Of a stretch of 64,000 nucleotides of DNA, positions 1 to 64,000 are shown piece after piece. How positions within the stretch are numbered: the first letter of the stretch is position 1; each line of letters begins with the position of its first letter. The translations under genes were made by a program, and so were the position numbers. The stretch is from Sulfuriferula nivalis (GTDB lineage: Bacteria; Pseudomonadota; Gammaproteobacteria; Burkholderiales; Sulfuriferulaceae), in assembly GCF_009937995.1 (NCBI RefSeq), contig NZ_AP021881.1, positions 1,922,001 through 1,986,000 of the forward strand, given 5' to 3'. A model generated the notes under the pieces. The model was given only the letters and a program-made list of their open reading frames with translations, made no database searches and was not told the DNA's origin.

Positions 1-2
1 TT

Positions 3-1556
3 AGCAACGCTCCTGACACTGGCATCAGTGCGCCACAAGAAAACACTGCGGACTTATGGGATAGAATACGCTCAGGCTTTGGCATGGATACTATGGACAG
101 CCCACTGGTCCAAGCCCACATTAACTGGTATGCACAACGCCCAGACTATGTCCGCAGAACCGTGGAACGTAGTCGCCGCTACCTCTACCATATACTCGGT
201 GAAGTTGAAAAACGCGGCATGCCTACCGAAATAGCGCTGCTACCCATGGTAGAAAGCGCATTTAACCCCATGGCCTATTCACCTAGCCACGCCTCTGGCA
301 TCTGGCAATTTATTCCCTCTACCGGCAAAGACTTTGGCCTAAAACAAAACGGCTGGTACGATGGTAGACGTGACATTATTGCTGCTACTGATGCCGCTCT
401 CGACTACTTAAGTAAACTTCACGACGAATTTGGCACGTGGGAACTCGCCCTCGCCGCCTATAATTGTGGCGAAGGATGCGTAACCAGAGCAATAGCCAAA
501 AATCAGGCGCAAGGCTTACCAACTGATTACCTTAGCTTAAATTTACCGATGGAAACAAGGCACTATGTGCCAAAATTACTTGCGGTTAAACAAATCATCG
601 CAGACCCAGCAAGTGTAGGTATCAACCTCGACAGCATTCCTGATCAGGCATACTTCACCACGGTAATGCTCAACAAATCAATTGATGTCAGTCTGGCTGC
701 CAAGCTTGCCAACATGCCTGTAAACGAGTTCATATCATTGAACCCTGCATTCAACAAACCCGTTGTACGTTCAGATACGCCAACTCAGTTACTGCTGCCC
801 GTTGATAAAGCCGATACATTTTCCAATAATTTACAAAACTATGACAAGCCATTGGTTAGCTGGCAAGCCTACTCAGCCAAAATCGGTGAACGCATAGGCA
901 CTATCGCGAAAAAATTCAATGTCAGCGTAGCCTGGCTTAAAGAACACAATCCAATTCAGCTTAGTAAAAAAGGCAAACTAACCAGCGAGCACATGCTTAT
1001 CGTGCCACTCGCCAGCACAGGCACGACAGACAAATCACTTGCCACCATGCCTATAGAAAAAATGGCTATTGCAGACACGACATCAACCAAAACCAGCATC
1101 AAAGATACACCTGCAATTGATACTCGTAGCAAATCAACAGAAAAGTCCACACCCCAAACTATCAAAGTGCAAAAGGGTGACACCTTATACAATCTGGCAA
1201 CACGCTATCACGTTAGCACTCAAGATTTAGAACAATGGAATAATATTAAACATCACCAGTTAAAAATTGGCCAGGAACTAACTATCAGCGAAGCTAAACT
1301 ACCACTTGCTGCAAATGATAAAAAAGTCAGTAAAGATGAAAAGGTGGCTGAGACCACTCGTCACAAACATGGCGACAAAACAACCAAAGAAACCAAGACA
1401 GAAAGCAGCAAAAAGAAGGTAAATAACAAGAAAGACACAGCGGCTAAAATTAAACACAACTCAAAAACGAGTGTCACAAAAAAAGTAACCGTTGAGAAAT
1501 CAACTAAAATACCGGCCGAAAAGCCCAAGAGAAAATCCAAACACGAAGCAAAATAA
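3..1556 (+). CDS. mltD: Membrane-bound lytic murein transglycosylase D (5' truncated)
   Basis: The reading frame is open to the left edge, so the true start lies outside the window; about 517 residues are visible. The protein cuts the glycan strands of peptidoglycan in the periplasm, leaving 1,6-anhydro ends. An SLT (lysozyme-like) domain covers roughly visible residues 40-180, with the catalytic glutamate in the LPMVESAFNP motif and the following SGIWQFIPSTG motif typical of the MltD family. Two LysM-like peptidoglycan-binding segments follow (around residues 285-335 and 385-430; the second contains VQKGDTLYNLATRY). The last 100 residues are a lysine-rich, low-complexity tail that could bind anionic polymers. 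Family assignment is firm; the signal sequence cannot be seen. Confidence 0.93.
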   Translation, partial: SNAPDTGISAPQENTADLWDRIRSGFGMDTMDSPLVQAHINWYAQRPDYVRRTVERSRRYLYHILGEVEKRGMPTEIALLPMVESAFNPMAYSPSHASGIWQFIPSTGKDFGLKQNGWYDGRRDIIAATDAALDYLSKLHDEFGTWELALAAYNCGEGCVTRAIAKNQAQGLPTDYLSLNLPMETRHYVPKLLAVKQIIADPASVGINLDSIPDQAYFTTVMLNKSIDVSLAAKLANMPVNEFISLNPAFNKPVVRSDTPTQLLLPVDKADTFSNNLQNYDKPLVSWQAYSAKIGERIGTIAKKFNVSVAWLKEHNPIQLSKKGKLTSEHMLIVPLASTGTTDKSLATMPIEKMAIADTTSTKTSIKDTPAIDTRSKSTEKSTPQTIKVQKGDTLYNLATRYHVSTQDLEQWNNIKHHQLKIGQELTISEAKLPLAANDKKVSKDEKVAETTRHKHGDKTTKETKTESSKKKVNNKKDTAAKIKHNSKTSVTKKVTVEKSTKIPAEKPKRKSKHEAK

Positions 1557-1563
1557 GGTCGAT

Positions 1564-2040
1564 ATGCTATTTGAACACATCGTCGAGATTAATCACCCAA
1601 ACATACCCAGCAATCAGTGGTTGACACTAGATCAGCTTTGGCAGGGTCTAGTGCTTCGTGCAACCCATCCAAAATTATTTGTTCCACATCTAGACGAATG
1701 CCATGTCGGTGAAATAGACGATTACATCATCAGTCGTGAATTGCATTATGGCAAACTGATAATTCATGATCAGGTTACATTCACACCGCATCAGCACGTC
1801 CATTATGCGGTGCCTGCTCAAGGCGAAATTCCGGCCTCTCATTTACATATGCACATCGAGACACCGCAGGAAAACGTAATGATTGTTCGCTTTGTATATA
1901 ACGACCATCAACCAGAACCGGACAATCCAAGTGATGCCATGGTTAATGATTTTCGTCGTTCAGCTTATTTAGAATCGGATTTGGACATTATTCGCATCAT
2001 CCGTGAGCGTGCCCTGACAGGCCAACTCACGGTACATTAA
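1564..2040 (+). CDS. AtaL-like / DUF1857 family protein (SRPBCC fold)
   Basis: A small soluble protein of 158 residues. I chose the ATG at 1564, seven bases after the mltD stop, with AAGG upstream; the frame is open further back into mltD but that part is read in another frame there. The sequence resembles the DUF1857/AtaL-like group of START/SRPBCC domains (N-terminal FEHIVEIN, a central HHY-rich strand region, C-terminal RIIRERALTG helix). The family has no well-defined role; lipid or small hydrophobic ligand binding is the usual guess. The assignment is from overall pattern and is moderately sure; function is unknown. Its 3' end is convergent with the next gene, 12 bases away, with no obvious terminator between. 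Confidence 0.68.
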   Translation: MLFEHIVEINHPNIPSNQWLTLDQLWQGLVLRATHPKLFVPHLDECHVGEIDDYIISRELHYGKLIIHDQVTFTPHQHVHYAVPAQGEIPASHLHMHIETPQENVMIVRFVYNDHQPEPDNPSDAMVNDFRRSAYLESDLDIIRIIRERALTGQLTVH

Positions 2041-2052
2041 ACCTGACGAGTA

Positions 2053-3618
2053 TCAGACCTTATCACGCTGTATTGAAGTTAAATACTCCCGCGCTTTCCC
2101 AATCAGACTACCTGGCAAGCCACTCTTTTCGGCTATTATCAAACCTAATGATGCGCCTGACTGCCCAAACACGAGTTGATAGGTTGGTGACAAGGTTGCG
2201 TAATCAAAACGCATAGACGCATTGCTCAGGTATTCATGCTGATCTGCGAAGGCCTTGAGTGGCGTCAAATGTGTAGTCACCACACCATGCACTTTACGAG
2301 TGGCTAACTCATCCAGCACTGCCATCGCTAAAGATGCACCCTCTTCCGGATCGGTACCCGTACCTAGCTCATCCATTAATACCAGTGTCTTAGCATCTGC
2401 CTCGTTCAACAAACGCTTAAGCACTTCGACATGTCCGGCAAAAGTCGATAAATGATTATGGAGACTTTGTTTATCGCCCACATCAACAATTACCCTACTA
2501 AAATTACCAATCACGCACTCACCTTCCGCAGGCAAATGCAAACCACAATGCGCCATGGTGACCAACAACCCGACCGTTTTCAACACAACGGTTTTACCAC
2601 CAGTGTTAGGTCCGGTAATTACCATCATGGAATGGTTACCACCTAAATCGATATCTAAAGGTACGATACGAGATATGTTCTTTTCTTGAAACTGCATCAT
2701 CAATTGCGGATGGTAAGCCTGTTCCAATCGTACTCTTGGCTCATCAATCAATTTAGGTGGTGTAGCATTAAGCGCAGCAGAAAATTGACCTGCGGCCAAC
2801 GCCAGATCTATCCACGTAATACCATCGACCAAGTGGTGTAAATCTTCTAAATGTACGCGTACCACATCGGTAGTCGCACGCAACACAATCTGATTTTGCC
2901 CCTCTATCTGTCCATTCAGGGTCTCCAGACGGTTATTGTGGGCAACCACCTCAATCGGCTCTATCAACACATCCCGCCCACCACCGCTTGAACCACGGCG
3001 CACACCTTTAACTTTATCTGCATTGACGGCTCGCACTGTCAACACTGCCCGCATGCCATGCCATTGCACACGGCTATTTTCATCGAAGTAGCTTGCATAC
3101 TCTGACGAGCGCATTAAAGATTTTAGTTGTGTTTCTATATTGTGCTGCACCTCGTGGTACTGCTGGTGCATCGCTGTCAACTCAGGCGTCGCATCTTCAC
3201 GTAATCTTCCAGCTGCATTGACAGTTTTATCCAATACTGCCATCAAATCCGCAGGCGCTTTAAGATGATGAATTTGCCCATACAACTCCGCATAATTGGC
3301 TACTAGCGCTCGTAAGGTCAAGCCTAATTGCATGATAATGCGCAAATTATGTAAAGCACTTGCTGGTAGCGCAGCACCTGCTTGGTTAGCCTGGCGTAAA
3401 GCTGCGCGTATGTCAGGTGTATTTTGTATTTTAGGTACTAAATATGCATCCACCACTTGCCGTGCGGCAGTAACAGAAGCTTGCATCTGACGTGCTATTG
3501 ATAAATCGGGGGCTGGTTCGAGATTACGTGCCGCATCTGCACCATAAGGGGTAAACGTTAATCGTTCGATGATGCGTCGTATTCCATCAAATTCGAGCGC
3601 TTTAAGATCGCTTTGCAT
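2053..3618 (-). CDS. MutS2-like DNA-binding ATPase lacking the Smr domain
   Basis: About 521 residues when started at the ATG at 3618 (MQSDLKALEFDGI, the usual MutS2 N-terminus); a frame seven codons longer exists. The C-terminal half has the MutS-type ATPase: Walker A GPNTGGKT, the VDVGDKQSLHNHLSTF signature, Walker B LVLMDELGTGTDPEEG and the TTHLTPLKAFA motif. The middle has the clamp/lever helices. Full MutS2 proteins run to about 780 residues with a C-terminal KOW/Smr nuclease domain; here the protein ends just after the ATPase (SLIGKAREYL). It may act on branched DNA or collided ribosomes as MutS2 does in other bacteria, but without nicking activity. It lies 37 bases downstream of motD on the same strand and could be the last gene of the flagellar operon by read-through. 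Confidence 0.85.
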   Translation of the reverse strand: MQSDLKALEFDGIRRIIERLTFTPYGADAARNLEPAPDLSIARQMQASVTAARQVVDAYLVPKIQNTPDIRAALRQANQAGAALPASALHNLRIIMQLGLTLRALVANYAELYGQIHHLKAPADLMAVLDKTVNAAGRLREDATPELTAMHQQYHEVQHNIETQLKSLMRSSEYASYFDENSRVQWHGMRAVLTVRAVNADKVKGVRRGSSGGGRDVLIEPIEVVAHNNRLETLNGQIEGQNQIVLRATTDVVRVHLEDLHHLVDGITWIDLALAAGQFSAALNATPPKLIDEPRVRLEQAYHPQLMMQFQEKNISRIVPLDIDLGGNHSMMVITGPNTGGKTVVLKTVGLLVTMAHCGLHLPAEGECVIGNFSRVIVDVGDKQSLHNHLSTFAGHVEVLKRLLNEADAKTLVLMDELGTGTDPEEGASLAMAVLDELATRKVHGVVTTHLTPLKAFADQHEYLSNASMRFDYATLSPTYQLVFGQSGASLGLIIAEKSGLPGSLIGKAREYLTSIQRDKV

Positions 3619-3676
3619 AAACGCTATCCAAATTACCAAATCGTAACAAAGTTACACTGCGATGACAATCTGGACT

Positions 3677-4450
3677 TTAATGTACTATTGGTGCAACCAA
3701 AGTTGTTTCTCTCGCAGCTTCAGGCAAGTTAGACAGTATTACCACTTCCACCCGACGATTACGTGCCCTATTTTCTGCCGTATCATTTGGCATAATGGGC
3801 TTATTTGGTCCATTACCAACCACCATTAAGCGATTTTCTGCCACACCATTATTCATAAATTCACGCGCAACACTACTTGCCCGAACAGCAGAAAGCTCCC
3901 AATTAGACGCAAAAGCCGAATTACTAATTGGTACATCGTCAGTGTAACCATCAATTTCAATATCGTTACGTTGCATCTTCAGCACGTTGGCAATCGCACC
4001 CAGTGCCTGTCTCGATTCAGCCGCCAATTTTGCATCACCCGGTGCGAATAACAAACTGGCATTAATTTCTATGCTTACACCATGTGCTGTCTGTGTCACC
4101 CGTACTTTGCCTTCTCGAATGAGCGGTGATAGTGCATGCAAAATATCATTCGCCACATTAGTCATCTGCGACCGCTCTTGACGAATTACCGTACTATCAT
4201 TGGATTTATTTGTAATAGCCTTGGACTTATTTTTACTGCTGCCGGGATTTTGTTCGCTGGCAGAGCCAAAAGCGCTCCCCAGTGATTCAGACAAAACTTT
4301 ATATTTGCCTACATTGACTGCTGAAATGGCATACATCACCACAAAGAATGCAAACAGCAAAGTCATAAAGTCAGCATAAGACACCAACCAACGGTCGAGA
4401 TTATCATGCTCTTCATCATCATCCCCCTGCCTTCTTTTTCTTCGTGACAT
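3677..4450 (-). CDS. motD: Flagellar motor stator protein MotD (MotB family)
   Basis: 257 residues. A short charged N-terminus is followed by one membrane helix (about 24-45) containing SYADFMTLLFAFF, whose aspartate is the proton-conducting residue of MotB-type stators. The periplasmic C-terminal half is an OmpA-like peptidoglycan-binding domain (GYTDDVPI, NWELSAVRA, NRRVEVVI). It anchors the stator to the wall while the partner MotC (next gene upstream) pushes on the rotor. The gene lies nine bases after motC. The location behind fliA in the flhBAFG operon, rather than with cheA, is the arrangement known for the MotCD stators of several beta- and gammaproteobacteria, which is why I use MotD and not MotB. 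Between residues 55 and 90 there is a serine/lysine/asparagine-rich linker. Confidence 0.92.
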   Translation of the reverse strand: MSRRKRRQGDDDEEHDNLDRWLVSYADFMTLLFAFFVVMYAISAVNVGKYKVLSESLGSAFGSASEQNPGSSKNKSKAITNKSNDSTVIRQERSQMTNVANDILHALSPLIREGKVRVTQTAHGVSIEINASLLFAPGDAKLAAESRQALGAIANVLKMQRNDIEIDGYTDDVPISNSAFASNWELSAVRASSVAREFMNNGVAENRLMVVGNGPNKPIMPNDTAENRARNRRVEVVILSNLPEAARETTLVAPIVH

Positions 4451-4459
4451 TACCTGCCC

Positions 4460-5200
4460 CTAGCGTAAATAGGCCGCCAAACGATCTTCAACTACATGAG
4501 GGTTTTCACCGTTAATAATCAGCAACAAACCATCAGCAATCATTTCATGTGCACGAACCGATTGATTTACGATCACTTTTAACCGATTCGATATCGGCAG
4601 AAAAAACAAATTGGCAAAACCCACACCGTATATAGTCGCGACAAAAGCTACCGCAATACCACTGCCTAACTTAGCTGGGTCTGTTAAGTTCTCCATCACG
4701 TGAATCAAACCTAATACCGCACCTAATATACCTATAGTAGGTGAATAGCCACCCGCTGCTTCCCAAATTTTAACCGCCTGCCTTTGCTCCAAGGCATAAG
4801 CATCAATTTCAGTGTCAAGTATCGCCCTTAGTTTCTCTGCATCGATACCATCTATGATCAAACGCAAGCCTTTAGCAGTAAAAGCATGTTTGGAAGAACG
4901 CATATACGGTTCCAGACTCAACAAACCTTCGCGTCTTGCGGTATTACTCCACACGAAAATTTCACGCATGATGGCGGGACGAGTATCTTCTGGCGGCTTA
5001 AATAGCCAGCGCAACATACGCATGCCGCGTTTAAACACCGGCAATCGGGTTTGTATCAAGACCGCCCCGAGCGTGCCCACGACCACAATAATAAACGCAG
5101 CTGGTTGTAACAGCGAACCTATATGCCCACCGTCGAGCAGGTGCGCCACAAGTACCGCAGCTAACGCAAGGATAATACCTGTTAAGCTGCCCCAGTCCAC
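4460..5200 (-). CDS. motC: Flagellar motor stator protein MotC (MotA family)
   Basis: 246 residues with four membrane segments (near 5-22, 32-52, 150-170, 182-202), the MotA/TolQ/ExbB proton-channel architecture. The family motifs GGYSPTIGILGAVLGLIHVM and VAFVATIYGVGFANLFFLP are present, including the proline-bearing fourth helix. The cytoplasmic loop contacts FliG. The start codon is GTG at 5200, and the gene overlaps the 3' end of fliA by 19 bases; an AAGGAG ribosome site precedes it inside fliA, so translation can start independently of fliA termination. Works with MotD directly downstream. Confidence 0.92.
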   Translation of the reverse strand: MDWGSLTGIILALAAVLVAHLLDGGHIGSLLQPAAFIIVVVGTLGAVLIQTRLPVFKRGMRMLRWLFKPPEDTRPAIMREIFVWSNTARREGLLSLEPYMRSSKHAFTAKGLRLIIDGIDAEKLRAILDTEIDAYALEQRQAVKIWEAAGGYSPTIGILGAVLGLIHVMENLTDPAKLGSGIAVAFVATIYGVGFANLFFLPISNRLKVIVNQSVRAHEMIADGLLLIINGENPHVVEDRLAAYLR

Positions 5201-5913
5201 AACTGGCTCCTTAAACTTGAACGAATACGTGCAACTGCCTGGCTATGCAATTGGCAAACTCGTGATTCTGATACACCCATTACCGCGCCAATTTCTTTCA
5301 AATTCAATTCTTGCTCGTAGTACAACCCCATCAATAATTTTTCGCGCGCAGGCAAACTGTCTATCGCCGTAATCAACGCATCTCTGAAATCATCTTGAAG
5401 TAGACCGGAAAGCGGGTCTCCCGACACATCAGCACAGAAACGATCCAGAAAACTATCATGCTCATCATCGTCATGATAATCCTCATAATAAATCAACTGG
5501 TGACCGCTACTCTCACTGAGCAGATCCTGATATTCAGCCAGCGTCATTTTCATCGACTTGGCCACTTCCAATTCGGTCGGCATGCGCCCTAATTTTTGCT
5601 GTAACGCGGACATGGCAACTTCTATTTTGCGCATATTCTGACGCAAATTACGTGGCAACCAGTCCGTACTCCGCAATTCATCCAGCATCGCACCACGTAT
5701 GCGTTGTACAGCATAAGTCTCAAATTGCGCACCGTGTGACTCTTCATAACGGTTTACAGCATCCAACAGGCCTATCATGCCAGCCTGGATCAAATCATCC
5801 ACCTCAACGCTGGAAGGTAATTTAGCCCGAAGTTGATAAGCCAATCGTTTCACCAAAGGCGCATGCTCTTTGAGTAATTGATTTTTATCAGATTTGCCGT
5901 TTGCGTTATACAT
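5182..5913 (-). CDS. fliA: RNA polymerase sigma-28 factor for flagellar late genes
   Basis: 243 residues, the normal FliA length. Region 2 is recognised by the DLIQAGMIGLLDAVNRY and FETYAVQRIRGAMLDELR stretches, region 3 by LGRMPTELEVAKSM, and region 4 by the C-terminal helix-turn-helix LKEIGAVMGVSESRVCQLHS. FliA directs transcription of flagellin, chemotaxis and motor genes after the hook-basal body is complete and FlgM is exported. It starts three bases after flhG, so it is translated from the flhBAFG message, the usual betaproteobacterial order. An acidic insertion (DYHDDDEHDS) around residue 150 is a small peculiarity. Confidence 0.96.
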   Translation of the reverse strand: MYNANGKSDKNQLLKEHAPLVKRLAYQLRAKLPSSVEVDDLIQAGMIGLLDAVNRYEESHGAQFETYAVQRIRGAMLDELRSTDWLPRNLRQNMRKIEVAMSALQQKLGRMPTELEVAKSMKMTLAEYQDLLSESSGHQLIYYEDYHDDDEHDSFLDRFCADVSGDPLSGLLQDDFRDALITAIDSLPAREKLLMGLYYEQELNLKEIGAVMGVSESRVCQLHSQAVARIRSSLRSQLWTGAA

Positions 5914-5916
5914 AAA

Positions 5917-6705
5917 TCAAGAAATACCTAATTGCCCTGCAATACGTCTAAACGCCACCGAAGCCATAGCCATCGGAAAGGCATCAATAACGGAACGTCC
6001 TAATCGCGCGGCACGGCTTAAATGGTCATCAGCAGGAATTGAACCCATAAAATGTAACGGCACCGCAAGATAACGACTCGCTGTTTTCGCTAGATTAGCA
6101 TAAACCAGCTGCGCCTGTTCTTCTTCTGCATTTGTTACCAATACACCGAACCCACGACGACCGAGATTTGCATTCAATTGTTTAATTAAAGCGTAACCCG
6201 CTTTGATTGATTCTGCACTAGTCGAAATATGAATAACCACTTCTCCATCCGCCAATGCCTGCACAGGCAAGCTATCTGAACTATCCAATTCAGCATCCAC
6301 AATAACCGTACCATATTGCTGCGCCAGCACACTTAACACATTGGACAATCGTTGCTTATCTTGTTCACTATAATGAGTTTCCTGCGCATTTCCACCCAGT
6401 ACTGACGCAAAATTAAAACCATTTTGTATAGGCTGTATCACTTCATTTAAAGCACATTCTTGCCGCGCCACAGCCAACAAACCTGCGCGACGTGTGCGCC
6501 CCAAACGCGCCCCCACACCGTCACGATGACGAGCATCGATCAAAATTGCGTCATTCCCCAGATGCGCAAATGATGCGGACAAATTGGTTAACATCGCATT
6601 TTTTTCAGCGACACTTAGCACCGACAATAATGTCACTATACGAGGCTTAGGCCCCGCCAGCATGCGCCGCAATCCTGCGGCCTGATCTATATGTAAATTA
6701 GCCAA
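5917..6705 (-). CDS. flhG: FlhG/FleN-like MinD-family protein with degenerate P-loop
   Basis: About 262 residues from a TTG start at 6705 that overlaps the flhF stop by eight bases (TTGGCTAA); an in-frame ATG at 6729 is an alternative. The chosen start gives ANLHIDQAAGLRRML, the conserved FlhG N-terminal 'DQAxGLR' motif that stimulates the FlhF GTPase. The protein follows the MinD/ParA fold, but the Walker A position, normally KGGVGKT, reads SVLSVAEKNAMLT, with no glycine-lysine-threonine. The A'-like strand (AILIDARHRDGVG) and the Walker B-like strand (GTVIVDAELD) are recognisable. In canonical species FlhG limits flagellar number; ATP binding here is doubtful. Position between flhF and fliA supports the role. 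Confidence 0.86.
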   Translation of the reverse strand: MANLHIDQAAGLRRMLAGPKPRIVTLLSVLSVAEKNAMLTNLSASFAHLGNDAILIDARHRDGVGARLGRTRRAGLLAVARQECALNEVIQPIQNGFNFASVLGGNAQETHYSEQDKQRLSNVLSVLAQQYGTVIVDAELDSSDSLPVQALADGEVVIHISTSAESIKAGYALIKQLNANLGRRGFGVLVTNAEEEQAQLVYANLAKTASRYLAVPLHFMGSIPADDHLSRAARLGRSVIDAFPMAMASVAFRRIAGQLGIS

Positions 6706-7972
6706 GATGCACCCCACGCAATGTAGCATCCTGATTGGCACGTACAGCATTAGCCACAATCAAAGATAACTCATCATCCAATAATTGAAACGCGTTGGTT
6801 TCGCGACGCAATTTAAATGCACGCTCAATCAAATCTGCACGCTGTACAGTATGTAAATCTTCAGGTACACGCTGTCCATTAGCTACATAATACAAATTCA
6901 GTTTTTGCCGTATCACTACATCCAGCACATTACCTATAGTAGCGGCTTCATCCACTTTAGTGACTATGCATCCAGCCAAACCACTGCCTTGATATGCACG
7001 CACCACTTCGTTCAAAGTCTCGCCAGTAGACGTTGCATTCAGGCACAACAGGCGTTTCACTTGCGCACCCATACCAGACAACATCGCCACCTGTTCAGCA
7101 ACCATCTGGTCGCGCTGATTCATACCAACGGTATCAATCAATACAGTATGCTTACCTTTCAACTCTTCAAGCGCAATGCGTAAATCACTTTCATCTTTAA
7201 CTGAATGCACCATGACGCCAAGGATTTTGCCATAAATACGCAGTTGCTCATGACCGCCAATACGATAACCATCAGTCGTAATTAAAGCCAGCTTATTAGC
7301 ACCATGACGCATCACACAACGCGCAGCTAACTTAGCAGTAGTGGTAGTTTTGCCCACGCCAGTTGGCCCAACCAGAGCAAATACACCACCCTTCTCCAGA
7401 ATTTCGTTTTCATTGCTCATCACATTGATATTGCGTGACAACACAGACTTGATCCAAGCCATTCCTTCAGGAAATGAGTTCACTGCAGGCAAATGCTCTA
7501 TCAAATGCCGCGACAGGCCAGCGCTAAAACCAGTTGAGAGTAATTCACGCATAATTTCAGCACGACTAGGATCGCGATGCTGCATAGCACCCCAGGAAAT
7601 TTCGCTCAACTGCACTTCCAGCATACTGCGCATTGCACGAATTTCTTCCATCATTTCGTTCATTTCGCGCTGCGTGTTGACCTGGCTAGACGGAGTAGTT
7701 GACGCCACCTTTGCGACAGCAGGACGAACTGTCGGACGTGTAACCACTGCTGCTGGTTCTTCATCGAACCGCATCAGTGGCGCCTTGTTTTCCACCACTT
7801 TATCAGCAGATGGGCTGACCAATGAGGCTATATCATCTCCAGCCAACGCCATGATTTCTACACCATTAGGCACTTTACGGTTAGACAGAATGACAGCATC
7901 CTCTCCCAACACATCACGCACCTGGCGTAATGCATCACGCGAATTATTCGCTATAAATTTCTGTACGTTCAT
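6698..7972 (-). CDS. flhF: Flagellar biosynthesis SRP-type GTPase FlhF
   Basis: 424 residues with the three-part FlhF architecture: a basic/variable N-terminal B domain (1-110, starting MNVQKFIANNSRDALRQVR), an N domain, and the SRP-like G domain with Walker [16 protein letters not shown] at about residue 202, then TTDGYRIGGHEQL, LIDTVGMNQRD and TKVDEA. FlhF marks the cell pole for flagellar assembly and recruits the first export-gate/ring components. It overlaps the 3' end of flhA by four bases, and the downstream flhG supplies its GTPase activator, so the two are made together. Confidence 0.96.
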   Translation of the reverse strand: MNVQKFIANNSRDALRQVRDVLGEDAVILSNRKVPNGVEIMALAGDDIASLVSPSADKVVENKAPLMRFDEEPAAVVTRPTVRPAVAKVASTTPSSQVNTQREMNEMMEEIRAMRSMLEVQLSEISWGAMQHRDPSRAEIMRELLSTGFSAGLSRHLIEHLPAVNSFPEGMAWIKSVLSRNINVMSNENEILEKGGVFALVGPTGVGKTTTTAKLAARCVMRHGANKLALITTDGYRIGGHEQLRIYGKILGVMVHSVKDESDLRIALEELKGKHTVLIDTVGMNQRDQMVAEQVAMLSGMGAQVKRLLCLNATSTGETLNEVVRAYQGSGLAGCIVTKVDEAATIGNVLDVVIRQKLNLYYVANGQRVPEDLHTVQRADLIERAFKLRRETNAFQLLDDELSLIVANAVRANQDATLRGVHLG

Positions 7973-10053
7973 ACTTGACCTCCAACTAAACTGGTTACTC
8001 TTATGGTTTTAGAATCCGGGATTTCTGCGTGTGACAACACTTTCAACTGTGGAATTGCGCGACGTAAGAAACGAGCCAGCAACGCACGCAATGAACTTGG
8101 AACGATTAACACGGGAGGCAAACCCATTTGCTCTTGCTGGCGAGTTGCCAGATTCGCTTGCGTAGCTAAAGTATCAGCCAAACCTGGCTCTATACCTGCG
8201 CCATCAGGACCGCCTGCATTGATAGCCTGCATTAGCAACCTTTCCAAACGATTATCCAATGCCATCACAGACAACTCTTGTGAACCTGGATATATCTGCT
8301 GCACGATGGCGCGTCCCAGTGCAATACGCACCAGCGCTGTCAATTCGTTAGTATCCTGCACTTGCCCGGCATGCTCTGCCAGAGTTTCAATAATGGTACG
8401 CATATCACGTATATGCACGCCTTCAACTAGCAAATTCTGTAATACTTTCTGTAAAGCAGCTAACGTCATTAGCTTGGGCACTAAATCCTCAATCAATTTA
8501 GGTGACTCAATTACCAAATGATCAATCAACTGCTGCACCTCCATCCGCCCTAATAACTCAGCTGCATGCATGCTCATCAAATGGTTAAGATGGGTTGCTA
8601 CAACTGTACCCGCATCAACTACGGTATATCCAAATGATTGCGCCTGATCCCGCAAACCACCTTCTATCCAAATCGCAGGCAAACCAAAGGCTGGGTCTGT
8701 CGTGGCATTGCCAGGTAGCGTACCGCTGACCACACCAGGATTGATAGCCAAAAACTGCCCATCAAATGCTTCTCCCAGCCCCATCTCTACGTCTTTAAGC
8801 GTAATGCGATAAGCCGAAGGACGCAGTTCCAAGTTGTCACGAATATGGACAGAAGGTGGCAAAAAGCCAATTTCCTGTGCGAATTTTTTACGTATGCCTT
8901 TAATCCGTTTAAGCAATTCACCGCCTTGTGTTTTATCTACCAGCGGAATCAAACGATAGCCAACTTCCAAGCCCAATGTATCCACAGGCACGATGTCTTT
9001 CCATGTTGCTTCCTCTAATTCAGAAGGCGCTTGTGCGGGCGCTTGCTCAGGAACAACCGCAGCCAGTTTTGCTTTTTGCACAAGCACATAAGCACCACCA
9101 GCCAACACAGCAGCCAACATGACAAAAGCCACATGTGGCATACCAGGTATCAATCCCATACCACCAATAATGCCTGCTGCGATATACAATACAGCAGGCT
9201 TAGCAAACAATTGATTCAACAACTGGCTACCAATATCCTGATCGCTTGCAACGCGAGATACAACGATACCAGCCGCTGTAGAAATAATCAGTGAAGGAAT
9301 CTGCGCAACTAAACCATCACCGATGGCGAGCAAGGTGTAGTTTTTAATTGCCACGTCAAATGCCAGATCATGCTGCACCATACCAACTATCAACCCGCCG
9401 ATGATATTGATGATGGTAACCATAATCCCTGCCACGGCATCACCACGCACGTATTTACTCGCACCATCCATCGCGCCGTAGAATTCGGCCTCTTGTGCAA
9501 CATCTGAACGACGTTGACGAGCTTCTTGTTCACCAATCAGACCTGCATTCAAGTCAGCATCAATCGCCATTTGTTTACCTGGCATCGCATCCAAAGTAAA
9601 ACGCGCACCCACTTCAGCGATACGTCCAGCACCCTTGGTAACCACCATAAAGTTAATAATGGTCAGGATAATAAATACCACAATACCTACTGTGTAATTA
9701 CCACCTATCAAAAAGTGACCAAATGCCTCAATTACCTTACCAGCTGCATCTGGACCAGTATGACCTTCGGTCAACACCACACGCGTAGATGCAACGTTCA
9801 ATGACAGACGCAGCATAGTGCTAACCAGCAACACGGTTGGGAACACAATAAAATCAAGCGGTTTAACCGTATACAAACTGGTCAACAACACAATGATAGA
9901 CAGCGCTATATTAAAGCTGAAGAAAATATCAAGGATAAATGCAGGTAATGGCAACACCATCATCGATAACATCACGATAATGATGATAGGGGCGACTAGT
10001 ACTGCGCCACCGGTTACGCCTGTCATCCAGGCTGGTAATTTAAATCCGTTCAT
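7969..10053 (-). CDS. flhA: Flagellar type III export gate protein FlhA
   Basis: 694 residues, typical length. The N-terminal 330 residues hold about eight membrane helices, including the conserved cytoplasmic FHIPEP-type loop region (ARFTLDAMPGKQMAIDADLNAG). The C-terminal cytoplasmic half forms the chaperone-substrate docking ring (begins around ATWKDIVPVDTLGLEVGYRLIP and ends VTSLVGGQV). FlhA uses the proton gradient to drive export of rod, hook and filament proteins and forms the export gate with FlhB. Overlaps flhB by four bases upstream and flhF by four bases downstream, indicating tight translational coupling. Confidence 0.97.
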   Translation of the reverse strand: MNGFKLPAWMTGVTGGAVLVAPIIIIVMLSMMVLPLPAFILDIFFSFNIALSIIVLLTSLYTVKPLDFIVFPTVLLVSTMLRLSLNVASTRVVLTEGHTGPDAAGKVIEAFGHFLIGGNYTVGIVVFIILTIINFMVVTKGAGRIAEVGARFTLDAMPGKQMAIDADLNAGLIGEQEARQRRSDVAQEAEFYGAMDGASKYVRGDAVAGIMVTIINIIGGLIVGMVQHDLAFDVAIKNYTLLAIGDGLVAQIPSLIISTAAGIVVSRVASDQDIGSQLLNQLFAKPAVLYIAAGIIGGMGLIPGMPHVAFVMLAAVLAGGAYVLVQKAKLAAVVPEQAPAQAPSELEEATWKDIVPVDTLGLEVGYRLIPLVDKTQGGELLKRIKGIRKKFAQEIGFLPPSVHIRDNLELRPSAYRITLKDVEMGLGEAFDGQFLAINPGVVSGTLPGNATTDPAFGLPAIWIEGGLRDQAQSFGYTVVDAGTVVATHLNHLMSMHAAELLGRMEVQQLIDHLVIESPKLIEDLVPKLMTLAALQKVLQNLLVEGVHIRDMRTIIETLAEHAGQVQDTNELTALVRIALGRAIVQQIYPGSQELSVMALDNRLERLLMQAINAGGPDGAGIEPGLADTLATQANLATRQQEQMGLPPVLIVPSSLRALLARFLRRAIPQLKVLSHAEIPDSKTIRVTSLVGGQV

Positions 10054-11222
10054 AGCGGCATCCCATCAAGTAGTGGTTTAGCAGCAGCTGGATTCAACGG
10101 ATCCAACTCAGCAGGCACATCAATATCTTTAGGCATAGTCGGAGCAACACCACCACGGACACGGTAGCTGCGTAACTGGAATACATAAGCCAGAATTTCG
10201 GCCACTGCGGTATAGAGCGCTTGTGGAATCTCCTCACCCAAATCAGTGTGTTGATACAAAGCACGCGCTAAAGGCGGCGCTTCTAATGTAGGAATATTAT
10301 TCGCAGCTGCGATTTCACGAATTTTGGCTGCAACTTCATCTGCGCCTTTCGCCACCACAATAGGTGCACTAGATCCACCATCGACATAACGTAATGCCAC
10401 TGCATAGTGCGTAGGGTTAGTGACGACCACGTCAGCCGTAGGAACTTCAGACATCATCCGGCGACGCGCCATTTCACGCTGTTGCTGACGTATTTTTGCT
10501 TTAACTTGCGGATTACCATCAGCTTCTTTGGCCTCTTGACGCACTTCTTCACGCGTCATTTTCAGCTTTTCAGCATAGTGGTACATTTGATAAGGTGCAT
10601 CTATCGCCACAATCAGACCCAGTGCTGAAGTCATGGAAATAAAGGCGTACCACAACAACTGTCCAACGTGAGCTGTACTTGCCTGCACCGATTCATTGCC
10701 TAAAGCCATCACAGCTTCTTTTTCATGCAGCATGACCATCCATGCGACAACACCGACCAGTGTTGCTTTGGCAACGGCTTTCACCAATTCCACCAAGGCA
10801 TGAGTGGACACCATATTGCTCAAACCCTTGATTGGGTTCATTCGTCCAAAATTAGGAACAAGTGCTTTATTGCTGAACAACCAGCCGCCTATTAGTGCAG
10901 GTGATAATAAAGCCACTAGAATTAGTAAACCAGCCAATGGTGCAAAAGCGACCAACAACTTCATCAGATTTGCGCCAATTTGGGTATAAATCAGGTTCAT
11001 ATCAAACACCTGATCACGCGTAAATGACATGCCAGAAACCAGCATGGCTTTCAGTTCGCTCACCAAATTACCACCGCTCATCCACAATCCTGTGCCAGCA
11101 GCCATTAAGCCAGTAAAAGTAGCCAGTTCTCGCGAACGCGGTACATCGCCATCTTCCCGCGCTTTTTCAAGTCGCTGGGCCGTGGCCTGTTCCGTTTTCT
11201 CTAGATCGCTATCTTCAGCCAT
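10050..11222 (-). CDS. flhB: Flagellar type III export switch protein FlhB
   Basis: 390 residues. Four membrane helices lie in the first 215 residues, preceded by the characteristic EDSDLEKTEQATAQRLEKAREDGDVPRSREL start. The cytoplasmic domain contains the autocleavage motif NPTHYAVALRY; cutting between N and P switches export from hook to filament substrates. A proline/alanine-rich extension closes the C-terminus. The gene is the first of the operon flhB-flhA-flhF-flhG-fliA-motC-motD; an AGGAG site lies upstream of the ATG at 11222. The 150-base region before it (11223-11373) should hold the operon promoter, but I could not pick a convincing sigma54 or sigma28 box. Confidence 0.97.
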   Translation of the reverse strand: MAEDSDLEKTEQATAQRLEKAREDGDVPRSRELATFTGLMAAGTGLWMSGGNLVSELKAMLVSGMSFTRDQVFDMNLIYTQIGANLMKLLVAFAPLAGLLILVALLSPALIGGWLFSNKALVPNFGRMNPIKGLSNMVSTHALVELVKAVAKATLVGVVAWMVMLHEKEAVMALGNESVQASTAHVGQLLWYAFISMTSALGLIVAIDAPYQMYHYAEKLKMTREEVRQEAKEADGNPQVKAKIRQQQREMARRRMMSEVPTADVVVTNPTHYAVALRYVDGGSSAPIVVAKGADEVAAKIREIAAANNIPTLEAPPLARALYQHTDLGEEIPQALYTAVAEILAYVFQLRSYRVRGGVAPTMPKDIDVPAELDPLNPAAAKPLLDGMPL

Positions 11223-11373
11223 CGCCTATTGCTCCTGAACACCCATCTCACTTTAAGACGGATTACACAGTTTCAATTATTGACGAGAAAACAGATGACG
11301 TATCGACGGAATAAAGCTGTAAAACCGTTTCTTTTCAGCTTAACGCAAGCTACTGGAGCAAAACGTAAAATGT

Positions 11374-12138
11374 TCAGAAATTAAATATTTGTCCCTGTTG
11401 TAATGCTTGTAACTGATACTCAACTGACTCTAGTTCAGCGATTTCACCCATGATAGTCTCTTCGCGCCCTGGCTTGAGATGCGTAATATAAATAGGAACG
11501 TTAGCCGTGAGCTGTTTTAACTCTTCAAGCAACGTTGAGGGGGAAAGATGCTTGGATATCTCAGCAATACCATGTTCATCCTGCGGAAATGCCGTTTCTA
11601 TAATCAATGCATGTAAATTTTCAATTTTATTAATACAGTCCCACAACACGGGATTTTTCCCTGTGTCACCTGAGAAGACTATACTCGCCGTCGGACTGCT
11701 CAACTGATAACCAACAGCCGGCACGGTATGGTTTGCAGGCAAAGCCGTAATAACGCGTTCAGCGAGCTGTACCGCTTGATAAACATCGATGGCGCTATAG
11801 CGTAAATACGGACACTCAGGCGGAACCTCCGTAAAGTCCGGCCAGATACGCCAGTTAAAAATATCCTGGCGTAGAATTTCCAGCACAGTGTCAATCGCAT
11901 AAACCGTGACGGGGCGATCACGCATTGCACCTACCGAATCCAGCAATAAAGGTAGCGCAAGTATATGATCCAGATGGCTATGCGTAATGAAAACATGATC
12001 TATCAGAGCCAATTGTTCCAGCGACAGTTGCAGCACGCCGCTTCCCGCATCAATGAGTATATCGTCATCAATCAGCATGGAAGTCGTATGACGCTTGCCA
12101 CCTATACCACCACTACAGCCTAAAATTTGTAATTTCAT
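11374..12138 (-). CDS. Class II cyclic-nucleotide phosphodiesterase (metallo-beta-lactamase fold)
   Basis: 254 residues from the ATG at 12138, which overlaps the stop of the upstream cyclase gene (ATGA). The metal-binding motif THSHLDHILALPLLLDS matches the class II 3',5'-cyclic-nucleotide phosphodiesterase signature, a branch of the metallo-beta-lactamase superfamily; further ligands are in FSGDTGK, ETAF and the terminal THLKPG. The expected reaction is hydrolysis of cAMP (and/or cGMP) to the 5' nucleotide. Direct coupling to a class III cyclase gene strongly supports a cyclic-nucleotide role rather than a generic hydrolase one. No signal peptide is seen, so it should act in the cytoplasm. 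Confidence 0.85.
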   Translation of the reverse strand: MKLQILGCSGGIGGKRHTTSMLIDDDILIDAGSGVLQLSLEQLALIDHVFITHSHLDHILALPLLLDSVGAMRDRPVTVYAIDTVLEILRQDIFNWRIWPDFTEVPPECPYLRYSAIDVYQAVQLAERVITALPANHTVPAVGYQLSSPTASIVFSGDTGKNPVLWDCINKIENLHALIIETAFPQDEHGIAEISKHLSPSTLLEELKQLTANVPIYITHLKPGREETIMGEIAELESVEYQLQALQQGQIFNF

Positions 12139-14342
12139 TTGCTTGCAAACACCCATACACCGTCCCAATCCGCTGCTGGCGGATGTTCACGGAAGTAAAT
12201 TATGCGGTCTAAATAGATTTGATATAAGCCGACAGGCACATTTTCAGCCTGAGCACGGATAATCATCGCAGCTAATTTGGATTGAGCCACATCCCAATGC
12301 TGCGTGCGATAAGCCTTAAGTACCTCTGAAAAATCCGACGCCAGTGCCAGCACATGCGGTGATACATCAGCACGCAATCCCAATGGTTGATAAATAATGA
12401 CAGGCTTAAGCTTGCCTTTCACTCGCACACTATCCAGCTCAACAAATGCCATCTCAGGTAAGACCGCAAAAGTTTCCTCACCCACAACCATAGGAACATC
12501 ATATTGTTTAGTGATCCCTTCCAGCCTTGACGCCAGATTTACCGCATCGCCCATCACGGTATAAGCCATGCGGAATTTCGATCCCATATTGCCGACACTC
12601 ACTCGTCCCGTATTTACACCTACACCTACGTGTAATTGCGGCCAGCCTCGTGCTGCAAAACTCAGATTTAATTGGGCCAATTCTTCCTGCATGGCCAATC
12701 CTGCCAACACCGCATCGCGTGCATGATACATATTGTCCAGTGGTGCTCCCCAGAACGCCATCACGCAATCTCCCATATATTTATCTATGGTGCCTTGATG
12801 TGCATGGATAACTGCTGTCATGCTGCTTAAAAATTCGTTAAGCAAATCAGATAATTGCTGTGGCGTCAGTGTTTCAGAAACCGTAGTAAAACCACGCACA
12901 TCTGAAAACAGAATGCTTAGATCCTTACTCTCAGAACGCATATTAAATTTTGATGGATCATGACTCATCTCATCAACCAACTCAGGTGGCACATATTGCC
13001 CGAATAACCCTGTTATTTGGCGCTTGGCCAACGATTCAGCAAAATAGCCCCAGGCCATATTCAAGATCATCAGCCCCAATATCAATACCATCACGGGGGC
13101 GACATTCAATACACTGCCGTGTTGCCACGCCCATGCTACCAAACCCAGGTAGACTGCTGCCAGACTCATGCTCAATAACGCACCACGCAAAGGGCTAAGC
13201 CGAGGCAATATCAACGCCAACAACATCCCCAAAATCAGCAACAGTGCCATTTCCAGCATATGTGCATATCCTGGCTGATAACGTAATGCGCCATCCAAAA
13301 TGCCTGAAATCAGATTGGCATGTATTTCCACTCCGGGATAATTTTTTGCAACTGGCGTAACACGTAAATCCAGTAAGCCTGGTGCCGTGGTACCAACCAA
13401 AGCTATCGCATTTTCCAACAAATCTGCAGGTGCACGGCCAGTCATTACATCTACAGCGGATAGATAGGTATACCCTGGATAAGCACGATATGGAACTAAC
13501 ACTGCCCCCCGTTTATCCACAGGGATAAACATATCGTCAGCAGCAAGCGCGACATGCCGAGTATTAAATGGTGACTCTGTGATATTTTTGATTTGCAAAT
13601 GTGTTTGCATCGCCGCTTGTAACGTCGCCAAAGACAAACTTGGATAAAGCGCACCCTGATATGAGGACAACATCGGCATACGCCGCGTCACGCCATCAAA
13701 ATCAGCACTCATATTGAAATAGCCGGCACCTGTCGCTGACTGTTGTAAACGAACCAAATTCGCACCATACCCTTTGACTTGTAATAATTGCAGCGCACTT
13801 GCTCGCTGACTCTTCAACATGGGTTGTGGCAACTGCCCCAGGTTTTGCACATAAGGCGTAAAGTAATAACCTAGCACAGATGGTCCCAAACTCAGTGCCT
13901 GTGCGAAACGACCATCATAATCAAGACTGGGGCGTAACTGATTCAATACATGCTGAAATTCAGCATCATGCTTAAATTGGGTATTAGCCAGTTGTGTAAG
14001 TGCAGGCAAGCCAGAACTGGTATCCGTTTCAGCGAAGACCACGTCAAATCCGACCGTAGCAACTTTGTATCGTGTGAACAAAGATTCTGTCAGCAACGCC
14101 ATCTGATCGCGCCCCCACGGCCAACGACCAATTTGCTTCAGGCTGGCCTCATCAATATCGATGATGACGATCCGCGGATCTATCTCATGGGGCAGCGTCA
14201 TCAATAAGCGCGCATCGTAACTCCAGGCTTCCAGCCTGTCCAACATACCCAATCGTACTATGCCTGCGCTATGCATGATCAGCACAACACTGATCAGCAA
14301 GCTGACCAACACACGCAGCCAGTATTTCAGGATGTTGCCCAT
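12135..14342 (-). CDS. CHASE2-domain class III adenylate/guanylate cyclase
   Basis: 735 residues. An N-terminal membrane helix (about 8-28) is followed by a large extracytoplasmic CHASE2 sensor domain (about 35-340; RIVIIDIDEASLKQIGRWPWGRD and ALVGTTAPGLLDLRVTP are hallmark segments), then three membrane helices (about 355-440) and a cytoplasmic class III cyclase domain (about 475-650). The metal-binding aspartates are in LFSDVRGFT and the YMGD motif, and the lysine of TIDKYMGD suggests ATP as substrate. The remaining C-terminal segment has the adenylate-cyclase-associated region. SD GGAG precedes the ATG inside rfaE1, whose end it overlaps by 16 bases. It should make cAMP (or cGMP) in response to an envelope signal, and the phosphodiesterase encoded next removes it. 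Confidence 0.92.
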   Translation of the reverse strand: MGNILKYWLRVLVSLLISVVLIMHSAGIVRLGMLDRLEAWSYDARLLMTLPHEIDPRIVIIDIDEASLKQIGRWPWGRDQMALLTESLFTRYKVATVGFDVVFAETDTSSGLPALTQLANTQFKHDAEFQHVLNQLRPSLDYDGRFAQALSLGPSVLGYYFTPYVQNLGQLPQPMLKSQRASALQLLQVKGYGANLVRLQQSATGAGYFNMSADFDGVTRRMPMLSSYQGALYPSLSLATLQAAMQTHLQIKNITESPFNTRHVALAADDMFIPVDKRGAVLVPYRAYPGYTYLSAVDVMTGRAPADLLENAIALVGTTAPGLLDLRVTPVAKNYPGVEIHANLISGILDGALRYQPGYAHMLEMALLLILGMLLALILPRLSPLRGALLSMSLAAVYLGLVAWAWQHGSVLNVAPVMVLILGLMILNMAWGYFAESLAKRQITGLFGQYVPPELVDEMSHDPSKFNMRSESKDLSILFSDVRGFTTVSETLTPQQLSDLLNEFLSSMTAVIHAHQGTIDKYMGDCVMAFWGAPLDNMYHARDAVLAGLAMQEELAQLNLSFAARGWPQLHVGVGVNTGRVSVGNMGSKFRMAYTVMGDAVNLASRLEGITKQYDVPMVVGEETFAVLPEMAFVELDSVRVKGKLKPVIIYQPLGLRADVSPHVLALASDFSEVLKAYRTQHWDVAQSKLAAMIIRAQAENVPVGLYQIYLDRIIYFREHPPAADWDGVWVFASK

Positions 14343-15265
14343 AACTCCTCAGGCAATACCACAGCAGTTCCCAGTTTGGCAACGACGATGCCCGCAGCGC
14401 GATTTGCCATCGCCATCGCCGCGGGTAAAGCTTCGCCAGCAGCCAGCATCGCACCTAACGTAGCAATAACTGTATCGCCTGCCCCACTCACGTCAAACAC
14501 CTCACGCGCGAGTGTTGCCTGATGGAACACACCTGCCTCGGTAAACAAAGTCATCCCCGCCTCGCTACGCGTCACCAATAATGCCTGCAAGCTCAGCTGC
14601 GCACGCAAAGCCTCAGCTTTAGTACGGAACTCATTTTCATCACGCCAGGAGCCTGCCACTGCACGAAACTCGCTTAAATTCGGCGTCAGCACGCTGGCAT
14701 ATTGATAACGCGCGTAATCATCACCTTTGGGGTCAACCAGAATAGGAATGTTACGTGCATTTGCAGCTACTATCATCGCAGCAATATGCGTCAAACTCCC
14801 CTTGCCATAATCAGACAGAATAACCAAATCATAATCAGCTATCAGCGTATGAAAGCTTGCTAATTTGTCTGCCAGCACGGCATCACTGGGAGGTGTTTCA
14901 AAGTCTATGCGCAATAACTGTTGCTGACGACCTATCACCCGCAATTTGATTATCGTATCGACACTGGCGTCCTGATGCAGATTAGCTTGCACACCTGCTT
15001 CAGCCAATAACTGCGCCAGTTGTAACCCAGCTTCATCCTGCCCAACCACTGACAACAGTGTTACTTGCGCGCCCAGACTCGCTGCATTGCGGGCAACGTT
15101 AGCTGCACCACCCAGCCTCGCCTCTTGTTTGTGCACCTTGACTACAGGCACAGGTGCCTCAGGTGAAATCCGCGCCACATCGCCGAACCAGTAACGATCC
15201 AGCATCACATCACCCACAACTAAAATACGGGCGCGTGACAAATCGACGCGGGAATTTATACTCAT
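14327..15265 (-). CDS. rfaE1: D-glycero-beta-D-manno-heptose-7-phosphate kinase (separate RfaE1/HldA)
   Basis: 312 residues, the kinase half only; the adenylyltransferase half found in fused HldE is absent, so it is the split form common in betaproteobacteria. It phosphorylates heptose-7-phosphate at C1 in the synthesis of ADP-heptose for the LPS inner core. PfkB/ribokinase-family motifs: [32 protein letters not shown] at the sugar site, and the [15 protein letters not shown] anion-hole/catalytic aspartate motif near the C-terminus. Overlaps ugd by four bases upstream and the cyclase gene by 16 bases downstream. The adenylyltransferase (rfaE2) is not in this window. Confidence 0.94.
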
Positions 15266-16584
15266 TTACGACCTATGGCGAAATACTCAAACCCCAATTC
15301 ACGCATTTGCGCAGGCTCATACAAATTACGCCCGTCAAAAATCACAGGATGTTTGAGGTTAGCTTTAATCACGGCAAAATCCGGGCTACGGAAAACTTTC
15401 CACTCAGTCACGATAGTCAACACATCTGCTCCGGCCAATGCGGCTTCGGGCGTATCGACCAAAGTAAGTTGTGGGTGATTGCCATAAATGCGCTGGGTCT
15501 CATGCGCAGCCGCAGGGTCAAACGCTTGCACATACGCACCGCGTTCCCACAGACCTTCCATTAACACACGACTGGAAGCTTCACGCATATCATCGGTATT
15601 TGGTTTGAATGCCAGACCCCACAAAGCAAAACGCATCCCCGACAAATCATTACCAAAACGCGCAATAATCTTGGACAACAATAGGTGCTTCTGCGCTTCA
15701 TTCGCAGTTTCTACCGCATCAATCACGCGCATAGGCACGCCATACTCAGCCGCAGTACGACGCAAAGCCTGTACGTCTTTGGGGAAACAGGAACCGCCAT
15801 AACCACAACCTGGGTAAAGGAAATGATAACCGATACGCTCGTCAGAGCCTATCCCTTGGCGCACATGTTCGATATCCGCACCCAGTTTTTCCGCCAGATT
15901 TGCCAATTCATTCATGAATGAAATACGTGTCGCCAACATTGCGTTAGCTGCATATTTGGTCAATTCAGCCGAACGCACATCCATCGCCACCAATCTGTCA
16001 TGATTACGCTGGAACGGCGCATATAACTTACGCATCAGGTTAGTTGCTCGCTCATCATCAGTACCGACAACAATGCGATCTGGACGCATGAAATCATCTA
16101 CTGCTGCGCCCTCTTTCAAGAACTCAGGATTCGAGGCCACGCTAAATTCCAGATCCATACCGCGATTACTCAACTCTTCCTGCAATGCCGCACGTACCTT
16201 ATCGGCAGTTCCCACAGGCACTGTGGATTTATCTACAACCAACTTGTACTCAGTCATGTATTTACCGATATTACGCGCAGCTGCAACTACATACTGCAAA
16301 TCAGCAGAACCATCTTCATCAGGGGGCGTACCCACAGCGATAAACTGAATCAAGCCATGCTGAGCAGCCAGTTCAATATCGGTAGTAAATTGCAAACGAC
16401 CTGCGGCCACATTACGCTTCACCATGTCTTCCAGACCAGGCTCATAAATCGGAATGCCGCCTTGATTCAGAATAGCGATTTTTTTGGCATCCACATCCAG
16501 ACACATCACGTTGTTACCCACTTCAGCCAAACACGCGCCGCTTACCAAGCCAACGTAACCTGTTCCTATCACGGTAATTTTCAT
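15262..16584 (-). CDS. ugd: UDP-glucose 6-dehydrogenase
   Basis: 440 residues. Oxidises UDP-glucose to UDP-glucuronate with two NAD+, supplying precursors for surface polysaccharides or lipid A modification. The N-terminal Rossmann motif is [20 protein letters not shown], the catalytic cysteine is in [14 protein letters not shown], and the C-terminal UDP-binding domain has [19 protein letters not shown]. Length and motifs are normal. It starts 23 bases downstream of pyrF and overlaps rfaE1 by four bases, inside the envelope operon that begins with lapA. Confidence 0.96.
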
Positions 16585-16607
16585 CTAATCTTCCTTGCGT
16601 TTTACTT

Positions 16608-17297
16608 TTATAAAATATCTTGATGGATTGCTAACAATGCAGCCAATGGATCGGGTGCATGGGTAATGGGTCGACCAATAACCAGATAATCCGAGCCAGC
16701 TGCTAACGCAGCTGCTGGTGTCATTACTCTGTGCTGATCGCCTACTTCAGCAGTTGCTGGTCGTATACCTGGTGTAACCAGATTAAAATCCTTGCCCAAT
16801 TCCTGTTTCAGCATACTGGCTTCCTGCGCGGAACATACCACACCATCTAAACCATTAAGCTTGGTTAATTTCGCCAATCTTAACACAGCAGCCCGAGGCG
16901 TATCCTGCAAACCGATTTCACGCATATCCACTTCACTCATGCTGGTAAGCAAGGTTACCGCGATCAATTTAGGTCGGTCAGCCGCATCACCCAGCGCCGC
17001 CCGTGCAGCTCGTAACATCGCACCACCACCTAGAGCATGTACATTCATCATCCACACACCCAAATTGGCTGCAGCAGCACACGCCAAACCGACAGTGGTT
17101 GGAATGTCATGGAACTTGAGATCCAGAAATACAGGGAAACCACGTTTCACCAGTTCCTCTACAAAACGGGGGCCAGCTGCGGTAAATAACTGCTTGCCTA
17201 CTTTCAAACGACAAAGACTCGGATCCAGTTGTTGAACTAGCTTTAACGCTTCGACTTGATCTGGATAATCCAGAGCAACTATGATTTTAGTATCCAT
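16608..17297 (-). CDS. pyrF: Orotidine 5'-phosphate decarboxylase
   Basis: 229 residues, the short bacterial type 1 form. Catalyses the last step of UMP synthesis. Active-site motif [13 protein letters not shown] carries the catalytic lysine-aspartate pair, and VTPGIRP plus the terminal YLVIGRPIT phosphate-binding loop are present. The ATG directly abuts the lapB stop codon (17298/17297), an arrangement (lapA-lapB-pyrF) that is widely conserved in proteobacteria. Confidence 0.97.
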
Positions 17298-18452
17298 TTA
17301 CTCTTTCAAAGGAGGAAAGCTGTCCCAATGATTACATGCGGGACAATGCCAAAAAAAACTACGCGCTTTAAAGCCGCAGTGCTCACATTGATACAAGGAT
17401 TGCTGTTGGCTATAGCGTTGTACTATAGATTTTTTTAATTGCAAATCAGGCAATAAATCAGCTGGCGCGGTCAATAATTCGGCCTCTAGCAACTTGTCCA
17501 GCCCACGCAAATTCGGATGCGTTTGCAGTACCTCACGGGCTAACTGATGGGCAACAGTTGCACCGTGTATATTGAGCGTGGCATTAAATATGGTATTGAA
17601 CAATTCAAATGACGGCACCCGTGCCAAAGCACCACGCAAATAAGCCAAGCCCTCGGCATCCTGTTGCAACGCCCGATAACTGGCCATCATTCTATCTGCC
17701 ACCAATGCCAGATAGGTCACGTTTTGTGACTCTATGCGCCGCCAAATTGCGACTGCTTGGATATGATCATTCAAACTTGCAGCGATATCGCCAAGCAAAA
17801 CCGTGGCGCGCACACAATCATGATTCGCTTCTAGTGCTTCATTCAAATATTGTCGCGCATCATCCAGGTCACCATGCGCATATGCAACATTTGCCAATTC
17901 ACAATAATAATGGGCAATCTCAATGTGATACGACTTATTCGATGTGCGTGATAACGCGACAGCTGCTTCTATGGCTTTAGCCCAGGATTTTTCCTGAACA
18001 TAAATCTCCAACAAAAATTGTTGCGCATCGCTATATCTATCCGTTTTGTACAATTGAGAAAAAATTTCTTCGGCCCTATCCAGCAACCCGGCTTTAAGAT
18101 AGTCTTGGCCTAATTCAGACATTACTTTTAATTGACGTTCAGGCGACAAATCTTCGCGAGCAACGAGATTTTGATGCATACGGATGGCACGTTCGACTTC
18201 ACCACGTTTACGAAACAGACCACCCAACGCAAAGTGCAGATCAACCGTATCACTATCAACCTTCACCACCTCAATAAAAGCTTCAATCGCTTTATCAGGC
18301 TGCTCATTGAGCAAATAGTTTAAGCCTTTAAAATACGAAGCTGGCACACTACGCGACTCACTCATGGCATGACGCATATCTACTCGTGCCGCCAGCCATC
18401 CTAAAGCAAAAAACAATGGAAATGCTAACAGCCACCACAATTCAAACTCCAT
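17298..18452 (-). CDS. lapB: Lipopolysaccharide assembly protein LapB (YciM)
   Basis: 384 residues. One N-terminal membrane helix (ELWWLLAFPLFFALGWLAA) is followed by a long array of TPR helices (about 40-340) and a C-terminal rubredoxin-like metal site with two CxxC pairs (CEHCG and CPAC). LapB couples LpxC turnover by FtsH to LPS demand at the inner membrane. The order lapA-lapB-pyrF matches that in Escherichia coli. It overlaps lapA by 11 bases. Confidence 0.95.
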   Translation of the reverse strand: MEFELWWLLAFPLFFALGWLAARVDMRHAMSESRSVPASYFKGLNYLLNEQPDKAIEAFIEVVKVDSDTVDLHFALGGLFRKRGEVERAIRMHQNLVAREDLSPERQLKVMSELGQDYLKAGLLDRAEEIFSQLYKTDRYSDAQQFLLEIYVQEKSWAKAIEAAVALSRTSNKSYHIEIAHYYCELANVAYAHGDLDDARQYLNEALEANHDCVRATVLLGDIAASLNDHIQAVAIWRRIESQNVTYLALVADRMMASYRALQQDAEGLAYLRGALARVPSFELFNTIFNATLNIHGATVAHQLAREVLQTHPNLRGLDKLLEAELLTAPADLLPDLQLKKSIVQRYSQQQSLYQCEHCGFKARSFFWHCPACNHWDSFPPLKE

Positions 18453-18738
18453 GCCGCACTCCCTGAGACTCGCTCAATTTTGCTACTGATGATCGCAAAG
18501 CCAACAATTCACGCCGCTGCCTGAATAAATAGGTAAGTGATGCCGCCACACCCATACCTGCGCCAACCACAAAAAATATCAAAATCACCAGGATTAGTGG
18601 CATATGCCATTCGTAGCCTAAATAATATCGCAGCGTCACCACTTCACTGTTTTTAACAGCAAAACCCAGTAAAAAGATAAAGAGGATTAGCTTCAATCCT
18701 CCCCCTAAGTAACGCATCAATAATATATTTTTGGCCAT
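18442..18738 (-). CDS. lapA: LapA-domain inner membrane protein
   Basis: Up to 98 residues; the ATG at 18717 (MRYLGGGLKL) is an equally good start and would give 91. Two membrane helices (about 12-30 and 45-70 of the long form) flank the conserved VTLRYYLGYEWHMPLILVIL segment of the LapA/DUF1049 family, followed by a cytoplasmic coil. LapA partners LapB in LPS assembly control. It is the first gene of the operon running to 11374 and lies just downstream of the ihfB terminator, so its promoter must be within or near 18739-18810. Confidence 0.88.
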   Translation of the reverse strand: MAKNILLMRYLGGGLKLILFIFLLGFAVKNSEVVTLRYYLGYEWHMPLILVILIFFVVGAGMGVAASLTYLFRQRRELLALRSSVAKLSESQGVRHGV

Positions 18739-18810
18739 GGCAGGATTTTACCTTAAAAACATTACTAGTCGGGCAGTGCTAGCTTACTGCATTACAGAAT
18801 ATTATCCGAA

Positions 18811-18844
18811 AAAAAACGGCATACCTCGCGATATGCCGTTTTTA
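18811..18844 (-). terminator. Rho-independent terminator after ihfB
   Basis: A perfect stem CGGCATA/TATGCCG (18817-18823 with 18832-18838) extended by A/T pairs, eight-base loop. On the minus strand it is followed by a run of eight T, 22 bases after the ihfB stop. T residues on the other side make it potentially bidirectional. It separates the rpsA-ihfB unit from the lapA operon. Confidence 0.85.
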
Positions 18845-18866
18845 TTACTACTATGCTTCAACCACC

Positions 18867-19154
18867 TTAGCTTGCTGGAAAATCCACACGCTCACGCAAT
18901 TCCTTGCCGGCTTTAAAATGCGGTACGTACTTTTCGGGTACGGCCACTTTTTCGCCAGTTTTAGGATTACGACCCAAACGTGGCGGACGGTAATTCAGGC
19001 TAAAACTACCAAATCCGCGAATCTCAACTCTGTCACCAGCAGCGAGACTCTTGGAAATAGCATCTAATATTGTTTTAACCGCAAATTCCGCATCCGTCGC
19101 GAGCAATTGGGGATGGCGTGTTGCCAACTGCGCAATCAGCTCCGATTTGGTCAT
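18867..19154 (-). CDS. ihfB: Integration host factor subunit beta
   Basis: 95 residues, a normal HU/IHF-family protein. It bends DNA as a heterodimer with IHF-alpha and assists recombination, replication and sigma54 transcription. Diagnostic segments are [11 protein letters not shown] at the N-terminus, the [22 protein letters not shown] beta-arm with its intercalating proline, and [14 protein letters not shown] at the C-terminus. It lies 11 bases after rpsA, the conserved cmk-rpsA-ihfB order, and is closed by a strong terminator. Confidence 0.97.
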
Positions 19155-19165
19155 GATACAGCCTC

Positions 19166-20884
19166 TCAGGATTCAGCGTTTTTGTTATCTAACTTGGCTC
19201 TTAACAACGCGCCAAGATTGGTTGTACCTGTATTAGCAGACTGATCACCAGCCAATTTTTGCATAGCATCTGATTGCTCTGATGCATCTTTAGCTTTAAT
19301 TGACAAGTTAATGCTACGGCTCTTACGATCCACGTTGATAATCATCGCTTCAACTTCGTCGCCTTCTTTCAGATGGTTACGAATATCTTCAACGCGATCA
19401 CGTGAGAATTCTGAAGCACGCAAGTAACCTTCAACATCATCACCCAACAATATCACAGCGCCTTTAGCATCTAATGATTTAACAGTACCTTTTACGATGC
19501 TGCCTTTGTCAAAGCTAGAAACGAAACTGTTAACTGGATCGCCTTCAACTTGTTTGATACCCAAGGAAATACGTTCACGTTCAACATCAATTGCCAAAAC
19601 AACAGCTTGAACTTCGTCACCTTTCTTGAAGTTGCGAACAGCTTCTTCACCAGGCTGGCTCCAGGACAAATCTGACAAGTGAACCAAACCATCGATACCA
19701 CCAGGCAAGCCGATGAACACACCGAAATCGGTGATAGATTTGATTTGACCGCTAACTTTGTCACCTTTCTTATGGGTGATTTCAAAATCATCCCAAGGAT
19801 TGGTTTTGCATTGTTTCATGCCCAAGGAAATACGACGACGTTCTTCATCGATTTCCAATACCATCACTTCAACTTCATCACCTAACTGAACAACTTTAGA
19901 TGGATGTACGTTTTTGTTGGTCCAGTCCATTTCAGAAACGTGCACCAAACCTTCAATACCAGTTTCGATTTCTACGAATGCGCCGTAGTCGGTCAAGTTA
20001 GCGACTTTACCGAACATACGTGTACCTGATGGGTAACGACGCGCCAAACCGCTCCAAGGATCATCACCCAACTGCTTGATACCCAATGAAACACGGTTTT
20101 TATCTTGATCAAATTTAAGAATCTTAGCTTCGACTTCATCACCCACTTGCACCACTTCTGAAGGATGCTTAACACGACGCCATGCCATGTCAGTAATGTG
20201 CAACAAGCCATCAATGCCGCCCAAATCAACGAAAGCGCCATAGTCAGTAATATTTTTAACCACACCTTTAACAACTGAACCTTCTTGCAGGTTAGCCATA
20301 AGTGCATCACGGTCAGCGCCCATGGTTGCTTCCAACACAGCACGGCGTGACACAACAACGTTATTACGCTTACGATCAAGCTTAATAACTTTCAATTCCA
20401 TCTCTTTATTTTCGTAAGGAGTAGTATCCTTAACAGGACGTGTATCCACCAATGAACCTGGCAAGAATGCACGAATACCATTGACCATAACAGTCAGACC
20501 GCCCTTAACCTTACCATGCACCATACCAGTGATGATTTCGCCTTCTTCCATGGATTTTTCCAAGCTTATCCATGCAGCTAAACGCTTGGCTTTGTCGCGT
20601 GATAATTTAGTCGCGCCATAACCATCTTCCAGCATTTCAATCGCAACACTAACGAAATCGCCAACAGCAACTTCTAGCTCACCACGATCAGAACGGAATT
20701 CTTCGATAGCGATTAAGCTCTCAGATTTCAAACCAGCGTTCACGGTTACAAAATTATCGTCGATACCTACAACTTCAGCGGTAATAACTTCACCTGCGCG
20801 TAGTTCTTGACGGGTTAGGCTCTCTTCAAAAAGAGCTGCAAAACTTTCCATACTGGATTCGGTAGAGGAGGAAACGGTAGACAT
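19166..20884 (-). CDS. rpsA: 30S ribosomal protein S1
   Basis: 572 residues with six S1 RNA-binding repeats; the repeated motif '[29 protein letters not shown]' type segments recur at about 70-residue spacing. S1 binds mRNA leaders and delivers them to the 30S subunit. The first ATG (20884) is chosen because an AAAGGA site precedes it; a second ATG 11 codons in is possible. A perfect -10 box is found 42 bases upstream. The codon use is clean, as expected for a highly expressed gene. Confidence 0.98.
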
Positions 20885-20925
20885 GTATAAAGGAAACCCA
20901 AATTATCCGCAATCAAGCGGGGTAA

Positions 20926-20931
20926 ATTATA
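20926..20931 (-). promoter_or_regulatory. Candidate -10 box for rpsA
   Basis: On the minus strand the sequence is a perfect TATAAT, 42 bases upstream of the rpsA start. No good -35 hexamer sits at 16-18 bases. A 7-bp palindrome (AAGTTAA-TAG-TTAACTT, 20939-20955) covers the cmk stop codon just upstream and overlaps where part of the promoter would be. The call rests on the -10 match and position only. Confidence 0.45.
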
Positions 20932-20941
20932 AAAATCCAAG

Positions 20942-21619
20942 TTAATAGTTAACTTGAACACCTGCTGCTAACTCATAGTTTTTCAAGACAAAATTGACTG
21001 CATCTGCTATGCCAATTTCAGTTGTATCCAACAAGATCGCATCATCTTCTTGCCGTAACGGCGCAACAGTTCGCGCACTATCGCGCGCATCCCTATCCCG
21101 CAAATCATTCAGCAAGTCTGCAAGATTAGCACTAATTCCTTTTTCGATCAACTGCTTATAACGTCTTTGAGAACGTTCTTCAGCACTTGCAGTCAAAAAT
21201 ATTTTTAGCTGCGCATCAGGGAAAACCACTGAACCCATATCCCGCCCATCAGCCACCAGGCCAGGCGCCTGCCTGAATGCATGTTGCCTGTCCAATAAAG
21301 CTGCACGCACTTTAGCCAACACCGCTATTTTGGATGCACCTACACCAGCAGCCTCACTGCGTAGCGCATCGCTGACGTCATTACCATCCAACAGTATCTG
21401 TTGCCCCGCGAACACCACATCCAGATCAAGAGCAATTTGCGCCAAACTTGTCTCATCATCAACCGCCACGTTTTGCAGTTGCGCAGCCACTGCCGTCAAA
21501 CGATACAATGCACCACTATCCAGATAGTGATAGCCCAACTTCTGCGCCACCAGCGCCGCTACCGTACCCTTACCCGAAGCCGACGGCCCATCTATAGCAA
21601 TAACAGGGATTGCCATCAT
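20942..21619 (-). CDS. cmk: Cytidylate kinase
   Basis: 225 residues. Phosphorylates CMP and dCMP with ATP. Walker [18 protein letters not shown], the substrate-binding [11 protein letters not shown] motif and [15 protein letters not shown] are all present, as is the lid arginine region RSQRRYKQL. Overlaps aroA by four bases upstream, followed by rpsA; this aroA-cmk-rpsA order is widespread in betaproteobacteria. Confidence 0.97.
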
Positions 21620-22905
21620 GAAGTCAGTCCAGCAAACGCCGAAAAATACTCAGGGAAAGTTTTATTCACACAACGCGGATCATTGATACGCACAGCCACC
21701 CCACCCAATGCCACCAGCGAAAAGCACATCGCCATACGATGATCATCGTAGGTATCTATCGTTGCCGCCTGCAATTTCACTGGCGGCGTAATACTAATAT
21801 AGTCCGCACCCTCCTCCACAATTGCGCCGACTTTGCGCAACTCAGTTGCCATAGCGTGAATACGATCTGTTTCTTTAACTCGCCAACTGGCGATATTGCG
21901 CAAGGTTGTTGTGCCCTCTGCGAACAAAGCCACTACAGCAATAGTCATTGCCGCGTCAGGAATATGGTTGAAATCCATATCCACACCACGCAAATACTGA
22001 CCAGCAGATGCTGTAATCGCATTATCCTCATACACGATATTGGCACCCATTTGCGCCAGCGCCTCAGCAAAACGCACGTCGCCTTGTATGCTGGTACGCC
22101 CGACACCTTCAACACGGACAGGCCCTAGTCCTAACACACCTGCTGCAAGAAAATACGAAGCAGATGACGCATCACCCTCGACCGTGATGACTGATGGACT
22201 GACATAGCGTTGACCCGCAGCAATACTGAACGACTGCCAGCCATCTCGCACTACATTCACACCAAAACGCTGCATCAGATTCAGCGTAATTTCTACATAA
22301 GGCTTGGAAATCAACTCGCCATCGACTTTGATTGTCACAGCACGCCCAGTCATCGGCGCCGCCAGCAACAACCCCGTCAGAAACTGGCTGGATACATTAC
22401 CTTTAACCGTCGCCACCGCATGATCGGTAGGTTGCAAAGGTGAAATCTTCAACGGCGGAAAGCCCGCCACATCCAAATATTCAATCTGAGCACCTAATTG
22501 ACGTAAACCATCAACCAAATCCCCTATCGGACGCTCATGCATACGCGCCACACCAGACAAAGTGTAATCGCCATGCGATAAGGCCAGCGCAGCAGTCAAT
22601 GAACGAAATGCCGTGCCAGCATTACCCAGAAACAAATCCGCCGCTGCATTAGGAAATTGCCCGCCCACACCAACCACATCATAATCACGACTGTTATCTA
22701 CTTGCGTAACCGACACACCCAGCTTGGTCAATGCCGCCAGCATTACCTGAGTGTCATCCGAATCCAGCAAATGATTAATTCGCGTTTTACCCTCAGCCAG
22801 TGCTGACAACAATAAAATCCGGTTCGATATACTCTTGGAGCCAGGCAATACCACGGCACCCTGAGCATGTTTTAACGGTGATAAATCAAGAAATTCCATG
22901 TACAT
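21616..22905 (-). CDS. aroA: 3-phosphoshikimate 1-carboxyvinyltransferase (EPSP synthase)
   Basis: 429 residues. Transfers the enolpyruvyl group of PEP to shikimate 3-phosphate in aromatic amino-acid synthesis. Motifs: [20 protein letters not shown] at the N-terminus, [17 protein letters not shown] (the glyphosate/PEP-binding loop, class I-like with GNAGTA), and the C-terminal KETDRI and [10 protein letters not shown]. The ATG two codons in (22899) could be the true start. In many relatives tyrA or pheA precedes aroA; here dnaQ does, 31 bases upstream. Confidence 0.97.
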
Positions 22906-22936
22906 TCCAACAATTCGTTATAAATTTCGTTATAAA

Positions 22937-23638
22937 TTAAACAGATGCTTCAGCCAGCCACAAACATGCACCACGGCTTTCCTTCTGAATCACGGCCAGT
23001 GTAGCTTCATGCTCGCTTAGCTCATCTGTACTGGCAGAAATCACACGTATGGGTGTAGCACTACTGTTAGTGGCTTGAACTTGCGATGACGCCACTTCCA
23101 CATCCATCATCAGACTCTCTTGCCCGCGGGTCATACCAAGATAGACAGCCGCCAGCAACTCGGCATCGAGCAAGGCGCCGTGGAAAGTACGATTGGTGTT
23201 ATCAACTTCATAACGACGACACAACGCGTCCAGATTATTTTTCTGCCCAGGATGTATATCCTTAGCCAGCTTGAGCGTATCCAGCACTTCCGGACAATAG
23301 ACAGTCATAGGCTGACGATTTAAGCGCACCAGCTCGCTGTTAAGAAAGCCGATATCAAACGGTGCATTATGGATAACCAGTTCCGCACCCGCCAGAAACT
23401 CAATCAACTCATCGACAATATCAGCAAAGCGTGGCTTATCCTGCAAAAACTCAGCGGTCAGTCCGTGCACAGCAACCGCCCCAGCATCTATCTCACGATC
23501 AGGATTAAGATAGCGATGAAAATGCTTGCCCGTCGGGCGGCGATTAAACATCTCCACACCCGCCACTTCAATTATACGGTGGCCTTGCTTGGGATCCAGA
23601 CCTGTAGTTTCAGTATCAAGGAAAATTTGCCGAGTCAT
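22937..23638 (-). CDS. dnaQ: DNA polymerase III epsilon subunit (3'-5' proofreading exonuclease)
   Basis: 233 residues. The three DEDDh exonuclease motifs are visible: FLDTETTGLDP (ExoI), HNAPFDIGFLNSEL (ExoII) and the HGALLDAELLAAVYL (ExoIIIepsilon) segment. The C-terminal tail after residue 180 is the clamp/alpha-binding part and is less conserved. It provides proofreading to the replicative polymerase. No rnhA partner is adjacent on either side within this window. Confidence 0.96.
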   Translation of the reverse strand: MTRQIFLDTETTGLDPKQGHRIIEVAGVEMFNRRPTGKHFHRYLNPDREIDAGAVAVHGLTAEFLQDKPRFADIVDELIEFLAGAELVIHNAPFDIGFLNSELVRLNRQPMTVYCPEVLDTLKLAKDIHPGQKNNLDALCRRYEVDNTNRTFHGALLDAELLAAVYLGMTRGQESLMMDVEVASSQVQATNSSATPIRVISASTDELSEHEATLAVIQKESRGACLWLAEASV

Positions 23639-23695
23639 AGCGCGTTTACAAAGCAGATAAAGTCCAGAATTTTACCCTTAAATCAGCCCCGACTC

Positions 23696-24181
23696 TCAAT
23701 TTTCCGCAATCGCCAATGCGGTTTTACTCACCACCCGCCGCAGAATAAAGCTGGAATGCACACCCGTCACACCCGTGATGCGATTGATTTTATTTAACAA
23801 TAGCTCCTGATAAGCATCCATATCCCTCACCGCCACTTTAAGCTGGTAATCAGCCGATTGCCCCGTAATCAGCAAACACTCAATCACCTCAGGAATATCA
23901 GCAATACTCGCTTCAAAATGATCGAAGCGCTCCGGTGTATGCTGATCCATAGAGATATGTATCAACGCCATCAGCGACAGCCCTAGCGCTTTAGCATCTA
24001 CGAGCGCACGGTAACCGATAATAATACCCGCATCCTCCAACGCCCGCACGCGGCGCAAACACGGTGATGGCGACAAACCTATTGCATCAGCTAAATCCTG
24101 ATTACTCATACGCCCATCGACCTGTAACAGTCGCAAAATTTGACGATCAAACTTATCAATATCCACCATAATTGCGTACAC
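23696..24181 (-). CDS. Lrp/AsnC-family transcriptional regulator
   Basis: 161 residues; the ATG four codons in (24169, MVDIDKFDRQILRLLQ) resembles the usual start. N-terminal winged helix-turn-helix (DKFDRQILRLLQVDGRMSNQDLADAIGLSPSPCLRRVRALE), then an RAM ligand-binding domain with ITGQSADYQLKVAVRD. These proteins sense amino acids and regulate nearby metabolism. It is transcribed divergently from leuA with 143 AT-rich bases between, so control of leuA by a branched-chain amino acid is a reasonable inference, though Lrp-type global roles are also possible. Confidence 0.93.
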   Translation of the reverse strand: MYAIMVDIDKFDRQILRLLQVDGRMSNQDLADAIGLSPSPCLRRVRALEDAGIIIGYRALVDAKALGLSLMALIHISMDQHTPERFDHFEASIADIPEVIECLLITGQSADYQLKVAVRDMDAYQELLLNKINRITGVTGVHSSFILRRVVSKTALAIAEN

Positions 24182-24324
24182 CTTAAATTTTAAGATACAA
24201 AAAATACATTAAATCAAATATAACGCAATTTTATGCCAATTTATAGTGATTTTATCGTCAATTACGCAAGCACATTGCGGACGAATTTACGTAACATACT
24301 CACATAGTCATTAAGGAGTGCAGC

Positions 24325-25986
24325 ATGTTAAAAAACCCATCAACCAAATACACAGCCTTTCCGCCCGTTGCGTTAAGCGACAGGCAATGGCCGAACCGCA
24401 CTCTCACCACACCACCCATCTGGATGAGCACAGATTTGCGTGATGGTAATCAATCCCTGTTTGAACCGATGAATGCAGAACGCAAATTACGCATGTTCAA
24501 AACATTATGCGACATCGGCTTCAAGGAAATCGAAGTTGCGTTTCCATCCGCCTCACAGACGGATTTCGACTTTGTACGCCAAATTATTGAAGATGGCCAC
24601 ATCCCCGACGATGTCACTATAGAAGTACTCACCCAGGCACGCGAACACCTCATTCGTCGCACCATGGAATCGCTCAAGGGTGCACGCCGCGCCATTGTTC
24701 ACGTTTACAACGCCACCTCCAAACCCTTTCGCGATGTTGTATTTGGCATGAGCAAAGCTGAAGTATTAGACATGGCTGTGTCAGCCGTGCAACTCATCAA
24801 ACAGCTCGCTGCCGAGCAACCTGATACCGAATGGGTATTGGAATACAGCCCAGAAACCTTTACCGCGACTGAGCTGGATTTTGCACTGGAAGTCTGTGAC
24901 GCCGTCACCGCCGCGTGGGGTGCTACACCAGACAACAAAGTCATCCTCAATTTACCCACCACAGTAGAAGTTGCCTCGCCCAACGTCTACGCTGACCAAA
25001 TCGAATGGATGCACACCCACCTCGCTCGCCGTGACAGCATCATCCTGAGTTTGCACCCGCACAACGACCGTGGCACCGCAGTAGCGGCGGCTGAATTAGG
25101 CTTAATGGCAGGTGCAGACAGGGTAGAAGGCTGCTTATTCGGCAACGGCGAACGCACAGGCAACGTCGACATTGTCACCCTCGCGCTTAATTTTTATACC
25201 CAGGGCGTTGCACCAGGTCTGGATTTTTCCGACATCAATGCCGTGGCGCGCACGGTTGAATACTGCACGCAGTTACCTATTCATCCACGCCATCCCTACG
25301 TCGGTGATTTGGTGTTCACCGCTTTTTCAGGCTCACATCAGGACGCCATCAAAAAAGGCTTCGCCGCACAAAAGCCGGACGCATTGTGGAACGTACCCTA
25401 CTTGCCTATCGATCCCGCCGACGTCGGACGCAGTTATGGGTCGGTAATACGAGTGAACAGCCAATCAGGCAAAGGCGGCATCGCTTACTTATTGGAAAAT
25501 GAATATGGATTAGCCTTGCCACGCCGCCTGCAAGTCGAGTTTTCTGGTGAGGTGCAGCGCTACATGGACGACCACGGCGGCGAAATGAGCGCAGCAGATA
25601 TCTGGGCGCTGTTCCAGCAGGCTTACCTCGCCCAAAATAAACCCGTACGCTACGTTGAGCATCATTTATTCGAACAAGATGAGACACAAGGCATCTCATT
25701 GACCATCGAGCAAGACAGCAAGCAACATACGCTGACAGGCACAGGCAACGGCCCCATAGACGCTGCCATCCACGCGCTTAACGGCGTCACATCAGGACTA
25801 CAAGTCCGCAGCTTTGAAGAACGCGCCATAGGCCTCAACAAAGGCAGCGACGCAACCGCCTGCGCCTTTGTTGAAGTGAATCGCAAAGATGGTGGCAAAG
25901 AATGCTACGGCGTAGGCATGGACAACAATATCGTGACTGCCTCGATCAAGGCTTTGGTGAGCGGGATGAATAGATTGGCAGGCTAA
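24325..25986 (+). CDS. leuA: 2-isopropylmalate synthase (long, LeuA type 2)
   Basis: 553 residues. Condenses acetyl-CoA with 2-oxoisovalerate in the first step of leucine synthesis. The DRE-TIM catalytic motif is [33 protein letters not shown] holds the metal-binding histidines, and [19 protein letters not shown] is the second signature. The C-terminal regulatory domain (about 430-550) should bind leucine. The N-terminal lead ([16 protein letters not shown]) marks the type 2 clade also seen in actinobacteria and xanthomonads rather than the E. coli type. A clear AAGGAG lies before the ATG. No leucine-rich leader peptide was seen. Confidence 0.96.
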
Positions 25987-26000
25987 TTCCGACGGGTAAT

Positions 26001-26037
26001 TGTAGGATGGGTAGAACAAAGCGAAACCCATCCTACA
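26001..26037. repeat. REP-like palindrome, copy 1
   Basis: A perfect 12-bp inverted repeat TGTAGGATGGGT / ACCCATCCTACA around a 13-base loop containing CAAAGCGAAA. Fifteen bases after the leuA stop. The same core appears twice more at 27243-27279 and 27646-27676. This kind of GTAGGATGGGT palindrome is a known dispersed repeat in many beta- and gammaproteobacterial genomes. Confidence 0.85.
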
Positions 26038-26046
26038 GGCAAATTA

Positions 26047-26301
26047 TCAGGCAATGAGTTTGTCATATTCCGAATGCAACCCTATCCACATCCACAGAAA
26101 ACCATCATCAACTTCAATTGCAATAGCGCGGTGATGGATACCTATACGCACCGACCAAACCTTACCTACTTTTTTGAAATGTAATGAAGGATGTCGCGAG
26201 TCGCTTTTAAGTAAATCATAATTCTTATCTGCGAGTGTACGAATTTCTACAGGCAGCGAGTCGTAACATTTCCAAAATCGGCTGGTAGTAGAATGCTTCA
26301 C
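26047..26301 (-). CDS. RelE/ParE-superfamily toxin-like protein
   Basis: 84 residues. The pattern of a basic N-terminal helix pair (FWKCYDSLPVEIRTLADKNYDLLKSD) followed by beta strands (HFKKVGKVWSVRIGIHHRAIAIEV, FLWMWIGLHSEYDKLI) is that of the ParE/RelE/HigB fold; the 'WSVRIGxHxRAIAIE' strand is the strongest hint. Such toxins cut mRNA at the ribosome or inhibit gyrase. It overlaps the preceding small gene by four bases, as an antitoxin-toxin pair would. Whether it is active cannot be told from sequence. Confidence 0.78.
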   Translation of the reverse strand: MKHSTTSRFWKCYDSLPVEIRTLADKNYDLLKSDSRHPSLHFKKVGKVWSVRIGIHHRAIAIEVDDGFLWMWIGLHSEYDKLIA

Positions 26302-26498
26302 AGTTTTTTTGTTTTTCCCGCAAGATGCTCAGCAAGCGCCTCATCAATCAGAAAATCAAGCTTCCCCGCATCAGAATCAGACGCGATTTGATGATCCCAG
26401 CGCGTATGTTCATATTCGATAAACCAATTTCGCAATAAAGCAAATGACTGATTGTCGAGGTGCTGAATTTGGTCTTCAATCACTTGAACACTTATCAT
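26298..26498 (-). CDS. Small protein, probable antitoxin of the RelE/ParE-like pair
   Basis: 66 residues, acidic (DQIASDSDAGKLDFLIDEALAEH), ending in a basic tail GKTKKL. I do not recognise a DNA-binding domain of the RHH or Phd type; the LDFLIDEALAEHLAGK segment resembles the C-terminal toxin-wrapping helix seen in several small antitoxins, and a similar layout occurs in unnamed 'addiction module' partners of ParE-like toxins. The role is inferred from its size, charge and the four-base overlap with the toxin gene. Start at 26498 has a GGAGTAACGAATC lead (GGAG) at good spacing. Confidence 0.6.
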   Translation of the reverse strand: MISVQVIEDQIQHLDNQSFALLRNWFIEYEHTRWDHQIASDSDAGKLDFLIDEALAEHLAGKTKKL

Positions 26499-26592
26499 GA
26501 TTCGTTACTCCTATATAACTGGATATTTTAGCCAGAATTATACTTGCAATTCCCAAATATTTGCTGGGGGAAATTGCAATCTATCTCGCACC

Positions 26593-26874
26593 TCAAACGC
26601 AAGCCAGTTCAACCTTACGCCCTGCTCTTGTTGCCAGCGTCACTAACATATCAAGACTAAATTTATCACGTTTACCGCGTACCAAATCAGACACGCGAGA
26701 CTGCCCTATACCTAAATGTTGCGCCGCTTCCACCTGTGTCCAGCCATGTGCAGTTATCGCCTCCCGCACCTGCGCCATCAACGTCGCACGCATCATCAGC
26801 AAAGCGGATTCTTCAGGACTAAACCCTAAATCAGCAAAGACATTACCACTTGATTCAATTATTCCATCATTCAT
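26593..26874 (-). CDS. HigA-like XRE-family antitoxin
   Basis: 93 residues. A helix-turn-helix of the XRE type lies at about 38-75 (AITAHGWTQVEAAQHLGIGQSRVSDLVRGKRDKFSLDMLVTLATRAG). This matches the HTH_37/HigA-like antitoxins that pair with Gp49-type HigB toxins. It would neutralise the toxin encoded immediately upstream and repress the pair's promoter through operator binding. It overlaps the toxin gene by eight bases. Toxin-first order is typical of the higBA group. Confidence 0.88.
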   Translation of the reverse strand: MNDGIIESSGNVFADLGFSPEESALLMMRATLMAQVREAITAHGWTQVEAAQHLGIGQSRVSDLVRGKRDKFSLDMLVTLATRAGRKVELACV

Positions 26875-27190
26875 TGCCTGCTCCTATCAACTGATACCGC
26901 CGCGCAGCCAGCGCAATATCCTCATGTCGTGTTTTTTGCGTTTTCTTCTGAAAAGCATGCAGTACATAAACCGCATCAGCATGCTTGGCCACATAAATCA
27001 CGCGCCATTCACCAAGAATATGCAAACGAATCTCATACACCCCAGAACCAACCGCTAGCATCGGCTTAAAATCAGACGGCATCTGACCGCGCTGTATAGC
27101 ATCCAGCTCAAACCCAGCCTCACGCCGTACTTCAGCAGGAAAATCTTTCAAATCATCGAGACTAGAGCCAATAAATTTAAGCTTCTTCAT
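26867..27190 (-). CDS. HigB-like (Gp49 family) RelE-superfamily toxin
   Basis: 107 residues. Motifs of the phage-derived Gp49-like HigB group: an N-terminal LKFIGSSLDDLKDFPAEVRREAGFELDAIQRG helix pair, GVYEIRLHILGEWRVIYVAKHADAVYVLHAFQKKTQKT, and a basic C-terminus. The arginine and lysine residues in the RLH...WRVIYV and FQKKTQKT parts are where these ribosome-dependent mRNA endonucleases keep catalytic groups. It is the first gene of the second toxin-antitoxin pair and lies 53 bases from the composite repeat that starts at 27243. Confidence 0.9.
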   Translation of the reverse strand: MKKLKFIGSSLDDLKDFPAEVRREAGFELDAIQRGQMPSDFKPMLAVGSGVYEIRLHILGEWRVIYVAKHADAVYVLHAFQKKTQKTRHEDIALAARRYQLIGAGNE

Positions 27191-27242
27191 GACCTGATTA
27201 TATCAATACTTTGATAAATATCAATCTACTTATATAGAAATG

Positions 27243-27676
27243 GTAGGATGGGTAGAGCAAAGCGAAACCCATCAACTAGCGGTGTCCGCACCCTAGGTGC
27301 CACTAGCCCGACTGTCGTTGGTGATAAAGATAATACGATTGAAGAAGCCACCCCTTTTCCCCTTCTGCGCCACCGCGTAGCGGTTAACAAAGCGGGAGCA
27401 GTCGGCGAGGATTGTCTGAGCGCGCAGCGCGAGTTCCGCAGCCGCCCGCTTTGCTAGCCGCTACGTGGGAAGTCCGCAGGACTGGCGCAGCGGGGTGCCC
27501 TTCTCTTTGGTTACTTTCTCTTGGGCAAGCAAGAGAAAGTAACTTGCCGTCGGGCAACCCCGACCTGCATCGAGGTTTTAAACCAGAGTTGATGCAAAGA
27601 AGCCGGAGAAATACATTGAACAAATGCACCGATTTCTCTTGATTTGATGGGTATCACTACGTTCCACCCATCCTAC
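27243..27676. repeat. Composite repeat unit bounded by inverted REP-like ends
   Basis: Left end 27243-27275: GTAGGATGGGT, 13 bases, ACCCATCAA. Right end 27644-27676: TTGATGGGT, 13 bases, ACCCATCCTAC. The two ends are inverted copies: outer arms GTAGGATGGGT/ACCCATCCTAC and inner arms ACCCATCAA/TTGATGGGT match perfectly across about 430 bases. The interior is GC-rich and contains a 13-bp perfect hairpin. There is no transposase. It looks like a non-autonomous, MITE- or BIME-like unit; that classification is inference. Confidence 0.7.
27511..27542. repeat. Perfect 13-bp hairpin in the composite repeat
   Basis: TTACTTTCTCTTG (27511-27523) and CAAGAGAAAGTAA (27530-27542) are exact inverse complements separated by GGCAAG. 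The surrounding 'CTTTGGTTACTTTCTCTT' text is familiar from dispersed repeats in proteobacterial genomes, where it is often mis-called as a small gene. It may be a transcription stop or a structural part of the mobile unit. Confidence 0.8.
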
Positions 27677-27843
27677 TAACTTACATTTGACATTTGATTC
27701 GATGAATTCATGACCGCGCGTAAAACGTTAGGTTGAACGAAGCCGCTATCGCGGAGAAATATTCCCGAACCATCAAATTACGCAGCATAATTTCGTCTCC
27801 CCCAGCAATGGAATTTTGATTACTGTACCACGAGGAGACGACA

Positions 27844-28757
27844 TTGACAGCCCCCACACCCATCCCCGCGCACTTCGAGCACAATCACCAGCGACTGCTG
27901 AATTGCCTCAAGCTCAGAGGCATGCAGCCTAAAACCATCGCCTTGTATTCACACGGCGTACGGCGCGCAGCGGTGTATTTTAATGACCAGATAGACGCGC
28001 TCACCAAGCCACAATTAACCGACTATTTTGTTCGCATCCTGGATACCCATTCATGGAGTACGCTCAAACATGATCTGTATGGACTGAAGTTCTATTATGC
28101 CCATGTACTCAGCCAACCCTGGCCAGGTGCGGATCTGGTTAAACCACCCAAGTCATATAGCCTGCCCGACATCATTACCGTCGCCCAGGCACAACAAATC
28201 TTCATGGCCACCCGCGTATTGAGCTACCGCGTATTCTTCTTCACCCTCTACAGCCTGGGCTTACGATTAGGCGAAGGCTTACGCTTGCAGGTAGGGGATA
28301 TCGATGCGGATCGGATGCGGGTGCAAGTACGCAACGCCAAAGGCAACCGTGATCGATTGGTGCCGTTATCAGAGAACACCTTGCAGGTATTGCGCCGTTT
28401 CTGGCTCACCCATCGCAACCCAAGCTTGCTCTTTCCTAATCGACACGGCGGTCTTGCCAAATCGCACTTGGCACGCACCCCGCTGGATCGTGGTGGTATC
28501 CAGACCACCTTGGGTCAAGTGACCCGTGACTGTGGCTTAAAAAAAGAATTACACCACACAGCCTGCGCCACAGCTATGCCACCCACCTGATAGAAGCTGG
28601 CATCGATTTACTCGAAATTCAGCAGATACTCGGACACCAGTCCATCCTCACCACCATCCGCTACACCCACCTCACCGAACAACGCCATCAGAGCGCACAC
28701 ACTCGCCTTAATCAATTAATGGAGAAATTCCACATTCATTGGGGCAAAGTCAAATGA
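27844..28757 (+). pseudogene. Tyrosine recombinase of the IS91-type element, frameshifted at an A7 run
   Basis: The first frame starts at a TTG (27844) behind GAGGAG and runs to 28590; the natural C-terminus is in the -1 frame from the seven-A run at 28539-28545 to the TGA at 28755-28757. Read across the shift, the protein has about 304 residues: an SAM-like N-terminal core-binding domain (about 10-95) and a catalytic domain with R in LGLRLGEGLRL, then [15 protein letters not shown] and [14 protein letters not shown], giving the R...HxxR...H/Y set. Without the shift the HxxR, H and Y residues are lost. Either programmed -1 slippage on A AAA AAA or a homopolymer mutation explains this. The gene's true end overlaps the transposase ATG (ATGA), which supports the joined reading. 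Confidence 0.8.
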
Positions 28758-29869
28758 TCAGACTGGCGCACATCGTAGCAACCTACGCAGCTAAACTGCT
28801 TGCACAACACGGTCATCACCTATTGCCCAGCCAGCAAGCTGCCTTAACCGCCTTTCAAACCTGCCGTAGCCAGATGAGCCCGAGGATGCAACTTGCCTGT
28901 GATGATTGTCAAACACCCAGCTACCTGCCACATTCCTGCGGTCATCGGCATTGCCCGCATTGCCAGGCGCACGAATCACAGCGCTGGATAGACCAGCAAT
29001 TACACAAATCCATCCCCGCCAACTACTTCATGCTCACCTTCACCGTGCCCGCCCAGTTGCGCACACTGGCCTGGCAACATCAGCGCGTCATGTATGACTT
29101 GATCACACGCTGCGCGTGGGAAACAGTCAACACCTTCAGCCAAAACGACAACAAGCTGCGCGGCAGCGCAGGGGCGGTGACTGTACTGCATACCCATAAC
29201 CGCCGACTGGACTATCACCCCCATGTGCATCTCGTCATGCCCGCTGTCGCCTTTAACCCCAAACAGCGACGCATGCGTCATAAACACGGCAACTACCTGT
29301 TTAACCACAAAGCCCTGGCCAAAGTATTTCGTGCCAAATTACTGGCAGGCATCAGACAAGCAGGACTCACCCTGCCAAACGATTACCCGACCGATTGGGT
29401 GGTGGATTGCAAAGCCGTCGGCACTGGACAGCACGCTCTGATCTACCTTGGGCGCTATCTGTATCGGGGGGTGATACAGGAGAAAGACATCCTCTCCGAC
29501 CGGCATGGTCAGGTCACCTTCCGTTACCGGAACAGCCAAACCAAACAAATGGAAACCCGTACCTTGAGTGGTGTAGCCTTCCTGCGACTGATACTGCAAC
29601 ACATTCTGCCCAAAGGCTACCGCCGCGCCCGCAACTTTGGCTACCTGCATCCCAATAGCAAACTACTCACCCAGCTACAGCTGACCCACCTATGGCGACG
29701 GAACAATCCGCCGCCAGCGCAACCCAGACCAGCGATACGTTGCCAATGTTGCGGTGGGGTGATGAAGATAGTGCGCACACGTATCAAAGCGATACCGCTA
29801 GCCACATCAGCCCCATCTATAAAACGGGAACACAGAGCAGATGACACAGGGTGGGAGACCATGCGCTAA
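28754..29869 (+). CDS. IS91/IS801-family rolling-circle transposase
   Basis: 371 residues from the ATG at 28754 (a TTG five codons earlier is in frame). An N-terminal zinc-binding region has CDDCQ and [10 protein letters not shown]; the HUH metal-binding motif is [10 protein letters not shown]; the nicking tyrosines are in [10 protein letters not shown]. The C-terminal part has a second CQCCGG pair. The enzyme cuts one strand and moves the element by rolling-circle replication. It is translationally coupled to the recombinase. Length and motifs look intact, so the element may still be mobile. Confidence 0.92.
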
Positions 29870-30178
29870 ACCAGCCCACACCGCCCACCTGCCAGACTAG
29901 GCAGGTATGGCCGTGCTCGCCCTGAAGAAGGCTGAAATTGGGTTAACATGCCCGAAAAGCCGACTAAAAACGGTGAGTTGAATAGAATAAGTTGCTGCAA
30001 TGGCAACGTGAAGGTCGTGAAATGGCGGGTGGGATGCGTAACGCGTCCAGTTATGCCAGCATAGTCAAAAAGATATTTCCATAAGCGCTCAAGCAACACC
30101 CGCCCCAGCCATGCCGGGCTTGTCCAACAAACGGTTCAGATTGTGGCTCGCTTCGCGATCACAATCTAACCTTATTCG
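29870..30178. other. Non-coding tail of the IS91-type element and attC-like site
   Basis: No gene is supported here. Contents in order: hairpin ACCTGCC/GGCAGGT at 29887-29906, about 200 bases without recognised signals that should include the origin end of the element, the CTTG tetranucleotide at 30119, and the attC-like structure that runs into the stop codon of the Mrr-type gene. Confidence 0.65.
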
Positions 30179-30184
30179 TTATAT
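30122..30184 (+). other. attC-like integron recombination site
   Basis: Order on the plus strand: GTCCAAC (30122-30128, fits RYYYAAC), GGTTCAGATTGTG (30133-30145), a TCGC-TTC-GCGA loop stem, CACAATCTAACC (30160-30171), GTTATAT (30178-30184, one mismatch to GTTRRRY). The long arms pair perfectly except for one extra C in the left arm, the bulged base that marks attC sites. The loop text resembles that of the aadA attC. On the minus strand the Mrr-type gene ends inside the outer box. No integron integrase or second site is seen. Confidence 0.6.
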
Positions 30185-31057
30185 TTCCTCAGAATCAAAA
30201 AAATCATTATCGATAACCTTTACTTCGTAATGGCTTTTAGTCTGCACACCAACGTTGAACTTATGCATCAGGTCAACAAGCTTAGAACCGTCCAATAAAA
30301 TTATTTTGTGGTGCGCATCTCTGGCTTTTACTTTTGCCTTTTCATCAAAAGTTGAAGTAGTCACAAAGATGCCCTTGTGGGTATCGCCACTCATAGCGCC
30401 GATAAAGTTGCGTATATCAGTTTCACGGACTTTATTTTCACTATAACGCTTAGCTTGAATATATATCCTCTCAAGCCCAAGCTGATCTTCGTTAATAATG
30501 CCATCGATCCCACCATCGCCTGACTTGGCCGTTTCTATAAAGTCGCCGTATCCCATTTTTTTAAGAAGAATCAAAATTATCTTTTCAAATGCATACGGAT
30601 CAACCTCTTTAAGCTTAGCAAGCAGTTCATCTTTTACTTCCCGCTCAATCTGCTCAAATCCAGAATCAATCAAATCCTGTGGGCTTGCGTTCGCTACGAT
30701 TGTTGTTTCTGGTGCAGACTTGCTTTCGGGCTCATAAAAGGTAATGACATTTGATTGAATCTCATTGAGTGATACATTTTCTGATTTGGCAGATTTCCCT
30801 TTCTCTGTGATCTGAACGTAGCCTCGTTGTGGATAGTGAACTAATCCGCCTTTCTTAAGATAGGACTTTCCCCAAGCAATACGATTTTCAATTAAACGAT
30901 CCCCACTTTTAGTAGTTTGCTCCAGCATCTCCTGAGGCAGGTTCGAATAAAACTGATCCACTACAAGCCGAACTAAATCTCTACCTTTGATGATTTCACC
31001 ATCTTTAAGCACTTCCAATATTGGAAGGAAGGTTTCATTAAACTTTGGCAATTCCAT
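30179..31057 (-). CDS. Mrr-type restriction endonuclease
   Basis: 292 residues. The N-terminal 90 residues form the Mrr_N winged-helix DNA-binding part (LPKFNETFLPILEVLKDGEII, GKSYLKKGGLVHYPQRGYVQIT). The C-terminal catalytic domain, about 145-280, has the PD-(D/E)xK variant GDGGIDGII...IYIQAKRY, that is D-x(n)-QAK, plus FVTTSTFDEKAK and IILLDGSKLVDLM. Mrr enzymes are type IV systems that cut foreign methylated DNA. The gene is solitary, AT-richer than its neighbours, flanked by an IS91-type element and an attC-like site, and so probably acquired. No methylase is adjacent. Confidence 0.92.
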   Translation of the reverse strand: MELPKFNETFLPILEVLKDGEIIKGRDLVRLVVDQFYSNLPQEMLEQTTKSGDRLIENRIAWGKSYLKKGGLVHYPQRGYVQITEKGKSAKSENVSLNEIQSNVITFYEPESKSAPETTIVANASPQDLIDSGFEQIEREVKDELLAKLKEVDPYAFEKIILILLKKMGYGDFIETAKSGDGGIDGIINEDQLGLERIYIQAKRYSENKVRETDIRNFIGAMSGDTHKGIFVTTSTFDEKAKVKARDAHHKIILLDGSKLVDLMHKFNVGVQTKSHYEVKVIDNDFFDSEEI

Positions 31058-31144
31058 TTATTTTCCGATGAGGTATGAAGTATTCAAGCATTTCAGCGAG
31101 ATAATCGCCAGAATGGAAGGAGGCAAGCCATTAACCATGCTCAA

Positions 31145-31849
31145 CTAATCCGCTAAAGTCGCCAAAACCTGCTGAAACAAAGCCGCCTTAACCGCCTCAG
31201 GCGCTTTATTGATAGCCCCTATCCAGATCGGAAATATCGTCGCTTCTTCACGATATTCATGCTTAGATAAATAACCCGCCAAAATCGCCAGCAAGGGTGA
31301 AACACTGGTTGACGTAGCATCATCCTCATCAAAACTCAGTTCTATCATAATCGACTGATTGAGAATTTCGTTATGCTCTTGCATCATTGCGGCAGTTGGA
31401 TCGATGCCCATCGCGTTCGGCGGAGTGCGTATCGCTTTGGCAAGTATGTCGTGCTCAACGGCGAAGTGTTTGCGCAAGCCTTCGATAAACGCCCGCATGA
31501 TGGCATGGGCTTCGACCAGATGATTCTGGTCAGTCAGGTGTATCACTTGCGAGAACATGGCATCCAGCCGTTTATGGTCGCGTTTAAGCGAGTCAAACAC
31601 GTCCACCGGCGCCACATCTTCGGCGCGGTGGATGACGGTCAGCCAATGTCCCGCATCGGTACGGCTAATTTCCCAGCGTAAGTTATTACGCAACTGCAAA
31701 TTCAGGCTGTGCAGGGTAATCGCGGGATCTTCGGCGAACAATACGGTGGCGGTTTCGCCACGTGTCATGTCTTTAATTTCGTAGAACACCGCCGTTTGTA
31801 AATGGCTGGGCGCGGTTGCGGTCAAGTCACAATATTGCTCACTCATCAT
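31145..31849 (-). CDS. Hemerythrin-domain protein with N-terminal DUF2249-like part
   Basis: 234 residues. The first 75 or so (FYEIKDMTRGETATVLFAEDPAITLHSLNLQ...GHWLTVIHR) resemble the TusA-like DUF2249 domain. The rest is a hemerythrin HHE four-helix bundle: DHKRLDAMF, KHFAVEHDIL, EHNEIL and SKHEYREEATIFP supply the usual di-iron histidines and carboxylates. It probably binds oxygen or nitric oxide, or serves as an iron/redox sensor. It is the last gene of the tight operon 35385-31145, overlapping the large unknown gene by one base. Confidence 0.85.
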   Translation of the reverse strand: MMSEQYCDLTATAPSHLQTAVFYEIKDMTRGETATVLFAEDPAITLHSLNLQLRNNLRWEISRTDAGHWLTVIHRAEDVAPVDVFDSLKRDHKRLDAMFSQVIHLTDQNHLVEAHAIMRAFIEGLRKHFAVEHDILAKAIRTPPNAMGIDPTAAMMQEHNEILNQSIMIELSFDEDDATSTSVSPLLAILAGYLSKHEYREEATIFPIWIGAINKAPEAVKAALFQQVLATLAD

Positions 31850-33765
31850 TAAAACCCAAACATATGATCCATACAGAACGCGCTATCACCATTCACCATG
31901 CCGTGATAACCAAATAAACGACAAGTCACATCGCGAATAATAATGTAAGCACCATCGCCCGCACGTTGCCGCGTTGCTGTATCAAACACTTCGCTATAAC
32001 GCCAATGCAAAGAGCCACTGCAAGGAATAGAGATTTTGGTTTGTGCGATTTGTTCACCCATGCGGTTGAACAGGATCAAGTGCGTGTCAGATTGTGCATG
32101 CCAAGGCGTAGAAGCTGGATAAATCAGATGGCAGAAACTATCCAGCGGCGCATCTCCCAAACGCAGGAACAAACGTGTGCTCAAGCCAGGCGCTGCACCC
32201 ACATAAGACTGCGGCTCATTTTTATAGGTCATCACAGTATTAAACACATGACCGCCAAAGCTGGTTTCAGCGATATGGCCACTGCTACGCTGGGTATAGC
32301 GGAACAAGCCATGTAACCAGCCATCCGCCCCGCCACCTTGCGCGAAATCATAGACCAGCTCGACGTGACCAGAACCACTAGTCAACTTCGCCGCTTGCTC
32401 AGCCAAAATCGCATTCATATCCACCGCGACACTGTCACTGCGCTGCAAGCAGCCAAATGCATGACGCGCCACTTCCACACCAGTCGCATCGTAGAATATC
32501 GCCGCAATCGGCAAATCCACTTGCGCGGTAGACATGGGGTTAGGCTGCATCGTGCTTTGAAATTGTGCAACCGGCAATATAGGCGCAGGCAGGATATAGG
32601 ATTTACCTAATTGCTGAGTCAGATTCGGAATATTCGGGTCGATGACTAAATCGTTACGTTCAACGTTCACATGCGCCATACGGCTGCGGCCATTCTTCAC
32701 ATGGACTTCATAACGTGGACGCACAAAATAGCGCCCTGCCTGTACTTCCAGTTGCTGCGGCCAACGCACTTCAGGGAACAAGTCCGCCACATTCAGCGCG
32801 TAGCAGGCAAAAGGCGGAATGGCTGTCGGCACATAACGCACCTCATCTGAACCCATCAAATTGATCCCCACCGCATTGGCTGGAATAGGCACGGGATGGC
32901 TGTTTTGTACCCACATCACCACGGTTTCATCGTCTTTCGGTGCAGGCAGGCCTGCAAACAAATCCGATGGCCATGCATTCGCATCATGCGTACATGACAA
33001 CACCGTGTCATCATCGCCATACACATCCAGCGCATATTTAACGATGTCGTGCCGCGCCACGCCCAGCACATGGATAAACAACGATGCAGTAAAATCGCCC
33101 AGACCAAAACGTGCACGGACTTCCTGACTGTCAATGATCAGACTCGCGCCTGCAGCAGGAATCTGATCCTGCCACTGCGCCAATATCACACCCGACTGGT
33201 CAAACAGACAATACCAGACCCGCGGCACAGCAGGTGCGCCCAGACCAGACCAATAATCCGCCGTAATAATACGCGTATGCTGACCAGGCGCATCACGTAA
33301 AAAACCGAAGTTCGTGGCAAAGTTCAACGGATCCAAATAGCGATTAGCATTAGTCAACATTGCTGCAGGCAAGCGCAATTCATCCAGACTCAGCAAAGTC
33401 ACGCCTGCTGGAACAAGATGGCGGATATGATCCATTAATCTGCCCGCATCAAACGCCGTCACCAGCACAGTGCTTGCGCCAGAGGATGACAACGCTGTCA
33501 CAGGCTGTACACTATGACCCAGTACCACCTTGCCCAGATCCTCTACCCGCTGCACATATACGGATGCAATGTCCAAACTATCCAGCGGATAAAACTCATG
33601 CAAGCCTTCGGCCATGCCGTGAGGATCGTAAATAGCGACTTTGCCCACTGCACGTAATCGCGCATACAAGTCTGCTGCTTTCGCCACTGTAAGTGGATGA
33701 CCCAGCGCTTTGAAAAAACTATTGCCGCCCTTGGCGTTGCTAAACGTTTCTATTTTTAACGACAT
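31849..33765 (-). CDS. Conserved-looking 638-residue protein of unknown function
   Basis: I do not recognise this protein. The N-terminal 130 residues alternate helix and strand like a Rossmann-type domain (VAKAADLYARLRAVGKVAIYD, then SGASTVLVTAFDAGRLMDHI). From about 165 to the end it is rich in predicted beta strands with many W, Y and H residues and no low complexity; segments such as DYWSGLGAPAVPRVWYCLFD, FIHVLGVARHDIVKYALDVYGDD and SFGGHVFNTVMTYKNEPQSY look like structured, conserved motifs. No signal peptide or membrane helix is seen, so it is probably cytoplasmic. It sits between an ELM1-like gene (one base gap) and a hemerythrin gene (one base overlap), so it most likely works with them. 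Possible roles, in sugar or surface-polymer chemistry, are guesses. Confidence 0.8.
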   Translation of the reverse strand: MSLKIETFSNAKGGNSFFKALGHPLTVAKAADLYARLRAVGKVAIYDPHGMAEGLHEFYPLDSLDIASVYVQRVEDLGKVVLGHSVQPVTALSSSGASTVLVTAFDAGRLMDHIRHLVPAGVTLLSLDELRLPAAMLTNANRYLDPLNFATNFGFLRDAPGQHTRIITADYWSGLGAPAVPRVWYCLFDQSGVILAQWQDQIPAAGASLIIDSQEVRARFGLGDFTASLFIHVLGVARHDIVKYALDVYGDDDTVLSCTHDANAWPSDLFAGLPAPKDDETVVMWVQNSHPVPIPANAVGINLMGSDEVRYVPTAIPPFACYALNVADLFPEVRWPQQLEVQAGRYFVRPRYEVHVKNGRSRMAHVNVERNDLVIDPNIPNLTQQLGKSYILPAPILPVAQFQSTMQPNPMSTAQVDLPIAAIFYDATGVEVARHAFGCLQRSDSVAVDMNAILAEQAAKLTSGSGHVELVYDFAQGGGADGWLHGLFRYTQRSSGHIAETSFGGHVFNTVMTYKNEPQSYVGAAPGLSTRLFLRLGDAPLDSFCHLIYPASTPWHAQSDTHLILFNRMGEQIAQTKISIPCSGSLHWRYSEVFDTATRQRAGDGAYIIIRDVTCRLFGYHGMVNGDSAFCMDHMFGF

Positions 33766-33766
33766 A

Positions 33767-34717
33767 TCACCATCCTAATCTATGCTTAATTTCATCCGCC
33801 ACCCGCCGTGTTTCATCCAGCGGTTGATACTGCCAATGAGCTAACTCTCCCGTGAACGGACGCGTACAACCTCGCGCCTGCAAGCTACGGTGAAAGTCTT
33901 CAAATTTGTTAGTGCCACCGGTCAAGCCCGCCACATACACAGGCTTGCCAGTAAAACTCGCCTCCGATGCCATATTCACTGAATCTGCCGTGACCACCAG
34001 ATAATCAACCAGGGCTAAATATGCGTAATAGGGGTTTTCACTCACACCGTCCCATATTTTTGCGTCAGGTAAGCGTTGCCGCAACACTTCAACAACAGCA
34101 GCATCGGTACGCCGTGATGGCGTAATCAGTACCGTACCACCATGTTGTTGCTGCGACTGCTCCAGTTGATCCGCCAGATGCTCGGCAAAGCCGGCATCCA
34201 GCGTATATTTACGATTGCTGCCGCCCAGTAACACACCTATCAACGGCCGCGGCAAATTAGCATACTCGGCAGCAAACTTCTGTGACGCATCATCCAATCG
34301 CGCTTGCGTCACCCGATTCACCGCACCCAGCGTAGAAAATACATTTTCACCTTGCAAATCATCATGCTGTGGCGCGGCGATGATATCAAATTCACGCAGA
34401 CTCATTTGCGGATGTTGCACACGGATATTGACAGTACGCCCGCTACTGGCACGCTTGATCGCCACGGCCACCGCTGTATTCAAACGTCCCGTACCGATGA
34501 CCACATCTGGCCAGGGAGGCACAAAACTATCACTGCCCTCACCCAAAAAACGTAATGGTGACAGCCATAAATTCGGCGGCAAATACCGCCACGGCGCACT
34601 TGCAACAACGCGCTTTTTCACGCAGTCCAGACCCAGTGCCTCGGCCAAACCAAACGACTGGTTATCCATACCGACGATATCATTCGATAACACCCAAGCG
34701 ATGCGACGGGCACACAT
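33767..34717 (-). CDS. ELM1 / DUF1022 family protein (glycosyltransferase-like)
   Basis: 316 residues. It matches the bacterial 'mitochondrial fission ELM1' family: RIAWVLSNDIVGMDNQSFGLAEALG, VIGTGRLNTAVAVAIKR, PLIGVLLGGSNRKY and DYLVVTADSVNMASEASFTGKPVYV. The layout is that of a GT-B glycosyltransferase, with nucleotide-sugar-type residues in the VTADSVNMASEA segment, but bacterial members have no proven substrate. The start overlaps the oxygenase stop by one base (TGATG). Family assignment is sure, activity is inferred. Confidence 0.88.
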   Translation of the reverse strand: MCARRIAWVLSNDIVGMDNQSFGLAEALGLDCVKKRVVASAPWRYLPPNLWLSPLRFLGEGSDSFVPPWPDVVIGTGRLNTAVAVAIKRASSGRTVNIRVQHPQMSLREFDIIAAPQHDDLQGENVFSTLGAVNRVTQARLDDASQKFAAEYANLPRPLIGVLLGGSNRKYTLDAGFAEHLADQLEQSQQQHGGTVLITPSRRTDAAVVEVLRQRLPDAKIWDGVSENPYYAYLALVDYLVVTADSVNMASEASFTGKPVYVAGLTGGTNKFEDFHRSLQARGCTRPFTGELAHWQYQPLDETRRVADEIKHRLGW

Positions 34718-35385
34718 CAGCCGTTATATTCTTTGTTGCCAAATAATTTTTTGAAAAATGCAGACACACCATGACGCTTTTGCTCACGACGTTTGACTTG
34801 TTCATCCAGTACCCAATTCAATTGCAGTGCTTTACGCTCGCCTACAAATGGCTTGTGCCCATGCCAGGAATTATCACTGCGTTTAAATGCCAGCAATGTG
34901 CCTATGCTCGGCTCAACTTCAGCCACAAAATCATCCAGATCCTCGCCCGAACGCAACAAACGCAAACGCCCTGCTGATTCATGCCAAGTCTCATTGAAAT
35001 AAATCAGCATGGTAATGATTTTGGTTTTGCTGTCAGTATGAATACGACCATCAGTCTCATCAGTATGACCACGCACAGTTATCATGGTGGGACGACCAGT
35101 CAAATCCAGCTTGAATTTCTGCTCGACTGCATGACGAAATTCATCACCTTCGAGTTGCTGTATTAATTTGATAAATGCTGGGCCACAGTTCAGGGTATCC
35201 GCAGGAAAACTCCCTGCCTGTTTAATAGAGGGAAAATCACGCACGATATCCGCCAGCTTGTCCGTTTTAAGAAAGCCGGGCAACACCATGAATTCAAACG
35301 GATCTGAATTTAATTTAGTCGCACTGAATTTATCGATATCTATCATGTTTGCAGCTAATGTCGGTGTTTGCATAACGCTCATCAT
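34717..35385 (-). CDS. 2-oxoglutarate/Fe(II)-dependent oxygenase family protein
   Basis: 222 residues. The jelly-roll motif set is visible: the iron ligands HxD in GRIHTDSKTKI, the distal histidine in NSWHGHKPF, and the 2-oxoglutarate arginine in GERKALQLNW. Similar proteins hydroxylate proteins, sugars or small molecules; substrate unknown. It is the first gene of the operon that continues with the ELM1-like, unknown and hemerythrin genes, and is divergent from psd across 158 bases. Its C-terminus is basic (RREQKRHGVSAFFKKLFGNK). An alternative start lies four codons in (MQTPTL). Confidence 0.85.
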   Translation of the reverse strand: MMSVMQTPTLAANMIDIDKFSATKLNSDPFEFMVLPGFLKTDKLADIVRDFPSIKQAGSFPADTLNCGPAFIKLIQQLEGDEFRHAVEQKFKLDLTGRPTMITVRGHTDETDGRIHTDSKTKIITMLIYFNETWHESAGRLRLLRSGEDLDDFVAEVEPSIGTLLAFKRSDNSWHGHKPFVGERKALQLNWVLDEQVKRREQKRHGVSAFFKKLFGNKEYNG

Positions 35386-35543
35386 ATTTAGGACAAGTTA
35401 ATCTTAATTAGTCTAACCCTAAGTCTATCGTCTTTCAAGATAGATATAAAGTCAAAATCCAAAAAAGTAATTCAAAAGTGTCAAGGTGCAAAGCCAAGCG
35501 TAAATCGGTACAATTACGCAGTTAATGATCCTTACTGCTCAGC

Positions 35544-36395
35544 ATGTCCGATAAGCGCCACATCATCACTCAGCATTTACTTCCCAAACGTGCCATTACC
35601 GAATTCGGCTGGTACGTTGCCAATGCCAAAGCGGGACGCATTACCACCTCCATAATTCGCTGGTTTATCGGCAAATACAGCGTCAACATGGAGGAAGCAG
35701 TCAATCCTGACATCACCAGCTATGCCAGTTTTAACGAATTTTTCACACGTCCATTACAAGATGGCGCCCGGCCATTGGCGCAAGCCGATTTTGTCAGCCC
35801 TGTCGATGGCGCGATCAGCCAGTTAGGCAACATAGAACACGACCAGCTGTTGCAAGCCAAAGGGCACACCTACTCTACTCGTGCACTGGTTGGCGGCGAT
35901 GCCGAACTCGCCCTACAATTTGATCACGGCAGTTTTGCCACCATCTACCTTAGCCCCAAGGACTATCACCGTATCCACATGCCTTGCGATGGGCGCTTAA
36001 CACAAATGATCTATGTGCCGGGTGACCTATATTCGGTTAACCCTGCTACCGCACGCGGCGTACCAGGCTTATTCGCCCGTAACGAACGTGTCGTCTGTGT
36101 TTTTGATACGGCATACGGACCCATGGTACTCACTCTGGTAGGCGCTGCAATAGTGGGCAGCATGGAAACTGTATGGCACGGCACCGTCAACCCACCACGC
36201 ACCCGCAACGTGCGTACATGGCATTACCACGATCAAAACATCAACCTGAAAAAAGGCGAAGAAATGGGCCGTTTCCTGCTCGGCTCCACCGTTGTCATGT
36301 TGTTCACTAAAGATGCCATGCAATTCAATCCAGAATGGCACGCCGATCATACTGTACGCATGGGTGAAACGATGGGTAACCACCCGTCAATCTGA
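35544..36395 (+). CDS. psd: Phosphatidylserine decarboxylase proenzyme
   Basis: 283 residues, the prokaryotic type I length. Converts phosphatidylserine to phosphatidylethanolamine at the inner membrane. The self-cleavage motif LLGSTVVMLF near the C-terminus yields the pyruvoyl group from the serine. Other conserved parts: FNEFFTRPLQDGARP, VSPVDGAISQLG, YLSPKDYHRIHMPCDG. A TACAAT at 35509-35514 could be its -10 box, without a good -35. No strong ribosome site is visible before the ATG. Confidence 0.96.
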   Translation: MSDKRHIITQHLLPKRAITEFGWYVANAKAGRITTSIIRWFIGKYSVNMEEAVNPDITSYASFNEFFTRPLQDGARPLAQADFVSPVDGAISQLGNIEHDQLLQAKGHTYSTRALVGGDAELALQFDHGSFATIYLSPKDYHRIHMPCDGRLTQMIYVPGDLYSVNPATARGVPGLFARNERVVCVFDTAYGPMVLTLVGAAIVGSMETVWHGTVNPPRTRNVRTWHYHDQNINLKKGEEMGRFLLGSTVVMLFTKDAMQFNPEWHADHTVRMGETMGNHPSI

Positions 36396-36520
36396 CATAC
36401 ACCTAAACCAGATCCCAGATCAACCTGAAAGCATGTAAGACTTAATACCACGCTAATGACACACAAACTACTATTCATGTAGAATAAATCCGTTGCACAT
36501 TATAATAAAATGGGGGCGGA

Positions 36521-37273
36521 ATGCTGAACTATTACCGTGGTTGCAATTATGCAACCAAGTATGCAATTTATGGCACACTCTTCGGACTCTGCTTCCCTGT
36601 GCTATCTATCATACTAATATCCAATTTCGAGCAGACACCGACCATCGGTGATTTCCTGGCAGCCATTCCTCTCGCCCATAACAATCGCCTAATGTACGTT
36701 ATCGACATGGCGCCAGTTATTACTGGAATACTCGCCTGATTAGCCGGCACACAACATGACAAAGTGACACATTTAGCTGAATATGACGCACTCACAGGCC
36801 TGCTAAACCGTCGCGCTTTTCTGCAAAAACTAGACGTCTATTTCAAATATGCCAAACGCTACGATAAGCAAGGTACGCTGATATTTATCGACCTGAACAA
36901 ATTCAAACTCATCAATGATGCTTATGGGCACAGCACGGGAGATGCCTATCTCAAATTTATTGCGGAACATTTAGTCAAGACATTACGCGCCACCGATATG
37001 ATAGGTCGATGGGGTGGCGATGAATTCATCGTGTTCATACATGAAATCAATGCGGTTCCTGCACAAAAAGTCGCCACCAAACTAGTAAACAGCTTTTGCA
37101 GTAGCGAAATACGGATACAAGGTCACACTTTCACACCATCTGCCAGCTTTGGTTTATCGTCAATAGAGAAACATATACAGGATGTCGGCCAATTAATTCA
37201 TGGCGCCGACGTTGCGATGTACACCGCCAAAACAGCTGGAACTTGTGGTTGGGAAGAAGCTGCTCGCAAATAG
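36521..37273 (+). pseudogene. Diguanylate cyclase (GGDEF) gene interrupted by an in-frame TGA
   Basis: One reading frame from the ATG at 36521 to the stop at 37273 is broken only by TGA at 36737-36739. Upstream part: 72 residues with two likely membrane helices (YGTLFGLCFPVLSIILI and MYVIDMAPVITGILA). Downstream part: DKVTHLAEYDALTGLLNRRAFL leading into a GGDEF domain with intact IGRWGGDEFIVFIHE and DVAMYTAK. The broken codon would naturally be TGG (Trp) or CGA. A GTG at 36764 could restart translation and make a 169-residue free GGDEF protein. Otherwise it is a recently lost membrane-bound cyclase; convergent with hypE, nine bases away. Confidence 0.85.
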
Positions 37274-37282
37274 CGTGGGCGC

Positions 37283-38287
37283 TCAGCAAATTCTGGGCAA
37301 TGGATCATCTTCCAGTTCATCCAGTATGCGCGTGCCACCCAGAGGCGTATGCAATACGACCTCTACTCGTCCCGGCTGTAAATAACCTATCTGTGCTGCA
37401 TCCTTGCCATCTGGCAGCTTACGCCATGCATCAAGCGCAACGGCGGCATCACTTTCAGCCACCACGGCAACAACCCGACCTTCACACGCCAGATAATAGG
37501 GATCGTAACCTAACATTTCACATACGGCTGATACCGGATCCCTCACAGGTATAGCTGACTGCTGCAGATTAACTTGCAATCCAGTGGCATGGCTGATTTC
37601 GCATGCAACGGTAGCCAGTCCGCCACGAGTAGGGTCACGCATGAAGCGCAGCCCAGGCAATCCCAGCAACGCCTGTGTCAGTGGTAATACACAGGCACTA
37701 TCCGATGCCAGCTCACCTTTAAGTCCAAACTGCTCACGCGCCAGCATCACTGCAATACCGTGGTCACCCACTGGACCAGAGACCAGTATCACATCGCCTG
37801 CCTGTATCGTTTGCATACCGAGCGTTACCCCTGGCGTGCGCACACCTATGCCCGCAGTTGCCAGATACAACCCGCCACCTTCGCCGCGCCGCACCACCTT
37901 GGTATCACCTGCTACCACCACCACACCAGCAGCTTTGGCGGCACGTGCCAGACTGGCAATAATGCGATCCAGTTGCGCCAGCGGCAAGCCCTCTTCAATA
38001 AAAGCATTCAACGACAGATAACGTGGTGTTGCACCCGATACCGCCAGATCATTCACCGTTCCATGCACCGCCAGACTGCCTATATCGCCACCGGGAAACT
38101 CCAGCGGCTGCACTGTAAAGCCATCGGTAGTAAACATCAGCTCGCCCGCATCCCACGGCAACCGTGCTGCATCAACATTCACATCCAACAATGGATTACC
38201 CAGATGACGCGCAAAAACCCGCTCTATCAGTTCACGCATATAGCGCCCACCATTGCCATGCGCCAGAGTAATGTAGGCATCAGTCAT
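37283..38287 (-). CDS. hypE: [NiFe] hydrogenase maturation protein HypE (carbamoyl dehydratase)
   Basis: 334 residues. HypE dehydrates the thiocarboxamide delivered by HypF to a thiocyanate on its C-terminal cysteine, then passes cyanide to iron on HypCD. The essential terminal PRIC motif is present as the last four residues. AIR-synthase/PurM-like ATP-binding motifs include GNGGRYM, DGFTVQPLEFPGGDIG and VSGPVGDHGIAVML. Overlaps hypF by eight bases and is last in the hypCABDFE operon. Confidence 0.97.
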   Translation of the reverse strand: MTDAYITLAHGNGGRYMRELIERVFARHLGNPLLDVNVDAARLPWDAGELMFTTDGFTVQPLEFPGGDIGSLAVHGTVNDLAVSGATPRYLSLNAFIEEGLPLAQLDRIIASLARAAKAAGVVVVAGDTKVVRRGEGGGLYLATAGIGVRTPGVTLGMQTIQAGDVILVSGPVGDHGIAVMLAREQFGLKGELASDSACVLPLTQALLGLPGLRFMRDPTRGGLATVACEISHATGLQVNLQQSAIPVRDPVSAVCEMLGYDPYYLACEGRVVAVVAESDAAVALDAWRKLPDGKDAAQIGYLQPGRVEVVLHTPLGGTRILDELEDDPLPRIC

Positions 38288-40517
38288 GTCGACTTCCCAT
38301 TTCTATAATTTGTCCAAAGCTAATACCGCCATCATTGACAGGCACTTGCCGCGCCAGCTTGACCTGTAAACCAGCAGCAGTCAGCAAATTCACCACCATT
38401 TCGGTCAGCCGATGATTCTGAAACACGCCACCGGCCAGCCCGATACACCGCACTGCATGCTTCTCCTGTACTGCTCTCACTTGTGCCAGCAACGCATGAG
38501 CGAGACTGGTATGAAACAGATCAGCACGCTGACTCACGCTCAACGTTGTATCCAGCAGCATCTTTACCAATGGTGCCCAATCGCTACGCCATATGCCATG
38601 CTCATCAAGACTCAACGGTAAATCTATCACTGCACACGCATTTCCCGTACTCGCAGCTTCCAGCCACATCGGCCCTTGCCCTTCATAGCTTGCATGCGTT
38701 ACCAAACCAGTCAATGCAGCCGCTGCATCAAACAGCCGGCCGACTGCTGACGTTTGCTGCGTATTAATGCGCCGTTGCCAGGCCGTATGTACCAGATCGC
38801 CATCTGTGGGCAAAGCCGGACTATCCATCCCTATCTCCCAGCTCATAGCAGCCGCAGCACGCCAGGGCTCACGCCCAGCAACATCACCACCCGGCAGATG
38901 AAACGGACGCATGCTCGCTACCCGCTCCCAGCTGCCAGGCTTGCCTAACAACGCCTCGCCACCCCACATAGCACCATCCTCACCATAGCCTACACCATCC
39001 CAAGTGAATACCAGCCAGTCATGCAGCTCTTGATATTCCCCAACCAATGCCGAAGCATGGGCATGATGATGAAACACGGAGCTTACTTTCAGGCCACTGG
39101 CTCGTGCCCAGCGACTGCTGGCATAACTGCTATGCGCATCACACACTACGCGACTGGCAGTAACGTTATACAACTTTTGCAAATCAGCAATGACCTGTTC
39201 AAACACCACCATAGATCGCAGTGAACCCAAATCGCCTATATGCGGCGATATCACTACTCGCCGATCCCAGGCCAGCGCAATGGTATTTTTAGTATGCCCA
39301 CCGACTGCCAGTACTGGCGTCTCCAGTGTAAACGGCAGATTCAGTTCCAGTGGCGCACAACCACGCCCCAATCGCAATGGTCGCGGCACACCAGCGCTCA
39401 TACGAAATACAGGATCGTCAGCCGGACGCACTATCTTTCTGTCATGATGCAAAAAAACGTCAGCCACACCAGCCAATCTGGTTTCGGCTTCAGTATTGTC
39501 TGTTAATACAGGTTCACCACAGATATTGGCCGACGTTACCACCAATGGCGCATCGAAATCCGCCAACAGTACGTGATGTAACGGGCTATAAGGCAGCATG
39601 ATGCCAACTTCCACCAAACCTGGCGCCACTTCTGTCGCCAGGCCGTTATTAGTTTTTTGTTGAAGTAATAAAATCGGACGTAACGGACTAGACAGAAATT
39701 CCGCTTCGGTGTCAGTCATTTCAACAGCCTGTTGCGCACTCATCAAATCAGGAAACATCACTGCCAGTGGCTTATGTGGACGCACTTTACGTGCTCGCAA
39801 TCTCGCCACAACCACATCTGACTTGGCATCACACAGCAAGTGATAACCACCCACGCCTTTTACGGCCACAATTTGCCCCGCTCGCAATGCTGCAACTGCA
39901 GCCACTAAGGCACTCTCACCGCTTAATCTGAGTCTGTCATTCTGAAATAACAGTTGTGGACCACACTGGGGACATGCGACTGGCTCGGCATGAAAGCGTC
40001 TATCCAGTGGATTTTCGTATTCGGCACGACATGCTGGGCACAGATTGAACTCCCGCATACTGGTCGCAGCCCTGTCATAAGGCAAAGCATTAATCAGCGT
40101 ATAACGCGGGCCACACTGTGTGCAATTGATGAATGGATATCGATATCGCCTGTCATAAGGTTCGAACAGCTCAGACAGACATTCATCGCAAGTAAAGTAA
40201 TCGGGGGGCACATGAATGTCAGCGGGCACATTACCCACACTGGGACGAATAGTAAAACCTGTCATCCCCGCCAAATCAGTTTGCATCTGCGCCCGTAAGT
40301 CGGGTTGAGACAAAGGCGGCGCTTCATCAATCAAGGCTGTGGCAAAACCAGCCAAATTTCGCAAACTGCCTTCCACATGTATTTCCACCTGCCCTAGCTG
40401 ATTCTGTACCCAGCCGTGCAAATCAAAACGCTGTGCCAGCCGATAGACAAATGGGCGAAAACCCACACCTTGCACCCGTCCAGCCACCACAAAATGCAAA
40501 GCACGCAGTTGACTCAA
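38280..40517 (-). CDS. hypF: [NiFe] hydrogenase maturation carbamoyltransferase HypF
   Basis: About 745 residues from a TTG at 40517 that overlaps the hypD stop (TTGA) and gives LSQLRALHFVVAGRVQGVGFRPFVYRLAQ, the normal HypF N-terminus; the frame extends 15 codons further to another TTG. Domains in order: acylphosphatase (1-90), a zinc-finger pair (CDECLSELF...CTQCGPRYT and CPACRAEY...CPQCGP), the YrdC-like domain (about 195-370), and a Kae1-like carbamoyltransferase domain with HHHAHASALVGEY metal-binding histidines and LAGGVFQN. It makes carbamoyl-AMP from carbamoyl phosphate and loads HypE. Confidence 0.95.
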   Translation of the reverse strand: MSQLRALHFVVAGRVQGVGFRPFVYRLAQRFDLHGWVQNQLGQVEIHVEGSLRNLAGFATALIDEAPPLSQPDLRAQMQTDLAGMTGFTIRPSVGNVPADIHVPPDYFTCDECLSELFEPYDRRYRYPFINCTQCGPRYTLINALPYDRAATSMREFNLCPACRAEYENPLDRRFHAEPVACPQCGPQLLFQNDRLRLSGESALVAAVAALRAGQIVAVKGVGGYHLLCDAKSDVVVARLRARKVRPHKPLAVMFPDLMSAQQAVEMTDTEAEFLSSPLRPILLLQQKTNNGLATEVAPGLVEVGIMLPYSPLHHVLLADFDAPLVVTSANICGEPVLTDNTEAETRLAGVADVFLHHDRKIVRPADDPVFRMSAGVPRPLRLGRGCAPLELNLPFTLETPVLAVGGHTKNTIALAWDRRVVISPHIGDLGSLRSMVVFEQVIADLQKLYNVTASRVVCDAHSSYASSRWARASGLKVSSVFHHHAHASALVGEYQELHDWLVFTWDGVGYGEDGAMWGGEALLGKPGSWERVASMRPFHLPGGDVAGREPWRAAAAMSWEIGMDSPALPTDGDLVHTAWQRRINTQQTSAVGRLFDAAAALTGLVTHASYEGQGPMWLEAASTGNACAVIDLPLSLDEHGIWRSDWAPLVKMLLDTTLSVSQRADLFHTSLAHALLAQVRAVQEKHAVRCIGLAGGVFQNHRLTEMVVNLLTAAGLQVKLARQVPVNDGGISFGQIIEMGSRHD

Positions 40518-41614
40518 GCGACTTTCGCCTCTCTGACACCACTGGCCCACCAGATGCGGCAAGCACCCTCATCCGATACCATGCACGGCCCCACTGGCGT
40601 GCGCGGGGTACAGGCGCTGCCATACAGGCGACACTGGTCAGGATAAATCTTGCCGAGTACAACTTGCGCGCAGTCGCATCCAGGTGGCATTTCTCCTGCA
40701 CGTTTACGCACAGGGTCTTCATAAGTAGGAAAACACAATCTAGCATTATGCAGGGACAGTGTCGATTTCAGACCAAAACCAGAGGCAGGAATCACTCCCA
40801 CACCACGCCAGTTTGCATCCACCACATCCATCATTTGCGCCAGTTGGCGACGCGCACTCACATTACCAGCGGGACGCACCAGTTGTGGATAGCAATTATC
40901 GAGAAATGGGCGATCAGCCAGTAACTGACGCAACACGGAGTAAGTCGCCGCCAGCAATGATTCAGGCGTAAATCCGGCCACAGCAGCAGGCAATCCGTGC
41001 TGAGTGGGCACAAAATCCCATTCATCCGCACCCATGATAGTGGCGACGTGACCTGGCGCAATCAACGCATCGAAACCTGGCTTACCCGCCTCTAGCAACA
41101 TAGCGACAGCAGGCCAGGTAAGGCGACCCGACAACAACACTGACAAATTCGGTGGTACACCTGCTGCCAACATGGCCGCAACAGGTGCAGTGGTAGTCTC
41201 AAAACCAGCGGCAAAAAATACCACCGGCACATCTGCATTATCACGCGCAATCTGTACTGCTTCCGTTGGACTCGCAATTGGTCGTATATCCGCACCAGCA
41301 GCGCGTGCAGCATCCAGTGAACGCGGTTCGCCCTTAGGTACATTGACAGGTACGCGCAGCATATCGCCGAACGCCACTAATATTATCTTCTCGTTGAGTG
41401 CCAACTGTATTGCCTGATACACATCTTCTTCCGGACAGATACACACGGGACAGCCCGGTCCGGGAATCAGCTCTATATTTTTCGGCAATGCACCGCGTAA
41501 CCCAGCCATGGTGATAGACCGTTCATGACCACCACAGACATTCATAATCTTGACGCGCTCGGGCAGATCCAGTGCACGAATTTGCTGTAACCAGTAAGCG
41601 GCATCGTGCTGCAT
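40514..41614 (-). CDS. hypD: [NiFe] hydrogenase maturation protein HypD
   Basis: 366 residues. HypD carries a 4Fe-4S cluster and, with HypC, is the scaffold on which the Fe(CN)2CO unit is built. Conserved features: MNVCGGHERSITMAGLRGALP, ELIPGPGCPVCICPEEDV, PVVFFAAGFETTTAP, and the C-terminal cysteine cluster CDCAQVVLGKIYPDQCRLYG and CTPRTPVGPCMVSDEGAC. Its start overlaps the hypB stop by one base (TGATG). Confidence 0.97.
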   Translation of the reverse strand: MQHDAAYWLQQIRALDLPERVKIMNVCGGHERSITMAGLRGALPKNIELIPGPGCPVCICPEEDVYQAIQLALNEKIILVAFGDMLRVPVNVPKGEPRSLDAARAAGADIRPIASPTEAVQIARDNADVPVVFFAAGFETTTAPVAAMLAAGVPPNLSVLLSGRLTWPAVAMLLEAGKPGFDALIAPGHVATIMGADEWDFVPTQHGLPAAVAGFTPESLLAATYSVLRQLLADRPFLDNCYPQLVRPAGNVSARRQLAQMMDVVDANWRGVGVIPASGFGLKSTLSLHNARLCFPTYEDPVRKRAGEMPPGCDCAQVVLGKIYPDQCRLYGSACTPRTPVGPCMVSDEGACRIWWASGVREAKVA

Positions 41615-42426
41615 CAGCTCACCTCAGCGTGGCCATGGAGTTTCAAACCATCTGTTTGTATGTACGGCTTAACCGTTTGTCCGGCCAATACACGAGCACG
41701 TTGTGCAACGAGCTCACTACGCAGCCAGTCATACCAAGCCGCCATACCCTGCCCCTTGCGTGCAGAAAGCTGTAACAGCGGCACCGTACTCGCCAGTTGA
41801 CGCAGACACTGCTCGGCACGCGCTGGAACAAAATCATCCAGCACGGCTAACAAATCTATCTTGCTCAGCACCACCACATCAGCGGCACGGAACATAACAG
41901 GGTATTTAGCAGGTTTATCATCGCCCTCGGTCACCGAAAGCAAAGTGACATTACGATGCTGCCCCAGATCGAAACTCGCCGGGCACACCAGATTGCCGAC
42001 GTTTTCAACAAACAGAATATCCACCTGAGACAAATCCAGATGATGGAGTGCATCATGCACCATATGTGCATCAAGATGGCAGGCACTGCCCGTAGTGATT
42101 TGATAAGCGGGCACACCACGAGCACGGATGCGCGCCGCATCATTTTCGGTTTCCAGATCACCTTCGATAACAGCAATTCGAAATTCATCCTTGAGTGCAT
42201 CGATGGTCGCTTCCAGCAAAGCCGTCTTGCCCGAACCAGGTGAAGACATCAGATTGATGGTGAGTATGCCACGGGTGTCAAAATGGCTGCGATTGTGCCC
42301 AGCCTGATCATCATTATGTGCCAGCAATTTTTTTAGTACAGTCACCGCACTCGTGCCCGCCTGCACTGGCTTATAAGCCAGATGCTGGTTACCTGGTGTC
42401 ACATTGCAGCCACAGCTATCACACAT
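41614..42426 (-). CDS. hypB: [NiFe] hydrogenase nickel-insertion GTPase HypB
   Basis: 270 residues. It has the N-terminal CDSCGC nickel-binding motif, no long histidine-rich store, and a SIMIBI GTPase domain with Walker A SSPGSGKTALLEAT, EGDLETENDAARI, SACHLDAHMV (metal site) and SKIDLL. It delivers nickel to the large subunit together with HypA. The lack of a polyhistidine tract implies a chaperone rather than nickel-storage role. It lies nine bases downstream of hypA. Confidence 0.97.
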   Translation of the reverse strand: MCDSCGCNVTPGNQHLAYKPVQAGTSAVTVLKKLLAHNDDQAGHNRSHFDTRGILTINLMSSPGSGKTALLEATIDALKDEFRIAVIEGDLETENDAARIRARGVPAYQITTGSACHLDAHMVHDALHHLDLSQVDILFVENVGNLVCPASFDLGQHRNVTLLSVTEGDDKPAKYPVMFRAADVVVLSKIDLLAVLDDFVPARAEQCLRQLASTVPLLQLSARKGQGMAAWYDWLRSELVAQRARVLAGQTVKPYIQTDGLKLHGHAEVS

Positions 42427-42435
42427 GAGCCATCC

Positions 42436-42783
42436 TTAATTTGTAATCAATTCCAGATTCGCCAGCAGCATTTCATCACCGCTGATCAGTTGGGTATGAT
42501 AATCCCCACACTCGCCGCACAACAATCGATTAGGCGTAGCTTCTGTATCTGCACCACAAGTCTGACAGTGCACGCGGACTGGCTGGGACTCTATGATCAA
42601 CTGGGCTTCAGCCGCCACCGTCCCTGCTGCGGCCAGGGGGAAAGCGCTTACCAGCAACGCTGGCTCGACACCTGACAATGCACCAATATGCAAAGTAATA
42701 ACAGCCACACTTTGCGCAAAATTTTGCTGGGCAATCTCAGTCACCTGAGTCACCAGCGCCTGACAGACTGCCAATTCATGCAC
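42436..42783 (-). CDS. hypA: [NiFe] hydrogenase nickel chaperone HypA
   Basis: 115 residues. The N-terminal MHELAVCQALV supplies the nickel-binding Met-His, and the zinc site is formed by CQTCGADTEATPNRLLCGECG (two CxxC). It binds nickel and docks with HypB for insertion into the HupL precursor. It overlaps hypC by eight bases. Confidence 0.96.
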   Translation of the reverse strand: MHELAVCQALVTQVTEIAQQNFAQSVAVITLHIGALSGVEPALLVSAFPLAAAGTVAAEAQLIIESQPVRVHCQTCGADTEATPNRLLCGECGDYHTQLISGDEMLLANLELITN

Positions 42784-43018
42784 GATGCATAGCCGATTCT
42801 ATTGCCAGCATTTCGTCGTAAAGCTCCCATGCGCTTTGTGCTTCTGCCTCACTCATGGTCTGTATGGCATAGCCGACATGCACCATGACGTAATCACCTA
42901 CCGCAGGCATTTCATCCTGCAGCAGAAACAGGTTTACTTCACGTGCAACGCCCTTGGCAGCGGCCTGGGCGAGGAAACCATCAATGGTAGTAATTTGCAT
43001 GGGTATGGCTAGACACAT
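42776..43018 (-). CDS. hypC: [NiFe] hydrogenase assembly chaperone HypC
   Basis: 80 residues starting MCLAIPMQI, the invariant HypC motif whose Cys2 binds the iron. A five-stranded barrel follows with VNLFLLQDEMPAVGDYVMVHVGYAI. HypC works with HypD and then escorts the iron unit to the large subunit. It is the first gene of the hyp operon; a TATACT box on the minus strand at 43043-43048 is a possible -10. The 151-base gap to hupD on the other side holds the divergent control region. Confidence 0.97.
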   Translation of the reverse strand: MCLAIPMQITTIDGFLAQAAAKGVAREVNLFLLQDEMPAVGDYVMVHVGYAIQTMSEAEAQSAWELYDEMLAIESAMHRA

Positions 43019-43169
43019 GATGCACCTCGGTTAATTCAGCACAGTATAGCCCTGATAAAGCCAGAATAACATGCTAAAAAAGTCATGATTAATTCATTAG
43101 GTTGTTATTAAAATTTGGCGTAGTATCATTAACCTTACTCCCATTACTGGAATGTCTTAGTATAACTTT

Positions 43170-43637
43170 ATGGTTACTCTAGTGCTCGGTATAGGCAACA
43201 CCCTGCTCTGCGACGAAGGCGTGGGGGTTCATGCGGTACGTGCACTCGCACAAGATCATTCCCACCTGACTGACGTAGAATTTATGGACGGTGGCACACT
43301 CAGTTTTTCCCTTGCTGGCGATGTTGAAGATGCCAGCCAACTCATCATTATTGACGCTGCCGAGCTGGATGATGCACCAGGTACGGTACGTGCATTTGTT
43401 GGTGAGGATATGGACAAATTTCTCGGTGTCAACCGTAAACGCAGCGTGCATGAAGTTGGCTTGCTTGATCTGATGGCTGTCGCACTTCTGGCTGGCCACC
43501 TGCCCGAACGCCGCGCTCTGATCGGCATACAGCCTGACATAGTAGACTGGGGCGACGCACCCACCACAGCCGTTGCACTTGCGATACCGCAAGCCTGTGA
43601 CATGACGTTAGCATTGATTGCAGGATGGCGCACATGA
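43170..43637 (+). CDS. hupD: Hydrogenase maturation protease HupD/HyaD
   Basis: 155 residues. This nickel-dependent endopeptidase removes the C-terminal tail of the large subunit after metal insertion. Conserved: LGIGNTLLCDEGVGVHAV (nickel-ligand glutamate) , FMDGGTLSFSL, and HEVGLLDLMAV with the ligand histidine. First gene of the structural operon. The ATG has no obvious ribosome site and TATAAC lies only three bases before it, so the translation start context is unusual. Confidence 0.95.
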   Translation: MVTLVLGIGNTLLCDEGVGVHAVRALAQDHSHLTDVEFMDGGTLSFSLAGDVEDASQLIIIDAAELDDAPGTVRAFVGEDMDKFLGVNRKRSVHEVGLLDLMAVALLAGHLPERRALIGIQPDIVDWGDAPTTAVALAIPQACDMTLALIAGWRT

Positions 43638-44068
43638 GCACACTAGACCAAATCAGCGTAAAAATCATCAATCCACTGTCGACTCAGGCAACTCAGGCAG
43701 ATGGCCTATCCGGCAATGCCGATGCCATCCTGCATGAAATTGTCGCGCTATTGGAAGCCTATACAAGCACTGGGGAAATGGGAGCAATTGATCTACGCAG
43801 CCTGCCCCTTACGCCTGCTGACTATGAGCTGCTGCGTGACACACTGTCTGAAGGCGAAGTCCATGCGCATATCAATGCGATAGGCAACTCAGATATACAT
43901 GAGACCTGTTATCCAGGCGTATGGTGGCTGACTTATTACAATGCAGACGGCGATACCGTGGCCGAGTTATTAGAAATTACCAGCGTTCCCCAAATATTAA
44001 AAGCACCCGAGGAAGATATGCGTGAAGGATTAGCCCGTTTACGCGACCGATTAACGCAATTGGAATAG
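43634..44068 (+). CDS. hupH: Hydrogenase accessory protein HupH/HyaF-like
   Basis: 144 residues from the ATG at 43634, which overlaps the hupD stop (ATGA); three codons more are in frame upstream. The C-terminal half is the HupH_C domain: VHAHINAIGNSDIHETCYPGVWWLTYYN and DTVAELLEITSVPQILKAPEEDMREGLARLRDRL. HupH/HyaF proteins help small-subunit or oxygen-tolerant enzyme maturation. Full HyaF-type proteins are about 280 residues and hold two such repeats; this one is the short form. Confidence 0.88.
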   Translation: MSTLDQISVKIINPLSTQATQADGLSGNADAILHEIVALLEAYTSTGEMGAIDLRSLPLTPADYELLRDTLSEGEVHAHINAIGNSDIHETCYPGVWWLTYYNADGDTVAELLEITSVPQILKAPEEDMREGLARLRDRLTQLE

Positions 44069-44089
44069 CACTGGAGGGAGAAACAAACA

Positions 44090-45154
44090 ATGAACGAACC
44101 CGATACCCTGGGCGCAAGCCTGACACGTAGCGGCGTTAGCCGGCGATCCTTTCTCAAATTCTGCACCGCCATGGCTTCATTGATGGCATTACCTCCCAGC
44201 GCTGCTTATGCCATGGCTGACGCACTCAATCGAGCTCAACGCCAGTCGGTGATATGGCTATCATTTCAGGAATGCACCGGCTGTGTGGAGTCACTAACGC
44301 GTTCTTTCGATCCAACGCTGGAACAGATGATATTTGAAATGATCTCGCTGGATTATCAGGAGACGCTGCAAGCTGCATCTGGTGAAGCTGCTGAATTAGC
44401 ACGTAAACAGGCAATGAAATCATCTTATGGCAAATATGTGCTGATAGTTGACGGCTCCATTCCCACCAAGGACGGTGGCGTATATTCTACGATAGCAGGT
44501 ATATCCAACTACGACATGCTGGTCGAGACCGCCAAAGGCGCCGCTGCCATCGTCGCCGTGGGCACCTGTTCTGCATACGGTGGCATTCCTCACGCCAACC
44601 CCAATCCGACGGGTGCAGTAGCCGTATCAGATATCATCAAAGACAAGCCGATCATGAATGTGCCGGGCTGCCCGCCTATACCATCGGTGATTGCCGGCGT
44701 ACTGGCCTATTTCGTCACCTACGGCAAACTGCCGGAACTCGATCACATCGGCCGACCCAAAGTGTTCTTCGCCGATACCATCCATGACCGTTGCTACCGT
44801 CGACCATTTTACGATCAAGGCAAGTTTGCCAAGACCTTCGACGACGAAGGCGCGCGCAATGGCTGGTGTCTGTATGAGCTAGGCTGTAAAGGCCCAACCA
44901 CTTACAACGCCTGTGCCACAATTAAATGGAATGGTGGCATCAGCTTCCCCATCGAATCTGGGCACGGTTGTCTGGGTTGTTCCGAACCCAATTTCTGGGA
45001 TAAAGGCAGCTTTTACCAGCCACTTCCCACGCCACTCGCCGACAATGCACCCGTCATTGCCGCGGCGACTCTGGGCGGAATCGCAGTAGGCACAGTTGCC
45101 GCGGTCGTCTCGCGCAAACACCAAGCCGACATCAGTACGAAAGAGGAGAAATAG
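44090..45154 (+). CDS. hupS: [NiFe] hydrogenase small subunit
   Basis: 354 residues. A Tat signal (SRRSFLKFC at about residue 15) exports the folded dimer across the inner membrane. Cysteines for three iron-sulfur clusters: CTGCVE (proximal, C-x2-C), GTCSAYGGIP, GCPPIP, then DRCYRRPFYDQG, CLYELGCKGPTTYNAC and CLGCSEPNFWD. The proximal cluster lacks the extra cysteines of the oxygen-tolerant group 1d as far as I can see. A C-terminal membrane anchor (VIAAATLGGIAVGTVAAVV) is present. GGAGGG precedes the ATG. Confidence 0.96.
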   Translation: MNEPDTLGASLTRSGVSRRSFLKFCTAMASLMALPPSAAYAMADALNRAQRQSVIWLSFQECTGCVESLTRSFDPTLEQMIFEMISLDYQETLQAASGEAAELARKQAMKSSYGKYVLIVDGSIPTKDGGVYSTIAGISNYDMLVETAKGAAAIVAVGTCSAYGGIPHANPNPTGAVAVSDIIKDKPIMNVPGCPPIPSVIAGVLAYFVTYGKLPELDHIGRPKVFFADTIHDRCYRRPFYDQGKFAKTFDDEGARNGWCLYELGCKGPTTYNACATIKWNGGISFPIESGHGCLGCSEPNFWDKGSFYQPLPTPLADNAPVIAAATLGGIAVGTVAAVVSRKHQADISTKEEK

Positions 45155-45155
45155 C

Positions 45156-45809
45156 ATGGACTTGCTACAGTTTGCTCGCGGCCCGGCGCTAACTTGGGCG
45201 TTTGCTATTTTCGTATTCGGCATGACCTGGCGTCTGGTCGGCATCCTGCTGCTGAAACGGCGACCTGATTACTCCGAACCGCGCAATACCGCCAGCTGGA
45301 CAGGCGCAATCAAACTCATCATAACCCGCTCCTGGCCCCACCGCGAATTCAGAAAACGCACTATTTTCGGTCTATCCGTAGGTTATATTTTCCATATCGG
45401 ACTGGCGATTGTTGTATTCGGTTTCGCGCCACATATCATGTTCATTCGCAGCCTCACTGGTCTGGACTGGCCCAACCTGCCTAATGCCGTTATTTATATC
45501 AGTGGCGCTATCACTATCGCCGCACTCATCATCGTAATGGGACGGCGGTTGACCAATCCGGTCATGCGGCTTATATCGAATTTCGACGATTATTTCAGCT
45601 GGTTTGTCACCATAACTCCGGTCGTGACCGGCATGCTGGCAGTCGCCCATCTGGGTGCGCGTTATGAAACACTATTGGCTATCCATATTCTGTCGATTGC
45701 ATTGTTGCTGGTATGGTTTCCTTTCGGCAAGCTGATGCACTCAGCGCTGATATTTATCTCGCGCGGCACGACCGGCGCGCTATTTGAACGCAAGGGAGCA
45801 TCGATATGA
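45156..45809 (+). CDS. isp1: Isp1: NarI-like b-type cytochrome of the hydrogenase
   Basis: 217 residues from the ATG at 45156, one base after the hupS stop, with AGGAG upstream. Five membrane helices (near 13-33, 63-90, 103-125, 142-163, 170-198) and histidines in YIFHIGL, AVAHLG, LAIHILS and KLMHSALIF fit the two-haem NarI/DsrM-like fold. It passes electrons between Isp2 and quinones at the inner membrane. It replaces the HupC/HyaC cytochrome of other uptake hydrogenases. It overlaps isp2 by four bases. Confidence 0.92.
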   Translation: MDLLQFARGPALTWAFAIFVFGMTWRLVGILLLKRRPDYSEPRNTASWTGAIKLIITRSWPHREFRKRTIFGLSVGYIFHIGLAIVVFGFAPHIMFIRSLTGLDWPNLPNAVIYISGAITIAALIIVMGRRLTNPVMRLISNFDDYFSWFVTITPVVTGMLAVAHLGARYETLLAIHILSIALLLVWFPFGKLMHSALIFISRGTTGALFERKGASI

Positions 45810-47163
45810 GCACAGCAGATATTGACAGCAAGCACCCACTCGAGCTCGACAAGCCGCGTATTTCGGTGAAAAACCCTGAGCAGCGATACGACAAGCAGGG
45901 CGACATGCCCGATGTGGAGCGCGTGGAAACAGCCATGCGCCATTTTGTAAAGGACTTCGGTGCCGTCGCTGCCACTTATATGGAATCCTGCATCCACTGT
46001 GGCATGTGCGCGGATGCCTGTCATTTCTATGTAGCGACTGAAGACCCGAAATATACGCCCATCTGGAAACTGGAACCGTTCAAACAGGCTTACAAGCGCG
46101 AAGCCGGACCATTTGCACCCATCTACCGCGCACTGAATCTGAAGAAAAAAGTGACAGTGGAACAGCTGGAAGAATGGCAAGAACTCATATACGACAGTTG
46201 CACCATGTGTGGCCGCTGCACGCTGATCTGTCCGATGGGTATAGACATTGCTTCGCTGGTCGGGCTGGCGCGCCACGGCATGAACAAGGCCGGACTAGTA
46301 CCGCACGAACTATGGGCAGTCGCAGAACGTGCCGAGCGCGAAGGCAGCCCGCTTGGCGCTACGCCCAAAGTATTCAAGGATCGCTGTGAATGGCTGGCCG
46401 ACGACAATGAAATTGAAATCTTTGTCGACAAACCGCAGGCCGATGTCATCGCCGCGATGTCTTCGATAGAAATTATGAAATACCCTGACTCCATCGTCGC
46501 CACCGCAAAAATCCTCAATCACCTTGGGCTGAACTGGACTTTCCGTACAGACGGTTATGAAGCCACTAACTTCGGCATGCTCTCCGGCAATAGTGAATGG
46601 CAAAAGGAAATGAGCCTGAAACTGATTAACGCCACCATCGCCGCGGGTGCGAAATTGCTGATACTGCCAGAATGCGGCCATGCCTACGGCGCGATGCGCT
46701 GGCAAGGTGCGAATATATATGGCAAACCACTACCTTTCCGGGTATTGCACATTTCTGAATTTCTTGCAGAAAACACCAAAAGCGGTGCAATCAAAACTAA
46801 ACCACTGGGCAAGACTCTGACTTTCCACGACCCTTGCCAGATTTCCCGCCGTGGTGGTGCAATTGAAGCACCGCGCGATGTTCTCGACGGGCTGGGCGCA
46901 GAAGTAATAGAAATGAAAGATACCAAGGGACTGAACTGGTGTTGCGGTGGTGGTGGTGGCGTCGTTACTATACACCGCGCTGACCCGATACGTTATCAGG
47001 CATTTCAGATCAAGATGAAACAGGTGGATGACACAGGCGCCGAGTTATTGGTATCAAGTTGTTCCAACTGCCGTCAGACATTTGATGATGGTCAGGATCA
47101 CTTTCACTGGGACAAAACCATGCTCAGCTTGCTCGAGTTGGTTGCAGAAAATCTGGAGGATAA

Positions 47164-47167
<4 letters not shown>
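45806..47167 (+). CDS. isp2: Isp2: HdrD/GlpC-like iron-sulfur protein of the hydrogenase
   Basis: 453 residues. Two 4Fe-4S motifs are present: CIHCGMCADACHFY near residue 58 and CTMCGRCTLICP near residue 130. Two CCG-type cluster domains follow with LPECGHAYGA, FHDPCQISRRGG, NWCCGGGGG and VSSCSNCRQT, which is the HdrB/HdrD-like noncubane pattern. It is cytoplasmic, bound to Isp1. It could pass hydrogen electrons to a disulfide or accept electrons in the other direction. Overlaps isp1 and hupL by four bases each. Confidence 0.93.
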
Positions 47168-48924
<1,757 letters not shown>

Positions 48925-48929
48925 CAGCA

Positions 48930-48967
48930 TTGCCATGTGTATCGCCTCTGGGCTTTACGCATGGCAA
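48930..48967 (+). terminator. Hairpin after hupL, possible terminator
   Basis: TTGCCATGTGTA... pairs with ...TACGCATGGCAA (12 bp with one G-T pair) five bases after the hupL stop. No T run follows on the plus strand, so it may be a weak terminator, mRNA-stabilising structure, or repeat. The next gene is on the opposite strand and ends 28 bases away. Confidence 0.5.
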
Positions 48968-48994
48968 CACCGCTTGTTACAACTCCGTTTCGTT

Positions 48995-51181
48995 TCAGTT
49001 TGATGCTGATAAGGCTTGGGGCTTCCCGGTGAAATAGCCTTGTGAAAAATCGACGCCTATAGATTTAAGACTTAGAAAAATAGCCTCATCACTGACAAAT
49101 TCGGCTATCGTACCCGCACCTATCTTGCGCGCAAAATCAACGATGGTTTCAACAATGATACGGTGCCTGCTGTCTTCAACAACCCGCCGAATAAGCGATC
49201 CATCAATCTTGATGTAATCAACGTCGAGCTTCAACACATGTTCAAAATTTGAGTACCCAGTTCCAAAATCATCAATAGCGATCTTTGCACCCAAAGCTTT
49301 CACCTCGGTAATGAAACGAACGACAGATTCGTAATTTTCTATGCCTTCAGATTCAAGAATTTCAAACACAATTCTGGATGCTGTTTTGGTTGCAAGTATA
49401 GTTTCAATAATATATTTAACCGTTTCTGCATCTTCAATATCATCGATGGAAAGGTTAACGGAAAATTCCTCACTACGCCCTGCAAAACAATGACATGCCT
49501 GACGTAGTACAGCATGAGTGATATGTGGATAGAGTTTGGTCTTTTTGGCAACAGGCAAGAACTGCACAGGTGGGATTATCTCTCCATTCTCACCCACCAT
49601 ACGCACCAAGGTTTCATATTTAACAATTTCACCCGTCACAAAATCGACTATTGGTTGATAGTGACAAATTATCCTGTCTTCACTCAGTGCTTTATGGATG
49701 GCAGTGGTCATCGCAATATTAGTACGATAAACCTGTTCGACATTCGCGTTCTCTTCATAAAACGCGTATGAAATTTTTTGATCTTTTGCTAAATGCAACG
49801 CGATGTCTGCGTGAGTTAGCAGTTTATTGCTGCCGATGGCTATACCCACATTCATACGTATCGCAACAGCCTCGTCAGCGATCGTGAAAACACTGGCTCT
49901 CAACAATTCCAGCAGTTGATCTATGCGCTTAGTGAGACTTTCTCTAGTGACCTCGTCATAAAACAGCACAACAAACTCATCACCACCAATTCGATACACT
50001 TGCAGATCGAAGCCCATCAATATGCCCGCTACCTGCTCTAACAAATGATCAGCGGCTTCCACACCAAACAGGTCATTAATCTCTCTAAACCTCGCTATAT
50101 TAAAAATGGCACAAGCACCTGGGTAGCGCTCATTCATATCAATTTTCAATTTTTGCCGATTAGGAAGTCCAGTAGACTGGTCATAATAAGCGTAGCGCAA
50201 TGCACTCTCTTGACTCTGCCGCAGTTCACTCAGATCAGTGAATATCGCCAGATAATTCTGGATAATATTGTTATAGTCCGCAATAGCACTGATACTCATC
50301 CACTCTGGAAATATCTCACCGTTAGCGCGTTTATTCCATATTTCGCCGCTCCAGTGCCTATCTTGGGTAATGCTGTGCCACATTTGCTCATAAAACGACT
50401 GATCGTGCCTGCCGGATGAAAACATGTTGGGTGTACGTCCAAGCACCTCGGCTGCGCCATAGCCAAAAATACTGGTAAAACCATTATTGACCTGAATAAT
50501 TTTATTATTACTGTCGGTCACAATAATGCCATTAAGAGCATGTTCAAAGACAGTACCAAAAATATTCAGCTCTTCTTGTTTTTTCCTTAACAGTGTTTCA
50601 TATTCAACACGTTTCAGAATAATATTGACTATGTATGCACAAACTTCCAGTAACCGTTTATGGAAACCTGAAGGTGATCGTTGCTCGAATGAACTCAGTG
50701 CAAAAGTACCTATCGCTTGATTGGTTTCATCGCGAATAGGCATAGACCAGCAAGAACACAAATTGAAATCGTAGGCGATTTGACGGATATCCACCCAGCG
50801 CTTATCGGTTTTGGTATCTTTTACATATTGCGCTTCATTATGAAATAGCGCATTACCACACGAACCACCACCAGGACCAGGCTTCAGACCATTCAGCGCA
50901 TCGTGACCTGCTTGCGGTACTGATGGTGCAACCAGCACCTCCATCAATCCTGTCGAAATATTCAGCCACATCACTGACGCTACCGAATTAGGCAACATGG
51001 CTTCAGCCATCTGGCATAAACGTTCCAGCGCAACTTTTCCGTTATCGCCCGTTGCCATCAACTCAAGAATTTCATGCTGGATATCAAAAATATGGCCGTA
51101 CTCAAGCGGGGTGAGTGTAACCTCCCCCTCTTTTTCCAAGGATAAACAGCTGCCTATCTCATTATCCATGCGCGCTCCCAT
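48995..51181 (-). CDS. GAF-PAS-GGDEF-EAL cyclic-di-GMP signalling protein
   Basis: 728 residues. Domains in order: GAF (about 25-195; contains NALFHNEAQYVKDTKTDKRW), PAS (about 210-330; FEHALNGIIVTDSNNKIIQVN), GGDEF (about 345-480; YRIGGDEFVVLFYDE intact), EAL (about 490-725). The first EAL motif is ETL (KYETLVRM), while SEGIENYESVV, AIDDFGTGYSNF and YIKIDGSLIRR are present; the conserved QGYFTGKP end is present. It could make or degrade c-di-GMP. It lies after hupL on the opposite strand, convergent. GAF suggests a small-molecule or redox input. An alternative start is the ATG four codons in. Confidence 0.92.
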   Translation of the reverse strand: MGARMDNEIGSCLSLEKEGEVTLTPLEYGHIFDIQHEILELMATGDNGKVALERLCQMAEAMLPNSVASVMWLNISTGLMEVLVAPSVPQAGHDALNGLKPGPGGGSCGNALFHNEAQYVKDTKTDKRWVDIRQIAYDFNLCSCWSMPIRDETNQAIGTFALSSFEQRSPSGFHKRLLEVCAYIVNIILKRVEYETLLRKKQEELNIFGTVFEHALNGIIVTDSNNKIIQVNNGFTSIFGYGAAEVLGRTPNMFSSGRHDQSFYEQMWHSITQDRHWSGEIWNKRANGEIFPEWMSISAIADYNNIIQNYLAIFTDLSELRQSQESALRYAYYDQSTGLPNRQKLKIDMNERYPGACAIFNIARFREINDLFGVEAADHLLEQVAGILMGFDLQVYRIGGDEFVVLFYDEVTRESLTKRIDQLLELLRASVFTIADEAVAIRMNVGIAIGSNKLLTHADIALHLAKDQKISYAFYEENANVEQVYRTNIAMTTAIHKALSEDRIICHYQPIVDFVTGEIVKYETLVRMVGENGEIIPPVQFLPVAKKTKLYPHITHAVLRQACHCFAGRSEEFSVNLSIDDIEDAETVKYIIETILATKTASRIVFEILESEGIENYESVVRFITEVKALGAKIAIDDFGTGYSNFEHVLKLDVDYIKIDGSLIRRVVEDSRHRIIVETIVDFARKIGAGTIAEFVSDEAIFLSLKSIGVDFSQGYFTGKPQALSASN

Positions 51182-51250
51182 CTTGATTTTCTAGTGTGAC
51201 AACGATATCACAAAATTTGGACATTTTAATAATGCAACCAACCAATAAAA

Positions 51251-51286
51251 TAAAAAGCGGGATGAGTTTTACCTCATCCCGCTTAT
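51251..51286 (-). terminator. Rho-independent terminator after clpB
   Basis: A perfect 12-bp stem AAGCGGGATGAG / CTCATCCCGCTT (51255-51266 with 51273-51284) and a six-base loop. On the minus strand it is followed by TTTTTATTTTATT, 21 bases after the clpB stop. Strong, simple terminator. Confidence 0.92.
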
Positions 51287-51306
51287 ATCGAATCGCTGCA
51301 AAAAAA

Positions 51307-53889
51307 TTACTTGGTAAACACCATTGCCTCATCACGATAATCAACGTGGACGATGTCTTTTTCAGCAAACCCTCCAGACAAGATAGATTTTGCCAATGGG
51401 TTTTCCAGCTGCGACTGAATAGCACGTTTGAGTGGTCGCGCACCGAACAGCGGATCAAAACCAACCTCAGCCAGTGCATCCAGAGCAGCGTCGCTGATTT
51501 CAAAGCCCATGCCCATAGCTGCCAGACGTTTGGCCAGATATTGCAGCTGTATCTTGGCGATACTGCGGATGTGAGCTGCGCCTAATGCGTGGAACACAAC
51601 AACCTCATCGATACGGTTGATAAACTCTGGACGGAAGTAGGTTTTCACCTCGCCCATCACCGCCTCTTTCACCACTGCGTAAGGTTCGCCTTGCATCTGC
51701 TGTATCATTTGCGAACCCAAGTTAGAGGTCATGACGATAACGGTATTTTTGAAATCTACCGTGCGCCCCTGACCATCGGTCAACCGCCCATCATCCAGCA
51801 CTTGCAGCAATACGTTAAACACATCAGGATGCGCTTTTTCAACCTCGTCCAGCAAGATCACACTATATGGCTTACGGCGCACAGCCTCGGTAAGCGTACC
51901 ACCTTCTTCATAGCCAACATAACCCGGAGGAGCACCCACTAAACGCGACACAGTATGTTTTTCCATGAATTCACTCATGTCGATACGTACCATGTGATCT
52001 TCCGAGTCAAACAGGAAACCGGCCAGTGCTTTGCACAGCTCGGTTTTACCCACACCAGTAGGCCCAAGGAACAGGAACGAACCATAAGGACGACCTGGAT
52101 CGCCCAGACCTGAACGCGAACGACGTATCGCATCAGCCACCAAGGTCACTGCTTCATCTTGTCCAACCACGCGATCATGCAGCACATCTTCCATTTGCAA
52201 TAATTTGTCGCGCTCGCCCTCCATCATTTTGGACACAGGTATACCCGTCGCCCGCGACACCACTTCAGCGATTTCTTCTGCGCCGACTTGCGTACGCAAC
52301 AAACGTTTAGGTGTGGCTTGTTCGGCACTCTCTGCGGCTTGTGCCTGGTGCAGCTGCGACTCCAGTTGTGGGATACGTCCATACTGTATCTCCGACATGG
52401 CATTCCAATCGCCCTGACGCTTAGCCTCTTCCATTTCAATACGCGCCTGATCCAACTGCTCTTTAATATGCTGCGTACCCGCGACCATGGCTTTTTCGGC
52501 TTTCCAGATTTCTTCCAGATCGGCGTATTCGCGCTCCAGTCTGGCGATTTCTTCTTCCAATAAGCCCAAGCGTTTTTGCGAAGCTTCGTCTTTTTCCTTT
52601 TTCACCGATTCACGTTCTATCTTGAGCTGAATCAGACGTCTGTCCAGCTTATCCATTTCCTCAGGCTTAGAATCAATTTCCATGCGCACGCGTGATGCCG
52701 CCTCATCGATCAAATCTATCGCCTTATCAGGCAAAAATCTGTCGGTTATGTAACGATGACTTAATTCTGCCGCCGCAACAATGGCAGGGTCTGTGATGTC
52801 CACACCATGGTGAACTTCATATTTCTCTTGCAAGCCGCGCAAAATGGCAATGGTGTCTTCTACACTAGGCTCATCGACCTGCACTTTCTGGAAACGCCGT
52901 TCCAGTGCCGCATCTTTTTCTACATATTTACGATACTCATCCAAGGTCGTTGCGCCGACCAGATGCAGTTCACCGCGCGCAAGAGCCGGCTTGAGCATAT
53001 TGCCCGCATCCATAGAACCTTCGCTCTTACCGGCACCCACCATGGTATGCAGCTCGTCTATGAATAGAATAATCCGCCCTTCATCTTGGCCAACTTCCTT
53101 CAACACCGCTTTCAGACGTTCCTCAAAATCACCGCGATATTTCGCCCCCGCCAACAAGGCAGCCATGTCCAGCACCAGCACACGCTTGTTTTTTAGCGTT
53201 TCAGGCACTTCACCATTAACAATACGTTGCGCCAAACCTTCAACGATGGCCGTTTTACCCACACCAGGCTCACCTATGAGCACAGGGTTGTTCTTGGTAC
53301 GACGTTGCAACACCTGTATGGTGCGACGTATCTCATCATCACGCCCAATTACAGGGTCGAGTTTACCCAGCCGCGCACGCTCGGTTAAATCCAGTGTGTA
53401 TTTGTTCAAGGCTTCACGCTGCCCTTCGGCCTCAGCGTTATTGACACTCTCGCCACCACGCACTTGCGTAATCGCGGCATCCAGCGCCAATTTGGTCACG
53501 CCATGCTGTTTTAATGCGCGCCCTACTTCACCTTTGTCGTCACATGCTGCCAACAAAAACAATTCGCTGGCGATAAACTGATCACCACGTTTTTGCGCTT
53601 CCTTGTCAGTAACATTTAACAGGTTAGTCAAATCGCGCGAAATCTGCACTTCGCCGCCATGCCCTTCCACTTTAGGCAGCTTATCTATCCCTGCTTGTAA
53701 CGCAGTGCGTAACGCACGTACATTCGCCCCTGCACGGGACAACAACGAAGTCGTGCCACCCTCCGCATTATCAATTAACGCCGAGAGTAAGTGCACTGCT
53801 TCTATATATTGGTTATCCTGTCCGATCGCCAAACTTTGGGCATCAGACAAGGCTTGTTGAAACTGAGTCGTAAATTTATCGATACGCAT
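51307..53889 (-). CDS. clpB: Protein disaggregase ClpB
   Basis: 860 residues, normal length. N-terminal Clp-N repeats (1-145), AAA-1 with Walker [13 protein letters not shown] and [21 protein letters not shown], the coiled-coil M domain (about 410-530), and AAA-2 with [15 protein letters not shown] and the pore loop [13 protein letters not shown]. With DnaK it rescues aggregated proteins after heat stress. A sigma32-type promoter is seen 40-65 bases upstream, and a strong terminator follows. Confidence 0.98.
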
Positions 53890-53929
53890 AGCTTCCCTCT
53901 TTAGTTTGTATGTTATGAATAGCCTATAT

Positions 53930-53954
53930 ATGTGGGGTAGTAATAGAATTTCAA
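53930..53954 (-). promoter_or_regulatory. Sigma32 (heat-shock) promoter of clpB
   Basis: On the minus strand TTGAAA (53949-53954) is followed after 11 bases by CCCCACAT (53930-53937), close to the sigma32 consensus TTGAAA / CCCCATnT with spacing one or two bases short of the usual. It lies about 40 bases upstream of the clpB start, where such a promoter is expected for a disaggregase. Confidence 0.65.
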
Positions 53955-53975
53955 CCCTGCAGGTCTTAAATTATC

Positions 53976-54875
53976 ATGCTTGCAACATTGTCAGACTCCA
54001 CGCACAATAAGCAACTTCTAATTTACCCAGACCAACCCATGCTCAGCGCAGAACAACTCGCCCTCGCCATACAACAAAACGTCACCGCAGCACTTGCGGA
54101 AGACATCGCCACGGGCGATCTTACTGCGGCATTAATTCCTGCAGATAAAATAGCAACGGCCTATGTCCTCAGCCGTGAAAAGGCGATTTGCTGTGGACGT
54201 GAGTGGTTTGATGCGTGCTTCCGAAAACTCGACCCAGAAGTTAAAATCAACTGGTTCACTCAGGATGGTCAGTGCATAGGGGTAGATCAAATGCTCTGTG
54301 AAATCACTGGCAATGCCCGCGCGCTCCTGTCTGCTGAGCGTCCCGCGTTGAATTTTCTGCAAACCTTATCCGCCACAGCTACTGCCGCACACCAGTATGC
54401 GCAGGCAATAAAGGATACTTCAGCCGTCATTATGGACACGCGCAAGACGCTGCCCGGATTACGTATCGCACAAAAATATGCGGTAAGCTGCGGTGGTGGC
54501 AAGAATCAACGTGTCGGATTATTTGACGGCATTCTAATCAAGGAAAATCACATTGCAGCAGCGGGCAGCATAGCCGCCGTACTCAAAGCTACCCGCAACG
54601 CCAGCGTACCTGTGCAAATCGAAGTAGAAAATCTGGACGAATTAAAGCAAGCCTTGAATTCAGGCGCAAAATTAATTTTACTGGATAATTTCAACATTAC
54701 CGAGCTCATCGCCGCCGTCGCACTCACTCAGGGTCGCGCCATACTTGAAGCATCAGGCAATGTTGATTTGAACAATGTCCGTGCCATAGCCGAAACAGGC
54801 GTGCAACGCATTTCCACTGGCTCGATAACCAAACATATACACGCAGTTGATTTATCCATGCGCATAGACACATGA
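53976..54875 (+). CDS. nadC: Nicotinate-nucleotide pyrophosphorylase (carboxylating)
   Basis: 299 residues from the first ATG, but 278 if started at 54039 (MLSAEQLALAIQQNV), which matches the usual NadC start better; neither has a clear ribosome site. Converts quinolinate and PRPP to nicotinate mononucleotide in NAD synthesis. Motifs: RPALNFLQTLSATAT, VIMDTRKTLPGLRIAQKYAVSCGGGKNQR, LIKENHI, EVENLDEL, ILLDNFN, EASGNV and RISTGSIT. Overlaps the following RpfE-type gene by four bases. Confidence 0.96.
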   Translation: MLATLSDSTHNKQLLIYPDQPMLSAEQLALAIQQNVTAALAEDIATGDLTAALIPADKIATAYVLSREKAICCGREWFDACFRKLDPEVKINWFTQDGQCIGVDQMLCEITGNARALLSAERPALNFLQTLSATATAAHQYAQAIKDTSAVIMDTRKTLPGLRIAQKYAVSCGGGKNQRVGLFDGILIKENHIAAAGSIAAVLKATRNASVPVQIEVENLDELKQALNSGAKLILLDNFNITELIAAVALTQGRAILEASGNVDLNNVRAIAETGVQRISTGSITKHIHAVDLSMRIDT

Positions 54876-55885
54876 CCTGGCTTATCGTGCCTGACCTTAT
54901 GCCGCCAGCTGAGATGTGTGCGGCAGTACTGCAAGACTTATCCCTACCCGCGCTCAGCACTCTGCTGGCTCGCAGCAAACGTGTAACTGCCACCGCTACC
55001 ACGAGCACAGAGGCTGCGCTATGTGCACATTTTCAAATTCCATATCAACAGGACTACCCCATCGCACCCATTTGTCTCGCAGCTGATGGCGGCAAACCTG
55101 AGCAGTATTACTGGCTACGCGCCGACCCTGTGCACCTGCGCGCTACCCGTGACCAGCTGATGCTCGTCGACAGCGGAGCATTTAGCATCAGTCAAATTGA
55201 AGCCGAATTATTTGCTCAAGCATTCAACGAATATTTTAAGGATGATGGTTATCTGCTTTACCCATTGCGTCCAGACCGCTGGTACTTGCGTGTAGCAAAA
55301 ATACCACAACTACGTACTACACCGGTCAACCAGGTCACCGGCAAACATATAGACCCACATCTCCCACAGGGAGCAGACAGTTTGGCCTGGCATCGTTTTT
55401 ATAATGAAATCCAGATGCTATTCTTTAGTTTGGCAGTTAATGATGCACGTGAACAACGGGGTGAGTTACCCATAAATAGCCTATGGTGTTGGGGAGGTGG
55501 GGTTATGCCCGATATCCCGCGCATGGCAACCGGCAAACTATGGACTAACGATCCCAATATACGTGCCATGGCATTGCTGGCAAACATGCCTAATGACGCG
55601 CTCCCCGACAACATCAACAATATAAATGACGATGCGATTGTCATTCTCGACCAGCTCACTGGCGCTGCGCAATACGGCGATTATTATGGCTGGCGCGAAG
55701 CAATGCTGGTGCTCGAACAAAACTGGTTTGCACCGCTGTTATCACAACTGAAAGCAGGACAAATCAAGCAGCTTCGCATCACCACACACACGCCCACGCA
55801 TCAATACGAATGGCTTTGTCAGCGTATAGATTTGTGGCGTATCTGGCGACGTACGCCCTTGACACAACAACTGACCAGTTTATGA
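54872..55885 (+). CDS. RpfE-type protein (phosphoglycerate-mutase-related family)
   Basis: 337 residues. It matches the 'regulatory protein RpfE type' family found in betaproteobacteria and xanthomonads. Typical parts: YPLRPDRWYLRV, WHRFYNEIQMLFF, the NSLWCWGGGVMP motif, and the C-terminal QIKQLRITTHTPTHQYEW. The family is annotated as related to phosphoglycerate mutase/alkaline phosphatase, but no catalytic activity is proven; the regulatory name comes from the Xanthomonas pathogenicity gene cluster. Often followed by recJ; here it is followed by an efflux operon overlapping by four bases. Confidence 0.85.
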   Translation: MTWLIVPDLMPPAEMCAAVLQDLSLPALSTLLARSKRVTATATTSTEAALCAHFQIPYQQDYPIAPICLAADGGKPEQYYWLRADPVHLRATRDQLMLVDSGAFSISQIEAELFAQAFNEYFKDDGYLLYPLRPDRWYLRVAKIPQLRTTPVNQVTGKHIDPHLPQGADSLAWHRFYNEIQMLFFSLAVNDAREQRGELPINSLWCWGGGVMPDIPRMATGKLWTNDPNIRAMALLANMPNDALPDNINNINDDAIVILDQLTGAAQYGDYYGWREAMLVLEQNWFAPLLSQLKAGQIKQLRITTHTPTHQYEWLCQRIDLWRIWRRTPLTQQLTSL

Positions 55886-57285
55886 ATTTCACTCGTGCCC
55901 CAACATATTTGCTGCTAATGAGCTTGCTCGGTGCATGCAGCGTCGGCCCGACTTACCACAGCCCAACCCCAGCATTAACCACAGCCTGGCAGGCACCGCT
56001 GCCGCATGACGGACAAATCAGTAAGCTCGATGACTGGTGGGCACAGTATCACGATGCAACCTTGGTCAAGCTCATCGAACAAGCGCAAGCAAGCAGCCCC
56101 AATCTGGACAGCGCTATCGCACGCATTGCCCAAGCCCGCGCCAATGGCGAAAGCGTAGGCGCGGGTTTATATCCCACCTTAGACTTCAACGCCAAATCCA
56201 TACGCAGCAAAAACAATCCGTTTGGAAACCAGATATTTTTGCAAACAGCCAATAGCATCAGTCTGGATAGCGCTTGGGAAATCGATTTATTTGGTGCCAG
56301 TCGGCGTGCACGCGATGCTGCTGTAGCACGATACGATGCCCGAGTTGCCAATTGGCACGAAGCCCGCGTCAGCCTGGCAGCTGAGGTGGCCAGCACTTAT
56401 TTCACTTACCGCGCATGTGAAATCGCCACAGTCAATGCAGCAGCAGACTGGCAATCACGCCAACAAACTGCTGCACTGACGCAACTCAAGCTGGCCCAGC
56501 AATTTATCCCTGCCAGTGATGCCGCACTCGCTCTGGCCAGCACACAGGATGCCCATAACCGCTATCTCAATCAGCAAGCAGAATGTGCATCACAACGTAA
56601 ATCACTGGTCGCACTGACAGGCTGGGATGAGCCTGCGCTAGTTACCGAGCTTGGCCAGCAACAAGCCAAATTACCGGACAGCCCTATGCTCAACATCAAC
56701 AGCGTGCCCGCTGACATACTCCGCCAACGCCCCGACCTGGCTGCAGCAGAACGTGATCTGTCCGCAGCCATGGCTGATATCGGCATCGCTGAGGCCAATC
56801 GTTATCCGCGCATCAGCCTCACGGGGTCTATCGGTATCTCCTGGCTCAATTTGAATGGGGCAAGTAGCCAATCAGACACCTGGTCATTCGGCCCTGCACT
56901 CAAAATTCCATTATTTGATGCAGGGAAACGTCGCGCGGATGCTGCGCTGGCTCAAGCAAAATATGACGAAGCCCGTGCCAATTACGAACTGAAGGTCCGT
57001 AGCGCAGTAAAAGAAACCGAACAGGCATTAGTTCAGCTCGATAGCACACGATTACGCTTAATTGACGCGCTCGCCAGCGTTAATAACTATAGCCAGGTCG
57101 AACACGCCACCCAATTACGCTATCAGGCCGGTACAGCAAGCCTGCTCGAAGTGGAGGACAGCAAGCGCAACCTCATTAACGCACAAAATCAATACACCAC
57201 ATTACAGCGTGATCAACTTACCGCCAGCGTCAGCTTGTATAAAGCGATGGGGGGCGGCTATACCTCGGCAGATAAGCATGACTAA
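55882..57285 (+). CDS. NodT/OprM-family outer membrane efflux lipoprotein
   Basis: 467 residues from the ATG at 55882, which overlaps the upstream stop (ATGA) and gives a lipoprotein signal with the lipobox LLGAC. Two outer-membrane efflux repeats follow; NSISLDSAWEIDLFGASRRARDAA and RPDLAAAERDLSAAMADIGIAEANRYPRISLTGS are family hallmarks, and SFGPALKIPLFDAGKRRAD ends the barrel part. It forms the exit duct of the RND pump encoded downstream. Substrate unknown. Confidence 0.94.
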   Translation: MNFTRAPTYLLLMSLLGACSVGPTYHSPTPALTTAWQAPLPHDGQISKLDDWWAQYHDATLVKLIEQAQASSPNLDSAIARIAQARANGESVGAGLYPTLDFNAKSIRSKNNPFGNQIFLQTANSISLDSAWEIDLFGASRRARDAAVARYDARVANWHEARVSLAAEVASTYFTYRACEIATVNAAADWQSRQQTAALTQLKLAQQFIPASDAALALASTQDAHNRYLNQQAECASQRKSLVALTGWDEPALVTELGQQQAKLPDSPMLNINSVPADILRQRPDLAAAERDLSAAMADIGIAEANRYPRISLTGSIGISWLNLNGASSQSDTWSFGPALKIPLFDAGKRRADAALAQAKYDEARANYELKVRSAVKETEQALVQLDSTRLRLIDALASVNNYSQVEHATQLRYQAGTASLLEVEDSKRNLINAQNQYTTLQRDQLTASVSLYKAMGGGYTSADKHD

Positions 57286-58378
57286 ATCCACCAAAATCTT
57301 ACTCGTACTGGCAAGCCTGATTGCAGCAGGTGCATGGTTTGCGCTCAAACGCCCGCACACGACTCCCAACACAATTAACACGAGTGCCAAGCCCGCGCTC
57401 AGTGTCAACGTGACTCAACCACACGAACAAGACTGGCCCATCCAAGTCGTCGCCAATGGCAATATCGCAGCTTGGCAAGAAGCCGATATCAGCAGCGAAG
57501 TTACAGGTCTGAAACTCACTGCGGTTTATGTCAATGTCGGCGACATCGTTAAGCGCGGTCAGGTGTTAGCACAATTTAGCGAGGACATTCCCAGCGCAGA
57601 CCTCAGCCAACAACGCGCAACTCAGGCCGAAGCTAGTGCTACGCTAGTCGAAGCCACCAATAACGCAGAACGCGCCCTGGCACTGGCAAGTACGGGTGCA
57701 ATGAGCGAACAACAGATTAACCAGTATAAAACTGCCGCGCTCACCGCTAAAGCACGTCTGGATGCAGCCAATGCCGCGCTCAACCGGCAACAACTGAATT
57801 TGCAAAAAACCCGTATTACCGCACCTGACGATGGCATCATCAGCGCGCGTAATGCCACATTGGGCGCTGTCATCCCTGCCGGGCAAAGCCTGTTCAGCCT
57901 GATACGCCAAAACCGTCTGGAATGGCGTGCCGAACTCACGGCTGAGCAACTAGCCCAAATACACCCTGGACAGATCGCGCAGATCAATCTGCCTAATCAG
58001 CAAATCAGCAATGCAAAAGTCCGCATCATCGCGCCCACTATCGACCCGCAAACACGCCTGGGCATGGCCTATGTGGATATTCCTGCACATACGGCCGCGC
58101 AGGCAGGTATGTATGTCAGCGGCACGTTTATTCTGGGCACACGACATAATTTTGGCCTGCCTGCCAGTGCGATTATCGAACGTGACGGGCATAGTTACGT
58201 GTATCGTTTGAGCCCTGATCATCATGTACAACTGACACAAATCAACACTGGCACACGGTATAAAAATAATGTTGAAATTTTGTCTGGCATCAATGCGCAA
58301 GACAGTTTCGTGGCGGATGGCGGCGGCTTCTTGAATGACGGTGATTTGGTTAACGTCGTCACGGCAAAGCAGCCATGA
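57278..58378 (+). CDS. RND efflux periplasmic adaptor (membrane fusion protein)
   Basis: 366 residues from the ATG at 57278, overlapping the outer-membrane gene by eight bases; the frame is open further upstream but that is the neighbouring gene. N-terminal membrane anchor (KILLVLASLIAAGAWFAL), then the barrel-sandwich hybrid motif with SSEVTGLKLTAVYVNVGDIVKRGQVLAQ, a coiled-coil hairpin (about 100-185), and the TAPDDGIISARNATLGAVIPAGQSLF lipoyl part. It bridges the RND permease and the outer-membrane duct. Confidence 0.94.
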   Translation: MTKSTKILLVLASLIAAGAWFALKRPHTTPNTINTSAKPALSVNVTQPHEQDWPIQVVANGNIAAWQEADISSEVTGLKLTAVYVNVGDIVKRGQVLAQFSEDIPSADLSQQRATQAEASATLVEATNNAERALALASTGAMSEQQINQYKTAALTAKARLDAANAALNRQQLNLQKTRITAPDDGIISARNATLGAVIPAGQSLFSLIRQNRLEWRAELTAEQLAQIHPGQIAQINLPNQQISNAKVRIIAPTIDPQTRLGMAYVDIPAHTAAQAGMYVSGTFILGTRHNFGLPASAIIERDGHSYVYRLSPDHHVQLTQINTGTRYKNNVEILSGINAQDSFVADGGGFLNDGDLVNVVTAKQP

Positions 58379-61300
58379 ACATTTCAGCCTGGGCGATACG
58401 CCAACCCATCCCTGCCATACTGTTATTTGCGCTGCTTACACTGTTAGGCCTGCACAGCTTTCAGCGCATGGGCATCCAGGATTTTCCTGATATCGAGCTG
58501 CCCGTTGTCACTGTAACGACAACACTGGAAGGCGCGTCACCATCCCAACTAGAAACTGACGTTGCCCGAAAAATCGAAAACACACTGGCAACACTGGGCG
58601 GGGTCAAGCATATACGTTCAGTCATCACCGATGGTAGTTCCCTGACATACGCCGAATTTAATCTGGAAAAAGACACCAGCGAGGCGGTCAACGATGTGCG
58701 CGATGCCGTTAGCCGGGTTCGCGCTGATCTGCCCGGGGACATAAAAGATCCCATTATCAGCAAGGTAACCACCACAGGTCGCCCTATCATCACATTTAGT
58801 ATCGCCTCAGCACAAATGGATGAAGAAGCCTTATCCTGGTATGTGGATAACAACTTATCCAAATTGCTGCTGGCCATACCTGGTGTTGGCAAGGTGGACC
58901 GTGTCGGCGGAGTCGACAGGGAAATCCGTATCACCCTTAACCCCGCCAAACTTGCTGCGTTACATGTGACTGCAGCGGATGTATCACGCCAAATCAAGCG
59001 TGTAGAAATTGAGTCTTCTGGTGGGCGCGGCGATGTCGGGCAAGTAGAGCAAGCCATTCGCATTGTCGGCACAGTCAGTTCTGCACAGGCGCTAGCCGCC
59101 ACCAGCATCCCCCTCAGTAACGGTCGTTATGTGCGACTGGATCAAATCGCCGATGTACAGGACACTCACGCCGAGCGCCGCAGTCTAGCCTTATTGAATG
59201 GCAAACCCGTAGTCGGTTTTGAAGTTACTCGCATGAAAGGCACCAGCGAAGTCGAAGTTGCAGCCAAAGTCCGTGCTGCGATAATGCAGCTGACCCAGCA
59301 TCAGTCCAACCTCCATATCGCCGAAGTCTATGATGGGGTGACTGCCGTACAGGACTCATATGACGGCTCCATGGACTTGCTCTATGAAGGCGCGATACTG
59401 GCAATATTGGTGGTGTGGTGGTTTTTACGTGACCTTCGCGCCACGCTGGTTGCCGCTACTGCACTGCCGCTGTCAGTGATACCCACGTTTATCGGCATGT
59501 ACTATTTTGGTTTCTCGCTTAACACCGTAACATTGCTGGCGCTGGCTTTGGTCGTCGGCATACTGGTCGACGATGCTATTGTGGAAATCGAAAATATCGT
59601 ACGCCATTTACGTATGGGAAAATCGCCACTGCAAGCCGCGCTGGAAGCCACCAATGAAATTGGACTGGCGGTTGTTGCCACTACGGCCACCCTGGTTGCA
59701 GTCTTTCTGCCAACAGCTTTTATGGATGGCGTTGCCGGGAAATTCTTCAAGCAGTTTGGCTGGACCGCTGCATTAGCAGTGATGGCTTCGCTGTTAGTTG
59801 CACGCTTGCTTACGCCTATGATGGCTGCCTATCTGCTCAAACCACTGCCCGCCAAAGCGCACGAAAGCGCACTCATGCAGCGCTACCTGACCTTAGTGCA
59901 ATGGTGTCTACGACACCGCATCGGCACATCAATCGCAGCTGCTGTATTCTTTTTTGCTTCAATTGCATTGATTCCCCTGTTGCCATCTGGCTTTGTTCCG
60001 CCTGGCGATCGCGGGCAAACTTTTGTGAGCCTGGAATTAGCCCCCGGCACACCGCTCGCACTCACTCGCGAGCGTGCTGAAATGGCACGATTAGACTTGG
60101 TATCGATTCCCGAAATCAAGCAAATTTACACCAGCATCGGTGGTGGCTCTGGTGGTGGTGATTTGTTTTCCAGTGGTGCGAGTACAGAAGTCCGTAAAGC
60201 CAAACTCACCGTCAGCCTGACACCACGCAATCAACGTAGCAGAACCCAACAGGATATCGAAGCTGAAATACGCCAGCGTCTGGCTACTATTCCTGGAGTA
60301 CGCATCACTGTTGGTAGTGGGGATGCTGGCGAAAAATTGCAATTAGTCTTGTCAGGTGACGATGCCAATCTACTGGCAGTCACTTCACAGCTCGTAGTAC
60401 GCGATATTCGTACGCTGCCTGGATTAGGTAATGTCAGCTCATCTGCCAGCTTGCTACGCCCTGAAATCATTATCCAGCCTGACTACGCTCGTGCTGCGGA
60501 ATTAGGCGTTACCACAGCCAATTTGGCTGATACCGTACGTATCGCTACCAGCGGAGATTACAGCGCCGCACTCGCCAAACTCAATCTCAGTGAACGCCAG
60601 ATCCCGATACGTGCACGCCTGCCTGATAGCATCAGGCAAAATCTGGACAGCATCGGCCAATTAAGCGTACCAGGCAAAAATGGTGACGTTCAGCTTGCCA
60701 ATATTGCCCACATCACCATGGGCAGTGGTGCGGCGCAAATCGACAGACTAGACCGTAATCGCAATGTAACGATAGATGTCGAACTGAATGGACAACAACT
60801 CGGTGATGTTTTCAAAGCTGTGGAGCAACTACCCAGCATGCAGCACCTGCCACCTGGCGTATTCCGTAGTGACTCTGGTGATGCCGAGCGCATGCAAGAA
60901 TTATTTGGCAGCTTTGGACTGGCGATGATGACAGGTGTGCTTTTAGTCTACTTCACTTTAGTTTTGCTCTTTCACGACTTTGCCCAACCTGTCTCCATAC
61001 TTGCCGCTCTGCCACTCGCATTCGGCGGTGCATTCGCGGCACTCTATCTCACAGGCAGCAGCTTCTCCATGCCGTCGCTGATAGGTTTGCTTATGCTCAT
61101 GGGCATCGTCACCAAAAATTCGATATTGCTAGTCGAATATGCCATCGTCGCCCGCCGTGACCACGGCATGAGCCGCCACGATGCCATTGTTGATGCCTGC
61201 AGCAAGCGCGCTCGCCCTATCCTCATGACCACCATCGCCATGGGTGCTGGCATGCTACCCATTGCACTAGGCTTGGGTGTAGACCCTAGCTTCCGGGCAC

Positions 61301-61443
61301 CAATGGCAATCGCCGTCATAGGTGGATTAATCACTTCGACGTTATTGAGCCTACTCATTATTCCCGTGGTTTACACCTATGTGGATGATGTCACCATGAT
61401 ATTAAAAAAATGGACACATAGGCGCAATGGCGTGCTACGATGA
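58375..61443 (+). CDS. RND-family efflux permease (HAE1/MexF-like)
   Basis: 1022 residues, typical twelve-helix RND pump with two large periplasmic loops. Conserved: DIELPVVTVTTTLEGASPSQLETDV, GVKHIRSVITDGSS, GILVDDAIVEIENIVRHL (helix 4 aspartates for proton relay) and GIVTKNSILLVEYAI. No LPTL-type cation motif is obvious, so drugs or hydrophobic compounds are more likely than metals. Starts with a four-base overlap to the adaptor gene. Regulator not seen in the operon. Confidence 0.95.
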   Translation: MNISAWAIRQPIPAILLFALLTLLGLHSFQRMGIQDFPDIELPVVTVTTTLEGASPSQLETDVARKIENTLATLGGVKHIRSVITDGSSLTYAEFNLEKDTSEAVNDVRDAVSRVRADLPGDIKDPIISKVTTTGRPIITFSIASAQMDEEALSWYVDNNLSKLLLAIPGVGKVDRVGGVDREIRITLNPAKLAALHVTAADVSRQIKRVEIESSGGRGDVGQVEQAIRIVGTVSSAQALAATSIPLSNGRYVRLDQIADVQDTHAERRSLALLNGKPVVGFEVTRMKGTSEVEVAAKVRAAIMQLTQHQSNLHIAEVYDGVTAVQDSYDGSMDLLYEGAILAILVVWWFLRDLRATLVAATALPLSVIPTFIGMYYFGFSLNTVTLLALALVVGILVDDAIVEIENIVRHLRMGKSPLQAALEATNEIGLAVVATTATLVAVFLPTAFMDGVAGKFFKQFGWTAALAVMASLLVARLLTPMMAAYLLKPLPAKAHESALMQRYLTLVQWCLRHRIGTSIAAAVFFFASIALIPLLPSGFVPPGDRGQTFVSLELAPGTPLALTRERAEMARLDLVSIPEIKQIYTSIGGGSGGGDLFSSGASTEVRKAKLTVSLTPRNQRSRTQQDIEAEIRQRLATIPGVRITVGSGDAGEKLQLVLSGDDANLLAVTSQLVVRDIRTLPGLGNVSSSASLLRPEIIIQPDYARAAELGVTTANLADTVRIATSGDYSAALAKLNLSERQIPIRARLPDSIRQNLDSIGQLSVPGKNGDVQLANIAHITMGSGAAQIDRLDRNRNVTIDVELNGQQLGDVFKAVEQLPSMQHLPPGVFRSDSGDAERMQELFGSFGLAMMTGVLLVYFTLVLLFHDFAQPVSILAALPLAFGGAFAALYLTGSSFSMPSLIGLLMLMGIVTKNSILLVEYAIVARRDHGMSRHDAIVDACSKRARPILMTTIAMGAGMLPIALGLGVDPSFRAPMAIAVIGGLITSTLLSLLIIPVVYTYVDDVTMILKKWTHRRNGVLR

Positions 61444-61480
61444 GATGTAATCATAATCATAACGATCATATTTAAACAAT

Positions 61481-62743
61481 ATGGACATCAGCCAAACCCA
61501 AATCATTAATGTCAGTGACCTCCGCATCGGGCACTACGTCTATCTGGACTTGGGCTGGATGCAGCATCCTTTTCCGCTGAATCATTTTAAAATTCAGTCG
61601 CAAGCTCAAATCAATACGATACGCACATTAGGCTTGGCTCAGGTACGTTATGCTCCGGACTATAGCGACGAAAAAATCATTGCTACGCCTATTTCCAGTA
61701 GTGATATTACACAGCCCATCCCTACACTCGAAGAACTACGTATAAAGCAACATCAATCCATACTGCGCGCGCAACGCAATCAATTACTGGAAAGTGATCG
61801 CCGTTTTAATGATGCAGTACTGATTTATCAGAAAATCACCCAAAACATCGATAAAGATGCGGGGCTTGCATTACAAAATGCGGAAAAACTGATTAATGAC
61901 ATGATCACTGACTTTCTCAGTCACGATGATATTGCCATCCGTCTGCTATCTGAAAACAACGCTGAACAGAACACGCTACATTCATTAAACGTAACCATAC
62001 TCTCGATGTTATTGGCTAAGACATCGGGATTGTCCATGCCACAAATAGCCGAAGTCGGCATAGCGGGACTATTGCACGATATTGGCAAAATCATGCTCCC
62101 GTATCGTGTGCGCTCGTTTAATGAACAAATGACAGGTGCTGAAAAAAACCTGTATGAAAGCCATGTACTTCTGGGTGTCAATATTGCAAAGAAAATGGGG
62201 TGCAACTCACTGATTCAGCTAATGATTGCACAGCATCACGAACGTGATGATGGTTCGGGCTTTCCTGCCCGTTTAATGGACATGAGCATCCCTATTCCCA
62301 GCCAAATTGTTGGCTTAATCAATGCCTATGACAATTTATGCAACCCAGCCAATCCTAGCCTGGCTATTACTCCTCACGAAGCCATTTCCATCGTTTTTGC
62401 CAAAATGCGTAATCAGTTTAATCAGGATACGATATCCCGTTTTGTTCGCATGATGGGTGTGTACCCACCGGGTTCCACTGTGCAATTAACTGATAATCGT
62501 TATGCGATAGTCATCAGCGTTAATAGCGCCCGACCACTTAAACCCAATATTATCGTCTATGACCGTAACATACCTGTTGATGACGCGTTAATATTGGACT
62601 TAACAACCCATCCAGAGCTGAATATACAACGCAGCATCAAACCCATAGAGTTACCGAAGGCTGTATACGATTACCTATCACCGCGCAAACGCGCCTGTTA
62701 TTTTTTTGAGCGTGGTCAAATCATCACGTCGACAGCATCATGA
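61481..62743 (+). CDS. HD-GYP cyclic-di-GMP phosphodiesterase
   Basis: 420 residues. The N-terminal 100 residues look like DUF3391 (VSDLRIGHYVYLDLGWMQHPFPLNHFKI). The HD-GYP domain is about 165-320: LLHDIGKIMLPYR carries the HD pair, then HVLLGVNIAKKM, and HHERDDGSGFPARL. The GYP motif reads GFP. A C-terminal part resembles the usual HD-GYP tail (PPGSTVQLTDNRYAIVISVN). Expected to break c-di-GMP down to GMP or pGpG. It overlaps the next gene by four bases, so phosphodiesterase and cyclase are made together. Confidence 0.93.
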   Translation: MDISQTQIINVSDLRIGHYVYLDLGWMQHPFPLNHFKIQSQAQINTIRTLGLAQVRYAPDYSDEKIIATPISSSDITQPIPTLEELRIKQHQSILRAQRNQLLESDRRFNDAVLIYQKITQNIDKDAGLALQNAEKLINDMITDFLSHDDIAIRLLSENNAEQNTLHSLNVTILSMLLAKTSGLSMPQIAEVGIAGLLHDIGKIMLPYRVRSFNEQMTGAEKNLYESHVLLGVNIAKKMGCNSLIQLMIAQHHERDDGSGFPARLMDMSIPIPSQIVGLINAYDNLCNPANPSLAITPHEAISIVFAKMRNQFNQDTISRFVRMMGVYPPGSTVQLTDNRYAIVISVNSARPLKPNIIVYDRNIPVDDALILDLTTHPELNIQRSIKPIELPKAVYDYLSPRKRACYFFERGQIITSTAS

Positions 62744-64000
62744 ATAGCCATTGGCAAGCCATAATTGAAGGCATGTTGGATGCTGTCTGGCTGGTCAGTC
62801 CGATAGACTTCAAAATTATTATTGCGAATCGGGCTGCTGCAGATTTGCTCGGCGTAACGCCTGACTGGTTTATCAACAAACCCGTAGTTGCATTAGCCGC
62901 CACACCTGAAGATATGTTTTTCTGGGAAGATGTTGCAAACGGCTTATCCCACCAAATCAATTCCGAGAGTTTAATCCGTCACCATGATGGTCATTTACTC
63001 AATGTAGAACGTCGAGTGAGTCTTGCTAAAACGGCTCAAGCCCACTTTTATATCGTTGCCATTCGTGACATGACCCAGCAACGTCACACAGAACTGGAAC
63101 TGGAACGACTCATTGCCGAATTACGTGCCACGCTTGAATCCTCAGCCGATGGTTTATTGGTAACTGATCTGCATCACGGCATCCGTGCTTACAATCAGAC
63201 CTTTGCAAAACTATGGGAAATGCCCGAACACTTACTCACCGAACGTGATGACTATGCCGTATTCAGCTGGATAGATCAGGCTGTATTACATCGTAACCAA
63301 CAGACCACTGATGAAATTTCAGCACATCCACTTTTAGTTAATACCACATCCACCCTCACCTTACGCTCAGGCCGTATTTTTGAATGCATCACCCTGCCGC
63401 AATATGCCAGAGGACAAGCGATAGGCAAAGTTTATACCTACCGCGATATCAGCACGCAAGTCGCAAATGAAGCACGGTTAAAACTGGCTTCAAAAGTATT
63501 TGAAGCCAGTCTGAATGCTATTTTCATTACTGATAGCGATCATCAGGTGATTGCAGCTAACCCGAGTTGCGAAAAACTGACTGGTTACACACAGCTCGAG
63601 TTACTAAGTCTTAAACTTTGCAGCATTTTCACTTTCAGTTGTGATAGTGAACAGCTAGCCCAAGTAATGGAAGAAGTGGCAACCCAGGGTTATTGGGAAG
63701 CTGAGATGTGGAATCAAAACAAACATGGCGATATGTATCTGGTACTCGCATCCATAGTGCGCATAGAAGATAGTCTCCATAACAGCTATCACCATTTATG
63801 TTTCCTCAAGGATCTCACCGAAACACACATTGCCAAGCAACGGATAGAAGAACTTGCCTACCATGACACGCTGACGGGACTTCCCAATCGTTTGCACCTG
63901 GATCAGAAACTTGAGCACAGCATCAATCTTGCCAAACGTAATCACACCAGCTTTGCCGTACTGTTTCTGGATTTGGATCACTTCAAAAAAATTAATGACT
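62740..64000 (+). CDS. PAS-PAS-PAS-GGDEF protein, 3' truncated by window end
   Basis: Starts at ATG 62740 overlapping the HD-GYP stop (ATGA). The visible 420 residues hold a PAS-like segment (about 8-125, VSPIDFKIIIANRAAADLLG), a second (about 140-245, ESSADGLLVTDLHHGIRAYNQTF), a third (about 250-370, FEASLNAIFITDSDHQVIAAN) and the opening of a GGDEF domain (LAYHDTLTGLPNRLHL, VLFLDLDHFKKIND). The GGDEF motif itself and anything after it lie outside. It probably makes c-di-GMP under redox or ligand control, balanced by the partner HD-GYP protein. Confidence 0.9.
   Translation, partial: MNSHWQAIIEGMLDAVWLVSPIDFKIIIANRAAADLLGVTPDWFINKPVVALAATPEDMFFWEDVANGLSHQINSESLIRHHDGHLLNVERRVSLAKTAQAHFYIVAIRDMTQQRHTELELERLIAELRATLESSADGLLVTDLHHGIRAYNQTFAKLWEMPEHLLTERDDYAVFSWIDQAVLHRNQQTTDEISAHPLLVNTTSTLTLRSGRIFECITLPQYARGQAIGKVYTYRDISTQVANEARLKLASKVFEASLNAIFITDSDHQVIAANPSCEKLTGYTQLELLSLKLCSIFTFSCDSEQLAQVMEEVATQGYWEAEMWNQNKHGDMYLVLASIVRIEDSLHNSYHHLCFLKDLTETHIAKQRIEELAYHDTLTGLPNRLHLDQKLEHSINLAKRNHTSFAVLFLDLDHFKKIND

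Follow-up and report, generated by a model that had tools for sequence, protein, structure and literature searches.

A four-gene operon in Sulfuriferula nivalis appears, on balance, to represent a lipopolysaccharide (LPS) inner-core module to which a hemerythrin gene has been added. The operon is located in a window of 64,000 nt, i.e., the whole stretch of DNA that was analyzed. The core of the module consists of the genes ELM1 and BIG; OxyA is often present as well but is optional. Together these three resemble a module that recurs among bacteria, and the hemerythrin gene (HHE) seems to have joined it only in Sulfuriferula. The four genes are positioned in the window as follows:

OxyA, positions 34717–35385, minus strand, 222 aa; 2OG-Fe(II) oxygenase, prolyl-4-hydroxylase-like
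ELM1, positions 33767–34717, minus strand, 316 aa; ELM1-family protein of GT-B type carrying an SRRT motif
BIG, positions 31849–33765, minus strand, 638 aa; protein of an unnamed family
HHE, positions 31145–31849, minus strand, 234 aa; hemerythrin protein with a DUF2249-like N-terminus

The joints read from the sequence confirm the original observation of a four-gene block with joints of about one base; all four genes are on the minus strand. OxyA and ELM1 have one base in common (TGATG), as do BIG and HHE (TAATG), and ELM1 and BIG are separated by one base (TGA-T-ATG). One-base overlaps are an ordinary feature of bacterial operons and are not enough to show the strict co-production that had been proposed. 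The hemerythrin gene also occurs without the other three. Promoter and terminator scans gave about as many sites as shuffled sequences (7 vs 6.5 and 6 vs 5.7, respectively). The neighbors of the operon are psd, an IS91-type transposase gene and mrr, none of which is an LPS gene.

The four genes are found in the same order and on the same strand in 12 other Sulfuriferula genomes, and two more (G233 and G230) display this order broken by contig ends. Intergenic spaces in the 12 genomes, measured between BLAST hit ends, are 2–98 bases and mostly < 30; the exception is G239, where 1133 bases separate BIG from HHE. This gene order is conserved more than expected by chance, and the block is maintained in most members of the genus. 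BIG is present in 15 of 18 Sulfuriferula genomes and ELM1 in those same 15, and the three genomes that lack BIG also lack ELM1. In the survey of conservation that had been suggested for all four genes, the block is common within Sulfuriferula, but in the stretches fetched around 83 BIG loci HHE is at none outside the genus. Separate occurrence in relatives with no co-occurrence, which would speak against a common system, is found for the hemerythrin gene but not for OxyA, ELM1 and BIG.

Among the 83 BIG loci, ELM1 is present within the fetched stretch in 69 and OxyA in 49. Twelve loci have neither gene, and 11 of these genomes encode ELM1 on another contig or at another place; at five Azospirillum BIG loci, ELM1 is elsewhere in the genome together with OxyA. 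ELM1 was not detected in one genome with BIG (G625). BIG is thus almost always accompanied by ELM1, and ELM1 is often present without BIG. A class sample of 229 genomes has three other genomes with BIG, each with ELM1 adjoining BIG or one gene away. In a phylum sample of 349 genomes, all three with BIG have ELM1, which is also present in 61 of the 346 others. BIG-partnered ELM1s cluster in the ELM1 tree (8 label changes vs a shuffled mean of 41.5). Across the same 33 loci, BIG distances track those of ELM1 (0.46) more than those of the neighbor TrxB (0.13), and ELM1 distances track TrxB as well (0.41).

BIG from the window has no match in Pfam or NCBIfam, and the BIG profile has none among PDB sequences, in agreement with the original assignment to no known family. 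Single family members show isolated weak matches (best Pfam 0.016; NCBIfam 0.0066 in 1 of 66). Relatives are scattered through the Proteobacteria, with at least 573 confirmed stretches in species genomes; this count is from two search patterns and may include two stretches per gene. An alignment of 66 sequences has 107 invariant columns, and BIG contains an invariant C258-H260-D261-N263-W265 segment. The AlphaFold model built on this alignment is confident (pLDDT 92.8, pTM 0.92), with a predicted N-terminal alpha/beta domain (about positions 1–135) followed by beta-rich domains. Structure prediction, which had been proposed for this protein, has thus produced a well-supported model but a fold with no functional match. 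Comparison with PDB and viral structures gave no informative match, with TM-scores of 0.15 or lower (best 50 of 1400 and best 50 of 1067, respectively); chained beta-sandwich or Ig-like proteins, including sialidase and GH2 chains, predominate among these. The N-terminal domain alone matches Pfam and PDB entries only at chance level. Internal repeats are limited to at best a weak resemblance between D3 and D4 (hhalign probability 72.5%); repeat scores for D2-D3 and D12 are void, as they arise from residues common to overlapping slices. A plasmid-borne system was rejected, as tblastn found no BIG match in the plasmid collection.

ELM1 matches Pfam PF06258 (Mito_fiss_Elm1) with an E value of 2.9e-100, residues 16–314 covering profile positions 2–304 of 304. 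In Acinetobacter baumannii, the ELM1-like protein KdoT (A1S_2903) transfers a third Kdo residue (KdoIII) to LPS, and the arginine R180 within the SRRT motif of KdoT is important (PMC12856342). KdoT is labeled ELM1-like by InterPro and is about 35 kDa (PMC10936431). The window ELM1 has the same annotated family and a similar size (316 aa), and its translation contains SRRT. KdoT differs in that it works with GnaT in a LOS core locus, and the available text mentions no BIG or 2OG oxygenase partner (PMC12856342, PMC10936431). The tie between the two proteins is through the family label in these papers and the motif rather than through alignment with the KdoT sequence, and other sugar donors are possible. 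After removal of rows with < 75% coverage, SRR[TS] is found in all 78 aligned ELM1 rows from genomes with BIG (77 distinct). The 53 rows from BIG-less genomes consist of 48 SRRT, 1 TRRT, 3 SPRT and 1 SART; because 48 of 53 carry SRRT, the motif does not single out the BIG-linked module.

Certain Beta- and Gammaproteobacteria have BIG or ELM1 next to waaA or to another LPS gene. WaaA (KdtA), a Kdo transferase of a family separate from ELM1 and BIG, is encoded beside them in four gammaproteobacterial loci. It precedes ELM1-BIG in L073, L074 and L111 (Pfam PF04413) and is directly before BIG in L058 (tblastn). These four loci seem to come from a single group of related MAGs; the WaaA match of the S. 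nivalis genome falls outside the window. Genes of GT4, GT9 or O-antigen-ligase type are downstream of BIG in L020, L045, L048, L052, L053 and L067, with Pfam support in L045, L048 and L052. Labels of 'WaaL' (L137, L138) and 'CarB' (L167) look spurious and were left uncounted. Among 14 ELM1 loci of the class that lack BIG, WaaA is within the stretch in four and the same GT4 type in six, and genus g260 supplies three of each. The original proposal of a modified sugar or surface polymer is supported by these LPS gene neighbors in some relatives and by the ELM1-like KdoT, an LPS Kdo transferase (PMC12856342).

OxyA matches Pfam PF13640 (2OG-FeII_Oxy_3) at 3.7e-9 (37.8 bits vs a cut-off of 27). An HxD motif (H116, D118), H175/H177 and R184 are invariant in nine aligned sequences, and from the superfamily these are presumably the Fe(II)/2OG ligands. 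KdoO (Kdo-3-hydroxylase, PF11004), which makes Ko in the inner core, would be a functional analogue. It is described as an Fe(II)/2OG/O2 hydroxylase of LPS inner-core assembly (PMC8533242). No homology of OxyA to KdoO was detected: there is no Pfam match to PF11004 at E ≤ 1, and hhalign comparison with three PF11004 proteins of the class gave a probability of 0.2%, both profiles being shallow. PF11004 is found in none of 18 Sulfuriferula genomes and in 20 of 229 class genomes. OxyA is joined to LPS-type genes in L020 and L048. The four waaA-adjacent BIG loci lack OxyA, and none of the three of these genomes tested has it; gene context thus offers weaker support for hydroxylation.

The chemistry of the module, including that of BIG, is what we infer beyond the observed gene linkage, co-occurrence and motif. 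From its family, SRRT motif and gene context, ELM1 would act in the manner of KdoT and attach a residue of the Kdo type (an ulosonic acid) to Kdo-lipid A at the inner membrane, on its cytoplasmic side. BIG, presumably cytoplasmic, would act on that sugar too. It may be a transferase or a modifying enzyme, with the N-terminal alpha/beta domain binding a cofactor or an activated donor; alternatively, it may serve as a platform for the lipid-linked acceptor. OxyA, where present, may hydroxylate the added residue or a neighbor with Fe(II), 2-oxoglutarate and O2, resembling KdoO in function but belonging to a different family. HHE may be a passenger specific to the genus, or an accessory that responds to oxygen or NO. 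A more tentative proposal is that BIG represents a novel class among the proteins of the LPS core. With a KdoT-like transferase it might build an undescribed inner-core residue, an ulosonic acid carrying a hydroxyl or some other modification, and the route would have no relation to KdoO. This would apply to many Azospirillum-like Alphaproteobacteria and to scattered Beta- and Gammaproteobacteria. Bacterial ELM1-like proteins are labeled 'mitochondrial fission', and KdoT has only recently given a first view of what they do; one branch travels with a strongly conserved unnamed family, often with an oxygenase. This provides a testable hypothesis for an unassigned protein of plant-associated and environmental bacteria and for LPS inner-core diversification.

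An unlikely alternative to an LPS inner-core module is that a different surface or intracellular glycan is modified (exopolysaccharide, capsule, glycolipid or glycoprotein, flagellin for example), in which case ELM1 would use another nucleotide sugar. The ELM1 family has divergent branches, with several copies in some genomes, the BIG-associated members largely cluster apart, and most alphaproteobacterial loci have no recognized LPS gene beside the module. However, the glycan neighbors that are recognized include WaaA, lipid A acyltransferase and the GT9 heptosyltransferase and O-antigen ligase families, and the arginines important in KdoT are retained in ELM1s. Still less probable is protein modification, whereby a residue in BIG, or else in a protein of the ribosome or envelope, is hydroxylated by OxyA and then glycosylated by ELM1, an order of events that is described for collagen. 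It would suit the prolyl-4-hydroxylase-like character of OxyA, whose profile matches the PDB hydroxylases 9blq and 9ei6 and weakly EGLN1, and its match, below the cut-off, to peptide-modifying YhhC in NCBIfam. Yet 18 of the 22 genomes searched, which cover 22 of the 34 OxyA-less BIG loci, have no strong OxyA anywhere, many being incomplete MAGs, and BIG therefore seems to work without OxyA. The demonstrated acceptor of KdoT is, moreover, a lipid (PMC12856342).

HHE matches Pfam PF01814 (Hemerythrin) at 2.3e-12 (48 bits vs a cut-off of 25.3), and residues H92, H128, E132, H159, H197 and E201, which we take to be hemerythrin ligands, are invariant in 12 sequences. The 2OG oxygenase, ELM1 and hemerythrin families named originally are all matched in Pfam; DUF2249 is not found at E ≤ 1 in the window copy, although 7 of 12 aligned copies match it (best 9e-4). 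HHE shares the hemerythrin domain and HxxxE ligand-type motifs with RIC/YtfE and DUF2249-hemerythrin di-iron proteins, but it scores far below the cut-off of the RIC model (NCBIfam TIGR03652; 25.5 vs 204.7 bits) and occurs independently of the module. A joint action of all four products as an oxygen- or NO-responsive system is very improbable. Tight spacing and the conserved order in Sulfuriferula would favor it, but in the fetched stretches of the 83 BIG loci HHE is seen only at those of the genus. It is also present in two of the three Sulfuriferula genomes without BIG and ELM1 (G234, G243) and in other genera without BIG (G255, G273, G278). HHE is therefore not part of the conserved unit, and a strict four-gene system was rejected; its distribution largely refutes a joint oxygen/NO system. 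Of the earlier interpretation, modification of a sugar or surface polymer is supported and the inclusion of hemerythrin in the unit is not; nothing was found in support of oxygen control.

It is equally doubtful that the trio is linked merely by an old conserved chromosomal position with no functional connection. Alphaproteobacterial loci place the module mostly between carB-greA and trxB-LysR, a setting uninformative on LPS, and ELM1 keeps this position also without BIG. Against this, other positions are also occupied by the trio or the pair (next to dnaK, waaA, LPS-type clusters or psd), BIG and ELM1 are jointly absent from 3 of 18 Sulfuriferula genomes, and ELM1 is still present where BIG is located elsewhere. 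Clusters lying opposite known genes, on the other strand, were interpreted as antisense ORFs such as GC-rich DNA contains.

The block at 31145–35385 consists of four minus-strand ORFs, at the positions originally predicted:

34717–35385, minus strand, OxyA, 2OG-Fe(II) oxygenase (222 aa)
33767–34717, minus strand, ELM1, ELM1-like GT-B protein (316 aa)
31849–33765, minus strand, BIG, 638-residue protein of an unnamed family
31145–31849, minus strand, HHE, hemerythrin protein (234 aa)

The junctions had been put at about one base: in this order, the first and third are overlaps of one base and the second is a gap of one base. The observation itself was right, but the four genes do not form a single indivisible system, HHE being outside the core. 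The block is best read as an LPS inner-core module that comprises a transferase like KdoT (an ELM1-like Kdo transferase of Acinetobacter), the new conserved family BIG and an optional oxygenase, with the hemerythrin gene attached in the window's genus, Sulfuriferula.

The family labels of OxyA, ELM1 and HHE are backed by Pfam. BIG of the window has no Pfam or NCBIfam match at E ≤ 1, and 66 members scanned singly give isolated weak matches in one or two members (best Pfam value 0.016; one NCBIfam match at 0.0066). BIG profiles show no match to PDB sequences. No paper on BIG was found in the open-licence literature, the family having no name to search by. A structure model from a deep alignment is confident (pLDDT 92.8, pTM 0.92) and predicts that an alpha/beta domain makes up the N-terminus as far as about residue 135, with beta-rich domains after it. 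Foldseek gave no whole-length relative among the matches listed and only a generic likeness to chained beta-sandwiches. No signal peptide is obvious when the sequence is read by eye, and BIG is therefore taken as cytoplasmic. There are 107 invariant columns in 66 BIG sequences (the others are 49–87% identical to that of the window), and these include most of S-C-x-H-D-x-N-x-W-P at 257–266. Such conservation suggests that BIG may be an enzyme or a partner that fits tightly.

BIG is present in 4 of 229 class-sample genomes, the window's counted, and in 3 of 349 phylum-sample genomes; the family is thus uncommon and has a scattered distribution. Scanning species genomes with patterns gave at least 573 confirmed BIG stretches, where a single gene may be counted twice because two patterns were used. 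The best 80 of these were kept as loci, with a bias towards the window's sequence. Judged by title, about 58 of the 80 are from Alphaproteobacteria (Azospirillum, Pelagibius, Rhodospirillales and others), and the remainder are from Beta- or Gammaproteobacteria or unspecified, with one labelled Anaerolineae. Together with loci L020–L022 they make up the 83 loci examined.

ELM1 is found in the fetched stretch at 69 of these 83 loci, OxyA at 49 and both at 47; where upstream sequence extends for 3.5 kb or more (66 loci), ELM1 is found at 59 and OxyA at 41. Twelve of the 14 loci with ELM1 missing from the stretch were searched genome-wide, leaving out L089 and L108, which have OxyA and are at contig ends. 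ELM1 is encoded on another contig or elsewhere in 11 of the 12 genomes; the search also recovered three of three control loci with a known adjacent ELM1, 14 of 15 in total. Some of the distant ELM1s represent contig breaks only, e.g., in genome G627 a second contig holds ELM1 and the start of BIG. No ELM1 was found across genome G625 (locus L058). In the phylum sample, ELM1 is present in all three BIG genomes vs 61 of the 346 others. ELM1 is common without BIG, and the dependence is one-directional. The core of the module is ELM1 and BIG.

OxyA is a frequent, optional partner. Of 22 genomes searched among the 34 with an OxyA-less BIG locus, four have a strong OxyA elsewhere (>290 bits), seven have weak matches only (<40 bits) and 11 have none; several of the weak matches are closer to a second oxygenase than to OxyA. 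In G650, one of the four, OxyA sits in a second ELM1-OxyA-BIG cluster. Two BIG copies occur in this genome: L076 is ELM1-BIG, its stretch lacking OxyA, and L200 is ELM1-OxyA-BIG. The second oxygenase-like gene, Oxy2, lies between ELM1 and OxyA at nine Azospirillum loci (L055, L062, L064, L068, L070, L080, L083, L084 and L114). No Pfam family is matched at 0.001 by Oxy2 of L080, the one tested; relatives share about 28% identity with OxyA, over part of the OxyA length. The distant ELM1 is accompanied by a second oxygenase and OxyA at five of six Azospirillum loci (L182–L187).

Within Sulfuriferula, BIG is present in 15 of 18 genomes, and ELM1 is present in the same 15 and absent from the same three. 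Two of these three absences fall in incomplete genomes (G243, 77% and G244, 75% complete; G234 is 96% complete). All four genes have the same order and strand in 12 genomes besides the window, with 2–98 bases between match ends except for a BIG-HHE gap of 1133 bases in G239; two further blocks (G233 and G230) are broken by contig ends. HHE is found in 17 of the 18 genomes, G234 and G243 among them, and also in other genera without BIG (e.g., G255, G273 and G278). It is present at 8 of the 83 BIG loci, every one in this genus, and a ninth (L047) is broken by a contig end. HHE seems to have joined the module in the window's genus and is outside the module core. A second, more distant HHE paralogue is found on another contig or far off in G229, G231, G234, G235, G236, G237 and G243.

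When 131 ELM1 proteins are placed on a tree, 8 changes are required for the label "BIG present" vs a shuffled mean of 41.5, and none of 500 shuffles is as low; the tree was built quickly and has several long branches, and such clustering is favoured by near-copies. Distance correlations at 33 loci with BIG, ELM1 and TrxB are 0.46 (BIG-ELM1), 0.13 (BIG-TrxB) and 0.41 (ELM1-TrxB). At 25 loci that also have OxyA they are 0.48 (BIG-OxyA), 0.39 (BIG-ELM1), 0.29 (BIG-TrxB), 0.50 (ELM1-OxyA), 0.24 (OxyA-TrxB) and 0.57 (ELM1-TrxB), and at 32 loci with GreA, 0.35 (BIG-ELM1), 0.21 (BIG-GreA) and 0.43 (ELM1-GreA). This gives moderate support to the view that BIG evolves with its partners; ELM1 distances also track vertical neighbours.

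KdoT of A. baumannii, a bacterial ELM1-like protein, is reported to add, in vitro, a third Kdo to Kdo2-lipid IVA. Within its SRRT motif R180 is important, and the mutant is complemented by Acinetobacter homologues and partially by a Rickettsia homologue (PMC12856342). Earlier KdoT genetics are reported in PMC10936431. ELM1 of the window and KdoT both carry SRRT, a likeness of motif and family description. After removal of rows with <75% coverage, SRR[TS] is present in 78 of 78 aligned ELM1 rows (77 distinct) from BIG genomes, and the 53 rows from BIG-less genomes have SRRT (48), TRRT (1), SPRT (3) or SART (1). By this alignment, SRRT marks the ELM1 family and not the BIG module.

Gene context also bears on the LPS reading. 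The order waaA-ELM1-BIG is found in L073, L074 and L111 (Pfam), and in L058 BIG comes straight after waaA (tblastn); the four loci appear to belong to a single group of related gammaproteobacterial MAGs. Downstream of BIG there are GT4-type genes at 6 of the 83 loci, with GT9 in four and an O-antigen-ligase type in three; for representatives the labels are backed by Pfam. Within the window's class, 14 ELM1 loci without BIG were examined, and the stretch includes WaaA in four and the same GT4 type in six, three of each being supplied by a single genus (g260). In L169 and L137, the two of these loci tested, a lipid A acyltransferase is Pfam-confirmed. In most Alphaproteobacterial loci the module lies between carB-greA and trxB-LysR, where ELM1 without BIG is also found. 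This position is uninformative as to a role in LPS and counts against the LPS reading. Among all 60 ELM1 loci that were fetched for the phylum sample, WaaA is seen in 4 and the GT4 in 12.

The proposal is weaker as regards hydroxylation, since none of the waaA-adjacent BIG loci has OxyA. The Kdo-3-hydroxylase KdoO (PF11004) is described as an Fe(II)-, 2-oxoglutarate- and O2-dependent enzyme that converts Kdo to Ko, acting between the Kdo transferase and WaaC (PMC8533242). OxyA has no PF11004 match, and shallow profiles detect no similarity to KdoO; OxyA may at most be a functional analogue. PF11004 is found in none of the 18 Sulfuriferula genomes, nor in any control genome of that search. It is found in 20 of 229 class genomes, which indicates that the PF11004 search works. 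It is absent from all four BIG genomes of the class sample, a number that proves nothing.

The block has the following neighbours in the window:

27844–29869, phage-integrase-family recombinase (PF00589) adjoining an IS91-type transposase (Y2_Tnp, zinc-binding domain); distance to the block about 1.3 kb
30179–31057, same strand as HHE and directly downstream, Mrr-type restriction endonuclease in a lower-GC stretch
35544–36395, divergent from OxyA, phosphatidylserine decarboxylase
within 37283–48924, HypE-/HypF-like genes (by reading)
41614–42426, HypB-family GTPase (Pfam)
47164–48924, nickel-dependent hydrogenase large subunit (Pfam)

The Mrr-type gene has no match in the 18 loci compared. The phosphatidylserine decarboxylase is shared with the closest relative (L023/L038), and dnaK is on that side in eight other loci of the genus.
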